Positions 1 through 64,000 of a stretch of DNA of 64,000 nucleotides are shown here, piece by piece (the first letter of the stretch is position 1; each line of letters begins with the position of its first letter). Under the pieces are notes generated by a model. The model did not search any database. It was not told the DNA's origin and worked only from the letters and a program-made list of their open reading frames with translations. Source of the stretch: Skeletonema tropicum (taxonomy: Eukaryota > Bacillariophyta > Thalassiosirophyceae > Thalassiosirales > Thalassiosiraceae); contig CM074140.1 of assembly GCA_037178625.1 (NCBI GenBank), positions 682,001-746,000 on the forward strand, in the 5' to 3' direction. The position numbers were made by a program, and so were the translations under genes.

Positions 1-127
1 GTTTTCAATCAAATATTCACTTGTCAGTAAGTAAAGAGCAATGAAAATAAACAATATACACACATGCATGCACATATAACATGTACAAAAGAATTCATCA
101 AAATCAACCAGAACATCATTTACTCAC
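1..127 (-). other. intron of the UDP-glucuronate decarboxylase gene (5' part)
   Basis: The minus strand reads GTGAGT directly after the last codon supported by homology (127-122). Nothing in 1-121 continues the SDR protein, and the acceptor is outside the window. Confidence 0.7.
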
Positions 128-599
128 CCATAGTACTAGTCTTAATAGTCTTGACCGGATTATATTGATAATGCGGAGGACTCGCCGGACAAGCCAAATG
201 ATAAATCTGATCCACCTCCAACAAAATCGGTTGAATCACATCATGCCTTATCAAACTAAAATTAGGATGATGCAACCAATGTTCCACATTGGCCTTCCTC
301 CCCGTGAAAAAGTTGTCGAGTACCACCACCTCATGTCCCTCGGACATGAGTCGATCGGTTAGGTGAGAGCCGACGAAGCCTGCCCCGCCGGTGATGAGGA
401 TTTTCTTCCGGAGTGCATCGGGGAGGCGGACGGTATGGATGACTTTGGGTGTGTGTGGTGTTGGTACGGATTGGGAGGCGAGGAGTTGTTGATCTTGGAC
501 GATTTGAGCGAGGCGTGCCTTTTTGGTGATTTGGTCGTCTTCTTTGTGGAAGCCGTTGGTGGCTGGTGCTGGCCGTTTGGTGCCTGTTGAGTCTGACAT
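128..599 (-). CDS. UXS: UDP-glucuronate decarboxylase, first exon (partial)
   Basis: This exon encodes the N-terminal part of a UDP-glucuronic acid decarboxylase, an extended SDR enzyme converting UDP-GlcA to UDP-xylose. The nucleotide-binding glycine motif [10 protein letters not shown] lies at about residues 72-81, followed by [12 protein letters not shown] and the family signature [23 protein letters not shown]. The ATG at 597-599 is preferred because the frame upstream of it (to 878) has no family resemblance. The exon ends after ATGG at 128 and a GTGAGT donor follows at 127-122. The family continues with TLNMLG at exactly this point, so bases 1-127 are intron and the rest of the gene lies outside the window. 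No membrane segment precedes the SDR domain, so a cytosolic form is likely (inference). Confidence 0.9.
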
Positions 600-958
600 G
601 GTGGAGAGAGTTATTAAATATGGATGGAATGGAGGAGTAAGTTTGAATTTTATGACCAAAGGAATCTCATCTTGGAGTTGGAGTGTGACCAGCCCCTCCA
701 GATCAGTTCTAATTCCTACGTAAAAAGTGCTGTTTCTACGACGATTTTTGGATTTGTTCCACAATGACGACGAATGACGATGACCACACGATGACCTATA
801 TAACCAAACACGCATCTCCCTCGGTAGGTGGCGCTGCTGGAGAGTCGGCATGGAGCGAGGAGCAGAAGCAGCACACAAGTATTCTCTCAGTCATAACCGC
901 TAGCAGTAGCAGCAAACGCACATCAAAGAAGTAAAACCAGTGTAACACTTATTCAAGT
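600..958. promoter_or_regulatory. shared upstream region of two divergent genes
   Basis: This 359-bp gap separates the start codons of the decarboxylase (minus) and the glycosyltransferase-like gene (plus), so it should hold both promoters. A TATATAA string at about 798-804 is the only core-promoter-like element seen; which gene it serves is not clear. The sequence gctagcagtagcagca near 899-914 resembles the start of the plus-strand coding sequence at 980-998. Confidence 0.35.
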
Positions 959-1795
959 ATGCTTTCAGTCATGACCAACGCTAGTAGTAGCAGCAGCAGC
1001 GGTTGCCGCGTAGTGCTGGTGACAGTTACATACTATCCAAAAATATCCGACATTCGATTTCCTCTTGCGCTGGAGTTGTGCCAACTAGCTGGCAAAAACG
1101 AAATTCAAACTGTCATCGTCGATGATTCACCAGACCATTCAGCTGTACGTGATGCATTAGAGGAGGCGGGTAATGGTCATGTCAAAGTTTATCAACAAGA
1201 TAAAGCAATCTATGAAGGAAAAGGTGGTGCGTTGCGTCAAGCAATTTACAGTGCAAGAGAGTTCTTGTTAGCATCGAACAACAAAAACAACTTTGACAAA
1301 ACTGCAATTTGTTTTGCAGAGCCGGAAAAGGTAGATATTGCCAACCACATGGACCTCATTGTTCAACCTATATTTGATGGAAGCACAGATATTGTTGTGC
1401 CTACAAGAAGTGAGGAACTATTCCGAGAAACTTATCCAATTGAGCAATACCATTCGGAGAATTTTGCAAACTTGCACTTCAACTCGCTGGCACGTCAATA
1501 CAAAGGGTTCCAAACAAAAGATGCCAAGAAGATTGATTGGCTGTTTGGACCCTTTGCATTCCGAGCCAGTTTGGCAGATACTTGGCTCAACTACAAAGGA
1601 ACAAGTTGGGATGCTCAAATGATTCCATATGTACGTTCAGTGAGGAAAGATAATAGACAAATATCATCTGTGACAATCAATTTTCGGCATCCAAAGCAAA
1701 TGAAAGAGCAAGAAGAAGGTGATCCAAAATGGACGAATAAGAGACTTCATCAACTGAATATTCTCTTTGATTTATTGGGAAAGGAGTTATCATGA
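959..1795 (+). CDS. glycosyltransferase-like protein (GT-A fold suspected)
   Basis: A 278-aa single-exon protein. After a Ser-rich start (residues 9-14) comes a hydrophobic strand, VVLVTVTYYPK, then VIVDDSPDHSAVRDAL near residue 52 and GKGGALRQAI near 90. This order (strand, Asp-Asp-Ser-Pro, later GxGGA helix) resembles nucleotide-sugar-binding N-termini of GT-A glycosyltransferases. Later segments IVVPTRSEELF, WLFGPFAFR and TSWDAQMIPY fit an acceptor half. No signal peptide or membrane segment is seen. It is divergent from a nucleotide-sugar enzyme gene, which fits but does not prove a sugar-related role. The family call rests on motif impression; acceptor and sugar are unknown. Confidence 0.5.
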   Translation: MLSVMTNASSSSSSGCRVVLVTVTYYPKISDIRFPLALELCQLAGKNEIQTVIVDDSPDHSAVRDALEEAGNGHVKVYQQDKAIYEGKGGALRQAIYSAREFLLASNNKNNFDKTAICFAEPEKVDIANHMDLIVQPIFDGSTDIVVPTRSEELFRETYPIEQYHSENFANLHFNSLARQYKGFQTKDAKKIDWLFGPFAFRASLADTWLNYKGTSWDAQMIPYVRSVRKDNRQISSVTINFRHPKQMKEQEEGDPKWTNKRLHQLNILFDLLGKELS

Positions 1796-1988
1796 TGGAA
1801 TGTGTGATTCTATTTTGGTTGCATGATTACATTAGACAATAAGAACATACTGTTACTATCATTATCATGACAAGCACATATCTACTAGATAGAGACAGAC
1901 AAACATCTTTTCACTCATTGCTGCTTCTTGAGCTCAAGATACCCATGACAAGCATAAATCTACTACAGACATGCAAACATCTATTGCC

Positions 1989-4900
1989 TCATTGCTGCTT
2001 TTTCAGCTCAAGATCTATCTTCCGTCGAATATTTCCAACATCAGCACTAACTGCAGTCCACCACGCAGATATTATCATACATAGTAGTAGAACAGGTGGA
2101 AAACCAAAGATTGATCGATCTCCATTCTCTTTCACAACTCCCAAACCGGTCAGGTCTGTGATCCTATTGATGAACGAGACCAAAAATGCTGCGCTTCCAC
2201 CTCCCCAACGATTTGCAAGAGTGTCCACAATTGGTTTTGCTTCATATCTTGCCTCGGCTGAAAGCCCTCTCCACAAGTTTTCTCTGACGGGCTTTGCTAT
2301 AGCAAAATTGATCACTTTTGTAAATTCATCAATCACAAGGAACATAATTAGATCCGGTGGTTTACCATCCGAGGTCAAGTGCCAATAACCCAACAGAAAC
2401 ACTCCACTAAGACGAATGATTGGCATGAGCGCCAAGGCACCACGTTGTCCAAAGCTATTGGCGATATATGCACCCAGTCCGCTTGCTTGTAATGCAAATA
2501 CAGCAACACTTGATGCAGTATTAATTTTTGCCAAAAATGCCGTGTTGGATACCGCACTACTTCCACTGGATGACCGATTGGCAACCAATTCTGCACGTTG
2601 GAATGAGAGGAGTACTGAGGTTGACGCGTAGAGTGCATTGTAGGTGAAGATTGCCATGAGTAGACGTGAGCGGAGGATTGTCGTTATGCCTCGAAGCAAC
2701 CGTTGTTTGAATGAACTGTCGTCAATCATGGGTTGGTCGTCAAGTTTCTCTGCAGCTTTGTTGAGTGTGTCTCTGTTTCTGTTTGTCGTTGTTTCAGAGA
2801 TGCTATATGATCGATTTTTCCTCCTACCTTGCTGTTGGGCCGCCAAGTTGGCTAGGTTACCACTCGAAAAATTTCCACTTGCAACGCGTTTCATACTGCT
2901 CAGTGATACTGATTTCTTCATTGACGAGTCGCATGTTGAAAGATTTTCTGTTGAATTGTACAAGGATGCAAGGTCGCCTGAGCTTTGGAATCGCATCTGC
3001 TCCTCCCAGTGACGTTGCATAATCCGTCCAAGTTCTACCGAGAGGTTGGCTGAAATTTCTAGCATAATTGCCGCAATGACTAGCAATCCCGACAGATGGA
3101 GGATGTGAGCTGCAAATGAGGCAATGACACTACCTATAATACCACCAAGGGTCCCACCAAATCCAACAAATGCCAAGCGCTTCAATCGTAATGACGACTT
3201 GGATTGTTGCTTGGAAGAAGTAGCAGACGATGCACTTCCAGCACGGGATGGTGACGATCCCGATCCTCCTCGAGTCGGGCTATTATTGCCACCACCCATC
3301 ATTACCAGTCCTCCCCCCGACGATATCTTTGATATATTCCTCTCCTCGGTGTTCTTTCGTCTCTGCTCTGCATTTTCTTCATACTCCATTGCCTCGGTAG
3401 TCACACCCCAAATGAGAGACAGCGAATGCAGTTTCATCAAATGAACCACAAGGAAAAACATGATGTAGATGACTTTGCCAAACTTGTTCACAATGCAACT
3501 GCACGTATTGAAAATCAGCGATGGTATCGACAATTCACGATGACTCTTCAAATAATCATTGACGCTACTGAACAATGGATGTTCCGTTGGTATCCCCAAT
3601 ACACCCAATATCCGTAGGAACAAACACCCTAACAAAATCACTGCCGATTCCTCCTCTCCAAGTTCTTCTGCTGCTGCTCCTCCTCCTGCACCTCCTCCCC
3701 CATCATCGACACCTTTACTCTTTCCAAATCGTTCCACAATCTGAAATCCCAATGCGTAACTCAGCAAGAGGAACGCAAATACCCTATAAAACAATGCCAG
3801 ACTTGTCCCCTGAGTTTCACCACGCGTTAATCCCATCCGTTTCCAAACACGTCGTCTTCGTGGATCAGGTGCCTCAAACAACCAACCAACAGGAACCGAA
3901 CTCCCCAGTGCCAACACCGTCGATGCCAGTGTCAACGCCGGGATATGTGTCACGCCCACAGCAAGAGCCGCAGCATCCCGCATAGGACCGAGCATATAAT
4001 TGGCGCATGTAACTAGTAATAATGCGGTGAATCCTGCGAGGGCTGAACCACCGTGTGTATGCCGTCGGTGGGGTGGGACAAAGTGAGTTGAGAGGAGTGT
4101 GAGTGCTTTACCGGAGAGAGTGTGTGAGGAGAAAGTGTAGAGCGATGACGATGAGTTGTTGTTCGATTCTGCAGTTGTATGATATGCATTGTTGTTGGCA
4201 TTGCTGGAGCCGGAACTATCATCTTCGTAACTTTCATCGACAGATAGTGGGCGATTTTGTCTCGGAGAAACGTTATTGGAATTTGGACCTGATACTGATG
4301 GTACTGAAGGAATGTACAGCTTTGATTCTTGCAATGTTTTGGTTGGTACGCTTTGGTCAGTGGTGGATTGGTGTCTTTGTTGCAATGAAAATACCCTTGC
4401 ACCAATGCAATTGGCATCATTATCGATGTGCCCTTCTGAACTGTTATCTGTCGGAAACGTGTCCTCCCTTGAAAAACTCATTTGCAGAAAGCTATTCTTC
4501 ACTTTTGGAGTAAGAATAAGATTACTCGAACTCTCTTCTAGCAGATGTTGTTCTTGTTCTTGTTGCTGTTGTTGCTGTTGTAGCAGTTCCTCACGAACTA
4601 ATTGTTCATTACTACTCGCAATCGCTCTTGCTGCCTCCATTGCACGCGTGGCCGGACAAGAGGATGGCTCATCATCAGTGTCAGTATCATCCAGATTGAT
4701 CAAAGGGGTCAAATGATCGTCTTCGTCGACATCATTTTCATCGATATGGTTACTACTGCGAGATGACATGCCTTCAATTGATTGCGGTGGCTGTGGCATC
4801 CCCATCCTATTAGGAGAGTGAGATGCAGTATCCAAGAATAATTGACCCTGTTGGCGTGGAGAGCAGGGTGCTAGGAATGACGCCGCATCAGATAGTGGTG

Positions 4901-5162
4901 TTGCGTTGGGCACATCGCTGTCGGACAAAGGTGAGTCTAAGACATGTTTGCCCTCTGCCTTCATGACGATGTCAGTATTGGTACTATTGTCTTCGTTCAA
5001 ATTGACTTTTGCAAGTTCGTTCAGAAGATGTTGTGCATCAGATGTGTCCCCATCACCGCCGCCGCCATCATGATTGTTTTTGGAGGCTACAGGTTCAGCG
5101 AGATCACTGCCATCAACCATATCCATTAAATGAGATGATGACGAGAAGGTTGCTGTTGCCAT
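1989..5162 (-). CDS. multi-pass membrane protein related to ATP/ADP (NTT-type) transporters
   Basis: A 1057-aa protein. Residues 1 to about 370 are low complexity (Ser, Asn and Asp rich, a glutamine run near 194-208) and probably disordered. A membrane domain follows with hydrophobic segments at about 375-430, 455-480, 505-520, 545-575, 665-715, 835-900 and 925-960, broken by a Ser/Gly-rich cytosolic-type loop around 615-650. MLGPMRDAAALAVGV and the C-terminal run AKPVRENLWRGLSAEARYEAK with DTLANRWGGGSAA match signatures I know from bacterial MFS/Npt-type nucleotide transporters (RD near the first helix; ARPxRExLF...YKAKxxIDT later). The protein ends RRKIDLELKKQQ. Substrate and membrane are unknown. 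Single exon; the start is the first ATG of the frame. Confidence 0.6.
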   Translation of the reverse strand: MATATFSSSSHLMDMVDGSDLAEPVASKNNHDGGGGDGDTSDAQHLLNELAKVNLNEDNSTNTDIVMKAEGKHVLDSPLSDSDVPNATPLSDAASFLAPCSPRQQGQLFLDTASHSPNRMGMPQPPQSIEGMSSRSSNHIDENDVDEDDHLTPLINLDDTDTDDEPSSCPATRAMEAARAIASSNEQLVREELLQQQQQQQEQEQHLLEESSSNLILTPKVKNSFLQMSFSREDTFPTDNSSEGHIDNDANCIGARVFSLQQRHQSTTDQSVPTKTLQESKLYIPSVPSVSGPNSNNVSPRQNRPLSVDESYEDDSSGSSNANNNAYHTTAESNNNSSSSLYTFSSHTLSGKALTLLSTHFVPPHRRHTHGGSALAGFTALLLVTCANYMLGPMRDAAALAVGVTHIPALTLASTVLALGSSVPVGWLFEAPDPRRRRVWKRMGLTRGETQGTSLALFYRVFAFLLLSYALGFQIVERFGKSKGVDDGGGGAGGGAAAEELGEEESAVILLGCLFLRILGVLGIPTEHPLFSSVNDYLKSHRELSIPSLIFNTCSCIVNKFGKVIYIMFFLVVHLMKLHSLSLIWGVTTEAMEYEENAEQRRKNTEERNISKISSGGGLVMMGGGNNSPTRGGSGSSPSRAGSASSATSSKQQSKSSLRLKRLAFVGFGGTLGGIIGSVIASFAAHILHLSGLLVIAAIMLEISANLSVELGRIMQRHWEEQMRFQSSGDLASLYNSTENLSTCDSSMKKSVSLSSMKRVASGNFSSGNLANLAAQQQGRRKNRSYSISETTTNRNRDTLNKAAEKLDDQPMIDDSSFKQRLLRGITTILRSRLLMAIFTYNALYASTSVLLSFQRAELVANRSSSGSSAVSNTAFLAKINTASSVAVFALQASGLGAYIANSFGQRGALALMPIIRLSGVFLLGYWHLTSDGKPPDLIMFLVIDEFTKVINFAIAKPVRENLWRGLSAEARYEAKPIVDTLANRWGGGSAAFLVSFINRITDLTGLGVVKENGDRSIFGFPPVLLLCMIISAWWTAVSADVGNIRRKIDLELKKQQ

Positions 5163-6169
5163 TATGCTGTGCTCTGCTAGCTGTGCCTTTATTCTGATGC
5201 TGATGTACTTTTGATGCTCCTCTCCGGTAACAATGTTAAGTAGACACCCTTTTCAAATAAATTTTATACTACAAGATCCCGTAGTAGGAACAGCTTAGGC
5301 GGCGACAACTATGATATGACAGCAATGATAATATTATTGTTCCAATGGAGGAATTACTCTTGATGAGGAACACTCGCATCTACCTAAAATGTCAACATGC
5401 AATTTTTGATTGGTGGGGCGGGCGGAGATGGGAGAGTTGACAGTTGAGAATTGAGCCATCATCCATCAAGTGGAAAAGCATTCTGGAGCTCAAAATAAGT
5501 AGATTATCTTTAAGCTGCCAATTTGAATGCTACAAATACAGTAAGAATTAGTAAGCATTTTTGTTTCTCAGAATCAGATAATTTTAAGCCGCTTTTTCCC
5601 TGATGGCTTTGAAATTGAAGAAGGAAGATGGAGGGGAATGGAATGGGAATGGAATGGAGGTTCCGGCCGGCAGCGGTTCTTCTTCGCCACAGATACCCTC
5701 TGCTATGTTGTAGAGAGTGAAAGTGCTCCATAACAACAGGTCGGTCTCGCTGCACCAAAGCCCAAGTCCAGTATATATATCAACTATCAACTTCCTCTTC
5801 CCTCTTGCTTCTCTTCAACCACTTGAGGTGGCTTATCTCCTGGACTGGCTCACACTCGCTACATGAAGCACATCATCACCATCATACATGCCAAATCACC
5901 TGAGATGCTTCCCAACAAACTCTGTAGCTATGATGGCTCAGTAAATTAGAACTCTATTGGAAAGTAATGAATTTTAGATCTTTAAGAGGATACTTTGCAT
6001 TCTTCAAATGTAAAAAGTAGCCTGTCCCTTTAATGATACTCATGCAACAAACAGATAGATGGTAATGCCCAATATTTCCCGAGAACTTGCTAGAGTATTT
6101 GGTTTCAACAAAACGGATTGAAATGCATCAACAAGTGGGCAAGTACGAGAAAGGCACGCAAACTTATCA
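5163..6169. other. intergenic region, no gene seen
   Basis: About 1 kb between the 5' end of the transporter-like gene and the 3' end of the DUF6824 gene. The first 200-300 bases should hold the transporter promoter. A tatatatatcaa string lies near 5772. Short open frames at 5510-5790 show no protein-like character. Confidence 0.4.
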
Positions 6170-7141
6170 TTACACTTCTGTATCCTCAGCTTCAGCCTCC
6201 TGAGCTGCTGCCACAGCTGCCTCTGTTGCTTCATGATCCTCCTCTGCATTAGTCACAGCCTCGGCAGCAGCTGCCTTCTGCTTCTCCAGATCATTAGGGT
6301 GGACATATCCAGCCGCGGCACGAGCGGCAGCCACAGCTGCTGGGTCGATAGGGGGCATATCCATGGCAGGATGTGGGTATTGCGAGTAAAGTCCAGGCAT
6401 TTGCCCTGGCATGGGTAGTACTACCTGATGTTGCACTGGTACGCCATCTGGGCCCATCATCTCCATAATACTCGGTTGGTGTCCATAACCAGGATTGGAA
6501 ATGGGAGCAAATGTCCCCTGTGATGTCATGGCGAATCCTGGAATAACATACGTAGGATCAGCCCTTTGTCGCTTCAACTGCTCTTCGATCTGTTCCTCGG
6601 GAACACCCGCCTCTTGCATCGCCTCCCGGAGCTTCTCCTGTGTCCTTTCCGAACTTTCCACCACACTACGTGCGGCAAGCTCCTTCAAAGAAACCCCCTC
6701 TGTAGCTGCACCGGTGGCAATTTCATTGGCCACAGCTTTTACATCGTCGGGGGCTGTCACCCCATTGGCATACGTCTCACGATCGTTACGGTTACAATCT
6801 CGTAATGCTTGGCACGTTTTCTTGAGCGCCTCCTTTCGACTGAGTTCCTCCCATGGCCCATTTAATCCACGTGATACCTGTCCTCTTCCCTCACGTTTGA
6901 GGAATCGTCCAGGTGGGTCTAGAGACGCGATGTGATGAATAATTTCTTCTGCAACGGCCTTCTTTTCAGTGGCTGAATACCCCTCACAGTAGTTTTCATC
7001 AGCTCTGGTTGTGACGAGTGTGCGAAACCTTTCATTACCGGGATGTGCAGCAATGTTGACACCTCGGCCAGAGAGGACGTCATTGTCGGTAACGACGATG
7101 GGGGGTCTGTTGAATTGATTTAGTGCGGGGTAGCGGCTCAT
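6170..7141 (-). CDS. DUF6824-domain protein (diatom-expanded family)
   Basis: A 323-aa protein with a DUF6824-like domain at residues about 16-115. The hallmark is NDVLSGRGVNIAAHPGNERFR, followed by YCEGYSATEKKAVAEEIIHHI and a PPGRFLKREG stretch ending in WEELSRKEALKKTCQALRD. The domain family is common in diatoms and its function is unknown; many members look like nuclear regulators (inference). Residues 150-195 are a Glu/Arg-rich helix, 200-265 are Pro/Met/Gly rich, and the C-terminus (270-323) is an Ala/Glu-rich helix. Single exon. The start is the first ATG, just upstream of MSRYPALNQFNRPPIVVTD. Confidence 0.75.
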   Translation of the reverse strand: MSRYPALNQFNRPPIVVTDNDVLSGRGVNIAAHPGNERFRTLVTTRADENYCEGYSATEKKAVAEEIIHHIASLDPPGRFLKREGRGQVSRGLNGPWEELSRKEALKKTCQALRDCNRNDRETYANGVTAPDDVKAVANEIATGAATEGVSLKELAARSVVESSERTQEKLREAMQEAGVPEEQIEEQLKRQRADPTYVIPGFAMTSQGTFAPISNPGYGHQPSIMEMMGPDGVPVQHQVVLPMPGQMPGLYSQYPHPAMDMPPIDPAAVAAARAAAGYVHPNDLEKQKAAAAEAVTNAEEDHEATEAAVAAAQEAEAEDTEV

Positions 7142-7806
7142 GATGGATGTGTTGCTAGTGGTGTGTGTGTTTTGAAGAGAAAGTTAATTGACTGCCTTGG
7201 AGACTTGAGTGTTATTATTCTGAACGATTCAGGTGTATTTGAACATTCATAGGATGTGAAGATGTTTCAACCCCAATGAAATGTATGAAGCACAGTGATG
7301 ATCATGTCATGCCAGCAGGAGAGGCAAAATAATCATTGAGGTGCACCGTCAAGTCCCGACATAAGATGTGGAGCCGTGCCGCAGAGGATAGAGAAGCAGA
7401 TCAAAGAAAAGAATGATAATGGTGAGCATAAAATAAGTGTATTAGGGATGAGGCGGTTATCTACCAAGGAGGCTGCGCCATCGTTCCTCTTCAAATCAAT
7501 TCAAAAGCTTACCTCAATCCTAACAGAGGAATTGGTTTTTATGATGGGAGGAACTCGTGGGCAACGGCGGCGATTAGCGAATTCCTCCAATTTTTGGGCG
7601 TTTGCATGCAGGCCTTGACTTGATTTGAATACTCGTAGGAAATTCCTACTTGTAATATCGTAGATAGCCCTGTGGATCTTCCGGGAAGGAAAAGAGAGAT
7701 AGGGGGAAAGATTCTCTCAGGATGGACAGACCATCGGATTGTGGAGCGTTGGCCTTTCGATTCGCCCAACGATACAGCATTGCATTGCACTGCAAACATT
7801 TCCACC
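7142..7806. other. divergent promoter region (DUF6824 / ATP synthase alpha)
   Basis: A 665-bp gap between divergent start codons. It should contain both promoters; no convincing TATA box or other motif could be fixed by eye. Short frames here have no recognisable product. Confidence 0.4.
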
Positions 7807-9949
7807 ATGATGAACAGAGCCGTAGCAACACTAGCAAAGAGGGCGGCACTTGCTGCTGGACCACAGGTGAGATATAATTATTTCTGGAGAGGATGATGGC
7901 AATTTTCGTGGTGCAATTTGGAGTACAAAAACCCTATGCTGAATGGTGACAAAATGCGGGGAACCATAAAACATTGTAACCGCCGCTGCCAATGAAAAAG
8001 GGGGTGTTGGCTTTTTCTTCGCCGCAATGCTACCATTCATTGACTATATGATAATTATTACGGAGATGCACTTCATTCCATTATTATTATTATTTTGGTT
8101 GGGTCCTCGGTCTGTTTTTCAGCTGTGGGGAGAGAACTGCACTTGCATTCGCAGGCGGCGTTGTGGCGTTGGGGGAAGACCCGGCCTCATCAGAGGAAAA
8201 TATTCACCCACGTCCTCTGGAATGCCTGATAATATTATTCAATAAATGCAACATGTCTGCTGGGGCCGAGGGGCGTCTGAAAAGGCAATAGCACCGAATG
8301 ACCGTGGCAAAACAATTTATTTTATCTTAATTATTTTTCTCACATAATATGTGTCCTCTTTCACCCACCCATTAAATAATAAACAGGCGGCCCGTGTCAG
8401 CGGTGCCATCGCCCGTCGTTCCATGGCCTCCCAAACCCTTGAACTCTCCTCCTACCTTGAGTCCAAAATCAGCGCCACCGCTGGAGAAGACACCGCCGTC
8501 AAGTATGCCGAGACTGGATCCGTCATTTCCGTAGGAGATGGTATTGCCCGCGTTTACGGACTTGCCAATGTCCAAGCCGGAGAGATGGTTGTGTTCGCCT
8601 GCGGTCTTCGCGGGATGGCTCTTAACTTGGAAGAGGACAATGTGGGAGTTGTGATTTTCGGTGACGATCGTGATATTCTTGAGGGAGACACCGTCAAGCG
8701 TACTGGTGCCATTGTGGATGTTCCCGTCGGACCTGAACTTTTGGGACGTGTTGTTGATGGTATTGGACAGCCCATTGATGGTGGTGCAAGTTTGGACAAC
8801 TGCAAGCGCTCTCGTGCTGAGGTTAAGGCCCCCGGAATTATCCCGCGTGAGTCTGTGTCCGAGCCTATGCTTACCGGGCTTAAGGCTGTGGATGCCCTTA
8901 TCCCCATTGGACGTGGACAGCGTGAATTGATTATTGGTGATCGTCAGACTGGTAAGACTGCCATTGCTATTGATACCATCATTAACCAAAAGACCAAGAA
9001 GGACCCCCTTGCCTGTATCTACGTTGGTGTTGGACAGAAGCGATCCACCATTGCTCAGCTTGTTGGACAGCTCGATGATAAGGAGGCCATGGACAACTGC
9101 ATCGTTGTTGCCGCCACTGCCTCCGACTCTGCTCCTCTTCAGTTCTTGGCTCCTTACACTGGTGCCGCTATGGGAGAATACTTCCGTGACAACGGCAAGC
9201 ACGCTGTGATCTTCTATGACGATCTCTCCAAGCAGGCTGTTGCCTACCGTCAAATGTCTTTGCTTCTCCGTCGTCCTCCTGGTCGTGAGGCTTACCCCGG
9301 TGACGTTTTCTACCTCCACTCTCGTCTTCTCGAGCGTGCCGCCAAGATGCACACCAAGCTCGGAGGAGGATCCTTGACTGCTCTTCCCGTCATTGAGACC
9401 CAAGCCGGAGATGTGTCCGCCTACATTCCTACCAATGTGATTTCTATTACTGATGGACAGATTTTCTTGGAGTCTGAGTTGTTCTACCAAGGTCAGCGCC
9501 CTGCCATTTCTGTCGGTCTTTCCGTGTCACGTGTCGGTTCCGCCGCTCAGTACAAGGCCACCAAGGCTGTTGCCGGTACCATGAAGCTTGAGCTTGCCCA
9601 ATACCGTGAGGTTGCTGCTTTCGCCAAGTTCGGATCTGATCTTGATGCTGCCACTCAGCAACAGTTGAACCGTGGAGTCCGTCTTTATGAACTCCTCAAG
9701 CAGGGACAATACGAGCCCTATGAGCCAGAGGAAGTTGTCGCTTCTCTCTTCATTGGAGTTAAGGGATACTGCGATAGGATCGATGTTGAACACGTGCAAG
9801 CTTTCGAGGAGGCTTTCGTTAATCACATGAAGGGAGCTCACGCGTCAGTTCTCAAGGAAATTGTTGATGCTGGATATGCCCTTACCGAGGGATCCGAGAA
9901 GAAGCTTCACGAGATTGCCGAAGATTTCACCACCGGCTTCTCTCCTTAA
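7807..9949 (+). CDS. ATP1: mitochondrial ATP synthase F1 subunit alpha (nuclear gene, one intron)
   Basis: Exon 1 (7807-7866) encodes [21 protein letters not shown] 520-bp GT-AG intron (7867-8386) follows in phase 0, and exon 2 (8387-9949) continues [16 protein letters not shown] into the mature protein, giving 540 aa. The first roughly 40 residues are Ala/Arg/Ser rich with no acid, as expected of a mitochondrial targeting peptide. The Walker A motif GDRQTGKTA is at 8939-8965. Family landmarks include [66 protein letters not shown] and [15 protein letters not shown]. It forms the alpha3/beta3 catalytic head of F1. Codons ending in T or C dominate (GGT/GGA, CTT, GTT), unlike the neighbouring low-complexity genes, which suggests high expression. 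An open frame entering from 8351 through the intron end is not the true start. Confidence 0.97.
7867..8386 (+). other. intron of the ATP synthase alpha gene
   Basis: The donor is CAG|GTGAGA at 7867 and the acceptor AAACAG|GCGG at 8386, joining codons in phase 0. The 3' third is T-rich. At 520 bp it is longer than the other introns seen here (86 and 107 bp) and separates the targeting peptide from the catalytic protein. Confidence 0.85.
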
Positions 9950-10108
9950 ATAGATTTGTATGAGAGTCAGTGACTTTGTTGACAATGGATCGCTCTGTTT
10001 CTGGTAAATGTCGTTATTAGAAACCCACGAATGTAGAAATAAATATACTGGTGTGGATTCAAAGGAATTAATTACACTTTAAACCCAACTCAGTTAGTTG
10101 CCATGGTA

Positions 10109-11251
10109 TTACTTTTTACTTTCTGTATTATTAAAGTTCGGTGCCGACGTTGGTCTCTTCCTATCGCTCCTGATACCTCTGCCTTGCTTCAGTCTCTTCA
10201 CTTGCTTTGCCGCTTGTTTGGCTCTAGAACGTGGGTCAGCAATCATAGAATTAGGTTTCTTCGCCAGGAAGTCAACGCTTTCGTCATTTTCTATAATATC
10301 CTTGTCTCTTCCATCATCTTCTTCTCGTGTTGTCGCCAATCCTGACACATCCAAATCGACAATTTCAAGAACATAGGCACACTTCTCAGGATCATACCTA
10401 GCAAGACAATCTACCATTGTCCCAATAGTTGCTCGCTCTACATCCGGAGCAATAGTCGCTATGCCAAAACATTGTTGATTTTCATCATTCTGTGTATCAC
10501 CTGATGATTGCAATTGCTTGAGAGTTGCTTCTACAACTTCACTACCTGCAACAGTTTGCCTCTTTCGTTTCTTCCCTACAGATAGGCGAAGGGCAGATGA
10601 TGATGTGTGTATATCGTCGTTCAATTTACCTTGTCTATTTTGGATGGAAATTGCACCGTCATAAGTTTTCCACGTTGTTCTTACATTCACACCATCGTGA
10701 CTTTGCTTCTTTTTTGGTTTCTCCTTTAAAGCTTGATGACTTCTTGTTATCCACTGACCAATACTATCTCCCAATAAAATTGGTACATCATCTGCATTCG
10801 CAGTCGCATCAAAACTATGGCGTGCGTCAATACTTTCGTTCAGAGGTTCATTACGACTGCAAACTTTTGTACCTGAGTCTGATGATTCTTCCTTCTCTTT
10901 TATTGGTTGTTGCAAATTATTATCATCTTGTGCATTCTGCTTTTCGAATGTAAGCATTGATTCCAAAAATCCATCATCGTCGCTGCTGTCGTCATTGTCA
11001 CTTCTTTCTTCCGCAGTTTCATCGAGTAGACTTGTTGTTGTTGTAATTTTTTTCCCATGCAACAAACGATTACCATCATCATCTAATTCTGATTCATGTG
11101 GACATGATGGTGATGATGGGTCTTGCTTATCTTCATTCAATGGGCTGCTGGAAGCTTCATCGCTGTCATTAGCAACAGAGCCGCTGCAAGATGATGATGA
11201 GAGGGAATCTTCTTCTATGGCAAGAAGATCGGCTGCGTCAAAGACATCCAT
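10109..11251 (-). CDS. unrecognised acidic/basic low-complexity protein
   Basis: A 380-aa protein I do not recognise. Residues 1-130 are Asp/Glu/Ser rich (IEEDSLSSSSCSGS, ERSDNDDSSDDDG). A basic KEKPKKKQS stretch is near 175, and KKRKRQ near 227 looks like a nuclear localisation signal. The best-ordered part is about 262-300, IATIAPDVERATIGTMVDCLARYDPEKCAYVLEIVDLDVSGL. The C-terminus is basic (SRAKQAAKQVKRLKQGRG, RSDRKRP). The composition suggests a nuclear or nucleolar protein (inference). Single exon, convergent with ATP synthase alpha, whose stop is about 160 bp away. Confidence 0.55.
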   Translation of the reverse strand: MDVFDAADLLAIEEDSLSSSSCSGSVANDSDEASSSPLNEDKQDPSSPSCPHESELDDDGNRLLHGKKITTTTSLLDETAEERSDNDDSSDDDGFLESMLTFEKQNAQDDNNLQQPIKEKEESSDSGTKVCSRNEPLNESIDARHSFDATANADDVPILLGDSIGQWITRSHQALKEKPKKKQSHDGVNVRTTWKTYDGAISIQNRQGKLNDDIHTSSSALRLSVGKKRKRQTVAGSEVVEATLKQLQSSGDTQNDENQQCFGIATIAPDVERATIGTMVDCLARYDPEKCAYVLEIVDLDVSGLATTREEDDGRDKDIIENDESVDFLAKKPNSMIADPRSRAKQAAKQVKRLKQGRGIRSDRKRPTSAPNFNNTESKK

Positions 11252-11361
11252 TTCATATTGGGTATGGTACTGTTGCTATGTACTGCAACGACATCTCAAC
11301 ATCGTCTTCTCGCGCGGAGTCCGGCTCTATCTATCTCAGAGGAGGAGGGGCGGAGGAGGCA

Positions 11362-11859
11362 GGAAGACCCCCAATGAGATGAGGCCTTTAGTGTAAAGAC
11401 AGTGTGACTTGCTAATGTGACTTGTGTCACTATAAGTCGTTTGGCGATCCAACGCAAGAAAAGCAGTATTCAAATCTGTCACATCTAGAGGGACACTCAG
11501 GGGCGGTGAGCCCGACTGTCCCCGACTGTCCCTGAATGTCCCTTACTGTCCCTCACTGTCCCTGACTATCCCATGCTTGCCACCGTCTGATTCGAGCATG
11601 GTGATGGTGCGTGTAGTGATGGTAAAATTGGAGAGGACACTCAGGGACAGTAGGGACACTCAGGGACACTCAGGGACAGTCGGGGACAGTCGGGCTCACC
11701 GCCCCTGAGTGTCCCTCGATGTGACAGATTTGAATACCGCTTTTCTTGCGTTGGATCGCCAAACGAGGCCTTTCGTAAATCGCACGTATAGTGACACAAG
11801 TCACATTAGCAAGTCACACTGTCTTTACACTAAAGGCCTCATCTCATTGGGGGTCTTCC
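11362..11859. mobile_element. foldback/MITE-like element with long terminal inverted repeats
   Basis: The arm at 11362 (ggaagacccccaatgagatg) reappears inverted at 11859, and the arms pair for about 150-165 bp each. The right arm has about 20 extra bases (around 11767-11786) relative to the left. The middle consists of imperfect decamers of the type gactgtccct on the left and their complements on the right, so most of the element can fold back. It has no coding capacity. Flanks share ggggcgga/gggcgga but no clean target duplication is visible. Confidence 0.7.
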
Positions 11860-12228
11860 AGGGCGGACGGAGGAGCTATGAAGAAAGAGGGTCAGAAAGA
11901 GTATCAGAATACTTCGCGATAATAAGATAATAGGGCTTCTCTGATACTTAGAACGAAGTAAGAACAATCAAAAGAATCTAGATAATCAAAGCAAAGCAAG
12001 CACAAAGCAAAAGAGACGGAGGAAGTCATCGATTGATTTCCATTGAAAGTGGCTGCAATATTCGTCCTCTATTGGCAAGAACCTACGAATACCTTCTGCA
12101 CGGTATATTGATCCAGTGCGGTGCGTAATTTTTCGCCAGTAGTGAAGAGCTCGATCCTTCTAAACCCAGCACTGTGCAACAAACTCATTATTTTTGATCG
12201 GCGCGCAGCATCAAAATCATCATTAATC
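11860..12228. promoter_or_regulatory. upstream region of the 12229 gene
   Basis: About 370 bp between the foldback element and the start codon. The sequence is purine rich (aaagagggtcagaaagagtat). No clear core promoter motif; no gene seen. Confidence 0.3.
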
Positions 12229-13395
12229 ATGTCCCTGCCATTTGAAAATGATGTATCTTACCTATTCGCCTCATTCTTGCGACATGTCAGTGAGAATGCA
12301 ACGTCGTATTGGTTCCTAATTCTAGAGAATGATGCTCCGAGCAAAGCTACCGCTGCAGTGCGCAATCTCTGGTCCGAAGAAGAGAAAGTGAAGCATCAAA
12401 ATATCGAGATGGTGAATCAAGCTTCGTTGCAGCAATGCGGTGGATTAGACCGCGATCATTACATTGCCATGCTTCTCAAGTTAAAGTTAGTAAGGACGCA
12501 CAAGTTGGTAGGGAAGCACTTCGGAGGGATAAGAGTCAGTCCAGATGTATGGAAATCTTTTTTCATCTTCCATAAAATTGATGCAGAAATGGACGAAGGC
12601 AGGAGATTTGGCACGCCTAGCGCTCGTTACATGCGAATTGGAAAGAAAGAAAATCAATATCATACAAAAGTTGCAGCTAAAGAGAAAAAAGCGTTTGCTC
12701 CTCCTCCCCGATGTGCAGGTATTGACGATGCCCGGCGTAAGTTACGAGATGGTTTGCGCAGACTGCTTACACAAGATGATTTGAACAAACGGGAGGCAAT
12801 GGCAACTGCAGCAGCAGCAGCTAAAGTCAAGAAGAAGAGCAGTCAAAATAACTCGAAAGAAGCAACCAATGCTAGCAGCAACAAAAACGCCGACAGGGAT
12901 AATGGTGAGGGTGTGCCTGCAAAGAAACCACCAAAATATCCCATAATGGACATGCTCAAAATTAATCCAGATGACTTCTCATCAGAACGGGGTGCAAATA
13001 ATTTGAAGCGCCTAATAGGAGAATTGATTACTTTGCAGCAGGTGCAATCTGGAAATAAGAGTGTTGCAGAATTCTATAAACTGCAGCAGACTAAATCTAG
13101 TACGGCAGTGATAATCCAATCGCACAAGAGTCACAAAGCATTTGAAGTTTTTCATCGTAAAAGTCCGTACATTGAAGAAGTCATCCGCTGCATGGATAGT
13201 GATGAAGATGTGGCGATAAAGAGGCTATCAACGTACTTGAAGGAAAAGAAGAAGCGCAAACGTAATTACATTAATGCAGGGAATGAAACCTCAGCAAAGA
13301 AGAGATCCTTGAATAGCGAAACTGAGGTTATTTGTCAAAAGAGAAAAGAGAGTGAGCAAACTGCTTATTTGGCAAGTAAAAGTATATATAAATGA
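12229..13395 (+). CDS. unrecognised basic protein
   Basis: A 388-aa protein from the ATG at 12229 (MSLPFENDVSYLFASFLRHV); the frame is open a further 36 codons upstream but only from a GTG. I do not recognise the family. Residues 1-130 look globular, with WFLILEND, LWSEEEKVKHQN, DRDHYIAMLLKLKLVRTHKLVGKHFGG and WKSFFIFHKIDAEMDEG. Residues 195-265 are Ala/Lys/Asn rich and disordered. A second ordered part, YPIMDMLKINPDDFSSERGA to about residue 340, is followed by a strongly basic tail (KEKKKRKRN, KKRS). Nuclear location is likely from the basic runs (inference). Single exon. Confidence 0.55.
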   Translation: MSLPFENDVSYLFASFLRHVSENATSYWFLILENDAPSKATAAVRNLWSEEEKVKHQNIEMVNQASLQQCGGLDRDHYIAMLLKLKLVRTHKLVGKHFGGIRVSPDVWKSFFIFHKIDAEMDEGRRFGTPSARYMRIGKKENQYHTKVAAKEKKAFAPPPRCAGIDDARRKLRDGLRRLLTQDDLNKREAMATAAAAAKVKKKSSQNNSKEATNASSNKNADRDNGEGVPAKKPPKYPIMDMLKINPDDFSSERGANNLKRLIGELITLQQVQSGNKSVAEFYKLQQTKSSTAVIIQSHKSHKAFEVFHRKSPYIEEVIRCMDSDEDVAIKRLSTYLKEKKKRKRNYINAGNETSAKKRSLNSETEVICQKRKESEQTAYLASKSIYK

Positions 13396-13849
13396 GAGTG
13401 ACAAGGATGTGTAGGGAAACCAAAAAATATGTGCACTATTCTTCGTCTTGTGAAATTGGAAATTATTCACAGCATTTGAATGCACAATCCCCCTTAAAAT
13501 ATTATTGTTTAACATAGAGCGGCTATATTCTATGTGCAATTTGAAATTGATATACTGAGAACAAATAAAAGCAACTCATGGTCGATAATAATGACTGCTC
13601 ATAAAAATTTGATCATGTAATTTAAAGCTGCCGAAAAGCCAGATTGGGGCTCATCAAGTCAGATACGAAACAGCAGTAAACATCCTACAATCTCAAGCCA
13701 CCTACCTGAACAGTGAAAAAACGGTTCTTATATAATGTATAAACTTATGATGGCTAAAAAGAAATGGCTTGTCATAAAAAGACATGCAAAATTGCACCTC
13801 AACAATCAACAACGCAAAGAAGGAGGTGTAGAAAAGATTTTCAGGCGAC
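13396..13849. other. intergenic region before the satellite
   Basis: About 450 bp of A/T-rich sequence with no gene seen. From about 13845 it grades into the first, strongly diverged satellite copy. Confidence 0.4.
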
Positions 13850-14841
13850 GACAATAGGTACGATTTGGATCGATGTGGTGCTACTGGCAAGCCCAAATTG
13901 GACCTCTCAAATCACCTACGAGGCTAAAGCATCGCTTCTACTAAAGACAAACAACTAAGCAATACTAACAACTATAGGTACGATTTGGTTATGATGAAGT
14001 GCTGCTGGCCAGCCCACACTGGACCTCTCATAAAAGCTACATGGCTGTAGCATCACTACCACTCACGCCAAACGTCTGAGCAGTGCTAATGTGCTTGTTT
14101 AGTATCGACACCGAGTATAATGGGCCACTAGAAGCGGCTCATGAGCGTATTGACGACGATAGGTACGATTTGGTTAGGATGTGGTGGTGCTGGCCAGCCC
14201 ACACTGGACCTCCATAAAAGCTACATGGCTGTAGCATCACTACCACTCACGCCAAACGTCTGAGCAGTGTTTTTGTGCTTGTTTAGTATCGACGCCGTGC
14301 ATAATGGGCCACTAGAAGCGGCTCATGAGCGTATTGACGACGATAGGTACGATTTGGTTAGGATGTGGTGCTGCTGGCCAGCCCACACTGGACCTCTCAT
14401 AAAAGCTACATGGCTGTAGCATCACTACCACTCACGCCAAACGTCTGAGCAGTGTTTTTGTGCTTGTTTAGTATCGACACCGAGTATAATGGGCCACTAG
14501 AAGCGGCTCTTGAGCGTATTGACGACGATAGGTAAGGTACGATTTGGTTAGGATGTGGTGGTGCTGGCCAGCCCACACTGGACCTCCATAAAAGCTACAT
14601 GGCTGTAGCATCACTACCACTCACGCCAAACGTCTGAGCAGTGCTTTTGTGCTTGTTTAGTATCGACACATAGTGTAATGGGCCACTAGAAGCGGCTCAT
14701 GCGCGTATTGACGACGATAGGTACGATTTGGTTAGGATGTGGTGCTGCTGGCCAGCCCACACTGGACCTCTCATAAAAGCTACATGGCTGTAGCATCGTT
14801 TCTACTCACGCCAAACGTCTGAGCAGTGCTATTGTGCTTGT

Positions 14842-15692
14842 TTAGTATCGACGCCGAGTATAATGGGCCACTAGAAGCGGCTCTTGAGCGTATTGACGAC
14901 GATAGGTATGGTACGATTTGGTTAGGATGTGGTGCTGCTGGCCAGCCCACACTGGACCTCTCATAAAAGCTACATGGGTCACTGTAGTATCACTACCACT
15001 CACGCCAAACGTCTGAGCAGTGCTATTGTGCTTGTTTAGTATCGACACCGAGTATAATGGGCCACTAGAAGCGGCTCATGCGCGTATTGACGACGATAGG
15101 TACGATTTGGTTAGGATGTGGTGCTGCTGGCCAGCCCACACTGGACCTCTCATAAAAGCTACATGGTCGTTTCTACTCACGCCAAACGTCTGAGCAGTGC
15201 TATTGTGCTTGTTTAGTATCGACACCGAGTATAATGGGCCACTAGAAGCGGCTCTTGAGCGTATTGACGACGATAGGTATGGTACGATTTGGTTAGGATG
15301 TGGTGCTGCTGGCCAGCCCACACTGGACCTCTCATAAAAGCTACATGGGTCACTGTAGTATCACTACCACTCACGCCAAACGTCTGAGCAGTGCTATTGT
15401 GCTTGTTCAGTATCGACACCGAGTATAATGGGCCACTAGAAGCGGCTCATGCGCGTATTGACGTCGATAGGTACGATTTGGTTAGGATGTGGTGCTGCTG
15501 GCCAGCCCACACTGGACATCTCATAAAAGCTACATGGTCGTTTCTACTCACGCCAAACGTCTGAGCAGTGCTATTGTGCTTGTTTAGTATCGACACCGAG
15601 TATAATGGGCCACTAGAAGCGGCTCTTGAGCGTATTGACGACGATAGGTATGGTACGATTTGGTTAGGATGTGGTGCTGCTGGCCAGCCCAC
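14842..15692. repeat. dimeric higher-order repeat (371 bp)
   Basis: Two successive 371-bp blocks (about 14842-15212 and 15213-15583, plus part of a third) are almost identical, including the private variants tacatgggtcactgtagtatcac and the shortened tacatggtcgtttctac. A matching block recurs near 19363-19608 at the far end of the array. Confidence 0.85.
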
Positions 15693-17399
15693 ACTGGACC
15701 TCTCATAAAAGCTACATGGGTCACTGTAGTATCACTACCACTCACGCCAAACGTCTGAGCAGTGTTTTTGTGCTTGTTTAGTATCGACGCCGAGTATAAT
15801 GGGCCACTAGAAGCGGCTCATGAGCGTATTGACGACGATAGGTACGATTTGGTTAGGATGAAGTGCTGCTGGCCAGCCCACACTGGACTTCTCATATCTC
15901 CTACGAGGCTGTAGCATCGTTTCTACTCACGCCAAACGTCTGAGCAGTGCTATTGTGCTTGTTTAGTATCGACACCGAGTATAATGGGCCACTAGAAGCG
16001 GCTCATGAGCGTATTGACGACGATAGGTACGATTTGGCTAGGATGTGGTGCTGCTGGCCAGCCCACACTGGACCTCTCATAAAAGCGACATGGCTGTAGC
16101 ATTACTACCACTCACGCCAAACGTCTGAGCAGTGCTATTGTGCTTGTTTAGTATCGACGCCGAGTATAATGGGCCACTAGAAGCGGCTCTTGAGCGTATT
16201 GACGACGATAGGTACGATTTGGTTAGGATGTGGTGGTGCTGGCCAGCCCACACTGGACCTCTCATAAAAGCTACATGGCTGTAGCATCACTACCACTCAC
16301 GCCAAACGTCTGAGCAGTGCTATTGTGCTTGTTTAGTATCGACACATAGTGTAATGGGCCACTAGAAGCGGCTCATGCGCGTATTGACGACGATAGGTAC
16401 GATTTGGTTAGGATGTGGTGCTGCTGGCCAGCCCACACTGGACCTCTCATAAAAGCTACATGGCTATAGCATCGTTTCTACTCACGCCAAACGTCTGAGC
16501 AGTGCTATTGTGCTTGTTTAGTATCGACGCCGAGTATAATGGGCCACTAGAAGCGGCTCTTGAGCGTATTGACGACGATAGGTATGGTACGATTTGGTTA
16601 GGATGTGGTGCTGCTGGCCAGCCCACACTGGACCTCTCATACCACCTACGAGGCTGTAGCATCGTTTCTACTCACGCCAAACGTCTGAGCAGTGTTTTTG
16701 TGCTTGTTTAGTATCGACGCCGAGTATAATGGGCCACTAGAAGCGGCTCATGAGCGTATTGACGACGATAGGTACGATTTGGTTAGGATGTGGTGCTGCT
16801 GGCCAGCCCACACTGGACCTCTCATAAAAGCTACATGGCTGTAGCATCGTTTCTACTCACGCCAAACGTCTGAGCAGTGTTTTTGTGCTTGTTTAGTATC
16901 GACGCCGAGTATAATGGGCCACTAGAAGCGGCTCATGAGCGTATTGACGACGATAGGTACGATTTGGTTAGGATGTGGTGCTGCTGGCCAGCCCACAATG
17001 GACCTCTCATAAAAGCTACATGGCTGTAGCATCACTACCACTCACGCCAAACGTCTGAGCAGTGTTTTTGTGCTTGTTGAGTATCGACGTCGAGTATATT
17101 GGGCCACTAGAAGCGGCTCATGAGCGTATTGACGACGATAGGTACGATTTGGTTAGGATGTGGTGCTGCTGGCCAGCCCACACTGGACCTCTCATATCAC
17201 CTACGAGGCTGTAGCATCGTTTCTACTCACGCCAAACGTCTGAGCAGTGTTTTTGTGCTTGTTTAGTATCGACACCGAGTATAATGGGCCACTAGAAGCG
17301 GCTCATGCGCGTATTGACGACGATAGGTACGATTTGGTTAGGATGTGGTGCTGCTGGCCAGCCCACACTGGACCTCTCATAAAAGCTACATGGCTGTAG

Positions 17400-19160
17400 C
17401 ATCACTACCACTCACGCCAAACGTCTGAGCAGTGTTTTTGTGCTTGGTTAGTATCGACGCCGAGTATATTGGGCCACTAGAAGCGGCTCGTGAGCGTATT
17501 GACGACGATAGGTATGGTACGATTTGGTTAGGATGTGGTGCTGCTGGCCAGCCCACACTGGACCTCTCATATCACCTACGAGGCTGTAGCATCGTTTCTA
17601 CTCACGCCAAACGTCTGAGCAGTGCTATTGTGCTTGTTTAGTATCGACACCGAGTATAATGGGCCACTAGAAGCGGCTCATGAGCGTATTGACGACGATA
17701 GGTACGATTTGGTTAGGATGTGGTGCTGCTGGCCAGCCCACACTGGACCTCTCATATCACCTACGAGGCTGTAGCATCGTTTCTACTCACGCCAAACGTC
17801 TGAGCAGTGCTATTGTGCTTGTTTAGTATCGACGTCGAGTATAATGGGCCACTAGAAGCGGCTCTTGAGCGTATTGACGACGATAGGTATGGTACGATTT
17901 GGTTAGGATGTGGTGCTGCTGGCCAGCCCACACTGGACCTCTCATAAAAGCTACATGGCTTTAGCATCACTACCACTCACGCCAAACGTCTGAGCAGTGC
18001 TATTGTGCTTGTTTAGTATCGACGTCGAGTATATTGGGCCACTAGAAGCGGCTCATGAGCGTATTGACGACGATAGGTACGATTTGGTTAGGATGTGGTG
18101 CTGCTGGCCAGCCCACACTGGACCTCTCATAAAAGCTACATGGCTGTAGCATCACTACCACTCTCGCCAAACGTCTGAGCAGTGTTATTGTGCTTGGTTA
18201 GTATCGACGCCGAGTATATTGGGCCACTAGAAGCGGCTCGTGAGCGTATTGACGACGATAGGTATGGTACGATTTGGTTAGGATGTGGTGCTGCTGGCCA
18301 GCCCACACTGGACCTCTCATATCACCTACGAGGCTGTAGCATCGTTTCTACTCACGCCAAACGTCTGAGCAGTGCTATTGTGCTTGTTTAGTATCGACAC
18401 ATAGTATAATGGGCCACTAGAAGCGGCTCATGAGCGTATTGACGACGATAGGTACGATTTGGTTAGGATGTGGTGCTGCTGGCCAGCCCACACTGGACCT
18501 CTCATATCACCTACGAGGCTGTAGCATCGTTTCTACTCACGCCAAACGTCTGAGCAGTGCTATTGTGCTTGTTTAGTATCGACGTCGAGTATAATGGGCC
18601 ACTAGAAGCGGCTCTTGAGCGTATTGACGACGATAGGTATGGTACGATTTGGTTAGGATGTGGTGCTGCTGGCCAGCCCACACTGGACCTCTCATAAAAG
18701 CTACATGGCTTTAGCATCACTACCACTCACGCCAAACGTCTGAGCAGTGCTATTGTGCTTGTTTAGTATCGACGTCGAGTATATTGGGCCACTAGAAGCG
18801 GCTCATGAGCGTATTGACGACGATAGGTACGATTTGGTTAGGATGTGGTGCTGCTGGCCAGCCCACACTGGACCTCTCATAAAAGCTACATGGCTGTAGC
18901 ATCACTACCACTCTCGCCAAACGTCTGAGCAGTGTTATTGTGCTTGGTTAGTATCGACGCCGAGTATATTGGGCCACTAGAAGCGGCTCGTGAGCGTATT
19001 GACGACGATAGGTATGGTACGATTTGGTTAGGATGTGGTGCTGCTGGCCAGCCCACACTGGACCTCTCATATCACCTACGAGGCTGTAGCATCGTTTCTA
19101 CTCACGCCAAACGTCTGAGCAGTGCTATTGTGCTTGTTTAGTATCGACACATAGTATAAT
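17400..19160. repeat. tetrameric higher-order repeat (750 bp)
   Basis: Marker variants (cttggttagtatcgacgccgagtatatt at 17442, 18192 and 18942; cgtcgagtataatggg at about 17832 and 18582) recur at 750 bp, i.e. four monomers. Blocks starting at 17432, 18182 and 18932 are nearly identical over their length. Confidence 0.88.
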
Positions 19161-19820
19161 GGGCCACTAGAAGCGGCTCATGAGCGTATTGACGACGATA
19201 GGTACGATTTGGTTAGGATGTGGTGGTGCTGGCCAGCCCACACTGGACCTCTCATACCACCTACGAGGCTGTAGCATCGTTTCTACTCACGCCAAACGTC
19301 TGAGCAGTGCTATTGTGCTTGTTTAGTATCGACGTCGAGTATAATGGGCCACTAGAAGCGGCTCATGCGCGTATTGACGACGATAGGTACGATTTGGTTA
19401 GGATGTGGTGCTGCTGGCCAGCCCACACTGGACCTCTCATAAAAGCTACATGGTCGTTTCTACTCACGCCAAACGTCTGAGCAGTGCTATTGTGCTTGTT
19501 TAGTATCGACACCGAGTATAATGGGCCACTAGAAGCGGCTCTTGAGCGTATTGACGACGATAGGTATGGTACGATTTGGTTAGGATGTGGTGCTGCTGGC
19601 CAGCCCACACGTCTGAGCAGTGCTATTGTGCTTGTTTAGTATCGACGCCGAGTGTAACGGGCCACTAGAAGCGGCTCTTGAGCGTATTGACGACGATAGG
19701 TACGATTTGGTTAGGATGTGGTGGTGCTGGCCAGCCCACACTGGACCTCTCATAAAAGCTACATGGCTGTAGCATTACTACCACTCACGCCAAACGTCTG
19801 AGCAGCGTTTTTGTGCTTGT

Positions 19821-20045
19821 TTAGTCCTTTATGTAGACGCCAAACACCTTCAAATGTGGGCAATATGTCCCTACGGCGGCATGGGCCCAATGCTCAGCTG
19901 ATTCCTTTTCGGTGACGACCCGAATCGACCACTCTCCTTCTGGAGCCGCCAACTGGCCCCACAAGTTGCAAAGATGTACCTCGACTCCCTCCAAAGTTCG
20001 GTCCCGCATGGCATCCTCCCTCTCGCAAACTCCTCCTGGTCCTTA
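19821..20045 (-). pseudogene. short coding-like fragment of unknown origin
   Basis: A 75-codon open stretch bounded by an upstream TAA, reading about GPGGVCEREDAMRDRTL and ending GTYCPHLKVFGVYIKD. Its composition (Trp, Cys, His) looks more protein-like than the surroundings, but no start context and no family could be assigned. It begins exactly at the abrupt right edge of the satellite, so it may be the remnant of a sequence the array invaded. Confidence 0.25.
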
Positions 20046-21125
20046 TCCAAACCAGCTGACCAGTAATTTTATGGTCATTCCTACAGTACGATTGCTTTCA
20101 GATGTCGAGCAAAATTTTGACAAGCACTTTTTGTAGCTTCCAGAAGGAATTTTTCGAAAATTCTTTTCGTATGTCCACGCAGTGGAATTAGTAGAAGGCA
20201 CTGACGAAGCCCAAAATTAATATTTTCAGTCCTCCACTACAAGAGTGCTTGTCAGAGACTATAACTTGAAGTTTTTACCCTTGACACGTCACAGATCTGT
20301 TTAGTGTGTCTGTGTGACAGTAACTGGCACCCTCATACTAATTCCTACGTATTCAATGTAAAACTAAGTCTTTTGCCCAGACTAGCCTCCGATAATGGCA
20401 TTTGAATCACACAACCATGATGAAAAATGGCTCCCTACGACCAGCCATAACTCGGTAACTAAATTGTTGTTGACCCTATTTCAAAGCATCAATGTTATTT
20501 ATATGGTCCGTAGAATCTCATAGATACCTTACTTGTCCTCTGACTCCAAGAATTGACGTCAAGCTCGACTTCTGAAAGCAATCGTACGGTACACGGCACC
20601 GTTTGGCCTTGCCTGCACCAAAGCCTTCGCGTTCCACATCCGTCGACCAATTCCTGCTCAGCAGGCCCAGCAGGCCCCACAGGCGTCTTCGGGACCAGCC
20701 CGAGCCCCTCCTGGTTGAAGTGCTCCTTTCTCTACTGGCACTAGTGCCTCTAGGGAGTAGCAACTAAAATAGGAGTAATTTCTACAAGTAATTATTTGGC
20801 TACTTCTGCTTATCCCTCGAAGTCTGCTCATTGCTTGACTGTTTTTTGTAGACTATACTTTTATCTAGCACGGAACTGCTTCTGTCTGAATCTGAGTCGT
20901 TTAAGTTACCTACGCACCAATCAGCTGGGCAGAGAAGGCTTCTTTCGGAGAAATTATCCTCAATTATCCTCGCATAAGTTCAGTTCAAAACGTTTTACCA
21001 GATAGGAATAAGTATGTAGTCAGGGCAGTAGGTATGTAGTTATGACTGGTTGTGTTGTTGCGTGGACCGTGGACTTGCTCACTCTAAATACTTTGGATTG
21101 ACTAATTATATTAGGTAGATACCCG
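20046..21125. other. gene-free region with dispersed repeat pieces
   Basis: No gene seen. The string tacgattgctttcaga (about 20088) recurs inverted as tctgaaagcaatcgta (about 20570), giving an inverted pair about 480 bp apart. The stretch at 20700-20765 (gcccctcctgg ... ctctagggagtag) resembles 40948-41015, so it is a dispersed repeat. Confidence 0.4.
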
Positions 21126-21357
21126 TGTCCAATCTAGCTAACAATTGAGCTTATTATTGATCAATAGATGTAACGAATAGAATTATTATGAGGATTACTT
21201 TACACTGAAGAATAAAGCAGCATCTCTCGTGAAAGGACATGGATTGAGAGGGGCTGCTCTGTTTCGATCGTATCAAATGTTCCGATCGTACCAAACAAAG
21301 AAACGAGAAACACATATGAACAGATTGTATGTCCAGTCTACTGACGTGGATGTGACA
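21126..21357. repeat. dispersed 232-bp repeat, copy 1
   Basis: Nearly identical to 43221-43452 (one difference noticed, gtgaaagg versus gtgaatgg) and inverted at 57648-57879. It contains a short internal near-repeat, ttcgatcgtatcaaatg / ttccgatcgtaccaaac. It has no coding potential and the homology ends sharply on both sides. Confidence 0.9.
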
Positions 21358-21514
21358 ACCCGGACGTCTCATTAGTCTGAAGTTCGGGCGAAATTATGAC
21401 TAACCAACGCAGATTCTGTTAGATATGTGCCCTGAACCAACATGTTCAGTGATGATTCTTCATACAATAATAATATTGAATATCAATATCATTTCTTTAA
21501 GCAGCAGCGACAGG

Positions 21515-22036
21515 ATGGCAAACCACGGCAACAGCAACAGCAATGATAATGATGCCATCAGACTTAGTGAAAACGATGCATCATTCAACCCAGGGCAAGG
21601 CCGAGAAGGTGGCAAAGCCGTTGCAGTGGCAAGCCGCTTACTTGTAGTTATATCCAAAGTCAAGATGGATGGAGGAGGAGATGCCGCTGAAGCGAAGGAA
21701 GGTGTACATCGCCAGAAGCGCTCTGGTAATGTTAATGTCAGCAAAATCTCAATCTCTAAGTCCAAGTTTCGTCGCTGCAACAAGCTACATCTACGTCCAC
21801 GTATTATAATCCCGGAGGCACGTGTCATCCAAGCCTACAATGAGCGCGCATACATCTCAGAAGACGAGGATGGAAGAGAACACCCGCCCATGCCGAAGGC
21901 AATTATGACTGTCAGCGCGATGGAGTGGTTGAGACAGAAGATCCAGCAAAAGCAAAAGAAGTTGAAGAACAATGACAGCAACGGCAAGCCTCATCATCAT
22001 CATCATTCAAGATGTCATTGTTTTGATTGTTGGTAA
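21515..22036 (+). CDS. small unrecognised Lys/Asn/Asp-rich protein
   Basis: A 173-aa protein from the ATG at 21515 (MANHGNSNSNDND). An upstream in-frame ATG at 21425 would add 30 hydrophobic residues but sits close to the dispersed repeat. I do not recognise it. The middle is basic (SKSKFRRCNKLHLRPRIIIPEARVIQAYNERAYI); a basic helix EWLRQKIQQKQKKLKNN is near 140-160; the end is His rich (HHHHHSRCHCFDCW). IIPEARVIQAYNERAYISEDEDGREHP looks ordered. Convergent with PRP16. Confidence 0.45.
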   Translation: MANHGNSNSNDNDAIRLSENDASFNPGQGREGGKAVAVASRLLVVISKVKMDGGGDAAEAKEGVHRQKRSGNVNVSKISISKSKFRRCNKLHLRPRIIIPEARVIQAYNERAYISEDEDGREHPPMPKAIMTVSAMEWLRQKIQQKQKKLKNNDSNGKPHHHHHSRCHCFDCW

Positions 22037-22210
22037 GAGAAGACATATGTTAAGATTGCAGACATATGCAGGCAGTATGAGCAGAGGCAGAGGAATGGTG
22101 GTACGGCTGCTAGATATGTCATGGTCAATGATGTTGAATGCGTTGCTGGCAAGTAGAAATTTGACACCTTGAACTACCATTCTATATAGAGGCGGTAGAT
22201 AATTAATTGA

Positions 22211-25200
22211 TTAAAATCCAACACGCCCTTTCTTACGCATGAATTTAGGAGTAGATCGCGATGCTGCTCTGCCTGGCGTTGCAACTGCTGAACGCCGCGA
22301 ACTGCTTGCCGAGCTGCTTCGCTTCTCTGATGCCTCTTTCTCGAGTTCACGCCGCTCCTCTTCCTCTTGCTTCTTTTGCATTTCCGAATCCATTTTGGCT
22401 TTATCTTCTCGTTCACGCTGGCGACGCTTCAACGCACTTTCGTAGGATTCCTTGACAGAGAAAAACATAGGGCCAAGTTCCGCTAGCCATTCTCCTTCAA
22501 CTGCAGTGACACAAGACATGTATTCTTTGGTTGTACTGATCAACTCGTGGTAACAGACGTAGTCAGGTGTGTAACCCAAACCAAACAGAGCACTCGATGG
22601 ATGCAACGCCGAAGGAATACCAGAAAGCATATTGATGTACTCCCCGATTCCTTTTATTTTTGAAGAATTTTGAAAGTACGCAGAGCAGATGGACTTCCGT
22701 ACTACGTCCCATCCTCCACCACAGCTCACAGGATGGAGCTTCTGCTGGTTCATCAAATCAACTAGCTGTGCGTGCACTTCTCGTGCTTTACGAATACCCT
22801 TGGAATGGATAAAATGCTTCGTACACCACTGGGAATCAAATTTGTACTGCTTGGCACGCAAAAAGACATTCAAAAGTGTCAAATGATCGCTTTCAGGAAC
22901 AAAAAACTTCTCACGGACGGAGTCGCTCTCTTCTTCTCTACCCTTGGGTCTGAAGAAGACGCTTGGGACGCTGAGCATGCTTACGACGATAAGGACTTCG
23001 GATGAGCATTTGCCATGCTCATGTGCGAATAGAAGCATTTTGCTGAGCGACGGATCCAAGGGAAACTCTGCCATACGTCGTCCCAGACTTGTAAGGTCTC
23101 CAGTATTGTCGAGCGCACCTAACATCCAAAGTTGATAGAGTGACGTCATAATATTGTCTTCTGGAGGAGGATCCATGAAATCAAAGTCCAGTAAATTCTT
23201 GACACCCAACGATTTTAGCAGCAACACGACATTGCTGAGATTGGTTCTTTGTATCTCAGGAACTGCCGTCTCCATCAACTCTTCACGAAACTGCCGGTCC
23301 GTGTAGAGTCTGAAGCAAAACCCAGGACCTGTTCTTCCAGCACGACCACTTCGTTGATTGGCGTTGGCCCTTGACACAGGTGTGACATTCAAAGCATCCA
23401 TACCTATCTTTGGATTGTACACTTTGAGCTTACAATAACCTGAATCAATGACGTATTTGATCCCATCCACCGTGAGACTAGTTTCTGCAACGTTTGTGCT
23501 CACTATGCACTTCCGCACGCCATCAGGTGCTGCATCGAAGATTTTCGCCTGCAGGTCAGCAGGAAGTTGAGAGTACATTGGAAGAATCAGAAGAGGCTTC
23601 GAATCGTCACCAAGATTTGCAACTTTCTCAGCAAGGACAGTGCAGCACCCCTCAATGTCTTCTTGCCCAGTCATGAAAATTAGGATATCACCAGGTGGTG
23701 AGTTGAAGTGTATCTGCAAGGTTTGTTTCACTGCCGCCATGACATAATCTTCCTGCACTGATTTGGCAAAGTAAGTCTCCACGGGAAACGTCCTGCCGGG
23801 AATCCTAAAGATAGGAACGCCTCCAAAGAAGTTCGAAAAGACATCAGCACTTAACGTGGCACTGGTCACAATTAGCTTGAGATCCGACCGACGAGCTGCA
23901 ACCTTTCTCAATACTCCAAACAACACGTCTGTATTCAGACTTCGTTCGTGAGCCTCGTCCATGATAATGGCACTGTACTTATTCAAATCTGGATCTCGCA
24001 GAGATTCTCGGAGCAAGACACCGTCAGTCATGTACTTGATCACAGTATGCTCGGTTGTTTGATCTTCAAAACGGATGGAATACCCCACAGTCCCGCCCAA
24101 ACTATCACGTCCTTCATCCAACGGCCGTTTCCCATCCTCTTTTACCATTGCAGCCACCTCTTCACTCACACGCTTGGCAACACTCATCGCTGCCACTCGT
24201 CTTGGTTGCGTACATCCCACGATGCCATACTCCGTATAACCCTCCTCCATCAAATATTGCGTGAGTTGCGTGGTCTTTCCCGATCCAGTCTCTCCTACAA
24301 CAATCACAATATTATTCTCACGGATTGTTTGCAAGAGAGAATCACGAACTGAAAAGGCGGGCAGATATTCACGTTGTTCTCGGATCGATTTGTTCCGTGC
24401 AAAGGCAGAGGTTGTTGAAGAGGACTTTCCATCGGTTGGTTTCTTCTTGGTAACGTGTGCGGCAAATCCGCTTGATTTTTTGTAATCCACTTCTCCACCA
24501 CCACCATCATCATCATCATCGTCGCGTACCGATTCAACACCTTTCTCATCCCCTCCTTTCCTATCATCTCCACCCTCCTCATCAGTATCCCCTCCCTGCT
24601 GCTTCTTCTTAACATCCGTAGTCACTCTCATCGCATCCCCCATCCGACTCCCACCCAACTCCCAAAACTTCTGCCTCATCCCACCCCGTTCCTTCTTCTC
24701 CCGTAACCGTTGCAACGTCACACTCCCCTCCCGTGCCATCCGTGCAAAGTCACTCGTGGCATCCCGTACCGTCGGGACTGCCTCTCTCAATACCGAAAAT
24801 GAGGCACGTCCACCACCTCCATCTCCATCATCTTTTCGTAGAAATGGGGGTGTGATTTGATGTACCAACAATTGTACCCGTAAATCATCTTGAGTATTAT
24901 TGACAAAATCCAAATCGACATTGGAACGTAATGCGGCACCAGAGGATAATAATCGATTTTCTTCCCAGGTTTGTTGATCTTTGTCTAGGGCGGATTGACG
25001 TGCGTGTCTTAATGAGGAGGATGGATTGACAGTAGCATTTCCATTGCGACGTTTTTCCATTTCAGCCTCACGTTTTCGAGTCACATCCGATTCAAAAATG
25101 AATCGACCTGAAGTTTCATTGGTTGTGTTGGTGTCAGAATTGGGTAGGTATTCATCATCATCGGCTAGATAGAATTGTCGATCAAATTCATCATCATCAT

Positions 25201-26167
25201 CTTCTTCATCATCATTATTGTTGGTGGTGGATTTGTTATTTAAATCTTTGTGTCGTTCATCAAATGGATCATCATCGTCCTCGTCATCATCATTATGACG
25301 CTGTTGTGTTTGACGACTCACATTATTCCTCATCGTACTACCACTACTACTGCTTCTACTACTACTACCACTCATCATCTGCTGCTGACGACGCAAAGAG
25401 GCAATCCTATCTTCTGCATCGTCTTTATTATCCCCTCTACTACCACTACGTTGAGGTGTTTCAATTTCCCACGAAGATGATGAAGAGTTGTTGTTATTAT
25501 TGTTGCCCCTTCTTCTCTGATTGGAATAATAATTGTCATTATCATTTTGTTGTATACGGGGTGTTGCATTCCAACTTGATCTTTTTCTATAATCATCATC
25601 ATCACGTCTTCTGTCAGAAGAAGTGGATGATGAGGAAGGTGTCACTTTTTGATGATACTGATTGGAATGACGTTGAGAATAAGAGTGCTGCCTGTCGTCA
25701 TTATAATACCGCTGCTGCTGCTGGTGCTGGTTTCCATAATACGATGATCTGCCATCACGCTCCTCTTCTCTACCCCGCTTTCTTCTTTTGTAACCACCAT
25801 CATTATCAGTGTTTCTATCATTATTATTCGAATAATATTGACGTCCATTAGTATCATCAGTGTACCTATCCCCACGACTACGATGATGATGATACTCCCT
25901 CTCTCTCCGCCGTTCCTCATTCCGTCGTACAATACGTGGATCTACCCCACCTGGATGGGAGGGAGTGTCATTCACGTGATGATTGTTGCGATAATTCTTT
26001 TTGGCCTTATTATTTGGTTTGTCCAGTCCCAGTAAACTCGTTTTTGGTTGGCGACCTTTTTTTTCATCGTCTGCTGCTGAGCGTTTGGAGGCGGAAGATT
26101 GGAGGCCTCCTTGAATACCTTGGGGGAGGAGGGAGCTTAGTCGGTTGATGTCAGTGTTGTTGTCCAT
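22211..26167 (-). CDS. PRP16: pre-mRNA splicing DEAH-box ATPase Prp16 (DHX38)
   Basis: A 1318-aa DEAH helicase, which in the family drives spliceosome remodelling between the first and second catalytic steps. Residues 1 to about 560 are a charged, low-complexity N-terminus (Arg/Asp/Asn/Gln/His runs), as usual for Prp16. The core has [10 protein letters not shown] near residue 624 (motif I), [15 protein letters not shown] (Ia), [13 protein letters not shown] near 735 (II), VTSATLSAD near 766 (III), [23 protein letters not shown] (V) and [12 protein letters not shown] (VI). HA2 and OB-fold regions follow ([35 protein letters not shown]). The end, [14 protein letters not shown], resembles Prp16 C-termini. 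Single exon, ATG at 26165-26167. Confidence 0.95.
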
Positions 26168-26598
26168 CTTTATTGTTTGCTTATTAGTGATTATCTCTCT
26201 CTAGAGCTCACTTCTTCGTTCTGAGTATGTTCATCATCTTGTGTTCATATAAGTACTTATTGGCGTGCGGCGGCAGGGCAAGCTTCTCCCGGCTTTCGTG
26301 CTTTTGTTCTTGCTGCACGAAATTCTCTTGCTGCATAAAAGTGAGCATAATAGAGCACTTGTTTTTTGGGTAGGTGCTTTCGTAGATCCAAAAGGTTCAT
26401 CTGTATAATGTATTCTCTAGTTGTTATTATATGATTATGAGATTGGTGCTAAGCAGTATGCCAACATGTGAAGAACTGTTCTTTGCCTTAATTACAGAGC
26501 ACAGAGCTTGTAAGAGCCTGTTTTTTCTTATTACAATTACAATCTGCTGAGCAGTTTCTCCTTATGAACTTTCTGATTACTAGTAATAGTAAAACTCT
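26168..26598. other. intergenic region between PRP16 and the Helitron-like gene
   Basis: 430 bp holding the PRP16 promoter and the 3' flank of the Rep/helicase gene. I looked for a Helitron 3' end (hairpin then CTRR) and could not fix one. Confidence 0.35.
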
Positions 26599-29500
26599 TC
26601 ACTGCATTGTATCGATCTCTGCATTTGATTGGTAACCCAACATGTCGAGAACTGGTCGTTCTTTGGTGTCCTTCAAACGTTGCTCGAAGCGAATGAGATT
26701 TTGAGGAATATTGAAGCCGCGTTCCAGGTCTAAGGGTTTCATCAGATACAGTCCAGCTAGTGTTCTCACCCTCGACAAGACAACGTAGACCCAGTTCACG
26801 CATCGATAATTCCAGTCATTGACGATGAGGATGTCTTTGGACATTCCCTGGAGCTTGTGGCCTGTTGTTGCTATGTTAGAGTTGACAGGAACCTGTTTGA
26901 CCTTGGCGTTGCCGATGGTTGTACTGATTGTTTCAGTCAGAGGGAACTTGATTGTGGCTGAGAATTCTTGTGGTTTGAGCTTGAAGGTCCGTGCTTTGGT
27001 GCCGGTGGTTGGGTAATGCTCGAACTCCACCCACTCCACGTCGTCAACCGACACAGTCCATACCTTCTTTCCATCCCAATTTTTCCACCTCCTCTCCCGC
27101 CCATCCTTTCTAAGTTTGATTTTCAAGCACTTGCAAAGAGTCCCGTTGCCTCGCCCTTGGTCAAGATCCTCATTCGTTATGCACATATGGTGGGATCCGG
27201 GGTAGATGCGTAGGGCAGGCTCGATTTTAGCTCCTTTTGCTGCAAACTCGGTTGACCTTATGTCATCATCTCCCAGCTGCGTGATGACAGTGTCATGGAA
27301 ATGCGCGGAAACTTTTCTACGCTGCCTTCGTTTCCTCTTCTTGCTGTTGCCGCTTTCATTCTCAGTCGTTTTGGATATAGATACTGATGCCTCAATTATG
27401 AGAGTGTGATCAGGAGGTGGGCTATCGTCATCAATGGTAGGATGCGATTCATCGATGTGCATTTTGAATGATGCTGCCGTGACGCCATTTCGTTCTTTGT
27501 TGGTAGAGCATGCAAAACATGCGTCAGGTGCGTGTTCGGGCAATGTTAGCGTGGAAGTGGAGCTAGTACTAGTGCTGACGACGCGCTTGTTTATTAGCTC
27601 TCTATCTTCACGTGTATCCTCCCCCATTCTCATTCTAGCGAGTATTTCCCCAAACTCGGGGTCGTCTTTGAATCTGTGGCTATTATCAAGAAAGATGGCA
27701 CAGTTGATAGTATTCTCCCAAATTGAAGCTGCATCGGAGTCTGAGTAGAGGACATCATCTTCTGCACAGATTGGCTTCAGTTGGTGGAAGTCTCCAGAGA
27801 AGACTATTGAAACCCCCCCATAAACCATGTCATATCGGCCTGTCAGCTTTTTCAGCTGTTTGTCAAGTTTTACGACATCGTTTGCCTTGAAAAAAGATAT
27901 TTCATCAATAATGAGGATTCGCACATCATCGCGCCAAATAGCCCTCATCTCATCATTGATCCTACTTTTGTTCAAGTGGGCTGCGCTGTGGATTGTTGTT
28001 CCTCCAAAGAGAGCTGCAGCTGAACCAGTCGTTGCAGTGAAGTAGAAGGTATAATCATTGAAGGCGGCTGCGATAGCAGTGCAAAATCTGTGACAGTAGT
28101 ATTGGGCTGCTTCCATAGTTGTACTCTTGCCACAACCAGCGGGACCTGTGATGAACATAACGAGGTGCTCCTTTCCTCCCTTTGCTTTGAGATCCCGGAC
28201 TAGACTGTCTTTTGTATGTTGCACGCTTTCCGCCAAGGGACCGAGCGTTGCTCCTAGCAATTCTCCAAGCTTGGTATCATAGTGATTTCCCTCCATGACG
28301 AGCTGGAGCAGAAATGTACAACACACTATTTGATAGGCAATAAATTGTTTGTTGTCGAGGTTGTACTTACTGCTCTTGCCCCTTGCAATCTCGTACATGG
28401 TGGGAATCTGTTTGAGACATTGCTGCCTTAACTTTAACGATGAAGGTTCTTCTCCATCTTCATCTCCATCTTCATCTCCATCATCCATGTCTCTATCAAA
28501 GGTACCTTCATCACTGCTACTAACAAGCAAAGATCCTTGAATGAAAGTGAGGATGTCCTCATATCGGACACGAACATTGTAGGATGCGGACTGCTGCTGT
28601 TGATGATTGTTGGCGTCAGCGTTGTTTTGAGTGTGCTCTGAATTTGTGGTTGATGTCGATGGCTTGTTTGCAGTTGCAAGTACGGACACATTGTCATCAA
28701 CGTGAGTTTTGATAGCGCTACATGCACGAACATTTGCTCTTTTCATTATCTTGGCATGAGACCTGAGGTCGGCGTCAGCAAGTGGCCGTGATTCTAAGGC
28801 TTGGAATTGCTTTAAACCCTCGTCATTCATATTATCAAAGAAGTCACTTATGTCAATATCATATCCATCATCGTTGTCCACGTTTTCTCTCTTTCGTTTC
28901 CCAGTACTCTTTGGAGTGTCCGTCAAGTATGTGATCTTGCTTTTGGGTCGTTTCATTTCCTTTTCGGCCATGCGCCTCGTTTCGATGTTTTCCAGAATCA
29001 TCCTACCGCGGTTCCAAAATTGTTTTGACAATGGATTCAAACCAAGTGTGTCGTCGATGATCGCTTCACTATACTCTTTCGTCCCTCCTACATCAACAAA
29101 CTTTTGCCAGTAGGTCCCATTCTTCACCAAATCTTCTGCTTTGCTGAATGGATAGAATAGCAGCATTGCTGTTTTTGCGTACCTTTCTCTGTGCTGCACA
29201 GTTCCACTATTGGGGATATCCTCAAGCACATCTAATGACTTCACGTCGCAAAGGTCTGTGGCCATGTATATGATGGGAATGACTGGATGTGTTCGTCTCG
29301 TAAGGTAGCAATATTTTTGACCTTGGTGGAGGTCGGCAAACTTGTAGGATGTGGTAGTAGTGCTTTTGCTCCTGGCGTTCAATTGCTTGAAGCTCTTGTA
29401 TTCCTTTTTGTACCACATTGTGTACTCGTAAAGGCACAAGTTGTTGAGCTCGGTTGGCCTGTGAATGTAGTCGTAAGTCGAGCAATCAGCCCATGCAATT

Positions 29501-32500
29501 GTTTCCTTTGTGTCGTCGTTCCAATTCCTCCGCAAACGGAAATGCATGCCTTCCTTCTCTTCTAGTACATTCTCCATGTTTTGAAGTGAAATGTGATCGA
29601 AATCATGTGAGTAAGTGAACCTTTCTCCCCCTTGGAAGATCAGTAAGTGGGCCATAGTGGAGCTTACAACGTCTCTGGAAAGAAATGCGTTCACCCCGGT
29701 AATTATTCTCCCGAGTCCTTCAACAAAGCAGGCATGTTCCTCTTCGCCGTCATCTTTGTCTGTGGTTGTGCTGCCTTCTGCTAGAGCTGTGGCTGTGACA
29801 TCTTCTGCTGGCTGGTTCTGCATTCTCTCCTCCTCCTTCTCCTCATTTTCATGTCGATCTCTATGTTGCTGGTGTTCATGTGCTCTATACAGCCTCCTGG
29901 CCATTGAGGCATGGACTCGACGGTATGCCATCTTGTCTTCGGATTGTGTGTCTTTGGACTTGTACAGCGTGGTGTAATAGGAGTGGCTCCAATCACCCAG
30001 TGTTACATTGGTATTGCTTCCAATAACATCTGAAATCGCCAAGCTGTGTTGGTTGAGAAACTGACTGCCATTCTGTCTTTTCGGTAAGATTGCATACTGA
30101 GATTTTTCTTCTACCTCACCATTCAGATGGTGATGAAGGATGACCTTGACCCCATTGGCGTCGCTTGTGTTACGATGATCATCGTCTCTCAGGCCTTCTT
30201 TCACGCCAGCTATTGCTTCATTGTCGAAAATGATGGAATCTTCACTTGCCATCTCTGGCAAATGCCCTCTGCATTCTGCTTTCCCACCCTTGAAACATGT
30301 TCCCCGATGTGTATAATCATGCTCGTCAAAAACAAGATGCAGGAGGTCCCTGCGTAGGTTTCTATCATGTAGCCATTCATGAGTTACTTGTTCTTGTTCG
30401 TTGGCTCCATCTCCGTCTCCGTCCGCATCCATTATGATGTGTTGTTGTTTCAGCGCTTCAGTAGGACTTCCTTCCTCTTCAAAATCAAAAGGGTAGCGAA
30501 TCGCTGCTTGATCGAGCCATTCCTTTTTCATGTTTGTTGAAGAGTCTGGTGCGTCTTCTTTACTGCTATCTGCATGATCTTGAAGTGTTTGTTGACGTAA
30601 GTGACTAATACCCATGTTAATACACTCTGATGGCGAAAATGTTTTCCCACACTGTTTGCATTCCAATACTTTGCCCTTAACATCAAGGCAATGATCCTGG
30701 TGATGTGCTTTGCGAAGGATATTCTTATCTTCTACCTCCTGGAGTATTTCGTGCATAGGCATCGTAACAGGGCTATCTTCATCACAATTGTGAGTCACAA
30801 CAAAATCAGTCCCATAGCTGGCACAGACAACTTTGTCAATGTATGATATGAGAGCATCCCTTGCGGCTTTCTTTTTTCTGTCATCACTATGAAATAGAGC
30901 ATCTCTAATTTTGTTGAAGTCTTTTACCCATATTTGCCAGTGACTATGAAGTGTCTTCCTGCCTTGCTCTTCGTCAGTTCTTGAGTACGCTATTGGTACT
31001 CCGAACACGCCTAGTCGCCCTGTTTGTTTCTTTGGGTCCCAACCTATCAAACATTCTGTAATAATCTGCATCAAATGCTGGTAAACAAGAGAACATGCCC
31101 CTGGATACAGACGTCTGGTCTCCTTTCTCAGCTCAAAGTTGAATCTACATTCTTTCAAGTGGTCTTCGTCATCCCAGACACCAAGATTTGGCAGCACCAC
31201 CTCCTTGCCAGCGTTGGCGAAGACTTGGACCCTGATGGTGCATTCATCACATGGAGTCGTAGTTAAGAAAATGGAATGGCCTCCGAAGTAGTTATCCATT
31301 GCGAAATGCTTGCGGCGATTTTGTTTGGCACTCAAAGCAGTGTACCCGACTGGTTTGCACGCTGCCTCCACTGCCCTGATGTATTCTCCAGCCGTTCCAT
31401 TTACCCTTTGGCGGGTTTGTTTTTGAAACAATGCCTGATCGAGGTCTTTCATTTTGAGTTTTGACATCTTCTCCGCAAGTGACTGGCCGAATAAACTGGA
31501 TTTGCAAGTGACCACGGCTGTCTCGTAACTGCGCTGCCGATTGAACATGTGGTTCAGCAAGAGGAGAAAGTCCCCCCTCATGAATTGAGGAAGCGAGAGT
31601 CGGCAGTAGTAACGATAGCATTCCACCGGAGATATGTGAGTCCTCCGCTTTGCCTTTGGCCCCCCTTGACCAAAAGGAAATTGCAGTGGCGCAATATTCT
31701 CGAGAAGAAGTTCTCTAAGATCTGCATACTTGCTACCATTGACCAGAAGTGTTGGCATTGTACGATCAATCATAGCTTTGGTAAACTTCTGGTTGGATTC
31801 GTAAACCCCTGTATCATCTTGCGGCTCATGGATGCTGGTGAAGTGGAACGAAGCTCCAGCAAACTTTGCTTCTAGATCTGGATCATGTTCTTGATCAGTA
31901 TTGTTGGGTGTTTCTTCGTCGACGATAATGTTGGGCTGAGGGCACTGTGATGGTGCGGTAACTCCTTCATATCCTGGGTGGCCAGACTCATTAACGAACC
32001 ATTCTAATATTTCCATCATTTTCTCTGTGTCAAGCCTTGCTCTTTTTTTCACTATTTCCTTCTGTTTCGGAGTCATTCGTCCACATAACACGACATAAAC
32101 AAGCGGGTTTGCACCTGTTGTCAAGAAGTGATTCATTACAGAACCAGTATGGGTAAGATCAACCTCGAAAAAGCTAAAGTGACCACGGATAGCTTTGTGA
32201 GCACCAGCTGTATACGCGAATATGTAGGCAAAAGGGCGGACAGGAGCTAATAGCGAACACATCTGCTCTGTGATTTCCTCATTGGCAATGATATCCGTGG
32301 GGATGTGGCCGATGGCAAAGCCGTTACTGATGGCATACTTGGGCGGTGAATCGCTATCATTGTGCCACGCACTGTAACATTGGCTGCATGCCTCAAATGC
32401 TACACATCCGTTCTTGTTCTTGGTCTTCTTGGCTCTTGGTGATAGCAGAAGGCCTTCGAGCTCTTGGCCTTTGATTTCATACTGTGAAATAAGCTCATCT

Positions 32501-32931
32501 TTCAGCGTGACATGGTGGTAGTCCTCATAGGATTTGACGCTTATCCTATTTTTCTGAAAACGAAGCGAATCAACTGTTATCTTGTGGATAGCCTCACACC
32601 CAATTATTAGCCTATCGCATAGTACACAGACAGCAGTGCGAAATGCATTTGGATTGCTATCGACTCTCATTATTTTCTTTTGGTCATGATTGCGTGCCTG
32701 TTGGACTGGATGTGTTCTGTCAACAACGATCTCGTAATCACAACTCTTTCCAATGCTCTCCTCTGCGCTCATCGCATTCGTTCGTTGACGGTAAAGCCTT
32801 GCCGCAGCGGTCTTTTTTGCCTTCTGAGCTGCCCTCTCCTCTGCGCTCATCGACTCAATCTTGCGTTGACGGCAAAGCCTTGCCGCAGCGGTCTTTTTTG
32901 CCTTCTGAGCTGCCCTCTCCTCTGCGCTCAT
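26599..32931 (-). CDS. Helitron-type Rep / PIF1-like helicase protein
   Basis: A 2110-aa open frame. Residues 1-60 are two full copies of a 27-residue repeat (MSAEERAAQKAKK...RQRKIES). Cys pairs near 100 and 185 may bind metal. Residues about 215-260 (NEEITEQMCSLLAPVRPF) resemble DUF6570, and about 550-700 resemble Helitron_like_N (IFLTTTPCDECTIRV). LHSHWQIWV near 660 gives an HxH motif, and SYIDKVVCASYG near 695-705 gives two tyrosines as in Rep nucleases. CKQCGKTFSP is a zinc-finger-like pair near 760. A PIF1/SF1 helicase follows: GPAGCGKST near 1596, LIIDEIS near 1672, FSGDFHQLKP, and TGHKLQGMS and YVVLSRVRTL near 2025-2060. The gene is open from this ATG, but its natural N-terminus lay further upstream and is now broken. 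Confidence 0.8.
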   Translation of the reverse strand: MSAEERAAQKAKKTAAARLCRQRKIESMSAEERAAQKAKKTAAARLYRQRTNAMSAEESIGKSCDYEIVVDRTHPVQQARNHDQKKIMRVDSNPNAFRTAVCVLCDRLIIGCEAIHKITVDSLRFQKNRISVKSYEDYHHVTLKDELISQYEIKGQELEGLLLSPRAKKTKNKNGCVAFEACSQCYSAWHNDSDSPPKYAISNGFAIGHIPTDIIANEEITEQMCSLLAPVRPFAYIFAYTAGAHKAIRGHFSFFEVDLTHTGSVMNHFLTTGANPLVYVVLCGRMTPKQKEIVKKRARLDTEKMMEILEWFVNESGHPGYEGVTAPSQCPQPNIIVDEETPNNTDQEHDPDLEAKFAGASFHFTSIHEPQDDTGVYESNQKFTKAMIDRTMPTLLVNGSKYADLRELLLENIAPLQFPFGQGGPKAKRRTHISPVECYRYYCRLSLPQFMRGDFLLLLNHMFNRQRSYETAVVTCKSSLFGQSLAEKMSKLKMKDLDQALFQKQTRQRVNGTAGEYIRAVEAACKPVGYTALSAKQNRRKHFAMDNYFGGHSIFLTTTPCDECTIRVQVFANAGKEVVLPNLGVWDDEDHLKECRFNFELRKETRRLYPGACSLVYQHLMQIITECLIGWDPKKQTGRLGVFGVPIAYSRTDEEQGRKTLHSHWQIWVKDFNKIRDALFHSDDRKKKAARDALISYIDKVVCASYGTDFVVTHNCDEDSPVTMPMHEILQEVEDKNILRKAHHQDHCLDVKGKVLECKQCGKTFSPSECINMGISHLRQQTLQDHADSSKEDAPDSSTNMKKEWLDQAAIRYPFDFEEEGSPTEALKQQHIIMDADGDGDGANEQEQVTHEWLHDRNLRRDLLHLVFDEHDYTHRGTCFKGGKAECRGHLPEMASEDSIIFDNEAIAGVKEGLRDDDHRNTSDANGVKVILHHHLNGEVEEKSQYAILPKRQNGSQFLNQHSLAISDVIGSNTNVTLGDWSHSYYTTLYKSKDTQSEDKMAYRRVHASMARRLYRAHEHQQHRDRHENEEKEEERMQNQPAEDVTATALAEGSTTTDKDDGEEEHACFVEGLGRIITGVNAFLSRDVVSSTMAHLLIFQGGERFTYSHDFDHISLQNMENVLEEKEGMHFRLRRNWNDDTKETIAWADCSTYDYIHRPTELNNLCLYEYTMWYKKEYKSFKQLNARSKSTTTTSYKFADLHQGQKYCYLTRRTHPVIPIIYMATDLCDVKSLDVLEDIPNSGTVQHRERYAKTAMLLFYPFSKAEDLVKNGTYWQKFVDVGGTKEYSEAIIDDTLGLNPLSKQFWNRGRMILENIETRRMAEKEMKRPKSKITYLTDTPKSTGKRKRENVDNDDGYDIDISDFFDNMNDEGLKQFQALESRPLADADLRSHAKIMKRANVRACSAIKTHVDDNVSVLATANKPSTSTTNSEHTQNNADANNHQQQQSASYNVRVRYEDILTFIQGSLLVSSSDEGTFDRDMDDGDEDGDEDGEEPSSLKLRQQCLKQIPTMYEIARGKSSKYNLDNKQFIAYQIVCCTFLLQLVMEGNHYDTKLGELLGATLGPLAESVQHTKDSLVRDLKAKGGKEHLVMFITGPAGCGKSTTMEAAQYYCHRFCTAIAAAFNDYTFYFTATTGSAAALFGGTTIHSAAHLNKSRINDEMRAIWRDDVRILIIDEISFFKANDVVKLDKQLKKLTGRYDMVYGGVSIVFSGDFHQLKPICAEDDVLYSDSDAASIWENTINCAIFLDNSHRFKDDPEFGEILARMRMGEDTREDRELINKRVVSTSTSSTSTLTLPEHAPDACFACSTNKERNGVTAASFKMHIDESHPTIDDDSPPPDHTLIIEASVSISKTTENESGNSKKRKRRQRRKVSAHFHDTVITQLGDDDIRSTEFAAKGAKIEPALRIYPGSHHMCITNEDLDQGRGNGTLCKCLKIKLRKDGRERRWKNWDGKKVWTVSVDDVEWVEFEHYPTTGTKARTFKLKPQEFSATIKFPLTETISTTIGNAKVKQVPVNSNIATTGHKLQGMSKDILIVNDWNYRCVNWVYVVLSRVRTLAGLYLMKPLDLERGFNIPQNLIRFEQRLKDTKERPVLDMLGYQSNAEIDTMQ

Positions 32932-33163
32932 CGACTCAATCTTGCGTTGACGGCAAAGCCTTACCGCAGCGGTTTTTTTTGCCTTCTGAGCTGATATTGG
33001 TTCATATATTGATTATAGAGAGAAGTAAGGTCGCTCGCTTCGCTCGCTCCCGACTCAATCTTGCGTTGACGGCAAAGCCTTACCGCAGCGGTTTTTTTTG
33101 CCTTCTGAGCTGCCCTCTCCTCTGCGCTCATCGAGGCATTCTTGCGTTGACGATAGATCTTGT
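32740..33163 (-). repeat. 81-bp coding tandem repeat (27-residue units)
   Basis: Units of 81 bp encode MSAEERAAQKAKKTAA plus RLCRQRKIES. At least four are seen here, and two more degenerate ones lie beyond the inserted transposon (36157-36330). Between 32994 and 33053 a 60-bp stretch replaces 23 bp of a unit, and the net +37 shifts the frame. Confidence 0.85.
32932..33163 (-). pseudogene. disconnected N-terminal repeats of the Helitron-like gene (inner part)
   Basis: The minus frame starting in the transposon end reads YRQRKNASMSAEERAAQ, then a second unit, then SGASEASDLTSLYNQY from the 60-bp replacement, and stops at 32961. It is out of frame with the main 2110-aa frame, so this part cannot be translated together with it unless an intron I cannot find removes the break. 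Confidence 0.7.
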
Positions 33164-33355
33164 TAGGGGGGAGCAAGCCCTGTGTTTTTTGGGGAGTCAC
33201 GAGTGGTGCGCGCCAAGAATTTTCTCAAAATTTTTTGACCATGGCCAAAATTGGCCATCGCCTGATCGGAGTAAGAAATAGGACCCTTTGGCAGCTTATT
33301 CTCTGTTATTATTTGTTTTCATACTTTGAAACTGTTGGGGCGCATAGACGGGGGT

Positions 33356-35745
33356 ATGGTCTATGCGCCCCAAGAGTTTGGTGGGCTCAAGTGCTCACCC
33401 TGTGGAGCTTTTGTTGCCAAACCAGCCAATTTTGTCGACAAAACTCCGATCTACAAAAGACTCAACGCATCGGAGAGCTCTCCGATGCAGCAAAGAGCTG
33501 ACGATGCAGCAAAAGCAATGATGGAAGAGAGTAATGATGATACCACGATGGCGGCCGGTGCCGAGGCAGTGCCAAAGCAAAAGAGGAGAAGGACGAAGAG
33601 CGGTATTAGCCGCAAGCCAAAGGGTGGCAAGCAGAAGAAATCCAACGCACCGCATGCCCCGAACGTCCCTCGGAACCCATCACAGCCAACACAGGCGCCG
33701 ACGTCAGATAATAATACGGCAGATCCAAGAATATTCAATCTGAAGAGGGCAACGCAAAGGCGAGATAAGCAAATAGAAGTATTGTCTGCTGATAACCAAC
33801 AACTGAAAAGGAAAGTCGAGACTACCGCAAGAGAAATTCAATCGGTTGAACGTGAGACTGCAATGAAAGTGAACGCCATTGAGAAGGGGGCAGAGAAAGT
33901 GCACGAGAGGGCTGAAAAGAAGATGAAGCGTGCAGCAGAGGTGACGACTACAGCTAATGTCAAAATGGCCGCCGCAGCAAAAGCAGCTACTGACGCAAAA
34001 GAGATGAAGAAGGAGGCTTCAAAAGAGAAGACTATCGCAACAAAGGAGAGGAAGCAAATCAATAACAATAAATTAGCAGTTGCAAACAAGTCAAACAAAC
34101 AGTTAGCAGCAAAAGATGAGTTGATAGCGGCAAAAGATGAGATGATACGTGAACTGAAGGAGAAATTGAGGGCATCACAGAAGGCTGTCAAGGAAGCAGA
34201 GGCGAGGGAAGCAAAGGAAATAGCAGCGCGGAAAGAAGTGGAGAATTCACTTCAGGATATGGAAGCAAAGTTGGCGAGGATGGAGGCAATGTTGCAGGAA
34301 CAACTTGCAGCAGGACGAATAGTTATCAAGAAAGAATCTATGAAGGGAACAGGATTTAAGAGATGGTCGGAAAAGATTGTCCAACTCATCATGGAGTATT
34401 TGGTATGTGTTGTTCAAAATGTTTATTATTATTATGTACTTGATTCAACTAATCAAAACACTGCTGCATTATTATTATTACACAATAGGTTGCCGGAGGC
34501 TCTCCAACAGCGTTTAGCAAGATACTGCTGGCATTCCTTAAAATAATGCAACCTGAATCTACCGTTGAAGAACTGCCAAGCATTTGGTTCATCCGTCGAA
34601 TGAGAACAGTTCTCGCCATTGTTTGCCAGCTAATGTCGGCGTACCGTGCTGCCAAGGCGGAGCGGTGGGGTCAGCTCAATTGTGATGAAACAAAGCGCCA
34701 TCAAACAGAATACCTCAATCTGATTTTGAGTTGTGTAGAAGAGTCATGTGAGGGGATGCCAGCTGAGTACAAACCAATTTTAATGTCTGCGTGCATTCTT
34801 CCCGAAGACGGAACATCAGTGGCACAGCGTGATGCCATTGTATCTTTCCTTGATGAGATGAATACTTGGTTGGACGAATGGGCAACCCTTACAGAGGAGA
34901 AGTTTCCGGGGTTTACGCATGACATCATCAGAAATGGTCTTACACTCTCCAAGCTTGTTCAGGGCGGTCTTGTTACACAGGACACTTGCAATGGCGCAAG
35001 CAAGGGGTCCGACCTCATTGTAAATGAGATCAAACTTTCGGCCGCAGCTGCTGGTATTTCGGAAGATCAATGGCTCGTCATCAAGACACACTGCCATCAC
35101 CATCTTCGTAACATTTGGTGGAAGTGGATGGAGGACAGTCTCTCGAAGTACCTCCGCGACGCTTTGGAAGGATCACTAGAAGAAATTGATCCAAGGATGA
35201 GAATTAGCACCAAGATTTCTGATATTATTCGAGCAGTTGATAAAGCATTTAGTCTCCCAGCAAACTACCCAAAAGGAAATGGTAAAGAATTCCTGCATTG
35301 GCTGGAGAAGTACCATCCAGGAGCATTACTTGTTCCGACGCTACGGAGTGCGGGGTCTCGTCATGATCTGAATGTGGAAGGAGCAGGGGCGATCTACTAC
35401 AACCGCAATCTATACATCCAGTTCGAGCGGGAGTTGGACGGAGTTGGAGACAGATACGGTGAAATGCAACCTAGACTCCACCCTGCATTGGATGAAAGCT
35501 TGATTGATCGTCGCATTGAAATCTGTTTGACGCGTGGTGAGCAGCTAATGTGGCATAGTGGGAAGGTGGTTGGGATAAAGAGAAGAAAGAAAACTTTCGA
35601 AATGCTATACGATGAAGATGTTGTAGATGATGACGAACCTCGTTTGCAAGAAGTTAAGCTGCTGCCAAGCTTTTGGATCAAGGCTAAGCAAGGCGGATGG
35701 AGATTAGCTAAAGAGGAGGTGGAGATGGAGCGTGCGCAACCTTGA
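33356..35745 (+). CDS. transposase-like protein of the inserted element (coiled coil, RNase H-like core, Tudor-like end)
   Basis: Exon 1 is 33356-34402, an 86-bp GT-AG intron 34403-34488 follows in phase 0, and exon 2 is 34489-35745, giving 767 aa. After the splice the protein reads RWSEKIVQLIMEYLVAGG continuously. Residues 60-120 are basic. Residues 130-330 are a long Lys/Glu/Ala coiled coil. The core has ELPSIWFIRRMRTVL, CDETKRHQTEYLNLIL (candidate first Asp), DTCNGASKGSDLIVNE, HHHLRNIWWKWME, AVDKAFSLPANYPKGNGKEF and GALLVPTLRSAGSRHDLNVEGAGAIYYNR. The last 80 residues (WHSGKVVGIKRRKKTFEMLYDED to GGWRL) look like a Tudor/chromo-type barrel. I recall similar cores in stramenopile genomes without a named superfamily. 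The exact catalytic residues are inference. The start is the first ATG of the frame. Confidence 0.75.
34403..34488 (+). other. intron in the transposase-like gene
   Basis: TTG|GTATGTGT donor and CACAATAG|GTTGCC acceptor. Unspliced translation gives VQNVYYYYVLDSTNQ and then a frame that ends at 34546; splicing joins two parts of one conserved-looking domain. Confidence 0.85.
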
Positions 35746-36132
35746 GTACCAATGTTAAAGTAGGGGGGGAGTAATGTATTCGTAGTAGAAAGAAGTGTGT
35801 AACTCAAGTTCTACTAAGTGATAATTAATCCAGTAGTTCGATACACGTAGCTTGCAGAGCCTAAATGAGATTAAAAGAGGAGGTGGAGATGGAGTGCGCA
35901 ACCTTGAGTACCAATTCCTACATAGAATAAATTGCGGGAGCGAAATTTGGCGCCATCCATCACTTTCAATTCATGACTCAATGGCCAAAAATGTGCTCCT
36001 ATGTAGTGCCAAAATGGGTATGAAGAAATGGAACAAATAGCACGAAACTTTGGATATATCTACATTGGATATATATGAATTCATGTATGCAATAGTATTT
36101 GGTATAAAACCTATTTGAAAATTCATCATTCT
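35746..36132. other. 3' non-coding part of the transposon
   Basis: About 390 bp between the stop codon and the right TIR. The motif aggaggtggagatggag ... gcgcaaccttgagtaccaat at the gene end (35714-35752) is repeated at 35877-35912, a local duplication of the last coding bases. No further gene. Confidence 0.5.
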
Positions 36133-36149
36133 GGGCTTGCTCCCCCCTA

Positions 36150-36373
36150 ATCTTGTCTGCAGCGGCCTTCTTTGCCTTCTGAGCTGCCCTCTCCTCTGCG
36201 CTCATCGAGGCATGCTTGCGTTGACGGTAAAGCTTTACTCTAGCGGCGGCCTTAGCCCTTTGAGCTGCCCTCTCCTCTGGGCTGATAGAGGCATTCTTGC
36301 GTTGCCGTACAAGCTCTGCAGTATGACCGGCTCCATTAGTCTCCTCTGGATAGCTTGTCGACATCAGGTACAT
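36150..36373 (-). pseudogene. disconnected 5' end of the Helitron-like gene
   Basis: The minus frame from 36373 reads MYLMSTSYPEETNGAGHTAELVRQRKNAS and two units of the 27-residue repeat (ISPEERAAQRAKAA; MSAEERAAQKAKKAAADKI), then runs into the transposon. Without the element the frame continues from AAADKI into YRQRKNAS on the other side. This is therefore the original N-terminus, or close to it, of the gene at 26599-32931. Confidence 0.8.
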
Positions 36374-36522
36374 ACACCAAGATTATCTTGACACACAAAG
36401 TTGACTCTCGGGTGAATTATTATTCCCTCAATGAAGAAATAGTACCCTCTAATACTTATTGAGTTCTCTATTGTATTTTTTTTTAAATTATGAAGTTGTC
36501 CAACGTAATAATTTTAGGTTTT

Positions 36523-36729
36523 CGATGGAATAGGGTGGACTATTCCTGATGGAATAGGCCATCCTATTCCTATGTTCGATGGAATAGGGTGGACTATTCC
36601 TGATGGAATAGGCCATCCTATTCCTATGTAATTGAAAGTCGTGAAATGAGAGAATAGGCCATCCTATTCCTATGTTCGATGGAATAGGGTGGACTATTCC
36701 TGATGGAATAGGCCATCCTATTCCTATGT
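36523..36729. repeat. short tandem repeat of palindromic ~54-bp units
   Basis: Units starting gatggaatagggtggactat at about 36524, 36578 and 36678. Each contains two inverted half-site pairs, GGAATAGGccatCCTATTCC and GGAATAGggtggaCTATTCC. Confidence 0.85.
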
Positions 36730-36890
36730 AATTGAAAGTCGTGAAATGAGATTTTGCAAATACCGGTCAACATCTCTTGCGTGGGAATGAGACAGCCTAC
36801 TTATTCCTAAAGTGAAAGTCGTGAAATGAGAAAAGTCGTGAAATGAGATTTTGCAAATACCGGTCAACATCTCTTGCGTGGGATGGACGG
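36727..36890. repeat. two copies of a ~57-bp sequence
   Basis: The sequence gtcgtgaaatgagattttgc, continuing through aaataccggtcaacatctcttgcgtgggat, occurs at about 36738 and again at about 36834, with a partial copy of its start (gtcgtgaaatgag) between. Confidence 0.75.
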
Positions 36891-37076
36891 GTCTGCCCAC
36901 GCGTACAATTAACACGAGTTACTTATCTATGTTGGAGCTCCTCAGATTTCCGGAATAAGCCTACGCTCGACTCAGTCGAAGCTTGGATAGTGGATTTGAT
37001 GAAAAGGAGAGCAATAATTTTTAGTTTACTTCATAATAATTTTTTCTGATCCATTCTCGAACACAAGAAAGTAACA

Positions 37077-37147
37077 TCTCCCATAGTGTAGTGGTTAGCA
37101 CTGTTGACTTTGAATCAACCAGCCGGCGTTCGAATCGCCGTGGGAGA
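37077..37147 (+). tRNA. trnQ-TTG: tRNA-Gln (anticodon TTG)
   Basis: 71 nt with a 7-bp acceptor stem (TCTCCCA/TGGGAGA), a 4-bp D stem (GTGT/GCAC), an anticodon stem GTTGA/TCAAC around the loop CTTTGAA (anticodon TTG, Gln), and a T stem CGGCG/CGCCG with loop TTCGAAT. It has no intron and CCA is not encoded. Confidence 0.95.
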
Positions 37148-37261
37148 ATCTTTTTCGCTTTCCAACTCGTCAGTACACATACACATGAAAAGACGTGCAG
37201 TGCATCATTTTGCACGAGGCAGGGCAGCACGCAGGGCCCATGACAAAAACTAAAGATTTTC

Positions 37262-37560
37262 GAAATTGTAACGATGCGTAGAAGGTATCTAAGCCCTCGT
37301 GGGTCACCTCAAGTAGTACCCTATCCTTTTTGTGTAACGAGTCTTGCTTTGATTAAGAGTTCACAAGTTCAGCAAGGTCAAAACGAGACCTGAGACAATC
37401 TTCCTAATTGTAATGATGTGTAGGAACTCTATCTAAGCCCTTGTGGGTCACCTCAAGTCAAGTACCTAGTACCCTATTTTGTGGTGGCACAATAACGAGT
37501 CTTGATACGTAGAGACAAGTCCAATAAAGGTCAAAGCGAGATCTGAGACAGGCTTCTCTT
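37262..37560. repeat. tandem duplication of a ~140-bp sequence
   Basis: aattgtaacgatgcgtag ... taagccctcgtgggtcacctcaagta ... aacgagtcttg ... gagacctgagaca (from 37263) is repeated with changes from about 37408 (aattgtaatgatgtgtag ...). No coding potential. Confidence 0.7.
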
Positions 37561-37699
37561 TTTCAAGAAACGTCTTTGTACGATAGCAACACAGAGCTGC
37601 TATCCCTGCGTTGTTTTGCACCTTATTTGCATAGAATATACCGGAGAAGCTTCTGCGAAGAACATGGACTGAGTGCTGGTACAAATCTACGGAGGAAAT

Positions 37700-38184
37700 A
37701 GCAAATGATGGAAACGCTAGAAGTATACAGGGAACCTCCGCGAACTATACCCACCTACTCGCGGCTTATACCCACCCTCCAAATCACAGCCTAGCCATAA
37801 TATTTATACCCACCTCCTCCGGTTACAACTAGTAGGTAAGTTACGCAGCATGACTTTTTCTTGTGATGCTCTGGTATCGATTCAGTTACGCAGCATGACT
37901 TTTTCTTGTGATGCTATATATGGTATCGATTCAACGGATGCTTTCGCGATTTTAAACAAGATCCAACGACTGCACAATTCGATCCAGCACTGCATCAACA
38001 CACAACATCATGATGTCGTGGATTGTGGAGGGGTGGCGGGGTCTCTTGGGTGAAAGCTCAAGTTATCCACCTCTCTCTCTCTAGAGAGCAGTACATAGAG
38101 TTTGGTCACGAGGTGTGAGTACTCACGTGAGTCACGTGATCAGTGAAGTCCACTCACGCGACCCTTCATCACGTGAAGCGCCCA
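37700..38184. repeat. gene-free stretch with small direct repeats
   Basis: ttacgcagcatgactttttc plus ttgtgatgct and ggtatcgattca occur twice (about 37840 and 37885). The phrase tatacccacc occurs three times at 37740-37820. No gene seen. The next base block (38185 on) is the start of the duplicated region. Confidence 0.6.
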
Positions 38185-38266
38185 TAACCTCCATTGAAAT
38201 TGACTTGCGCAGGTACATAAAGAATAAGAACTTCACTCGGTGGGTCAAGATTTCAGATAAGTAAAC

Positions 38267-38533
38267 ATGATGCAAATCGGCCTCTTGCTCGCCTCAGATG
38301 GCTTCCATGGTGGCTGGAGTGTGAATGTGCACAGGTTTCCAACAGTTGCCAACCTGGCTCGAGCTTTCCTTGCCATACCTGCCACCTCCGCACCATCAGA
38401 GAGAGTCTGGAGCTGTGCATCTCAAGTACTATCCATCAGGAGGGCCAGAATGGACCATAACTTGCTGCTATGGGTGGTGACGCTAGAAGCGCGCCTAAGT
38501 AAAACCTTAAAATGGCTACTTTTTTGGAAATAG
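38267..38533 (+). pseudogene. hAT transposase C-terminal (dimerisation) fragment
   Basis: An 88-codon frame whose middle, FPTVANLARAFLAIPATSAPSERVWSCASQVLSIRRARM, fits the hAT family dimerisation region (LA..FL.IP..SA.SER.FS.....S..R..L). The rest of a transposase is absent on both sides, so it is a remnant. Confidence 0.75.
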
Positions 38534-38701
38534 ATAGAGTAAGCGAATAGTAACTCTACGATGAGACCAAGGCTACCAATGGAAAGCTTATCTCCTCTAG
38601 TTTATGATTCATGTGTTGCTTGTGCGATTTGATCGACTATGAGACGAGTTGAAATCGTCCAAAGTTTAACGCTTGTCTGACTTTGGAACGGCTCTCTCAC
38701 A

Positions 38702-38800
38702 CTCTGGGGGGTCGAATGCTGTCGTGAAGGCATGCATTCGATTCGTCAGGTGTTCAGGATTCCAGTGCTTGCCTTCACGACAGCATTCGACCCCCCAGAG
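38702..38800. repeat. perfect 31-bp inverted repeat (hairpin)
   Basis: 38702-38732 (ctctggggggtcgaatgctg...) pairs exactly with 38770-38800, with a 37-nt loop. It lies in gene-free DNA; an identical copy is at 62250-62348. Confidence 0.93.
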
Positions 38801-39389
38801 CCATAGAATCGACAACTCCATGAGACATCATTTCAATCCATTTTCAATTTTTTTTCGTTCGTTTTACTACTTAGCGATTTGCTAGCATTTTTTGAACCGC
38901 AGAGACGATCCGACCTCTGACCGTCAAGCTGTTCATTCTCGGCAACTAAGTGGTCGATTCAACCCATTCCACTTGCAGAGCTCTTCTAGAAGACCTATTG
39001 GAGCGAGCCGATGGCTGTGCTAGGTTAGAGTAACTCTTTTCGTTGCGTAATACTCCGTCTAAACTGGGCAATGCAATAGAGAGGTCGCTTTTCACACGTC
39101 GGCGATGCATTTGGTTCATATTTGCTACCAACAGCAATATATTCATCCATAAAACCGTGCCGTGTCGATTTATTAGGTAGGTGCTATAGATAGACTGAGT
39201 TGAATCATAGCAAAGCGTGCCAGATTCCGATTGTGTCATTCCTACAAGTTAAGCAAGCCATCGTCACTCTGGAGATTCCACCTACTAAATGCAAGAATCT
39301 ACTCTCGCTTTAGCATTAGCAGTATTGTGAAGCGTGAAACATACGTCGTAAGAGGCAACTTGAAATCAAGTAGCCCATGCGGAAGGAAT

Positions 39390-39778
39390 TGCAGCAAGGA
39401 AGGGCGTCTACCACTTACAGTCAGACCTCATTGGAAGATCAAATCGAAGAAGCTGCAACTCTAAAGACAGTCAATTATTTGGCGTGGAAGTCAAGAGATA
39501 CAATTGAGCTTACAAAGTGACTTGGGAAAGTCTTGAAGGAGAGGCATTGGGAAGATGTCCCAGTGAATCGTTTCTTTGAAGAACTCGAAAAGGTCTTTCC
39601 TCGCTTTTACAACCTTGCAGTGAGCCATAAGACCCTGTGTTTTGTGATGCAGAGAGCAACTCCAACTTGCACTGAATCGAATAATCTCGGTAAATTCATT
39701 AAGACTGTTCGAGATTTGCAGATAGAAAGGCTCCAAACACCCTCAGCACCAAGCGTCGGCGTCGGGCAGGCGAGTTGA
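39390..39778 (+). pseudogene. degenerate coding frame with in-frame stop
   Basis: The frame reads STTYSQTSLEDQIEEAATLK ... LAWKSRDTIELTK, a TGA at about 39518, then LGKVLKERHWEDVPVNRFFEELEKV ... RFYNLAVSHKTLCFVMQ. It looks protein-like on both sides of the stop. I do not recognise the family; a transposon relic is likely given the nearby hAT fragment (inference). The outer edge of the large inverted repeat (39409) falls inside it. Confidence 0.35.
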
Positions 39779-39779
39779 A

Positions 39780-41243
39780 GAAGGCGAAAGCAACCAAGCT
39801 GGATATTTGGGCCGAGTTTGCCAAAGTTCAAGACTCTAAATCAGACCACGATACAAAACTGGCCCACCCAATCCTCATATAACACCAGCGGATGTATTCA
39901 CTGCACTAGAACGTTCATAATGTTGTGATATCGACCACGATGGGTAAGGTATGCCGAAAGATGGCAATTTTCCACGCCCCATTTCAAATTGCATTACGAC
40001 GAAGTAGACCTATTTCGAACCAAAAAATGACTGTAGACATTGAATACATAGACAACAAGCTGCACATGGAGCCTCGTTCGGCCTCCAATGAGGTCCGTAA
40101 CATGGTGCACGGTGCGGTCGAACATGGTAGTTTTGGTGATGTTTTGTTCTGTGTGATTTTGAGGCCGGATGGCGAAGCGCGCCAAATCACTTCACCGATT
40201 TTCGGCCCCTTGGAGGAGCCGACAATGACGCCCTTAAGACCATCAACATCGCCGATGAAGACGAATCCAACGATACGAATGGCACGAAATGACCTCAATG
40301 GACCAATCTTCGCGAGATCGGGCTGTGATTTGACGATTTGATCACTACAGAGACCATAATAAGCGCAAAAGGGGCATTTAACTAGTGGGTCACTAACAAA
40401 CTGAATATCTTGATAACTACATAACTATTGGAGCAAAAACGGCTCCATTTGCAGTTCTTTGGTCCTAGGGGTATACTGAAGCTGTCTGAGAAGTATCAAG
40501 GCGATTTTCCAAAATTCGTTTTGTTAGTAGATTTAACTAGCGTCACCACCCATAGCTGCACGAATCATGTACACTCGTGAAAATAACCGCCTTCTCCACA
40601 TGTACTATGAACAGTTGACTGGATTGTCGCTAGAGGATGCCTACCTTCCTCCATTGAAGGATGACAACATGGATATTGGCCAACGTGACCACATGTTGAT
40701 CTTTTGAGTGCATTGAATTGAATGAATGGGGTAGTAGTGAGAGTTGCGGGGTGCTTCTTGATCATGCAGAGCATTGTAAAAGGTATATCAAACGCTAAAT
40801 GGCCTATTTAACTGATAACAAAGAAATTTTCATTTTTTGGTTCCATTTGCACCCGCGTGATAGATTCCATCCACCCGAGCTGAAAAATTTCCTTGTACCA
40901 ACTTTTTGCCCGTGATAAGTAAGATAGATAGATACATAATCTATTAAAAGCCCCTCCAGGTTTAAATTCTTCTTTCTCTACTGACACAGGTGTCTAGGGA
41001 GTAGTGAATAAAATAATCTATCTATCTATTTTAGTCACTACTCTTCTAGACAGATAGTCTAGAAAGAAGTAATAAGTACTTAGGAGTACCTATCTACCGA
41101 AGTTCTCCAGTCCCAATTAGTGTGTAACTAACACATTAACGAACGGCACCCTTCCACACTCATCTCTCCCTTTCACCTCCTTGGAACATTGATACGTAGT
41201 TTACCGTATATAGCACAGAAATAACCCAAAGCCCCACACAGCA
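39780..41243. other. gene-poor stretch of the left arm
   Basis: An open frame at 39925-40341 exists on both strands in all three copies, with no recognised product. 40948-41060 holds a dispersed repeat (ctactgacacaggtgtctagggagtag, resembling 20720-20760) and tatc-rich simple sequence. No supported gene. Confidence 0.4.
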
Positions 41244-41606
41244 AAGAAGTTCTTCGAACTATACGATACCTCGAAAGAAAGAAACAAAAAAGTTCTGTGT
41301 TCTGAGAGCTTATTTACAATACCCTTTACCCTTGTTCTGAGAGATATCTTCTTCTCAAATCAATCACACGACCTTGCTATACCCTAGGCTAAAGCAGTCT
41401 TCAGTCAGTCAAGGAGAGTCTTGTCGGCCTCCACGAATGAGCTATTGAGAACACTCCGAGAGAAAGAACAATTTGTCTTCAAACACAACTTATTACATCC
41501 TTTATCAACTCGGAAAGAAGATCAAGTAAGATGCTTAGATTGGCTCCTACGCAGAAAGAATGTAACTTGCTACGTGATGGAATTCAACTAGCATCCATTC
41601 AGCAAT
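41244..41606. repeat. direct repeat flanking the silaffin-like gene, upstream copy
   Basis: About 363 bp matching 43596-43936 with scattered indels. Shared blocks include gtcaaggagagtcttgtcgg, gagaaagaacaatttgtct, tcctttatcaactcggaaag and ggaattcaactagcatccat. Both copies end at the same point, attcagcaat. Confidence 0.88.
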
Positions 41607-41806
41607 AGTCTTGTCCAAGATAAACATCAGCAACAAAATGAGAAAATTTCAATTACTTCTTCGAATGGATCAATGTTGACGTGTTAAGGAAGTCGATATC
41701 TTTGTTCTTTTTGCAATATGACGATAAAGCCGTGCAATCATAATTTTTCCACTTGCGTATCGAGCAAGTAGAGTAGCTTTATTGGAACTCTATATACAGT
41801 GACAAG

Positions 41807-42990
41807 ATGAAGCTCCTTCACATCCTTTTGATTAGTGTTATCGCTTTTGCGGCTCGTAAGTTCCATGCTGTTATCCTCGTTTCAAATTAGCTGTGTCGCG
41901 ATATCAGACTTTTATGAACCATTTTTCTCTCACTTGTCTTCTCATTCAACATTAATTCGTAGAATCTTCTGCATACTATCCAACTCCTTCCGGCAAGAGC
42001 AGCAAGAGCGAAGCCTCTTATCCTTCCGCTAAGAGTTCCAAGTCGAGGCGCAGAGAACTTAGCTCCAGCAAGAGCAGCAAGAGCGAAGCCTCTTATCCTT
42101 CCGCTAAGAGTTCCAAGTCGAGGCGCAGAGAACTTAGCTCCAGCAAGAGCAGCAAGAGCGAAGCCTCTTATCCTTCCGCTAAGAGTTCCAAGTCGAGGCG
42201 CAGAGAACTTAGCTCCGGCAAGAGCAGCAAGAGCGAAGCCTCTTATCCTTCCGCTAAGAGTTCCAAGTCGAGGCGCAGAGAACTTAGCTCCAGCAAGAGC
42301 AGCAAGAGCGAAGCCTCTTATCCTTCCGCTAAGAGTTCCAAGTCGAGGCGCAGAGAACTTAGCTCCAGCAAGAGCAGCAAGAGCGAAGCCTCTTATCCTT
42401 CCGCTAAGAGTTCCAAGTCGAGGCGCAGAGAACTTAGCTCCAGCAAGAGCAGCAAGAGCGAAGCCTCTTATCCTTCCGCTAAGAGTTCCAAGTCGAGGCG
42501 CAGAGAACTTAGCTCCAGCAAGAGCAGCAAGAGCGAAGCCTCTTATCCTTCCGCTAAGAGTTCCAAGTCGAGGCGCAGAGAACTTAGCTCCGGCAAGAGC
42601 AGCAAGAGCGAAGCCTCTTATCCTTCCGCTAAGAGTTCCAAGTCGAGGCGCAGAGAACTTAGCTCCAGCAAGAGCAGCAAGAGCGAAGCCTCTTATCCTT
42701 CCGCTAAGAGTTCCAAGTCGAGGCGCAGAGAACTTAGCTCCAGCAAGAGCAGCAAGAGCGAAGCCTCTTATCCTTCCGCTAAGAGTTCCAAGTCGAGGCG
42801 CAGAGAACTTAGCTCCAGCAAGAGCAGCAAGAGCGAAGCTTCTCCTGTTTCCGCCAAGAGTTCCAAGTCGAGGCGCAGAGAACTTAGCTCCAGCAAGAGC
42901 AGCAAGAGCGAAGCTTCTCCTGTTTCCGCCAAGAGTTCCAAATCAACCACTGTTGTCAGCGTCAGCAAGTCTTCTAAATCTGCGGTGTAA
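41807..42990 (+). CDS. silaffin-like repeat protein (secreted, two exons)
   Basis: Exon 1 (41807-41855) encodes MKLLHILLISVIAFAA, a textbook signal peptide. A 107-bp intron (GTAAGT at 41856, TTCGTAG ending at 41962) splits a Gln codon. Exon 2 (41963-42990) starts SSAYYPTPSGKSSKSEAS and ends in SKSSKSAV, giving 358 aa. It carries twelve 25-residue repeats (consensus KSSKSEASYPSAKSSKSRRR plus ELSSS), one Tyr each in most, with paired KxxK lysines. Diatom silaffins such as Cylindrotheca fusiformis Sil1p have Ser/Lys repeats closing with KRRIL-type processing sites; their lysines carry polyamines and their serines phosphate, and they form silica in the silica deposition vesicle. The RRREL ends match an RxL processing motif. 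The silica role is inference from composition and architecture. The last two units read SPVS in place of SYPS. Confidence 0.8.
42001..42950 (+). repeat. 75-bp tandem repeat encoding the silaffin-like units
   Basis: gagaacttagctcc recurs every 75 bp from 42054 to 42879 (twelve times). Units are nearly identical at the DNA level, differing mainly at ctccagc/ctccggc and in the last two units (gcttctcctgtttccgcc). The near-identity at silent sites points to recent unit homogenisation. Confidence 0.97.
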
Positions 42991-43220
42991 GCTGCTGTGT
43001 TTTTTGTCTCAGCTTATGTATGTATTGTATTTAGGATAGTTGAGTAATTTTCTAAGTTATTATTATTATTATTTAATTCATTTGTTCATGCGCGGTTTGT
43101 AGAGTTTTGAGATTGATATGGTTCCGCTTAAAGTTCATGGCACGTCTCCCTCTAGAGTCCCGCCGACTTTGATAGCCAGAATTCCGCAAACTCAGCCAGC
43201 TGCTAACCGTGGTACCGAAC

Positions 43221-43452
43221 TGTCCAATCTAGCTAACAATTGAGCTTATTATTGATCAATAGATGTAACGAATAGAATTATTATGAGGATTACTTTACAC
43301 TGAAGAATAAAGCAGCATCTCTCGTGAATGGACATGGATTGAGAGGGGCTGCTCTGTTTCGATCGTATCAAATGTTCCGATCGTACCAAACAAAGAAACG
43401 AGAAACACATATGAACAGATTGTATGTCCAGTCTACTGACGTGGATGTGACA
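43221..43452. repeat. dispersed 232-bp repeat, copy 2
   Basis: Matches 21126-21357 in the same orientation and lies about 230 bp past the silaffin-like stop codon. Confidence 0.9.
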
Positions 43453-43595
43453 CGAACTCCTGAGAGAGCGAGGGAGATTTTCAATTTCCAATGAGTCATA
43501 GATACTTAGCGGCTTTGATTACCTCGAAAATGCCATACTTGTGATCTACGTATTTAAATTCTTAAGTACCTACCTGCCGATCACATCCTTACAGA

Positions 43596-43936
43596 AAAAG
43601 AAGTTTGTTCTTCGAACTAAGTATTGTACAATACCTCGAAAGAAAGAAGCAAACAAAGAGTTCTGAGAGATATCTTCTCAATCAATCACATGACCTTGCC
43701 ACGAGCAGTCTTCATTCAGTCAAGGAGAGTCTTGTCGGACACTCCACGAATGAGCTATTGAGAAAACTCCGAGAGAAAGAACAATTTGTCTGCAAATACA
43801 ACTTCGTACACATGAGCATGCACTACATCCTTTATCAACTCGGAAAGAAGATCAAGTAAGATGCTTAGATTGGCTCCTACAAAGAAAGAATGTAACTTGC
43901 TACGCGATGGAATTCAACTAGCATCCATTCAGCAAT
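43596..43936. repeat. direct repeat flanking the silaffin-like gene, downstream copy
   Basis: Matches 41244-41606. It holds an open frame of 84 codons (43605-43859) ending NELLRKLREKEQF ... ILYQLGKKIK; the upstream copy lacks part of this, so it is not clearly a gene. Confidence 0.88.
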
Positions 43937-44424
43937 GAATTTTTATACCCAGGGGATATAGTTCGCGGAGATTCCCTGTAACTGTAATGTGCCTTTGTTG
44001 CATACATTGCTCAGTGAGGAGATGTTGAGGAAAATTATTGTGGATCAAGTAAGTAGCTGGAGCAGATGCATTGACTATCTACAATGATCCTGAAAATAAA
44101 GCAGAAGATGAGTTTCCAGAAGATATCGAAAAGAGATGCAATGAAATCTCAACCAGACACATCACAGGTATGATGTAAGTGGGAGAGTAGGTAGGTATGT
44201 TGTGGGTAAGTCATAAGTCATACTAACGAGACCACTTTTTACTAACGAGACCAGTGTCTCGAGGTGACCTTGGTAACGAGACCAAGCCAATAGTCTCCTT
44301 CTATCACCATACATAATTAGGTACCCGCGCCTGTTTGCTGGAAGGAGAGCATTGCTTGATTTTTAAATTTTGTTATTTTTATAATGTTTATTCTGTTTCA
44401 AATATGAACATGAGAAATCATACT
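43937..44424. other. gene-free stretch before the tRNA
   Basis: No gene seen. The block tatagttcgcggagattccctgta (43957-43980) is the approximate complement of 37727-37750, a dispersed inverted repeat. acgagaccactttttacta / acgagaccagtgtctcgag is a small local repeat near 44226-44260. Confidence 0.4.
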
Positions 44425-44495
44425 TCTCCCATAGTGTAGTGGTTAGCACTGTTGACTTTGAATCAACCAGCCGGCGTTCGAATCGCCGTGGGAGA
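44425..44495 (+). tRNA. trnQ-TTG: tRNA-Gln (anticodon TTG), second copy
   Basis: Identical in all 71 positions to the gene at 37077-37147, while the flanks differ beyond a few bases. It lies about 250 bp upstream of the membrane protein start codon. Confidence 0.95.
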
Positions 44496-44745
44496 ACACT
44501 TTTTGCACACGGATGGAAGACACAAACTCTGAAACACGTGATTGATCCGGATACTTTTTGCAAAACACGATGGCTACACAACAACAACCTGCAACAACAA
44601 CCTACAACACACACAAGCCGATTCACTCTTCAATAATCGTTGCAATGCCTCTTTTATTTGCTCAGCAACAGTACGCAAGGGAACTGAATAGCGGTGCCTA
44701 AAGCTGTTACATTACAAAGAAGCGACAGAGCTCGGAGTAGTCATA

Positions 44746-47700
44746 ATGAAACAATCAACATCAACTTATCTTCCTGAAGCATCAGCCTCTTCCTACGGCC
44801 GAGACATTGATGATGAATTCAATGATCACTCACTGCCAACGTCGTCGTCATGTGACAATGCTACCATGTCACGATTAGTACGGCCCGCTGCTGTTGGTTC
44901 TGCTCGGCCTGATGATGAGAATGACCACTACCCCTACAATAATAACAATACTATGGGTACCGTTGAAAATTACTCACAACAACATAACTGCTCATCATCG
45001 GCATCGCGAAGAACAGTAGCAACCAAGATAGCAGTGCTAACTCTCCTACTATTCGTTGCTGCCGTAGCAATCATATCCAACAACAATCAAGTTCAATACG
45101 ATGATACATGGAACACAGATAACAATGTAATATCTGACTCTACTACTGCTGGAAGGAGACGAGATTCCACCGGGGGGACTACTACTGCTATTACAAGTAC
45201 TTCTACGTCCTCCTCTTCTACAACATCAACGTTGCTAACGCGAACGTCGCAGTTATCATCCCTACTATCCAATTTGGATGCAAGTGATGTTATTGAATGT
45301 TATATTGTCACACGGATGGCAAATTTGGCAAATGTGGAAGCTTACTCCTCGTCATCAGGAAAGGGAAGTGGTGTTGGTGGTGGTAATAACCACCACAACA
45401 ACAATCACAACTACAGCAATCGACGAAGAAACATTCAAACAATGGAAAAAGAGAATAATGAGAATGGTAATGATGATGCCACAATGTCAACTTCATCATC
45501 ATTTCCCACGGGTCCAGTCCTCATACGGAAAGCAGCACTTGCATTTCGATACCGTCCCAAGGTTGCATCAGTGTCACATGTTGCACCTGGATCAACAGCA
45601 TCATCATCATCGTTATCCGCAAATAATGATCAATCCGATGCAACAACAACAACAGCAACGTTGGACCAACAGAAATATTTTGAACTAACATTAGAATACG
45701 GTCCACAACGTGCGGGTGCAACCAAAACATCCGAATCTATGCCCATGGTACACATCGACATGGAAGTCATGGCCAACTACAATAATGACGATGAGAACGG
45801 TGGTGGTGGCGGTCTAAAGTACGTCTCATGGGACAATCAAGGATCCATCTACTACTCCACCCACATCTCCAACGAATGGTCCGGAGCCTACTACATGGCA
45901 CCCATCACAGGAGTCGTCCTCGAAAAGATTTTAGAGAAGGCGGTAGAATACCCTACGAAACGTCCACGATATCAACCATTTGAAGTGGTGTCGATCCCAT
46001 CGAATACTGTGATTTTGAAGAGTTCCGGGTCGGATGATTTTGTGTGGGATATGTTGAAGGATTTGGCGGATTTGTATGTGGATATTGATCCGATTTTGGT
46101 CCCGCCTAGGGGGAAGGTTCAATTTTATGTTGCCGATCCAATCGTTGAAGGAGGAGGAGTGGACAATAATAATGGAAATAATAAGGATGTGGAGGGAAGT
46201 AGTGGTGGAACAAGGTCCAATGTCGAAGTGATGAGGCAAAAAAGACGTCGTCCCAATCCCAATGTGAAACGAGTCGTGGGTGCATTGGAAAGTTCCAAGG
46301 CTGCGGTATTTTATGAGAATTTTTTCAATTGTGCCAATGCCAAAAAGACTGGAGATTATTCGTTGTTTGAAGAAGTTTTGGTGTCGTCGGCTCCCACTCC
46401 TGTTCCGCCGGTTTTGGAGGGAGAGGATGTAGTTATTTCGAACACTACTACATCATTGGGTGTGAGTAAAGAAGATGAAGTGGATGATGGATTGAATAGA
46501 GATGGATCTATTCGAAGGCTTGATGGCAGTTCAAATTCTACCATCGCCTCCACCACCTCGAGTGAGGTAAACGTTGATGCAGCAGTAGATGTAAAGGGTG
46601 GTGATAATAGCACCGATTCTTCTGCGCCAACAACAGAAAGTGGAGATGTCACCGAGATAATTGAAGAGGTTGGAGATGTCGCCAAGACAGCTGAAGATGT
46701 CGTCGGGGTTGCAACTGAGGGAGACATAGATAAATCAAGTCCTCCTCCACTAATCGACGATGACGACGATTATGAAATAAAAACGATTAATACTGATGAA
46801 GCAAATACTGACAGTGAAGATGACGGCGATGTAGCCAAAGCAGCCGAAAAAGCAGCCATAGAGGCAGCACAAAAAGCCGAGACAGCTGCAGCCGTAGCTG
46901 CTACAAACTCTTCTTCACCCGAAGACAGCGCCAAGGCTGCAAGTGAAGCTGCAATAGCCGCAAAGAAGGCAGCAGATGCCTCTCACGCATCGAGAGCGAA
47001 GTCGGCTGCCGAGGGATTACTTAGTGGAGATGGTGCCATGATGACTTCAATATTATCTTCGTGTTTTAGCGACCCAAAATATGGAATTCGAAAAGTTGAC
47101 GAAGAACAAAGTTCCACGACTTATGCGTATGTGTATCTGGACGGGGATGTCTTCATCCGGTTGAATCTGACCGCACCGTATTGGGGACCGTCGACAGTGC
47201 TGCAAACAATTCCACCACCCCACGCGCACGTGGATGGACAAGGCGATGTCGTAGATTGGGCAATCTTCCTACTACTCATTTGCGGGACTGTTTCGGCTTC
47301 CTTGTAATGGTCCATCAACTTGGTGTCAGCATTGACGATCGCTTGCAATTTCGACACGTCTTCCATCCGCTGGAAGATAGTGCCATCATCGAAATGGAAC
47401 GACTGGAAATGGGCGGCGGGATCCCACACTCAATTGGAATTGATGCTATTCCAGTTAGTTTGGGTGGTCAACTTTCTCATTATAATGGTAGTCAGGGAGA
47501 GGGTCCGCCATCAACTTACAAAGATCGACTTTCAGAGTCTTCAATAGATGACGATGAAAACAACGGCTTACTAGGTATAGAACTTGCAAATCGAAAAAAT
47601 GCCGTGTCCGTGGCCAGGTTACAAAAAAGAAACAGTGATGGCGTACGTCGCGTGCCATCACGGTTGTTACAAAGAAGAGCAAGTGATGGCGTGTCATCAC

Positions 47701-47915
47701 CTGAGGCGGCAGCTTCAACAAGGAATGATCTTCCTCTCAGTCTCAGGTTAAAGGAAGAAGCACCCGATCTAGTTGAAAGACCAACGTTGAAGTCTAAGTC
47801 CAAGGTTGCATTACCACATTCGTCCCCAGGTCCGTCTCCTCGGTTAATCGGAGAGGATAAGGTGCTGTCAGACGAGAAGAAGACGAATATGCCTGTATTG
47901 CCTAAAATGACATAA
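44746..47915 (+). CDS. two-pass membrane protein, unknown function (one frameshift)
   Basis: The ATG frame is open to 47307, and a second frame continues the same protein to 47915. The shift lies at the T run 47291-47293: three Ts here, four in the inverted copy, where the frame stays open. The intended product is about 1056 aa. It has a Ser/Asn/Asp-rich N-terminus, a membrane segment near residue 90 (KIAVLTLLLFVAAVAII), a large luminal-type region with LTLEYGPQRAGA, PMVHIDMEVMANY, EWSGAYYMAPITGVVLEK and VLVPPRGKVQFYVADP, an acidic linker, an Ala/Lys helix (AAEKAAIEAAQKAETAAA), then YAYVYLDGDVFIRLNLTAPYWG and a second membrane segment (WAIFLLLICGTVFGFLVMV) near 845 with a cytosolic Ser/Arg-rich tail. 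I do not recognise the family. The shift may be a base-calling error. Confidence 0.6.
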
Positions 47916-48077
47916 AGAGTTAAAATTGAAATGGTACAACCGCATGCTTTGACATCTAACTTGCGACGACCGAGATGCGAATACTCTCCTCCATACAAAC
48001 CATTATAATTGTGAAGCAAACTGCAGCTAAATTTTAGATATTCAGCATGCTTTTCCGATCAACACGAGAGCTGTGCA

Positions 48078-50548
48078 ATGCAGGTATGTCTTCCAGCTGG
48101 TTGGCGAAAGTTGGCGAAAGATCTGCAAAAATTTGATGCAAAAATTTGCACTTCGCACCTCAACCGCGCAACCACAAGCCTACCACAAGCACAAAGCCAA
48201 GCCAACGGAATAGCCATAATCTGCCACCCCCTATATCATCTTCTTTGGTTTGATAAGATCGAAAGAACCATGAATATTGAACTTGGTGATGCTGTCCTCA
48301 CAGAATTTGGCACCGGCGTAGTCACCTGCCTACACGACGGCGGCGGCTCATCATGGGCCACATTACGGCTGAATCGTCAGCCTGGAAAATCCATTGCATC
48401 CGGGACATTGCTCACGGCCAAAACAGTGTGTCTTACTAAAAAGTTGGTTGCTGCGTCTGGAATGATTGTGCGTGGAGATCATACTGCTGACGAGGATAAA
48501 ATAATAGCAGATGATGATGAAGATGTCGCCACTGCTTCTCGAGAGTATGGAAGGAAGTATTTGATTGAGAAGTACATTCCCGAGAGAGATGTTTATTTGG
48601 CATCTGTAATTCCAATCAATGATGAAGGAGAGGGGGTAGATGATGGTCACTCACTTGCAAAATCTTTGTCTGTCATGAGCACTCCTAACCCAACAGTGAA
48701 GAAATCTCTGTCAAAGATAGAAGAGGATGGTAATGATGACGAAACAGGTGATAACCGCGAAGGCGAAGAGCAACAAACCAATGATGAGAAACCGAAAACA
48801 ATTGTGGAATTGAACGCTAATCAAATTGATCCCTCATCTACCAGTGCCAAATTCTATCCAATGCTGGAAGATTTGATGCGTAGGGGTGAAAAGGCATGGT
48901 CATCATTAGATGCAGTAAAGCAGAAAACGAAGGAACATCTTGAGAATGATACCGATGAGGTTATTGCAGATAAGCTCCTCTCATCATGTGCAATCACAGT
49001 GGATGACAATCAAGATGGCAAAGAAAATAAAGCTGCCGCGGCAAAGGTTATTTCCGATGCTTCAAAATCTTCCATGGATGTGATTAATGACAAGATTAGC
49101 TCTGTTGCAGCATCAACACCCGAGAAGATTGAATCGGTCAAGGCTGCCACCGAAGGTTTATCTTTACCCGAGGCGAATGAAATTCGACAAGTTTACGATA
49201 TGTTGCGTGATGAAGATTTGACAAAGTTGCTGCAATTGGGGCGTGAACGGTTGAAGGATTTGGTCGAGGTGGATGTTCCTGATAAAACAAAGAAGGCACT
49301 GCAAGCGATGGGCATTGAGATAGATGAAGGGGATGGATTATCAGCATCATCATCCGGACAAACTATTCGAGAGAAGATGAGCAAATTGCAAAAGGAGGCT
49401 TTGGCATCGATTGAACAAATGTTGACAATCAATGTATCGGGTGATGGTATCACAGTTCAAGCCAATGGGCACAACGCAGGTATTACGTTTGATAGCTCCA
49501 AGATTGCGGAAGCAATCCCAACGTCTCCTTCTCGACAACAAGTTCATCGGCAGGCGAAAGAACAATTTGCAAAAATGTTTGATCATCTCTCCACTGTGGC
49601 AACGTCCGATCCACAATTGCTTTCTATATATTCGTCAATATCAGAAAAGACCAAGATGTGGCAAGAAATGACTGGGAGATTATTCCAAACAAAGACTGTC
49701 GGGATGTTTATGGAAGGTACGCAACGACTTCGGACACGAGCAGCGCAGTTATTAAATCTCGCGCCGGGCCAATTCCAAGGTCTTGGTGGTGGTGGCGTTG
49801 GTAGTGATTTGACACGTGCATTTACCGAAGGAGATGTAGCCATGGCAAAACTTAAATCAATGGAAATGGGGGATGCAATCAGATCACGTCTGTTTAAGGC
49901 AATTGAATTACGTAGTGAGAGTAGCGGTGGCTTAGATGCAATTATTGCTGGTTCTTTGGCAGCAATATCACGAACTGGTGACGATTACAGTGCCAAGGCG
50001 TCATCATTGCTGGGAATGGATAGAGTGGAGAACAAAGCAAAGTCACTAGCTGGAGGCGTTGACGAAAATACGATCCAATCTGTCATCAATAGGGTGCAAT
50101 CATCAGCTACATCTGCTATGAAAGGTACGAAAGAAACCCTCATCGCCCTTCTTTCAGAAGAAAATACTATTTATCGTGATGCAGTTCTTCTACGCCTAGA
50201 GCAGGTATTTCTTGATCTTGAATCACAGCTGGGACAAGAGCTGTCTGCAGAAGAAATTGCCAAGCTAGCAAGTGGAGAAGGAGGGACAATGTCACTGTTT
50301 AAGCCTGTTGCAATGAAAGCTGCAAAAGACATGAATTGCAACTCGATGCTGTAGAAAACAAGATGAAAGAATCCAAACATTGGAACAGTAAGGCGGATGA
50401 TGCCTTGGCGAAGGTTAGGCAAATAACAAGCGGTGAGTTATCAATGTCTGACATATTGGACATGGCTGCAAGTTTTCTAGATGACGATGAAGTGGTGTCG
50501 AAGAGTGGTGAACTGATTTTGAAGGCGGAATCGTTATTGGACGATTTT
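48078..50548 (+). CDS. large unrecognised protein, truncated at the palindrome centre
   Basis: The frame is open from 48078 but the more likely start is the ATG at 48270 (MNIELGDAVLTEFGTGVV), after which the sequence becomes ordered. One base is missing at about 50331 relative to the other arm; correcting for it, the frame runs on through AVENKMKESKHWN to ESLLDDF and is cut at the inverted-repeat centre. The N-terminal 60 residues look like a small beta barrel (LTEFGTGVVTCLHDGGG, WATLRLN). A charged linker follows, then long amphipathic helices (LLQLGRERLKDLVEVDVPDKTKKAL, EALASIEQMLTINVSGDGI, QQVHRQAKEQFAKMFDHLS). No membrane segment. I do not recognise the family; the true C-terminus is not in the window. 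Confidence 0.55.
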
Positions 50549-53021
50549 AAAATCGTCCAATAACGATTCCGCCTTCAAAATCAGTTCACCACTCTTCGAC
50601 ACCACTTCATCGTCATCTAGAAAACTTGCAGCCATGTCCAATATGTCAGACATTGATAACTCACCGCTTGTTATTTGCCTAACCTTCGCCAAGGCATCAT
50701 CCGCCTTACTGTTCCAATGTTTGGATTCTTTCATCTTGTTTTCTACAGCATCGAGTTGCAATTCAATGTCTTTTGCAGCTTTCATTGCAACAGGCTTAAA
50801 CAGTGACATTGTCCCTCCTTCTCCACTTGCTAGCTTGGCAATTTCTTCTGCAGACAGCTCTTGTCCCAGCTGTGATTCAAGATCAAGAAATACCTGCTCT
50901 AGGCGTAGAAGAACTGCATCACGATAAATAGTATTTTCTTCTGAAAGAAGGGCGATGAGGGTTTCTTTCGTACCTTTCATAGCAGATGTAGCTGATGATT
51001 GCACCCTATTGATGACAGATTGGATCGTATTTTCGTCAACGCCTCCAGCTAGTGACTTTGCTTTGTTCTCCACTCTATCCATTCCCAGCAATGATGACGC
51101 CTTGGCACTGTAATCGTCACCAGTTCGTGATATTGCTGCCAAAGAACCAGCAATAATTGCATCTAAGCCACCGCTACTCTCACTACGTAATTCAATTGCC
51201 TTAAACAGACGTGATCTGATTGCATCCCCCATTTCCATTGATTTAAGTTTTGCCATGGCTACATCTCCTTCGGTAAATGCACGTGTCAAATCACTACCAA
51301 CGCCACCACCACCAAGACCTTGGAATTGGCCCGGCGCGAGATTTAATAACTGCGCTGCTCGTGTCCGAAGTCGTTGCGTACCTTCCATAAACATCCCGAC
51401 AGTCTTTGTTTGGAATAATCTCCCAGTCATTTCTTGCCACATCTTGGTCTTTTCTGATATTGACGAATATATAGAAAGCAATTGTGGATCGGACGTTGCC
51501 ACAGTGGAGAGATGATCAAACATTTTTGCAAATTGTTCTTTCGCCTGCCGATGAACTTGTTGTCGAGAAGGAGACGTTGGGATTGCTTCCGCAATCTTGG
51601 AGCTATCAAACGTAATACCTGCGTTGTGCCCATTGGCTTGAACTGTGATACCATCACCCGATACATTGATTGTCAACATTTGTTCAATCGATGCCAAAGC
51701 CTCCTTTTGCAATTTGCTCATCTTCTCTCGAATAGTTTGTCCGGATGATGATGCTGATAATCCATCCCCTTCATCTATCTCAATGCCCATCGCTTGCAGT
51801 GCCTTCTTTGTTTTATCAGGAACATCCACCTCGACCAAATCCTTCAACCGTTCACGCCCCAATTGCAGCAACTTTGTCAAATCTTCATCACGCAACATAT
51901 CGTAAACTTGTCGAATTTCATTCGCCTCGGGTAAAGATAAACCTTCGGTGGCAGCCTTGACCGATTCAATCTTCTCGGTGTTGATGCTGCAACAGAGCTA
52001 ATCTTGTCATTAATCACATCCATGGAAGATTTTGAAGCATCGGAAATAACCTTTGCCGCGGCAGCTTTATTTTCTTTGCCATCTTGATTGTCATCCACTG
52101 TGATTGCACATGATGAGAGGAGCTTATCTGCAATAACCTCATCGGTATCATTCTCAAGATGTTCCTTCGTTTTCTGCTTTACTGCATCTAATGATGACCA
52201 TGCCTTTTCACCCCTACGCATCAAATCTTCCAGCATTGGATAGAATTTGGCACTGGTAGATGAGGGATCAATTTGATTAGCGTTCAATTCCACAATTGTT
52301 TTCGGTTTCTCATCATTGGTTTGTTGCTCTTCGCCTTCGCGGTTATCACCTGTTTCGTCATCATTACCATCCTCTTCTATCTTTGACAGAGATTTCTTCA
52401 CTGTTTGGGTTAGGAGTGCTCATGACAGACACAAGATTTTGCAAGTGAGTGACCATCATCTACCCCCTCTCCTTCATCATTGATTGGAATTACAGATGCC
52501 AAATAAACATCTCTCTCGGGAATGTACTTCTCAATCAAATACTTCCTTCCATACTCTCGAGAAGCAGTGGCGACATCTTCATCATCATCTGCTATTATTT
52601 TATCCTCGTCAGCAGTATGATCTCCACGCACAATCATTCCAGACGCAGCAACCAACTTTTTAGTAAGACACACTGTTTTGGCCGTGAGCAATGTCCCGGA
52701 TGCAATGGATTTTCCAGGCTGACGATTCAGCCGTAATGTGGCCCATGATGAGCCGCCGCCGTCGTGTAGGCAGGTGACTACGCCGGTGCCAAATTCTGTG
52801 AGGACAGCATCACCAAGTTCAATATTCATGGTTCTTTCGATCTTATCAAACCAAAGAAGATGATATAGGGGGTGGCAGATTATGGCTATTCCGTTGGCTT
52901 GGCTTTGTGCTTGTGGTAGGCTTGTGGTTGCGCGGTTGAGGTGCGAAGTGCAAATTTTTGCATCAAATTTTTGCAGATCTTTCGCCAACTTTCGCCAACC
53001 AGCTGGAAGACATACCTGCAT
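50549..53021 (-). pseudogene. inverted copy of the large unknown gene (frameshifted, truncated)
   Basis: Three minus frames (52410-53021, 51877-52401, 50549-51898) together cover the protein of 48078-50548. Breaks: an extra base near 52435 (cttgtgtctg versus ctttgtctg) and a lost base near 51977 (CC versus CCC). Here the last part is unbroken through AAKDIELQLDAVENK, where the other arm is broken. Likely start ATG at about 52830. Confidence 0.6.
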
Positions 53022-53183
53022 TGCACAGCTCTCGTGTTGATCGGAAAAGCATGCTGAATATCTAAAATTTAGCTGCAGTTTGCTTCACAATTATAATGGT
53101 TTGTATGGAGGAGAGTATTCGCATCTCGGTCGTCGCAAGTTAGATGTCAAAGCATGCGGTTGTACCATTTCAATTTTAACTCT

Positions 53184-56100
53184 TTATGTCATTTTAGGCA
53201 ATACAGGCATATTCGTCTTCTTCTCGTCTGACAGCACCTTATCCTCTCCGATTAACCGAGGAGACGGACCTGGGGACGAATGTGGTAATGCAACCTTGGA
53301 CTTAGACTTCAACGTTGGTCTTTCAACTAGATCGGGTGCTTCTTCCTTTAACCTGAGACTGAGAGGAAGATCATTCCTTGTTGAAGCTGCCGCCTCAGGT
53401 GATGACACGCCATCACTTGCTCTTCTTTGTAACAACCGTGATGGCACGCGACGTACGCCATCACTGTTTCTTTTTTGTAACCTGGCCACGGACACGGCAT
53501 TTTTTCGATTTGCAAGTTCTATACCTAGTAAGCCGTTGTTTTCATCGTCATCTATTGAAGACTCTGAAAGTCGATCTTTGTAAGTTGATGGCGGACCCTC
53601 TCCCTGACTACCATTATAATGAGAAAGTTGACCACCCAAACTAACTGGAATAGCATCAATTCCAATTGAGTGTGGGATCCCGCCGCCCATTTCCAGTCGT
53701 TCCATTTCGATGATGGCACTATCTTCCAGCGGATGGAAGACGTGTCGAAATTGCAAGCGATCGTCAATGCTGACACCAAGTTGATGGACCATTACAAGGA
53801 AGCCGAAAACAGTCCCGCAAATGAGTAGTAGGAAGATTGCCCAATCTACGACATCGCCTTGTCCATCCACGTGCGCGTGGGGTGGTGGAATTGTTTGCAG
53901 CACTGTCGACGGTCCCCAATACGGTGCGGTCAGATTCAACCGGATGAAGACATCCCCGTCCAGATACACATACGCATAAGTCGTGGAACTTTGTTCTTCG
54001 TCAACTTTTCGAATTCCATATTTTGGGTCGCTAAAACACGAAGATAATATTGAAGTCATCATGGCACCATCTCCACTAAGTAATCCCTCGGCAGCCGACT
54101 TCGCTCTCGATGCGTGAGAGGCATCTGCTGCCTTCTTTGCGGCTATTGCAGCTTCACTTGCAGCCTTGGCGCTGTCTTCGGGTGAAGAAGAGTTTGTAGC
54201 AGCTACGGCTGCAGCTGTCTCGGCTTTTTGTGCTGCCTCTATGGCTGCTTTTTCGGCTGCTTTGGCTACATCGCCGTCATCTTCACTGTCAGTATTTGCT
54301 TCATCAGTATTAATCGTTTTTATTTCATAATCGTCGTCATCGTCGATTAGTGGAGGAGGACTTGATTTATCTATGTCTCCCTCAGTTGCAACCCCGACGA
54401 CATCTTCAGCTGTCTTGGCGACATCTCCAACCTCTTCAATTATCTCGGTGACATCTCCACTTTCTGTTGTTGGCGCAGAAGAATCGGTGCTATTATCACC
54501 ACCCTTTACATCTACTGCTGCATCAACGTTTACCTCACTCGAGGTGGTGGAGGCGATGGTAGAATTTGAACTGCCATCAAGCCTTCGAATAGATCCATCT
54601 CTATTCAATCCATCATCCACTTCATCTTCTTTACTCACACCCAATGATGTAGTAGTGTTCGAAATAACTACATCCTCTCCCTCCAAAACCGGCGGAACAG
54701 GAGTGGGAGCCGACGACACCAAAACTTCTTCAAACAACGAATAATCTCCAGTCTTTTTGGCATTGGCACAATTGAAAAAATTCTCATAAAATACCGCAGC
54801 CTTGGAACTTTCCAATGCACCCACGACTCGTTTTCACATTGGGATTGGGACGACGTCTTTTTTTTGCCTCATCACTTCGACATTGGACCTTGTTCCACCA
54901 CTACTTCCCTCCACATCCTTATTATTTCCATTATTATTGTCCACTCCTCCTCCTTCAACGATTGGATCGGCAACATAAAATTGAACCTTCCCCCTAGGCG
55001 GGACCAAAATCGGATCAATATCCACATACAAATCCGCCAAATCCTTCAACATATCCCACACAAAATCATCCGACCCGGAACTCTTCAAAATCACAGTATT
55101 CGATGGGATCGACACCACTTCAAATGGTTGATATCGTGGACGTTTCGTAGGGTATTCTACCGCCTTCTCTAAAATCTTTTCGAGGACGACTCCTGTGATG
55201 GGTGCCATGTAGTAGGCTCCGGACCATTCGTTGGAGATGTGGGTGGAGTAGTAGATGGATCCTTGATTGTCCCATGAGACGTACTTTAGACCGCCACCAC
55301 CACCGTTCTCATCGTCATTATTGTAGTTGGCCATGACTTCCATGTCGATGTGTACCATGGGCATAGATTCGGATGTTTTGGTTGCACCCGCACGTTGTGG
55401 ACCGTATTCTAATGTTAGTTCAAAATATTTCTGTTGGTCCAACGTTGCTGTTGTTGTTGTTGCATCGGATTGATCATTATTTGCGGATAACGATGATGAT
55501 GATGCTGTTGATCCAGGTGCAACATGTGACACTGATGCAACCTTGGGACGGTATCGAAATGCAAGTGCTGCTTTCCGTATGAGGACTGGACCCGTGGGAA
55601 ATGATGATGAAGTTGACATTGTGGCATCATCATTACCATTCTCATTATTCTCTTTTTCCATTGTTTGAATGTTTCTTCGTCGATTGCTGTAGTTGTGATT
55701 GTTGTTGTGGTGGTTATTACCACCACCAACACCACTTCCCTTTCCTGATGACGAGGAGTAAGCTTCCACATTTGCCAAATTTGCCATCCGTGTGACAATA
55801 TAACATTCAATAACATCACTTGCATCCAAATTGGATAGTAGGGATGATAACTGCGACGTTCGCGTTAGCAACGTTGATGTTGTAGAAGAGGAGGACGTAG
55901 AAGTACTTGTAATAGCAGTAGTAGTCCCCCCGGTGGAATCTCGTCTCCTTCCAGCAGTAGTAGAGTCAGATATTACATTGTTATCTGTGTTCCATGTATC
56001 ATCGTATTGAACTTGATTGTTGTTGGATATGATTGCTACGGCAGCAACGAATAGTAGGAGAGTTAGCACTGCTATCTTGGTTGCTACTGTTCTTCGCGAT

Positions 56101-56356
56101 GCCGATGATGAGCAGTTATGTTGTTGTGAGTAATTTTCAACGGTACCCATAGTATTGTTATTATTGTAGGGTAGTGGTCATTCTCATCATCAGGCCGAGC
56201 AGAACCAACAGCAGCGGGCCGTACTAATCGTGACATGGTAGCATTGTCACATGACGACGACGTTGGCAGTGAGTGATCATTGAATTCATCATCAATGTCT
56301 CGGCCGTAGGAAGAGGCTGATGCTTCAGGAAGATAAGTTGATGTTGATTGTTTCAT
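53184..56356 (-). pseudogene. inverted copy of the two-pass membrane protein gene (two frameshifts)
   Basis: Frames 56084-56356, 54834-56150 and 53184-54824 cover the protein. Breaks are at 56170-56172 (GGG here, CCCC in the other arm) and at 54858-54865 (eight Ts here, six As in the other arm). The second membrane segment is unbroken here (LLLICGTVFGFLVMVHQLGV), which shows the frame of the intact gene. Confidence 0.65.
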
Positions 56357-56605
56357 TATGACTACTCCGAGCTCTGTCGCTTCTTTGTAATGTAACAGCT
56401 TTAGGCACCGCTATTCAGTTCCCTTGCGTACTGTTGCTGAGCAAATAAAAGAGGCATTGCAACGATTATTGAAGAGTGAATCGGCTTGTGTGTGTTGTAG
56501 GTTGTTGTTGCAGGTTGTTGTTGTGTAGCCATCGTGTTTTGCAAAAAGTATCCGGATCAATCACGTGTTTCAGAGTTTGTGTCTTCCATCCGTGTGCAAA
56601 AGTGT

Positions 56606-56676
56606 TCTCCCACGGCGATTCGAACGCCGGCTGGTTGATTCAAAGTCAACAGTGCTAACCACTACACTATGGGAGA
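56606..56676 (-). tRNA. trnQ-TTG: tRNA-Gln (anticodon TTG), inverted copy
   Basis: Exact reverse complement of 44425-44495, with all stems and the TTG anticodon preserved. Confidence 0.95.
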
Positions 56677-57163
56677 AGTATGATTTCTCATGTTCATATT
56701 TGAAACAGAATAAACATTATAAAAATAACAAAATTTAAAATCAAGCAATGCTCTCCTTCCAGCAAACAGGCGCGGGTACCTAATTATGTATGGTGATAGA
56801 AGGAGACTATTGGCTTGGTCTCGTTACCAAGGTCACCTCGAGACACTGGTCTCGTTAGTAAAAAGTGGTCTCGTTAGTATGACTTATGACTTACCCACAA
56901 CATACCTACCTACTCTCCCACTTACATCATACCTGTGATGTGTCTGGTTGAGATTTCATTGCATCTCTTTTCGATATCTTCTGGAAACTCATCTTCTGCT
57001 TTATTTTCAGGATCATTGTAGATAGTCAATGCATCTGCTCCAGCTACTTACTTGATCCACAATAATTTTCCTCAACATCTCCTCACTGAGCAATGTATGC
57101 AACAAAGGCACATTACAGTTACAGGGAATCTCCGCGAACTATATCCCCTGGGTATAAAATTCA

Positions 57164-57504
57164 TTGCTGAATGGATGCTAGTTGAATTCCATCGCGTAGC
57201 AAGTTACATTCTTTCTTTGTAGGAGCCAATCTAAGCATCTTACTTGATCTTCTTTCCGAGTTGATAAAGGATGTAGTGCATGCTCATGTGTACGAAGTTG
57301 TATTTGCAGACAAATTGTTCTTTCTCTCGGAGTTTTCTCAATAGCTCATTCGTGGAGTGTCCGACAAGACTCTCCTTGACTGAATGAAGACTGCTCGTGG
57401 CAAGGTCATGTGATTGATTGAGAAGATATCTCTCAGAACTCTTTGTTTGCTTCTTTCTTTCGAGGTATTGTACAATACTTAGTTCGAAGAACAAACTTCT
57501 TTTT
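57164..57504. repeat. inverted copy of the 43596-43936 flanking repeat
   Basis: Mirror position of the downstream flank of the silaffin-like gene; same content in reverse complement. Confidence 0.88.
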
Positions 57505-57647
57505 CTGTAAGGATGTGATCGGCAGGTAGGTACTTAAGAATTTAAATACGTAGATCACAAGTATGGCATTTTCGAGGTAATCAAAGCCGCTAAGTATCTA
57601 TGACTCATTGGAAATTGAAAATCTCCCTCGCTCTCTCAGGAGTTCGT

Positions 57648-57879
57648 GTCACATCCACGTCAGTAGACTGGACATACAATCTGTTCATATGTGTTTCTCG
57701 TTTCTTTGTTTGGTACGATCGGAACATTTGATACGATCGAAACAGAGCAGCCCCTCTCAATCCATGTCCATTCACGAGAGATGCTGCTTTATTCTTCAGT
57801 GTAAAGTAATCCTCATAATAATTCTATTCGTTACATCTATTGATCAATAATAAGCTCAATTGTTAGCTAGATTGGACAG
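57648..57879. repeat. dispersed 232-bp repeat, copy 3 (inverted)
   Basis: Reverse complement of 43221-43452. Confidence 0.9.
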
Positions 57880-58108
57880 TTCGGTACCACGGTTAGCAGC
57901 TGGCTGAGTTTGCGGAATTCTGGCTATCAAAGTCGGCGGGACTCTAGAGGGAGACGTGCCATGAACTTTAAGCGGAACCATATCAATCTCAAAACTCTAC
58001 AAACCGCGCATGAACAAATGAATTAAATAATAATAATAATAACTTAGAAAATTACTCAACTATCCTAAATACAATACATACATAAGCTGAGACAAAAAAC
58101 ACAGCAGC

Positions 58109-59293
58109 TTACACCGCAGATTTAGAAGACTTGCTGACGCTGACAACAGTGGTTGATTTGGAACTCTTGGCGGAAACAGGAGAAGCTTCGCTCTTGCTGC
58201 TCTTGCTGGAGCTAAGTTCTCTGCGCCTCGACTTGGAACTCTTGGCGGAAACAGGAGAAGCTTCGCTCTTGCTGCTCTTGCTGGAGCTAAGTTCTCTGCG
58301 CCTCGACTTGGAACTCTTAGCGGAAGGATAAGAGGCTTCGCTCTTGCTGCTCTTGCTGGAGCTAAGTTCTCTGCGCCTCGACTTGGAACTCTTAGCGGAA
58401 GGATTAAGAGGCTTCGCTCTTGCTGCTCTTGCTGGAGCTAAGTTCTCTGCGCCTCGACTTGGAACTCTTAGCGGAAGGATAAGAGGCTTCGCTCTTGCTG
58501 CTCTTGCCGGAGCTAAGTTCTCTGCGCCTCGACTTGGAACTCTTAGCGGAAGGATAAGAGGCTTCGCTCTTGCTGCTCTTGCTGGAGCTAAGTTCTCTGC
58601 GCCTCGACTTGGAACTCTTAGCGGAAGGATAAGAGGCTTCGCTCTTGCTGCTCTTGCTGGAGCTAAGTTCTCTGCGCCTCGACTTGGAACTCTTAGCGGA
58701 AGGATAAGAGGCTTCGCTCTTGCTGCTCTTGCTGGAGCTAAGTTCTCTGCGCCTCGACTTGGAACTCTTAGCGGAAGGATAAGAGGCTTCGCTCTTGCTG
58801 CTCTTGCTGGAGCTAAGTTCTCTGCGCCTCGACTTGGAACTCTTAGCGGAAGGATAAGAGGCTTCGCTCTTGCTGCTCTTGCCGGAGCTAAGTTCTCTGC
58901 GCCTCGACTTGGAACTCTTAGCGGAAGGATAAGAGGCTTCGCTCTTGCTGCTCTTGCTGGAGCTAAGTTCTCTGCGCCTCGACTTGGAACTCTTAGCGGA
59001 AGGATAAGAGGCTTCGCTCTTGCTGCTCTTGCTGGAGCTAAGTTCTCTGCGCCTCGACTTGGAACTCTTAGCGGAAGGATAAGAGGCTTCGCTCTTGCTG
59101 CTCTTGCCGGAAGGAGTTGGATAGTATGCAGAAGATTCTACGAATTAATGTTGAATGAGAAGACAAGTGAGAGAAAAATGGTTCATAAAAGTCTGATATC
59201 GCGACACAGCTAATTTGAAACGAGGATAACAGCATGGAACTTACGAGCCGCAAAAGCGATAACACTAATCAAAAGGATGTGAAGGAGCTTCAT
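58109..59293 (-). pseudogene. inverted copy of the silaffin-like gene (one frameshift)
   Basis: Exon 1 is 59245-59293, the intron 59138-59244 and exon 2 58109-59137, all mirroring 41807-42990. One extra T at 58404-58405 (ggattaag in place of ggataag) shifts the frame in about the tenth repeat, so the last two to three units and the SPVS tail are out of frame. Signal peptide and splice sites are intact. Either a sequencing error or a true null copy. Confidence 0.75.
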
Positions 59294-59492
59294 CTTGTCA
59301 CTGTATATAGAGTTCCAATAAAGCTACTCTACTTGCTCGATACGCAAGTGGAAAAATTATGATTGCACGGCTTTATCGTCATATTGCAAAAAGAACAAAG
59401 ATATCGACTTCCTTAACACGTCAACATTGATCCATTCGAAGAAGTAATTGAAATTTTCTCATTTTGTTGCTGATGTTTATCTTGGACAAGAC

Positions 59493-59856
59493 TATTGCTG
59501 AATGGATGCTAGTTGAATTCCATCACGTAGCAAGTTACATTCTTTCTGCGTAGGAGCCAATCTAAGCATCTTACTTGATCTTCTTTCCGAGTTGATAAAG
59601 GATGTAATAAGTTGTGTTTGAAGACAAATTGTTCTTTCTCTCGGAGTGTTCTCAATAGCTCATTCGTGGAGGCCGACAAGACTCTCCTTGACTGACTGAA
59701 GACTGCTTTAGCCTAGGGTATAGCAAGGTCGTGTGATTGATTTGAGAAGAAGATATCTCTCAGAACAAGGGTAAAGGGTATTGTAAATAAGCTCTCAGAA
59801 CACAGAACTTTTTTGTTTCTTTCTTTCGAGGTATCGTATAGTTCGAAGAACTTCTT
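59493..59856. repeat. inverted copy of the 41244-41606 flanking repeat
   Basis: Mirror position of the upstream flank of the silaffin-like gene. Confidence 0.88.
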
Positions 59857-61705
59857 TGCTGTGTGGGGCTTTGGGTTATTTCTGTGCTATATACGGTAAA
59901 CTACGTATCAATGTTCCAAGGAGGTGAAAGGGAGAGATGAGTGTGGAAGGGTGCCGTTCGTTAATGTGTTAGTTACACACTAATTGGGACTGGAGAACTT
60001 CGGTAGATAGGTACTCCTAAGTACTTATTACTTCTTTCTAGACTATCTGTCTAGAAGAGTAGTGACTACTAAAATAGATAGATAGATTATTTTATTCACT
60101 ACTCCCTAGACACCTGTGTCAGTAGAGAAAGAAGAATTTAAACCTGGAGGGGCTTTTTAATAGATTATGTATCTATCTATCTTACTTATCACGGGCAAAA
60201 AGTTGGTACAAGGAAATTTTTCAGCCTCGGGTGGATGGAATCTATCACGCGGGTGCAAATGGAACCAAAAAATGAAAATTTCTTTGTTATCAGTTAAATA
60301 GGCCATTTAGCGTTGATATACCTTTTTACAATGCTCTGCATGATCAAGAAGCACCCCGCAACTCCTCACTACTACCCCATTCATTCAATTCAATGCACTC
60401 AAAAGATCAACATGTGGTCACGTTGGCCAATATCCATGTTGTTGTCATCCTTCAATGGAGGAAGGTAGGCATCCTCTAGCGACAATCCAGTCAACTGTTC
60501 ATAGTACATGTGGAGAAGGCGGTTATTTTCACGAGTGTACATGATTCGTGCAGCTATGGGTGGTGACGCTAGTTAAATCTACTAACAAAACGAATTTTGG
60601 AAAATCGCCTTGATACTTCTCAGACAGCTTCAGTGTATACCCCTAGGACCAAAGAACTGCAAATGGAGCCGTTTTTGCTCCAATAGTTATGTAGTTATCA
60701 AGATATTCAGTTTGTTAGTGACCCACTAGTTAAATGCCCCTTTTGCGCTTATTATGGTCTCTGTAGTGATCAAATCGTCAAATCACAGCCCGATCTCGCG
60801 AAGATTGGTCCATTGAGGTCATTTCGTGCCATTCGTATCGTTGGATTCGTCTTCATCGGCGATGTTGATGGTCTTAAGGGCGTCATTGTCGGCTCCTCCA
60901 AGGGGCCGAAAATCGGTGAAGTGATTTGGCGCGCTTCGCCATCCGGCCTCAAAATCACACAGAACAAAACATCACCAAAACTACCATGTTCGACCGCACC
61001 GTGCACCATGTTACGGACCTCATTGGAGGCCGAACGAGGCTCCATGTGCAGCTTGTTGTCTATGTATTCAATGTCTACAGTCATTTTTTGGTTCGAAAAT
61101 AGGTCTACTTCGTCGTAATGCAATTTGAAATGGGGCGTGGAAAATTGCCATCTTTCGGCATACCTTACCCATCTCGTGGTCGATATCACAACATTATGAA
61201 CGTTCTAGTGCAGTGAATACATCCGCTGGTGTTATATGAGGATTGGGTGGGCCAGTTTTGTATCGTGGTCTGATTTAGAGTCTTGAACTTTGGCAAACTC
61301 GGCCCAAATATCCAGCTTGGTTGCTTTCGCCTTCTTCAACTCGCCTGCCCGACGCCGACGCTTGGTGCTGAGGGTGTTTGGAGCCTTTCTATCTGCCAAA
61401 TCTCGAACAGTCTTAATGAATTTACCGAGATTATTCGATTCAGTGCAAGTTGGAGTTGCCTCTCTGCATCACAAAAACACAGGGTCTTATGGCTCACTGC
61501 AAGGTTGTAAAAGCGAGGAAAGACCTTTCGAGTTCTTCAAAGAAACGATTCACTGGGACATCTTCCCAATGCCTCTCCTTCAAGACTTTCCCAAGTCACT
61601 TTGTAAGCTCAATTGTATCTCTTGACTTCCACGCCAAATAATTGACTGTCTTTAGAGTTGCAGCTTCTTCGATTTGATCTTCCAATGAGGTCTGACTGTA
61701 AGTGG
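59857..61705. other. gene-poor stretch of the right arm
   Basis: Mirror of 39409-41243. Differences from the left arm include changes near 61400-61520 (tctgccaaatctcgaac, cacaaaaacacaggg). No supported gene. Confidence 0.4.
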
Positions 61706-61789
61706 TAACCTCCATTGAAATTGACTTGCGCAGGTACATAAAGAATAAGAACTTCACTCGGTGATGGTCAAGATTTCAGATAAGTAAAC

Positions 61790-62081
61790 ATGATGCAAAT
61801 CGGCCTCTTGCTCGCCTCAGATGGCTTCCATGGTGGCTGGAGTGTGAATGTGCACAGGTTTTCCAACAGAACCCCCCCAACAAAACCCAAGACTGCCCAA
61901 CCTGGCTCGAGCTTTCCTTGCCATACCTGCCACCTCCGCACCATCAGAGAGAGTCTGGAGCTGTGCATCTCAAGTACTATCCATCAGGAGGGCCAGAATG
62001 GACCATAACTTGCTGCTATGGGTGGTGACGCTAGAAGCGCGCCTAAGTAAAACCTTAAAATGGCTACTTTTTTGGAAATAG
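61790..62081 (+). pseudogene. hAT transposase C-terminal fragment, second copy
   Basis: Same NLARAFLAIPATSAPSERVW block as at 38267-38533, but the sequence before it is altered by the longer C/A-rich stretch, so the upstream frame differs. Confidence 0.7.
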
Positions 62082-62249
62082 ATAGAGTAAGCGAATAGTA
62101 ACTCTACGATGAGACCAAGGCTACCAATGGAAAGCTTATCTCCTCTAGTTTATGATTCATGTGTTGCTTGTGCGATTTGATCGACTATGAGACGAGTTGA
62201 AATCGTCCAAAGTTTAACGCTTGTCTGACTTTGGAACGGCTCTCTCACA

Positions 62250-62348
62250 CTCTGGGGGGTCGAATGCTGTCGTGAAGGCATGCATTCGATTCGTCAGGTG
62301 TTCAGGATTCCAGTGCTTGCCTTCACGACAGCATTCGACCCCCCAGAG
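62250..62348. repeat. perfect 31-bp inverted repeat, second copy
   Basis: Arms 62250-62280 and 62318-62348, identical to the hairpin at 38702-38800. Confidence 0.93.
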
Positions 62349-62937
62349 CCATAGAATCGACAACTCCATGAGACATCATTTCAATCCATTTTCAATTTTT
62401 TTTCGTTCGTTTTACTACTTAGCGATTTGCTAGCATTTTTTGAACCGCAGAGACGATCCGACCTCTGACCGTCAAGCTGTTCATTCTCGGCAACTAAGTG
62501 GTCGATTCAACCCATTCCACTTGCAGAGCTCTTCTAGAAGACCTATTGGAGCGAGCCGATGGCTGTGCTAGGTTAGAGTAACTCTTTTCGTTGCGTAATA
62601 CTCCGTCTAAACTGGGCAATGCAATAGAGAGGTCGCTTTTCACACGTCGGCGATGCATTTGGTTCATATTTGCTACCAACAGCAATATATTCATCCATAA
62701 AACCGTGCCGTGTCGATTTATTAGGTAGGTGCTATAGATAGACTGAGTTGAATCATAGCAAAGCGTGCCAGATTCCGATTGTGTCATTCCTACAAGTTAA
62801 GCAAGCCATCGTCACTCTGGAGATTCCACCTACTAAATGCAAGAATCTACTCTCGCTTTAGCATTAGCAGTATTGTGAAGCGTGAAACATACGTCGTAAG
62901 AGGCAACTTGAAATCAAGTAGCCCATGCGGAAGGAAT

Positions 62938-63326
62938 TGCAGCAAGGAAGGGCGTCTACCACTTACAGTCAGACCTCATTGGAAGATCAAATCGAAGAAG
63001 CTGCAACTCTAAAGACAGTCAATTATTTGGCGTGGAAGTCAAGAGATACAATTGAGCTTACAAAGTGACTTGGGAAAGTCTTGAAGGAGAGGCATTGGGA
63101 AGATGTCCCAGTGAATCGTTTCTTTGAAGAACTCGAAAAGGTCTTTCCTCGCTTTTACAACCTTGCAGTGAGCCATAAGACCCTGTGTTTTGTGATGCAG
63201 AGAGCAACTCCAACTTGCACTGAATCGAATAATCTCGGTAAATTCATTAAGACTGTTCGAGATTTGCAGATAGAAAGGCTCCAAACACCCTCAGCACCAA
63301 GCGTCGGCGTCGGGCAGGCGAGTTGA
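62938..63326 (+). pseudogene. degenerate coding frame, second copy
   Basis: Identical frame, including the in-frame TGA, to 39390-39778. Confidence 0.35.
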
Positions 63327-64000
63327 AGAAGGCGAAAGCAACCAAGCTGGATATTTGGGCCGAGTTTGCCAAAGTTCAAGACTCTAAATCAGACCACGAT
63401 ACAAAACTGGCCCACCCAATCCTCATATAACACCAGCGGATGTATTCACTGCACTAGAACGTTCATAATGTTGTGATATCGACCACGATGGGTAAGGTAT
63501 GCCGAAAGATGGCAATTTTCCACGCCCCATTTCAAATTGCATTACGACGAAGTAGACCTATTTCGAACCAAAAAATGACTGTAGACATTGAATACATAGA
63601 CAACAAGCTGCACATGGAGCCTCGTTCGGCCTCCAATGAGGTCCGTAACATGGTGCACGGTGCGGTCGAACATGGTAGTTTTGGTGATGTTTTGTTCTGT
63701 GTGATTTTGAGGCCGGATGGCGAAGCGCGCCAAATCACTTCACCGATTTTCGGCCCCTTGGAGGAGCCGACAATGACGCCCTTAAGACCATCAACATCGC
63801 CGATGAAGACGAATCCAACGATACGAATGGCACGAAATGACCTCAATGGACCAATCTTCGCGAGATCGGGCTGTGATTTGACGATTTGATCACTACAGAG
63901 ACCATAATAAGCGCAAAAGGGGCATTTAACTAGTGGGTCACTAACAAACTGAATATCTTGATAACTACATAACTATTGGAGCAAAAACGGCTCCATTTGC

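Follow-up and report, generated by a model that had tools for sequence, protein, structure and literature searches.

A split gene for a predicted secreted, silaffin-like repeat protein in the centric diatom Skeletonema tropicum

Results

A two-exon gene with a regular repeat array

The window that we analysed, meaning the whole 64,000-nt stretch C14:682001-746000 on chromosome 14 of the Skeletonema tropicum genome, carries a plus-strand gene whose two exons join in frame across a 107-nt intron (Table 1) into 358 residues and a stop, in the layout that an earlier note on this DNA had claimed. That note had also held that the repeat exon lacks a start codon and is invisible to ORF calling, and this is borne out: exon 2 has no ATG in any plus-strand frame and, lying inside a 344-codon open frame, is missing from the list of 27 window ORFs of at least 150 aa. 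By eye, the N-terminus consists of MK, a hydrophobic stretch (LLHILLISVIAFA) and AFA/A. Exon 2 begins QSSAYYPTPSGKSSKSEASYPSAKSSKSRRREL and continues with 11 more 25-residue units ending in RRREL, a 13th unit and the tail TTVVSVSKSSKSAV. The first of the 12 RRREL ends closes a 33-residue segment made of leader plus unit, the next 11 close exact 25-residue units, and the 13th unit has no RRREL; the regular array of twelve repeats previously described is thus present (TRF finds 75 bp x 12.7 at 98%) with one further unit, although the repeat number depends on the present assembly. The claim of one Tyr per repeat stands for 11 of the 13 units, which read SYP, and fails for the last two, which read SPV, while the leader adds YY. 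Gly replaces the Ser before the first KSSK in units 1, 4 and 9. The predicted protein has 27 K[SG][SG]K motifs and 12 REL, with each of the first 12 units ending in one REL.

Table 1. Features of the repeat gene and its copies, in window positions
Feature	Position	Strand	Description
Exon 1	41807..41855	+	49 nt, encodes signal-peptide-like MKLLHILLISVIAFAA, ends in phase 1
Intron	41856..41962	+	107 nt, phase 1, GTAAGT..TTCGTAG
Exon 2	41963..42990	+	Short leader, 12 RRREL-terminated units, 13th partial unit, tail TTVVSVSKSSKSAV, stop
75-bp tandem array	41989..42941	+	TRF: 12.7 copies, 98% matches
5' flank in common with the chromosome-7 paralogue, promoter/5'UTR candidate	41334..41806	+	BLASTN block from 41334; last 200 nt 163/193 identical
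Second copy of the upstream block	43590..43936	+	No exon 1 after it; 88% to C7 upstream; 43660-43936 vs 41334-41606 84%
Inverted gene copy in palindrome arm	58109..59293	-	Ends inferred from mirrored alignment
Fold-back centre of the 39409-61707 palindrome	50548..50549	.	Third copy carries on the neighbouring gene's reading frame

Probably one gene in a fold-back palindrome

The earlier note mentioned neither a palindromic duplicate of the gene nor its paralogues. The palindrome 39409-61707 shows no mismatch in 22,332 aligned columns, with 52 gap openings over both halves; when the arms are aligned directly there are 25 gaps (one at the centre) and 8 mismatches, which lie together beside a shifted one-base gap (40782-40790). 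A third, direct copy starts at 61706 (C14:743706 onward) and runs on past the window. Beyond the window it aligns with the left arm for 10,101 bases at 99.97%, up to the palindrome centre, where the match ends; at that point the neighbouring gene (48078 onward) stays in frame through the third copy, while the first copy folds back. Over the gene region the third copy is identical to the first and encodes those 358 residues, and the minus-strand copy has a one-base insertion in the array that breaks the frame and leaves only 260 residues. S. tropicum heterozygosity is given as 0.73% for a PacBio CLR assembly (PMC11032307), so an independent 11-kb allele should show about 80 substitutions, and none is seen between the arms. 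These plus, minus and plus copies, which differ almost only by indels, are almost certainly explained by a fold-back read in the PacBio CLR assembly, and for this reason we take the locus to have a single gene instead of three. The inverted copy was considered as a real second gene and rejected, given arms free of independent-allele substitutions, the frame-breaking insertion and the fold-back at the centre. The triplication also yields extra copies of several genes, among them a tRNA-Gln and two large ORFs that match no Pfam family, and it interrupts one gene at 50548.

The orphan copy of the upstream flank (Table 1) is a probable remnant of a tandem duplicate; on the plus strand of 43001-45000 after it, the best site for exon 1 has 25 mismatches in 49. 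Other repeats and mobile-looking sequences surround the gene. A 232-bp sequence occurs twice at 99.6% identity, at 43221-43452 shortly after the gene and 22 kb from there at 21126-21357, and is a candidate short mobile element. The minus-strand ORF at 26599-32931 (2110 residues), with PIF1 helicase and DUF6570 over the cut-off and a Helitron-like N domain below it, points by its domains to a Helitron-type element, which lies some 9 kb from the gene. At 13974-19610 a 185-bp unit recurs about 30 times in tandem (15 times if counted as 375 bp), with no Rfam match at the gathering threshold.

Paralogues and wider family

Within the genome searched (78,392,479 bases, 125 contigs), a paralogue lies on chromosome 7 from C7:1885916 onward, and its 133-nt intron has the same ends as that of C14. 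Its unit, SSSKSGKSTDSPTYSPTTSKSSKSRREL, is 28 residues long against 25 in C14 and follows the same design; the alignment score of C14 with C7 units exceeds that of every one of 5000 shuffles. Past the stop, the two loci agree at 46 of 94 bases. The C7 frame hits in-frame stops soon after the eighth RREL (263 residues), with a stretch matching the C14 tail beyond them, which makes this paralogue either shortened or decaying.

Two more genes have a similar predicted layout. The one on C21 (402521 onward) opens with MKISHVLLISLIAGAAA, followed by a phase-1 intron of 101 nt and KSSKSCTKSSKSC, and ends near RRGLRGL; the one on C6 (3406392 onward) opens with MKIFHVILITLVAGAAA, followed by a phase-1 intron of 99 nt and then KSSKSCTKSSKSC as in C21 and RRGLRGL, the splice sites of both being predicted. 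C14, C7, C21 and C6 have a predicted layout in common, in which the first exon bears the signal, the phase-1 intron measures 99-133 nt and the second exon bears KSSKS. C21 and C6 are similar in sequence to each other (E about 1e-15, scaled to a large database) but to C14 and C7 only at chance level, so that kinship with C14 rests on layout, not on score. Both proteins bear Cys, and their KSSK pairs lie close together (gap 3), in agreement with the cingulin lysine-enriched-region rule; in C21, two of the five KxxK gaps (3 and 6) fall in the 1-6 range.

At C6:3406392-3407279 the open frame of the silaffin-like gene continues without a break into a domain of the phosphorylase superfamily (PF01048, E 7e-25), and this joint frame is either a chance read-through or a real fusion precursor. 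The domain looks like an MTA/SAH nucleosidase, which we take to be an enzyme tied to polyamine synthesis. On C3, at about 4.38 and 4.66 Mb, there are long signal-bearing repeat proteins of the type GSKSGKATEAPSSQPSMMPSTKSGKANLRSDALSDLLDDADMPE, with KSGK, PS repeats that match PF04886 ('PT repeat') and an acidic segment; these are a second predicted silaffin-like family of the genome. Elsewhere, light-harvesting protein gene clusters with equal scores occur on C5, C6, C13 and C17, with at least 128 PF00504 matches (150 of 162 candidates scored).

Evidence that the gene is coding

Since a second plus-strand frame is also open over exon 2, openness alone proves nothing, and the units of C14 are too uniform for the variation among them to say much on coding (2 synonymous and 5 non-synonymous variable sites over 11 units in register). 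The C7 repeat is more informative. All seven of its variable sites are synonymous third positions in the predicted frame (P = 3.9e-5, from seven full units, the count omitting an eighth, divergent unit that turns C14-like half-way), where the expected synonymous share is 0.23, and none of the seven is synonymous in either other frame; the family is therefore coding and has been under past selection. Exon 1 is identical between C14 and C7 at 49 of 49 positions, compared with 163 of 193 upstream (Fisher P 7e-4) and 87 of 107 in the intron (Fisher P 3e-4). But exon 1 is free of synonymous change too, so gene conversion between the two loci could explain its identity, and we regard such conversion as possible.

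These results bear on the idea that we are looking at a non-expressed array, either a 75-bp satellite open by chance or a decaying pseudogene. The second open frame, the stops in C7 and the duplication remnants and Helitron-like element in the region would all suit that idea, but it sits badly with seven of seven synonymous differences in one frame only, with the contrast in conservation between intron and exon, and with two unit lengths that are both multiples of three behind the same splice phase. We consider it very improbable. On the sequence evidence, the C14 locus is confirmed as a real gene, with a predicted secreted-type precursor that is a variant of the silaffin-like kind.

Homologue and literature searches

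Searched against the protein collection, the whole C14 protein gave no match at E <= 1 among 4686 candidates, within bounds on length (0.55-1.75 x query) and word limits, and gene callers may miss a split gene of this kind. The collection includes silicon transporters named as Skeletonema marinoi and S. menzelii, and with filters off phmmer scores C7 against the C14 query at E = 1.3e-23 at the size of that collection, so the negative result has some weight. A profile built from C7 and C14 returned 3 of 7986 scored candidates at E <= 10 (E = 0.2, 1.1 and 1.6). The second and third (P0122 and P0123) have signal-like starts, KSGKSYD-type repeats and RXL-like sites, and their E-values are no evidence of descent. 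No Pfam family was found for the C14 protein. Silicon-transporter matches in the genome (PF03842) number nine, six of them near full length and three of them pieces of one further place; one S. tropicum transporter is 86% identical to one of S. marinoi and 85% to one of S. menzelii, with closest matches at 93% and 90%.

The C14 gene is not described in the main-text passages of the diatom silica literature surveyed. Yeast Sil1 is, we presume, an unrelated ER chaperone factor. The silaffin counts in the S. costatum genome paper used a 'Sil1' query from Saccharomyces cerevisiae and other queries from T. pseudonana (PMC6198448), and blastp with those queries would hardly find a gene like the one in C14.

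Silaffin-type criteria

The published rules for silica proteins divide over C14. Silaffin-like proteins (SFLPs) are defined by at least 100 residues with >=18% Ser and >=10% Lys plus an ER signal (PMC3820600), and the C14 chain after residue 16 (342 residues) has 42.7% Ser and 15.8% Lys, together with 10.5% Arg and a computed pI of 11.0. Silaffins, cingulins and silacidins are described as having none or one Cys (PMC5525289), and this chain has none. The RXL processing motif is present as 12 REL. The T. pseudonana KXXK screen looked for repeated KXXK (X = S/G) 1-6 residues apart (PMC5501833); in C14 all 26 gaps between the 27 motifs are 8 or 9, and this spacing also leaves it without a lysine-enriched region (two or more K(X)2K with spacings of up to 4 residues). 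T. pseudonana-type silaffins have at least one pentalysine cluster, with 5 Lys in 12-14 residues (PMC9650480), and C14 has none, as no stretch of 14 residues contains more than 3 Lys. When the unit body is shuffled, 1330 of 20000 permutations reach two KxxK, so that the lysine pairing, taken alone, is no more than chance could give at this composition.

In cingulins, KXXK regions go together with regions rich in Tyr/Trp, and the proteins remain in the insoluble matrix (PMC4557024, PMC3820600, PMC9650480). The C14 product might likewise be an uncut secreted frustule or girdle matrix protein, its intact 342-residue chain acting as a scaffold, and the regular repeats with one Tyr in most units are what such a protein could show. 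However, a Trp/Tyr-rich domain of the cingulin type is absent from C14, which lacks Trp altogether, never has more than one Tyr in a unit and has no distinct Tyr-rich domain, and RRREL stands at 12 unit boundaries, where Sil1p has its processing site. We find this scaffold quite unlikely.

Discussion

We propose that C14 is a nuclear S. tropicum gene that probably encodes a secreted silaffin-like polyprotein with a silica-related role. The sequence itself shows gene structure, family, selection on the C7 peptide sequence, composition and cut motifs, and from translation of the C14 precursor onward we infer the following steps. The signal peptide would take the precursor into the ER, and a diatom protease that recognises RXL would, by analogy with Sil1p, cut it at the twelve RRREL ends. 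Cutting would free eleven interior 20-residue peptides (about 2.0 kDa) and end fragments; eight of the eleven would be identical SSSKSSKSEASYPSAKSSKS, with an unmodified mass of about 2020 Da, two would have Gly for the third Ser, and one would have SPV for SYP. Each freed peptide would carry four lysines in two KSSK pairs, the lysines presumably methylated or polyamine-bearing and the serines phosphorylated, and these short zwitterionic polyamine peptides may help to precipitate or shape silica in the silica deposition vesicle. The repeat units are homogenised within a gene and replaced between paralogues (25 vs 28 residues), with the plan KxxK...Tyr...KSSKS-RREL staying in place.

Identical tandem peptides split by basic sites fit peptide-hormone or kexin-processed repeat precursors too. 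The same precursor could thus free a cationic peptide for a use other than silica, such as a pheromone, an antimicrobial or a component of mucilage or adhesion, with RRREL as a kexin/furin-like basic site. The basic character of C14 (pI 11) and its lack of a pentalysine cluster or lysine-enriched region would agree with this, but the 43% Ser with KSSK pairs is the make-up of silaffin-like proteins, RREL is a form of the RXL motif seen in frustule proteins, and the Cys-bearing C21 and C6 have gap-3 KSSK pairs fitting the cingulin lysine-enriched-region rule. We think a non-silica use rather unlikely, and the biosilica reading of C14 is the most likely one.

More speculatively, a centric diatom might have evolved, independently of Cylindrotheca Sil1p, a silaffin polyprotein that releases about a dozen copies of one peptide, with whole units swapped and re-homogenised between paralogues and only the KxxK, Tyr and KSSKS-RREL design kept by selection. 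If this is true, silica peptides evolve by concerted unit turnover, which would explain the missing homology among the silaffins of different diatoms; those of T. pseudonana and C. fusiformis lack sequence similarity (PMC4557024), which raises the question of how silica peptides evolve. With two paralogues that have different units on one plan, and synonymous-only variation in seven C7 units, the idea of selection on design is testable across Skeletonema genomes, and the short, uniform predicted C14 peptide is an easy target for mass spectrometry and easy to synthesise for silica precipitation assays.

Comparison with known silica proteins

The C14 host is a centric diatom distantly related to the host of Sil1p, C. 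fusiformis, which is a pennate diatom. Like C14, where the signal peptide is a prediction, Sil1p has a signal peptide and tandem Ser/Lys-rich basic units that end in RRxL, with Tyr in the unit and Lys pairs (R5 = SSKKSGSYSGSKGSKRRIL). Sil1p is cut into peptides that lose their RRIL/RRNL ends, its lysines are methylated or carry polyamines and its serines are phosphorylated, and RXL recurs at the repeat ends of other frustule proteins (all PMC4557024). The two proteins differ in that the acidic N-terminal domain of Sil1p (residues 20-107) is absent from C14, where the first KSSK comes 11 residues after residue 16 (QSSAYYPTPSG); in that Sil1p has units R1-R7 and C14 has 12 near-identical 25-residue units; and in that R5 has KK and KGSK where C14 has KSSK pairs, with one Glu in the C14 unit body. 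Full shuffling of the C14 unit reaches its score against R5 in 8 of 5000 cases, and shuffling with the RRREL tail held constant does so in 205 of 5000; for the C7 unit the figures are 24 and 317 of 5000. Closeness in design with a different sequence, as previously suggested, survives for the layout, and so do the Ser/Lys composition and the 12 RXL among the Sil1p-like features, but the R5 score sets the unit apart from shuffles only weakly when the tail is kept, the KxxK pairing is within chance, and the acidic domain, pentalysine cluster and lysine-enriched region are absent. Beyond composition and the RRxL end the similarity to R5 appears weak, an analogy with Sil1p and not a demonstrated homology; given the weak tail-kept test, we rejected shown kinship with Sil1p. 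With moderate confidence we suggest that the C14 product works like Sil1p, and we file it neither as a Sil1p homologue nor as a proven silaffin.

PMC4557024 describes the T. pseudonana silaffins as having no sequence similarity to those of C. fusiformis. Compared by published rules, the T. pseudonana SFLPs share with C14 the Ser/Lys rule, a signal peptide (predicted in C14) and the RXL motif, and differ in KxxK spacing (1-6 vs 8-9 in C14) and in the pentalysine cluster that C14 lacks. The cingulins CinW2 and CinY2 have K[SG][SG]K, repeats and some Tyr, as C14 does, together with the lysine-enriched region and Trp/Tyr-rich domains that are absent from it. Silacidins are acidic, whereas C14 is strongly basic. 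The silacidin precursor nevertheless has RXL at its repeat ends, as in C14 (PMC4557024).
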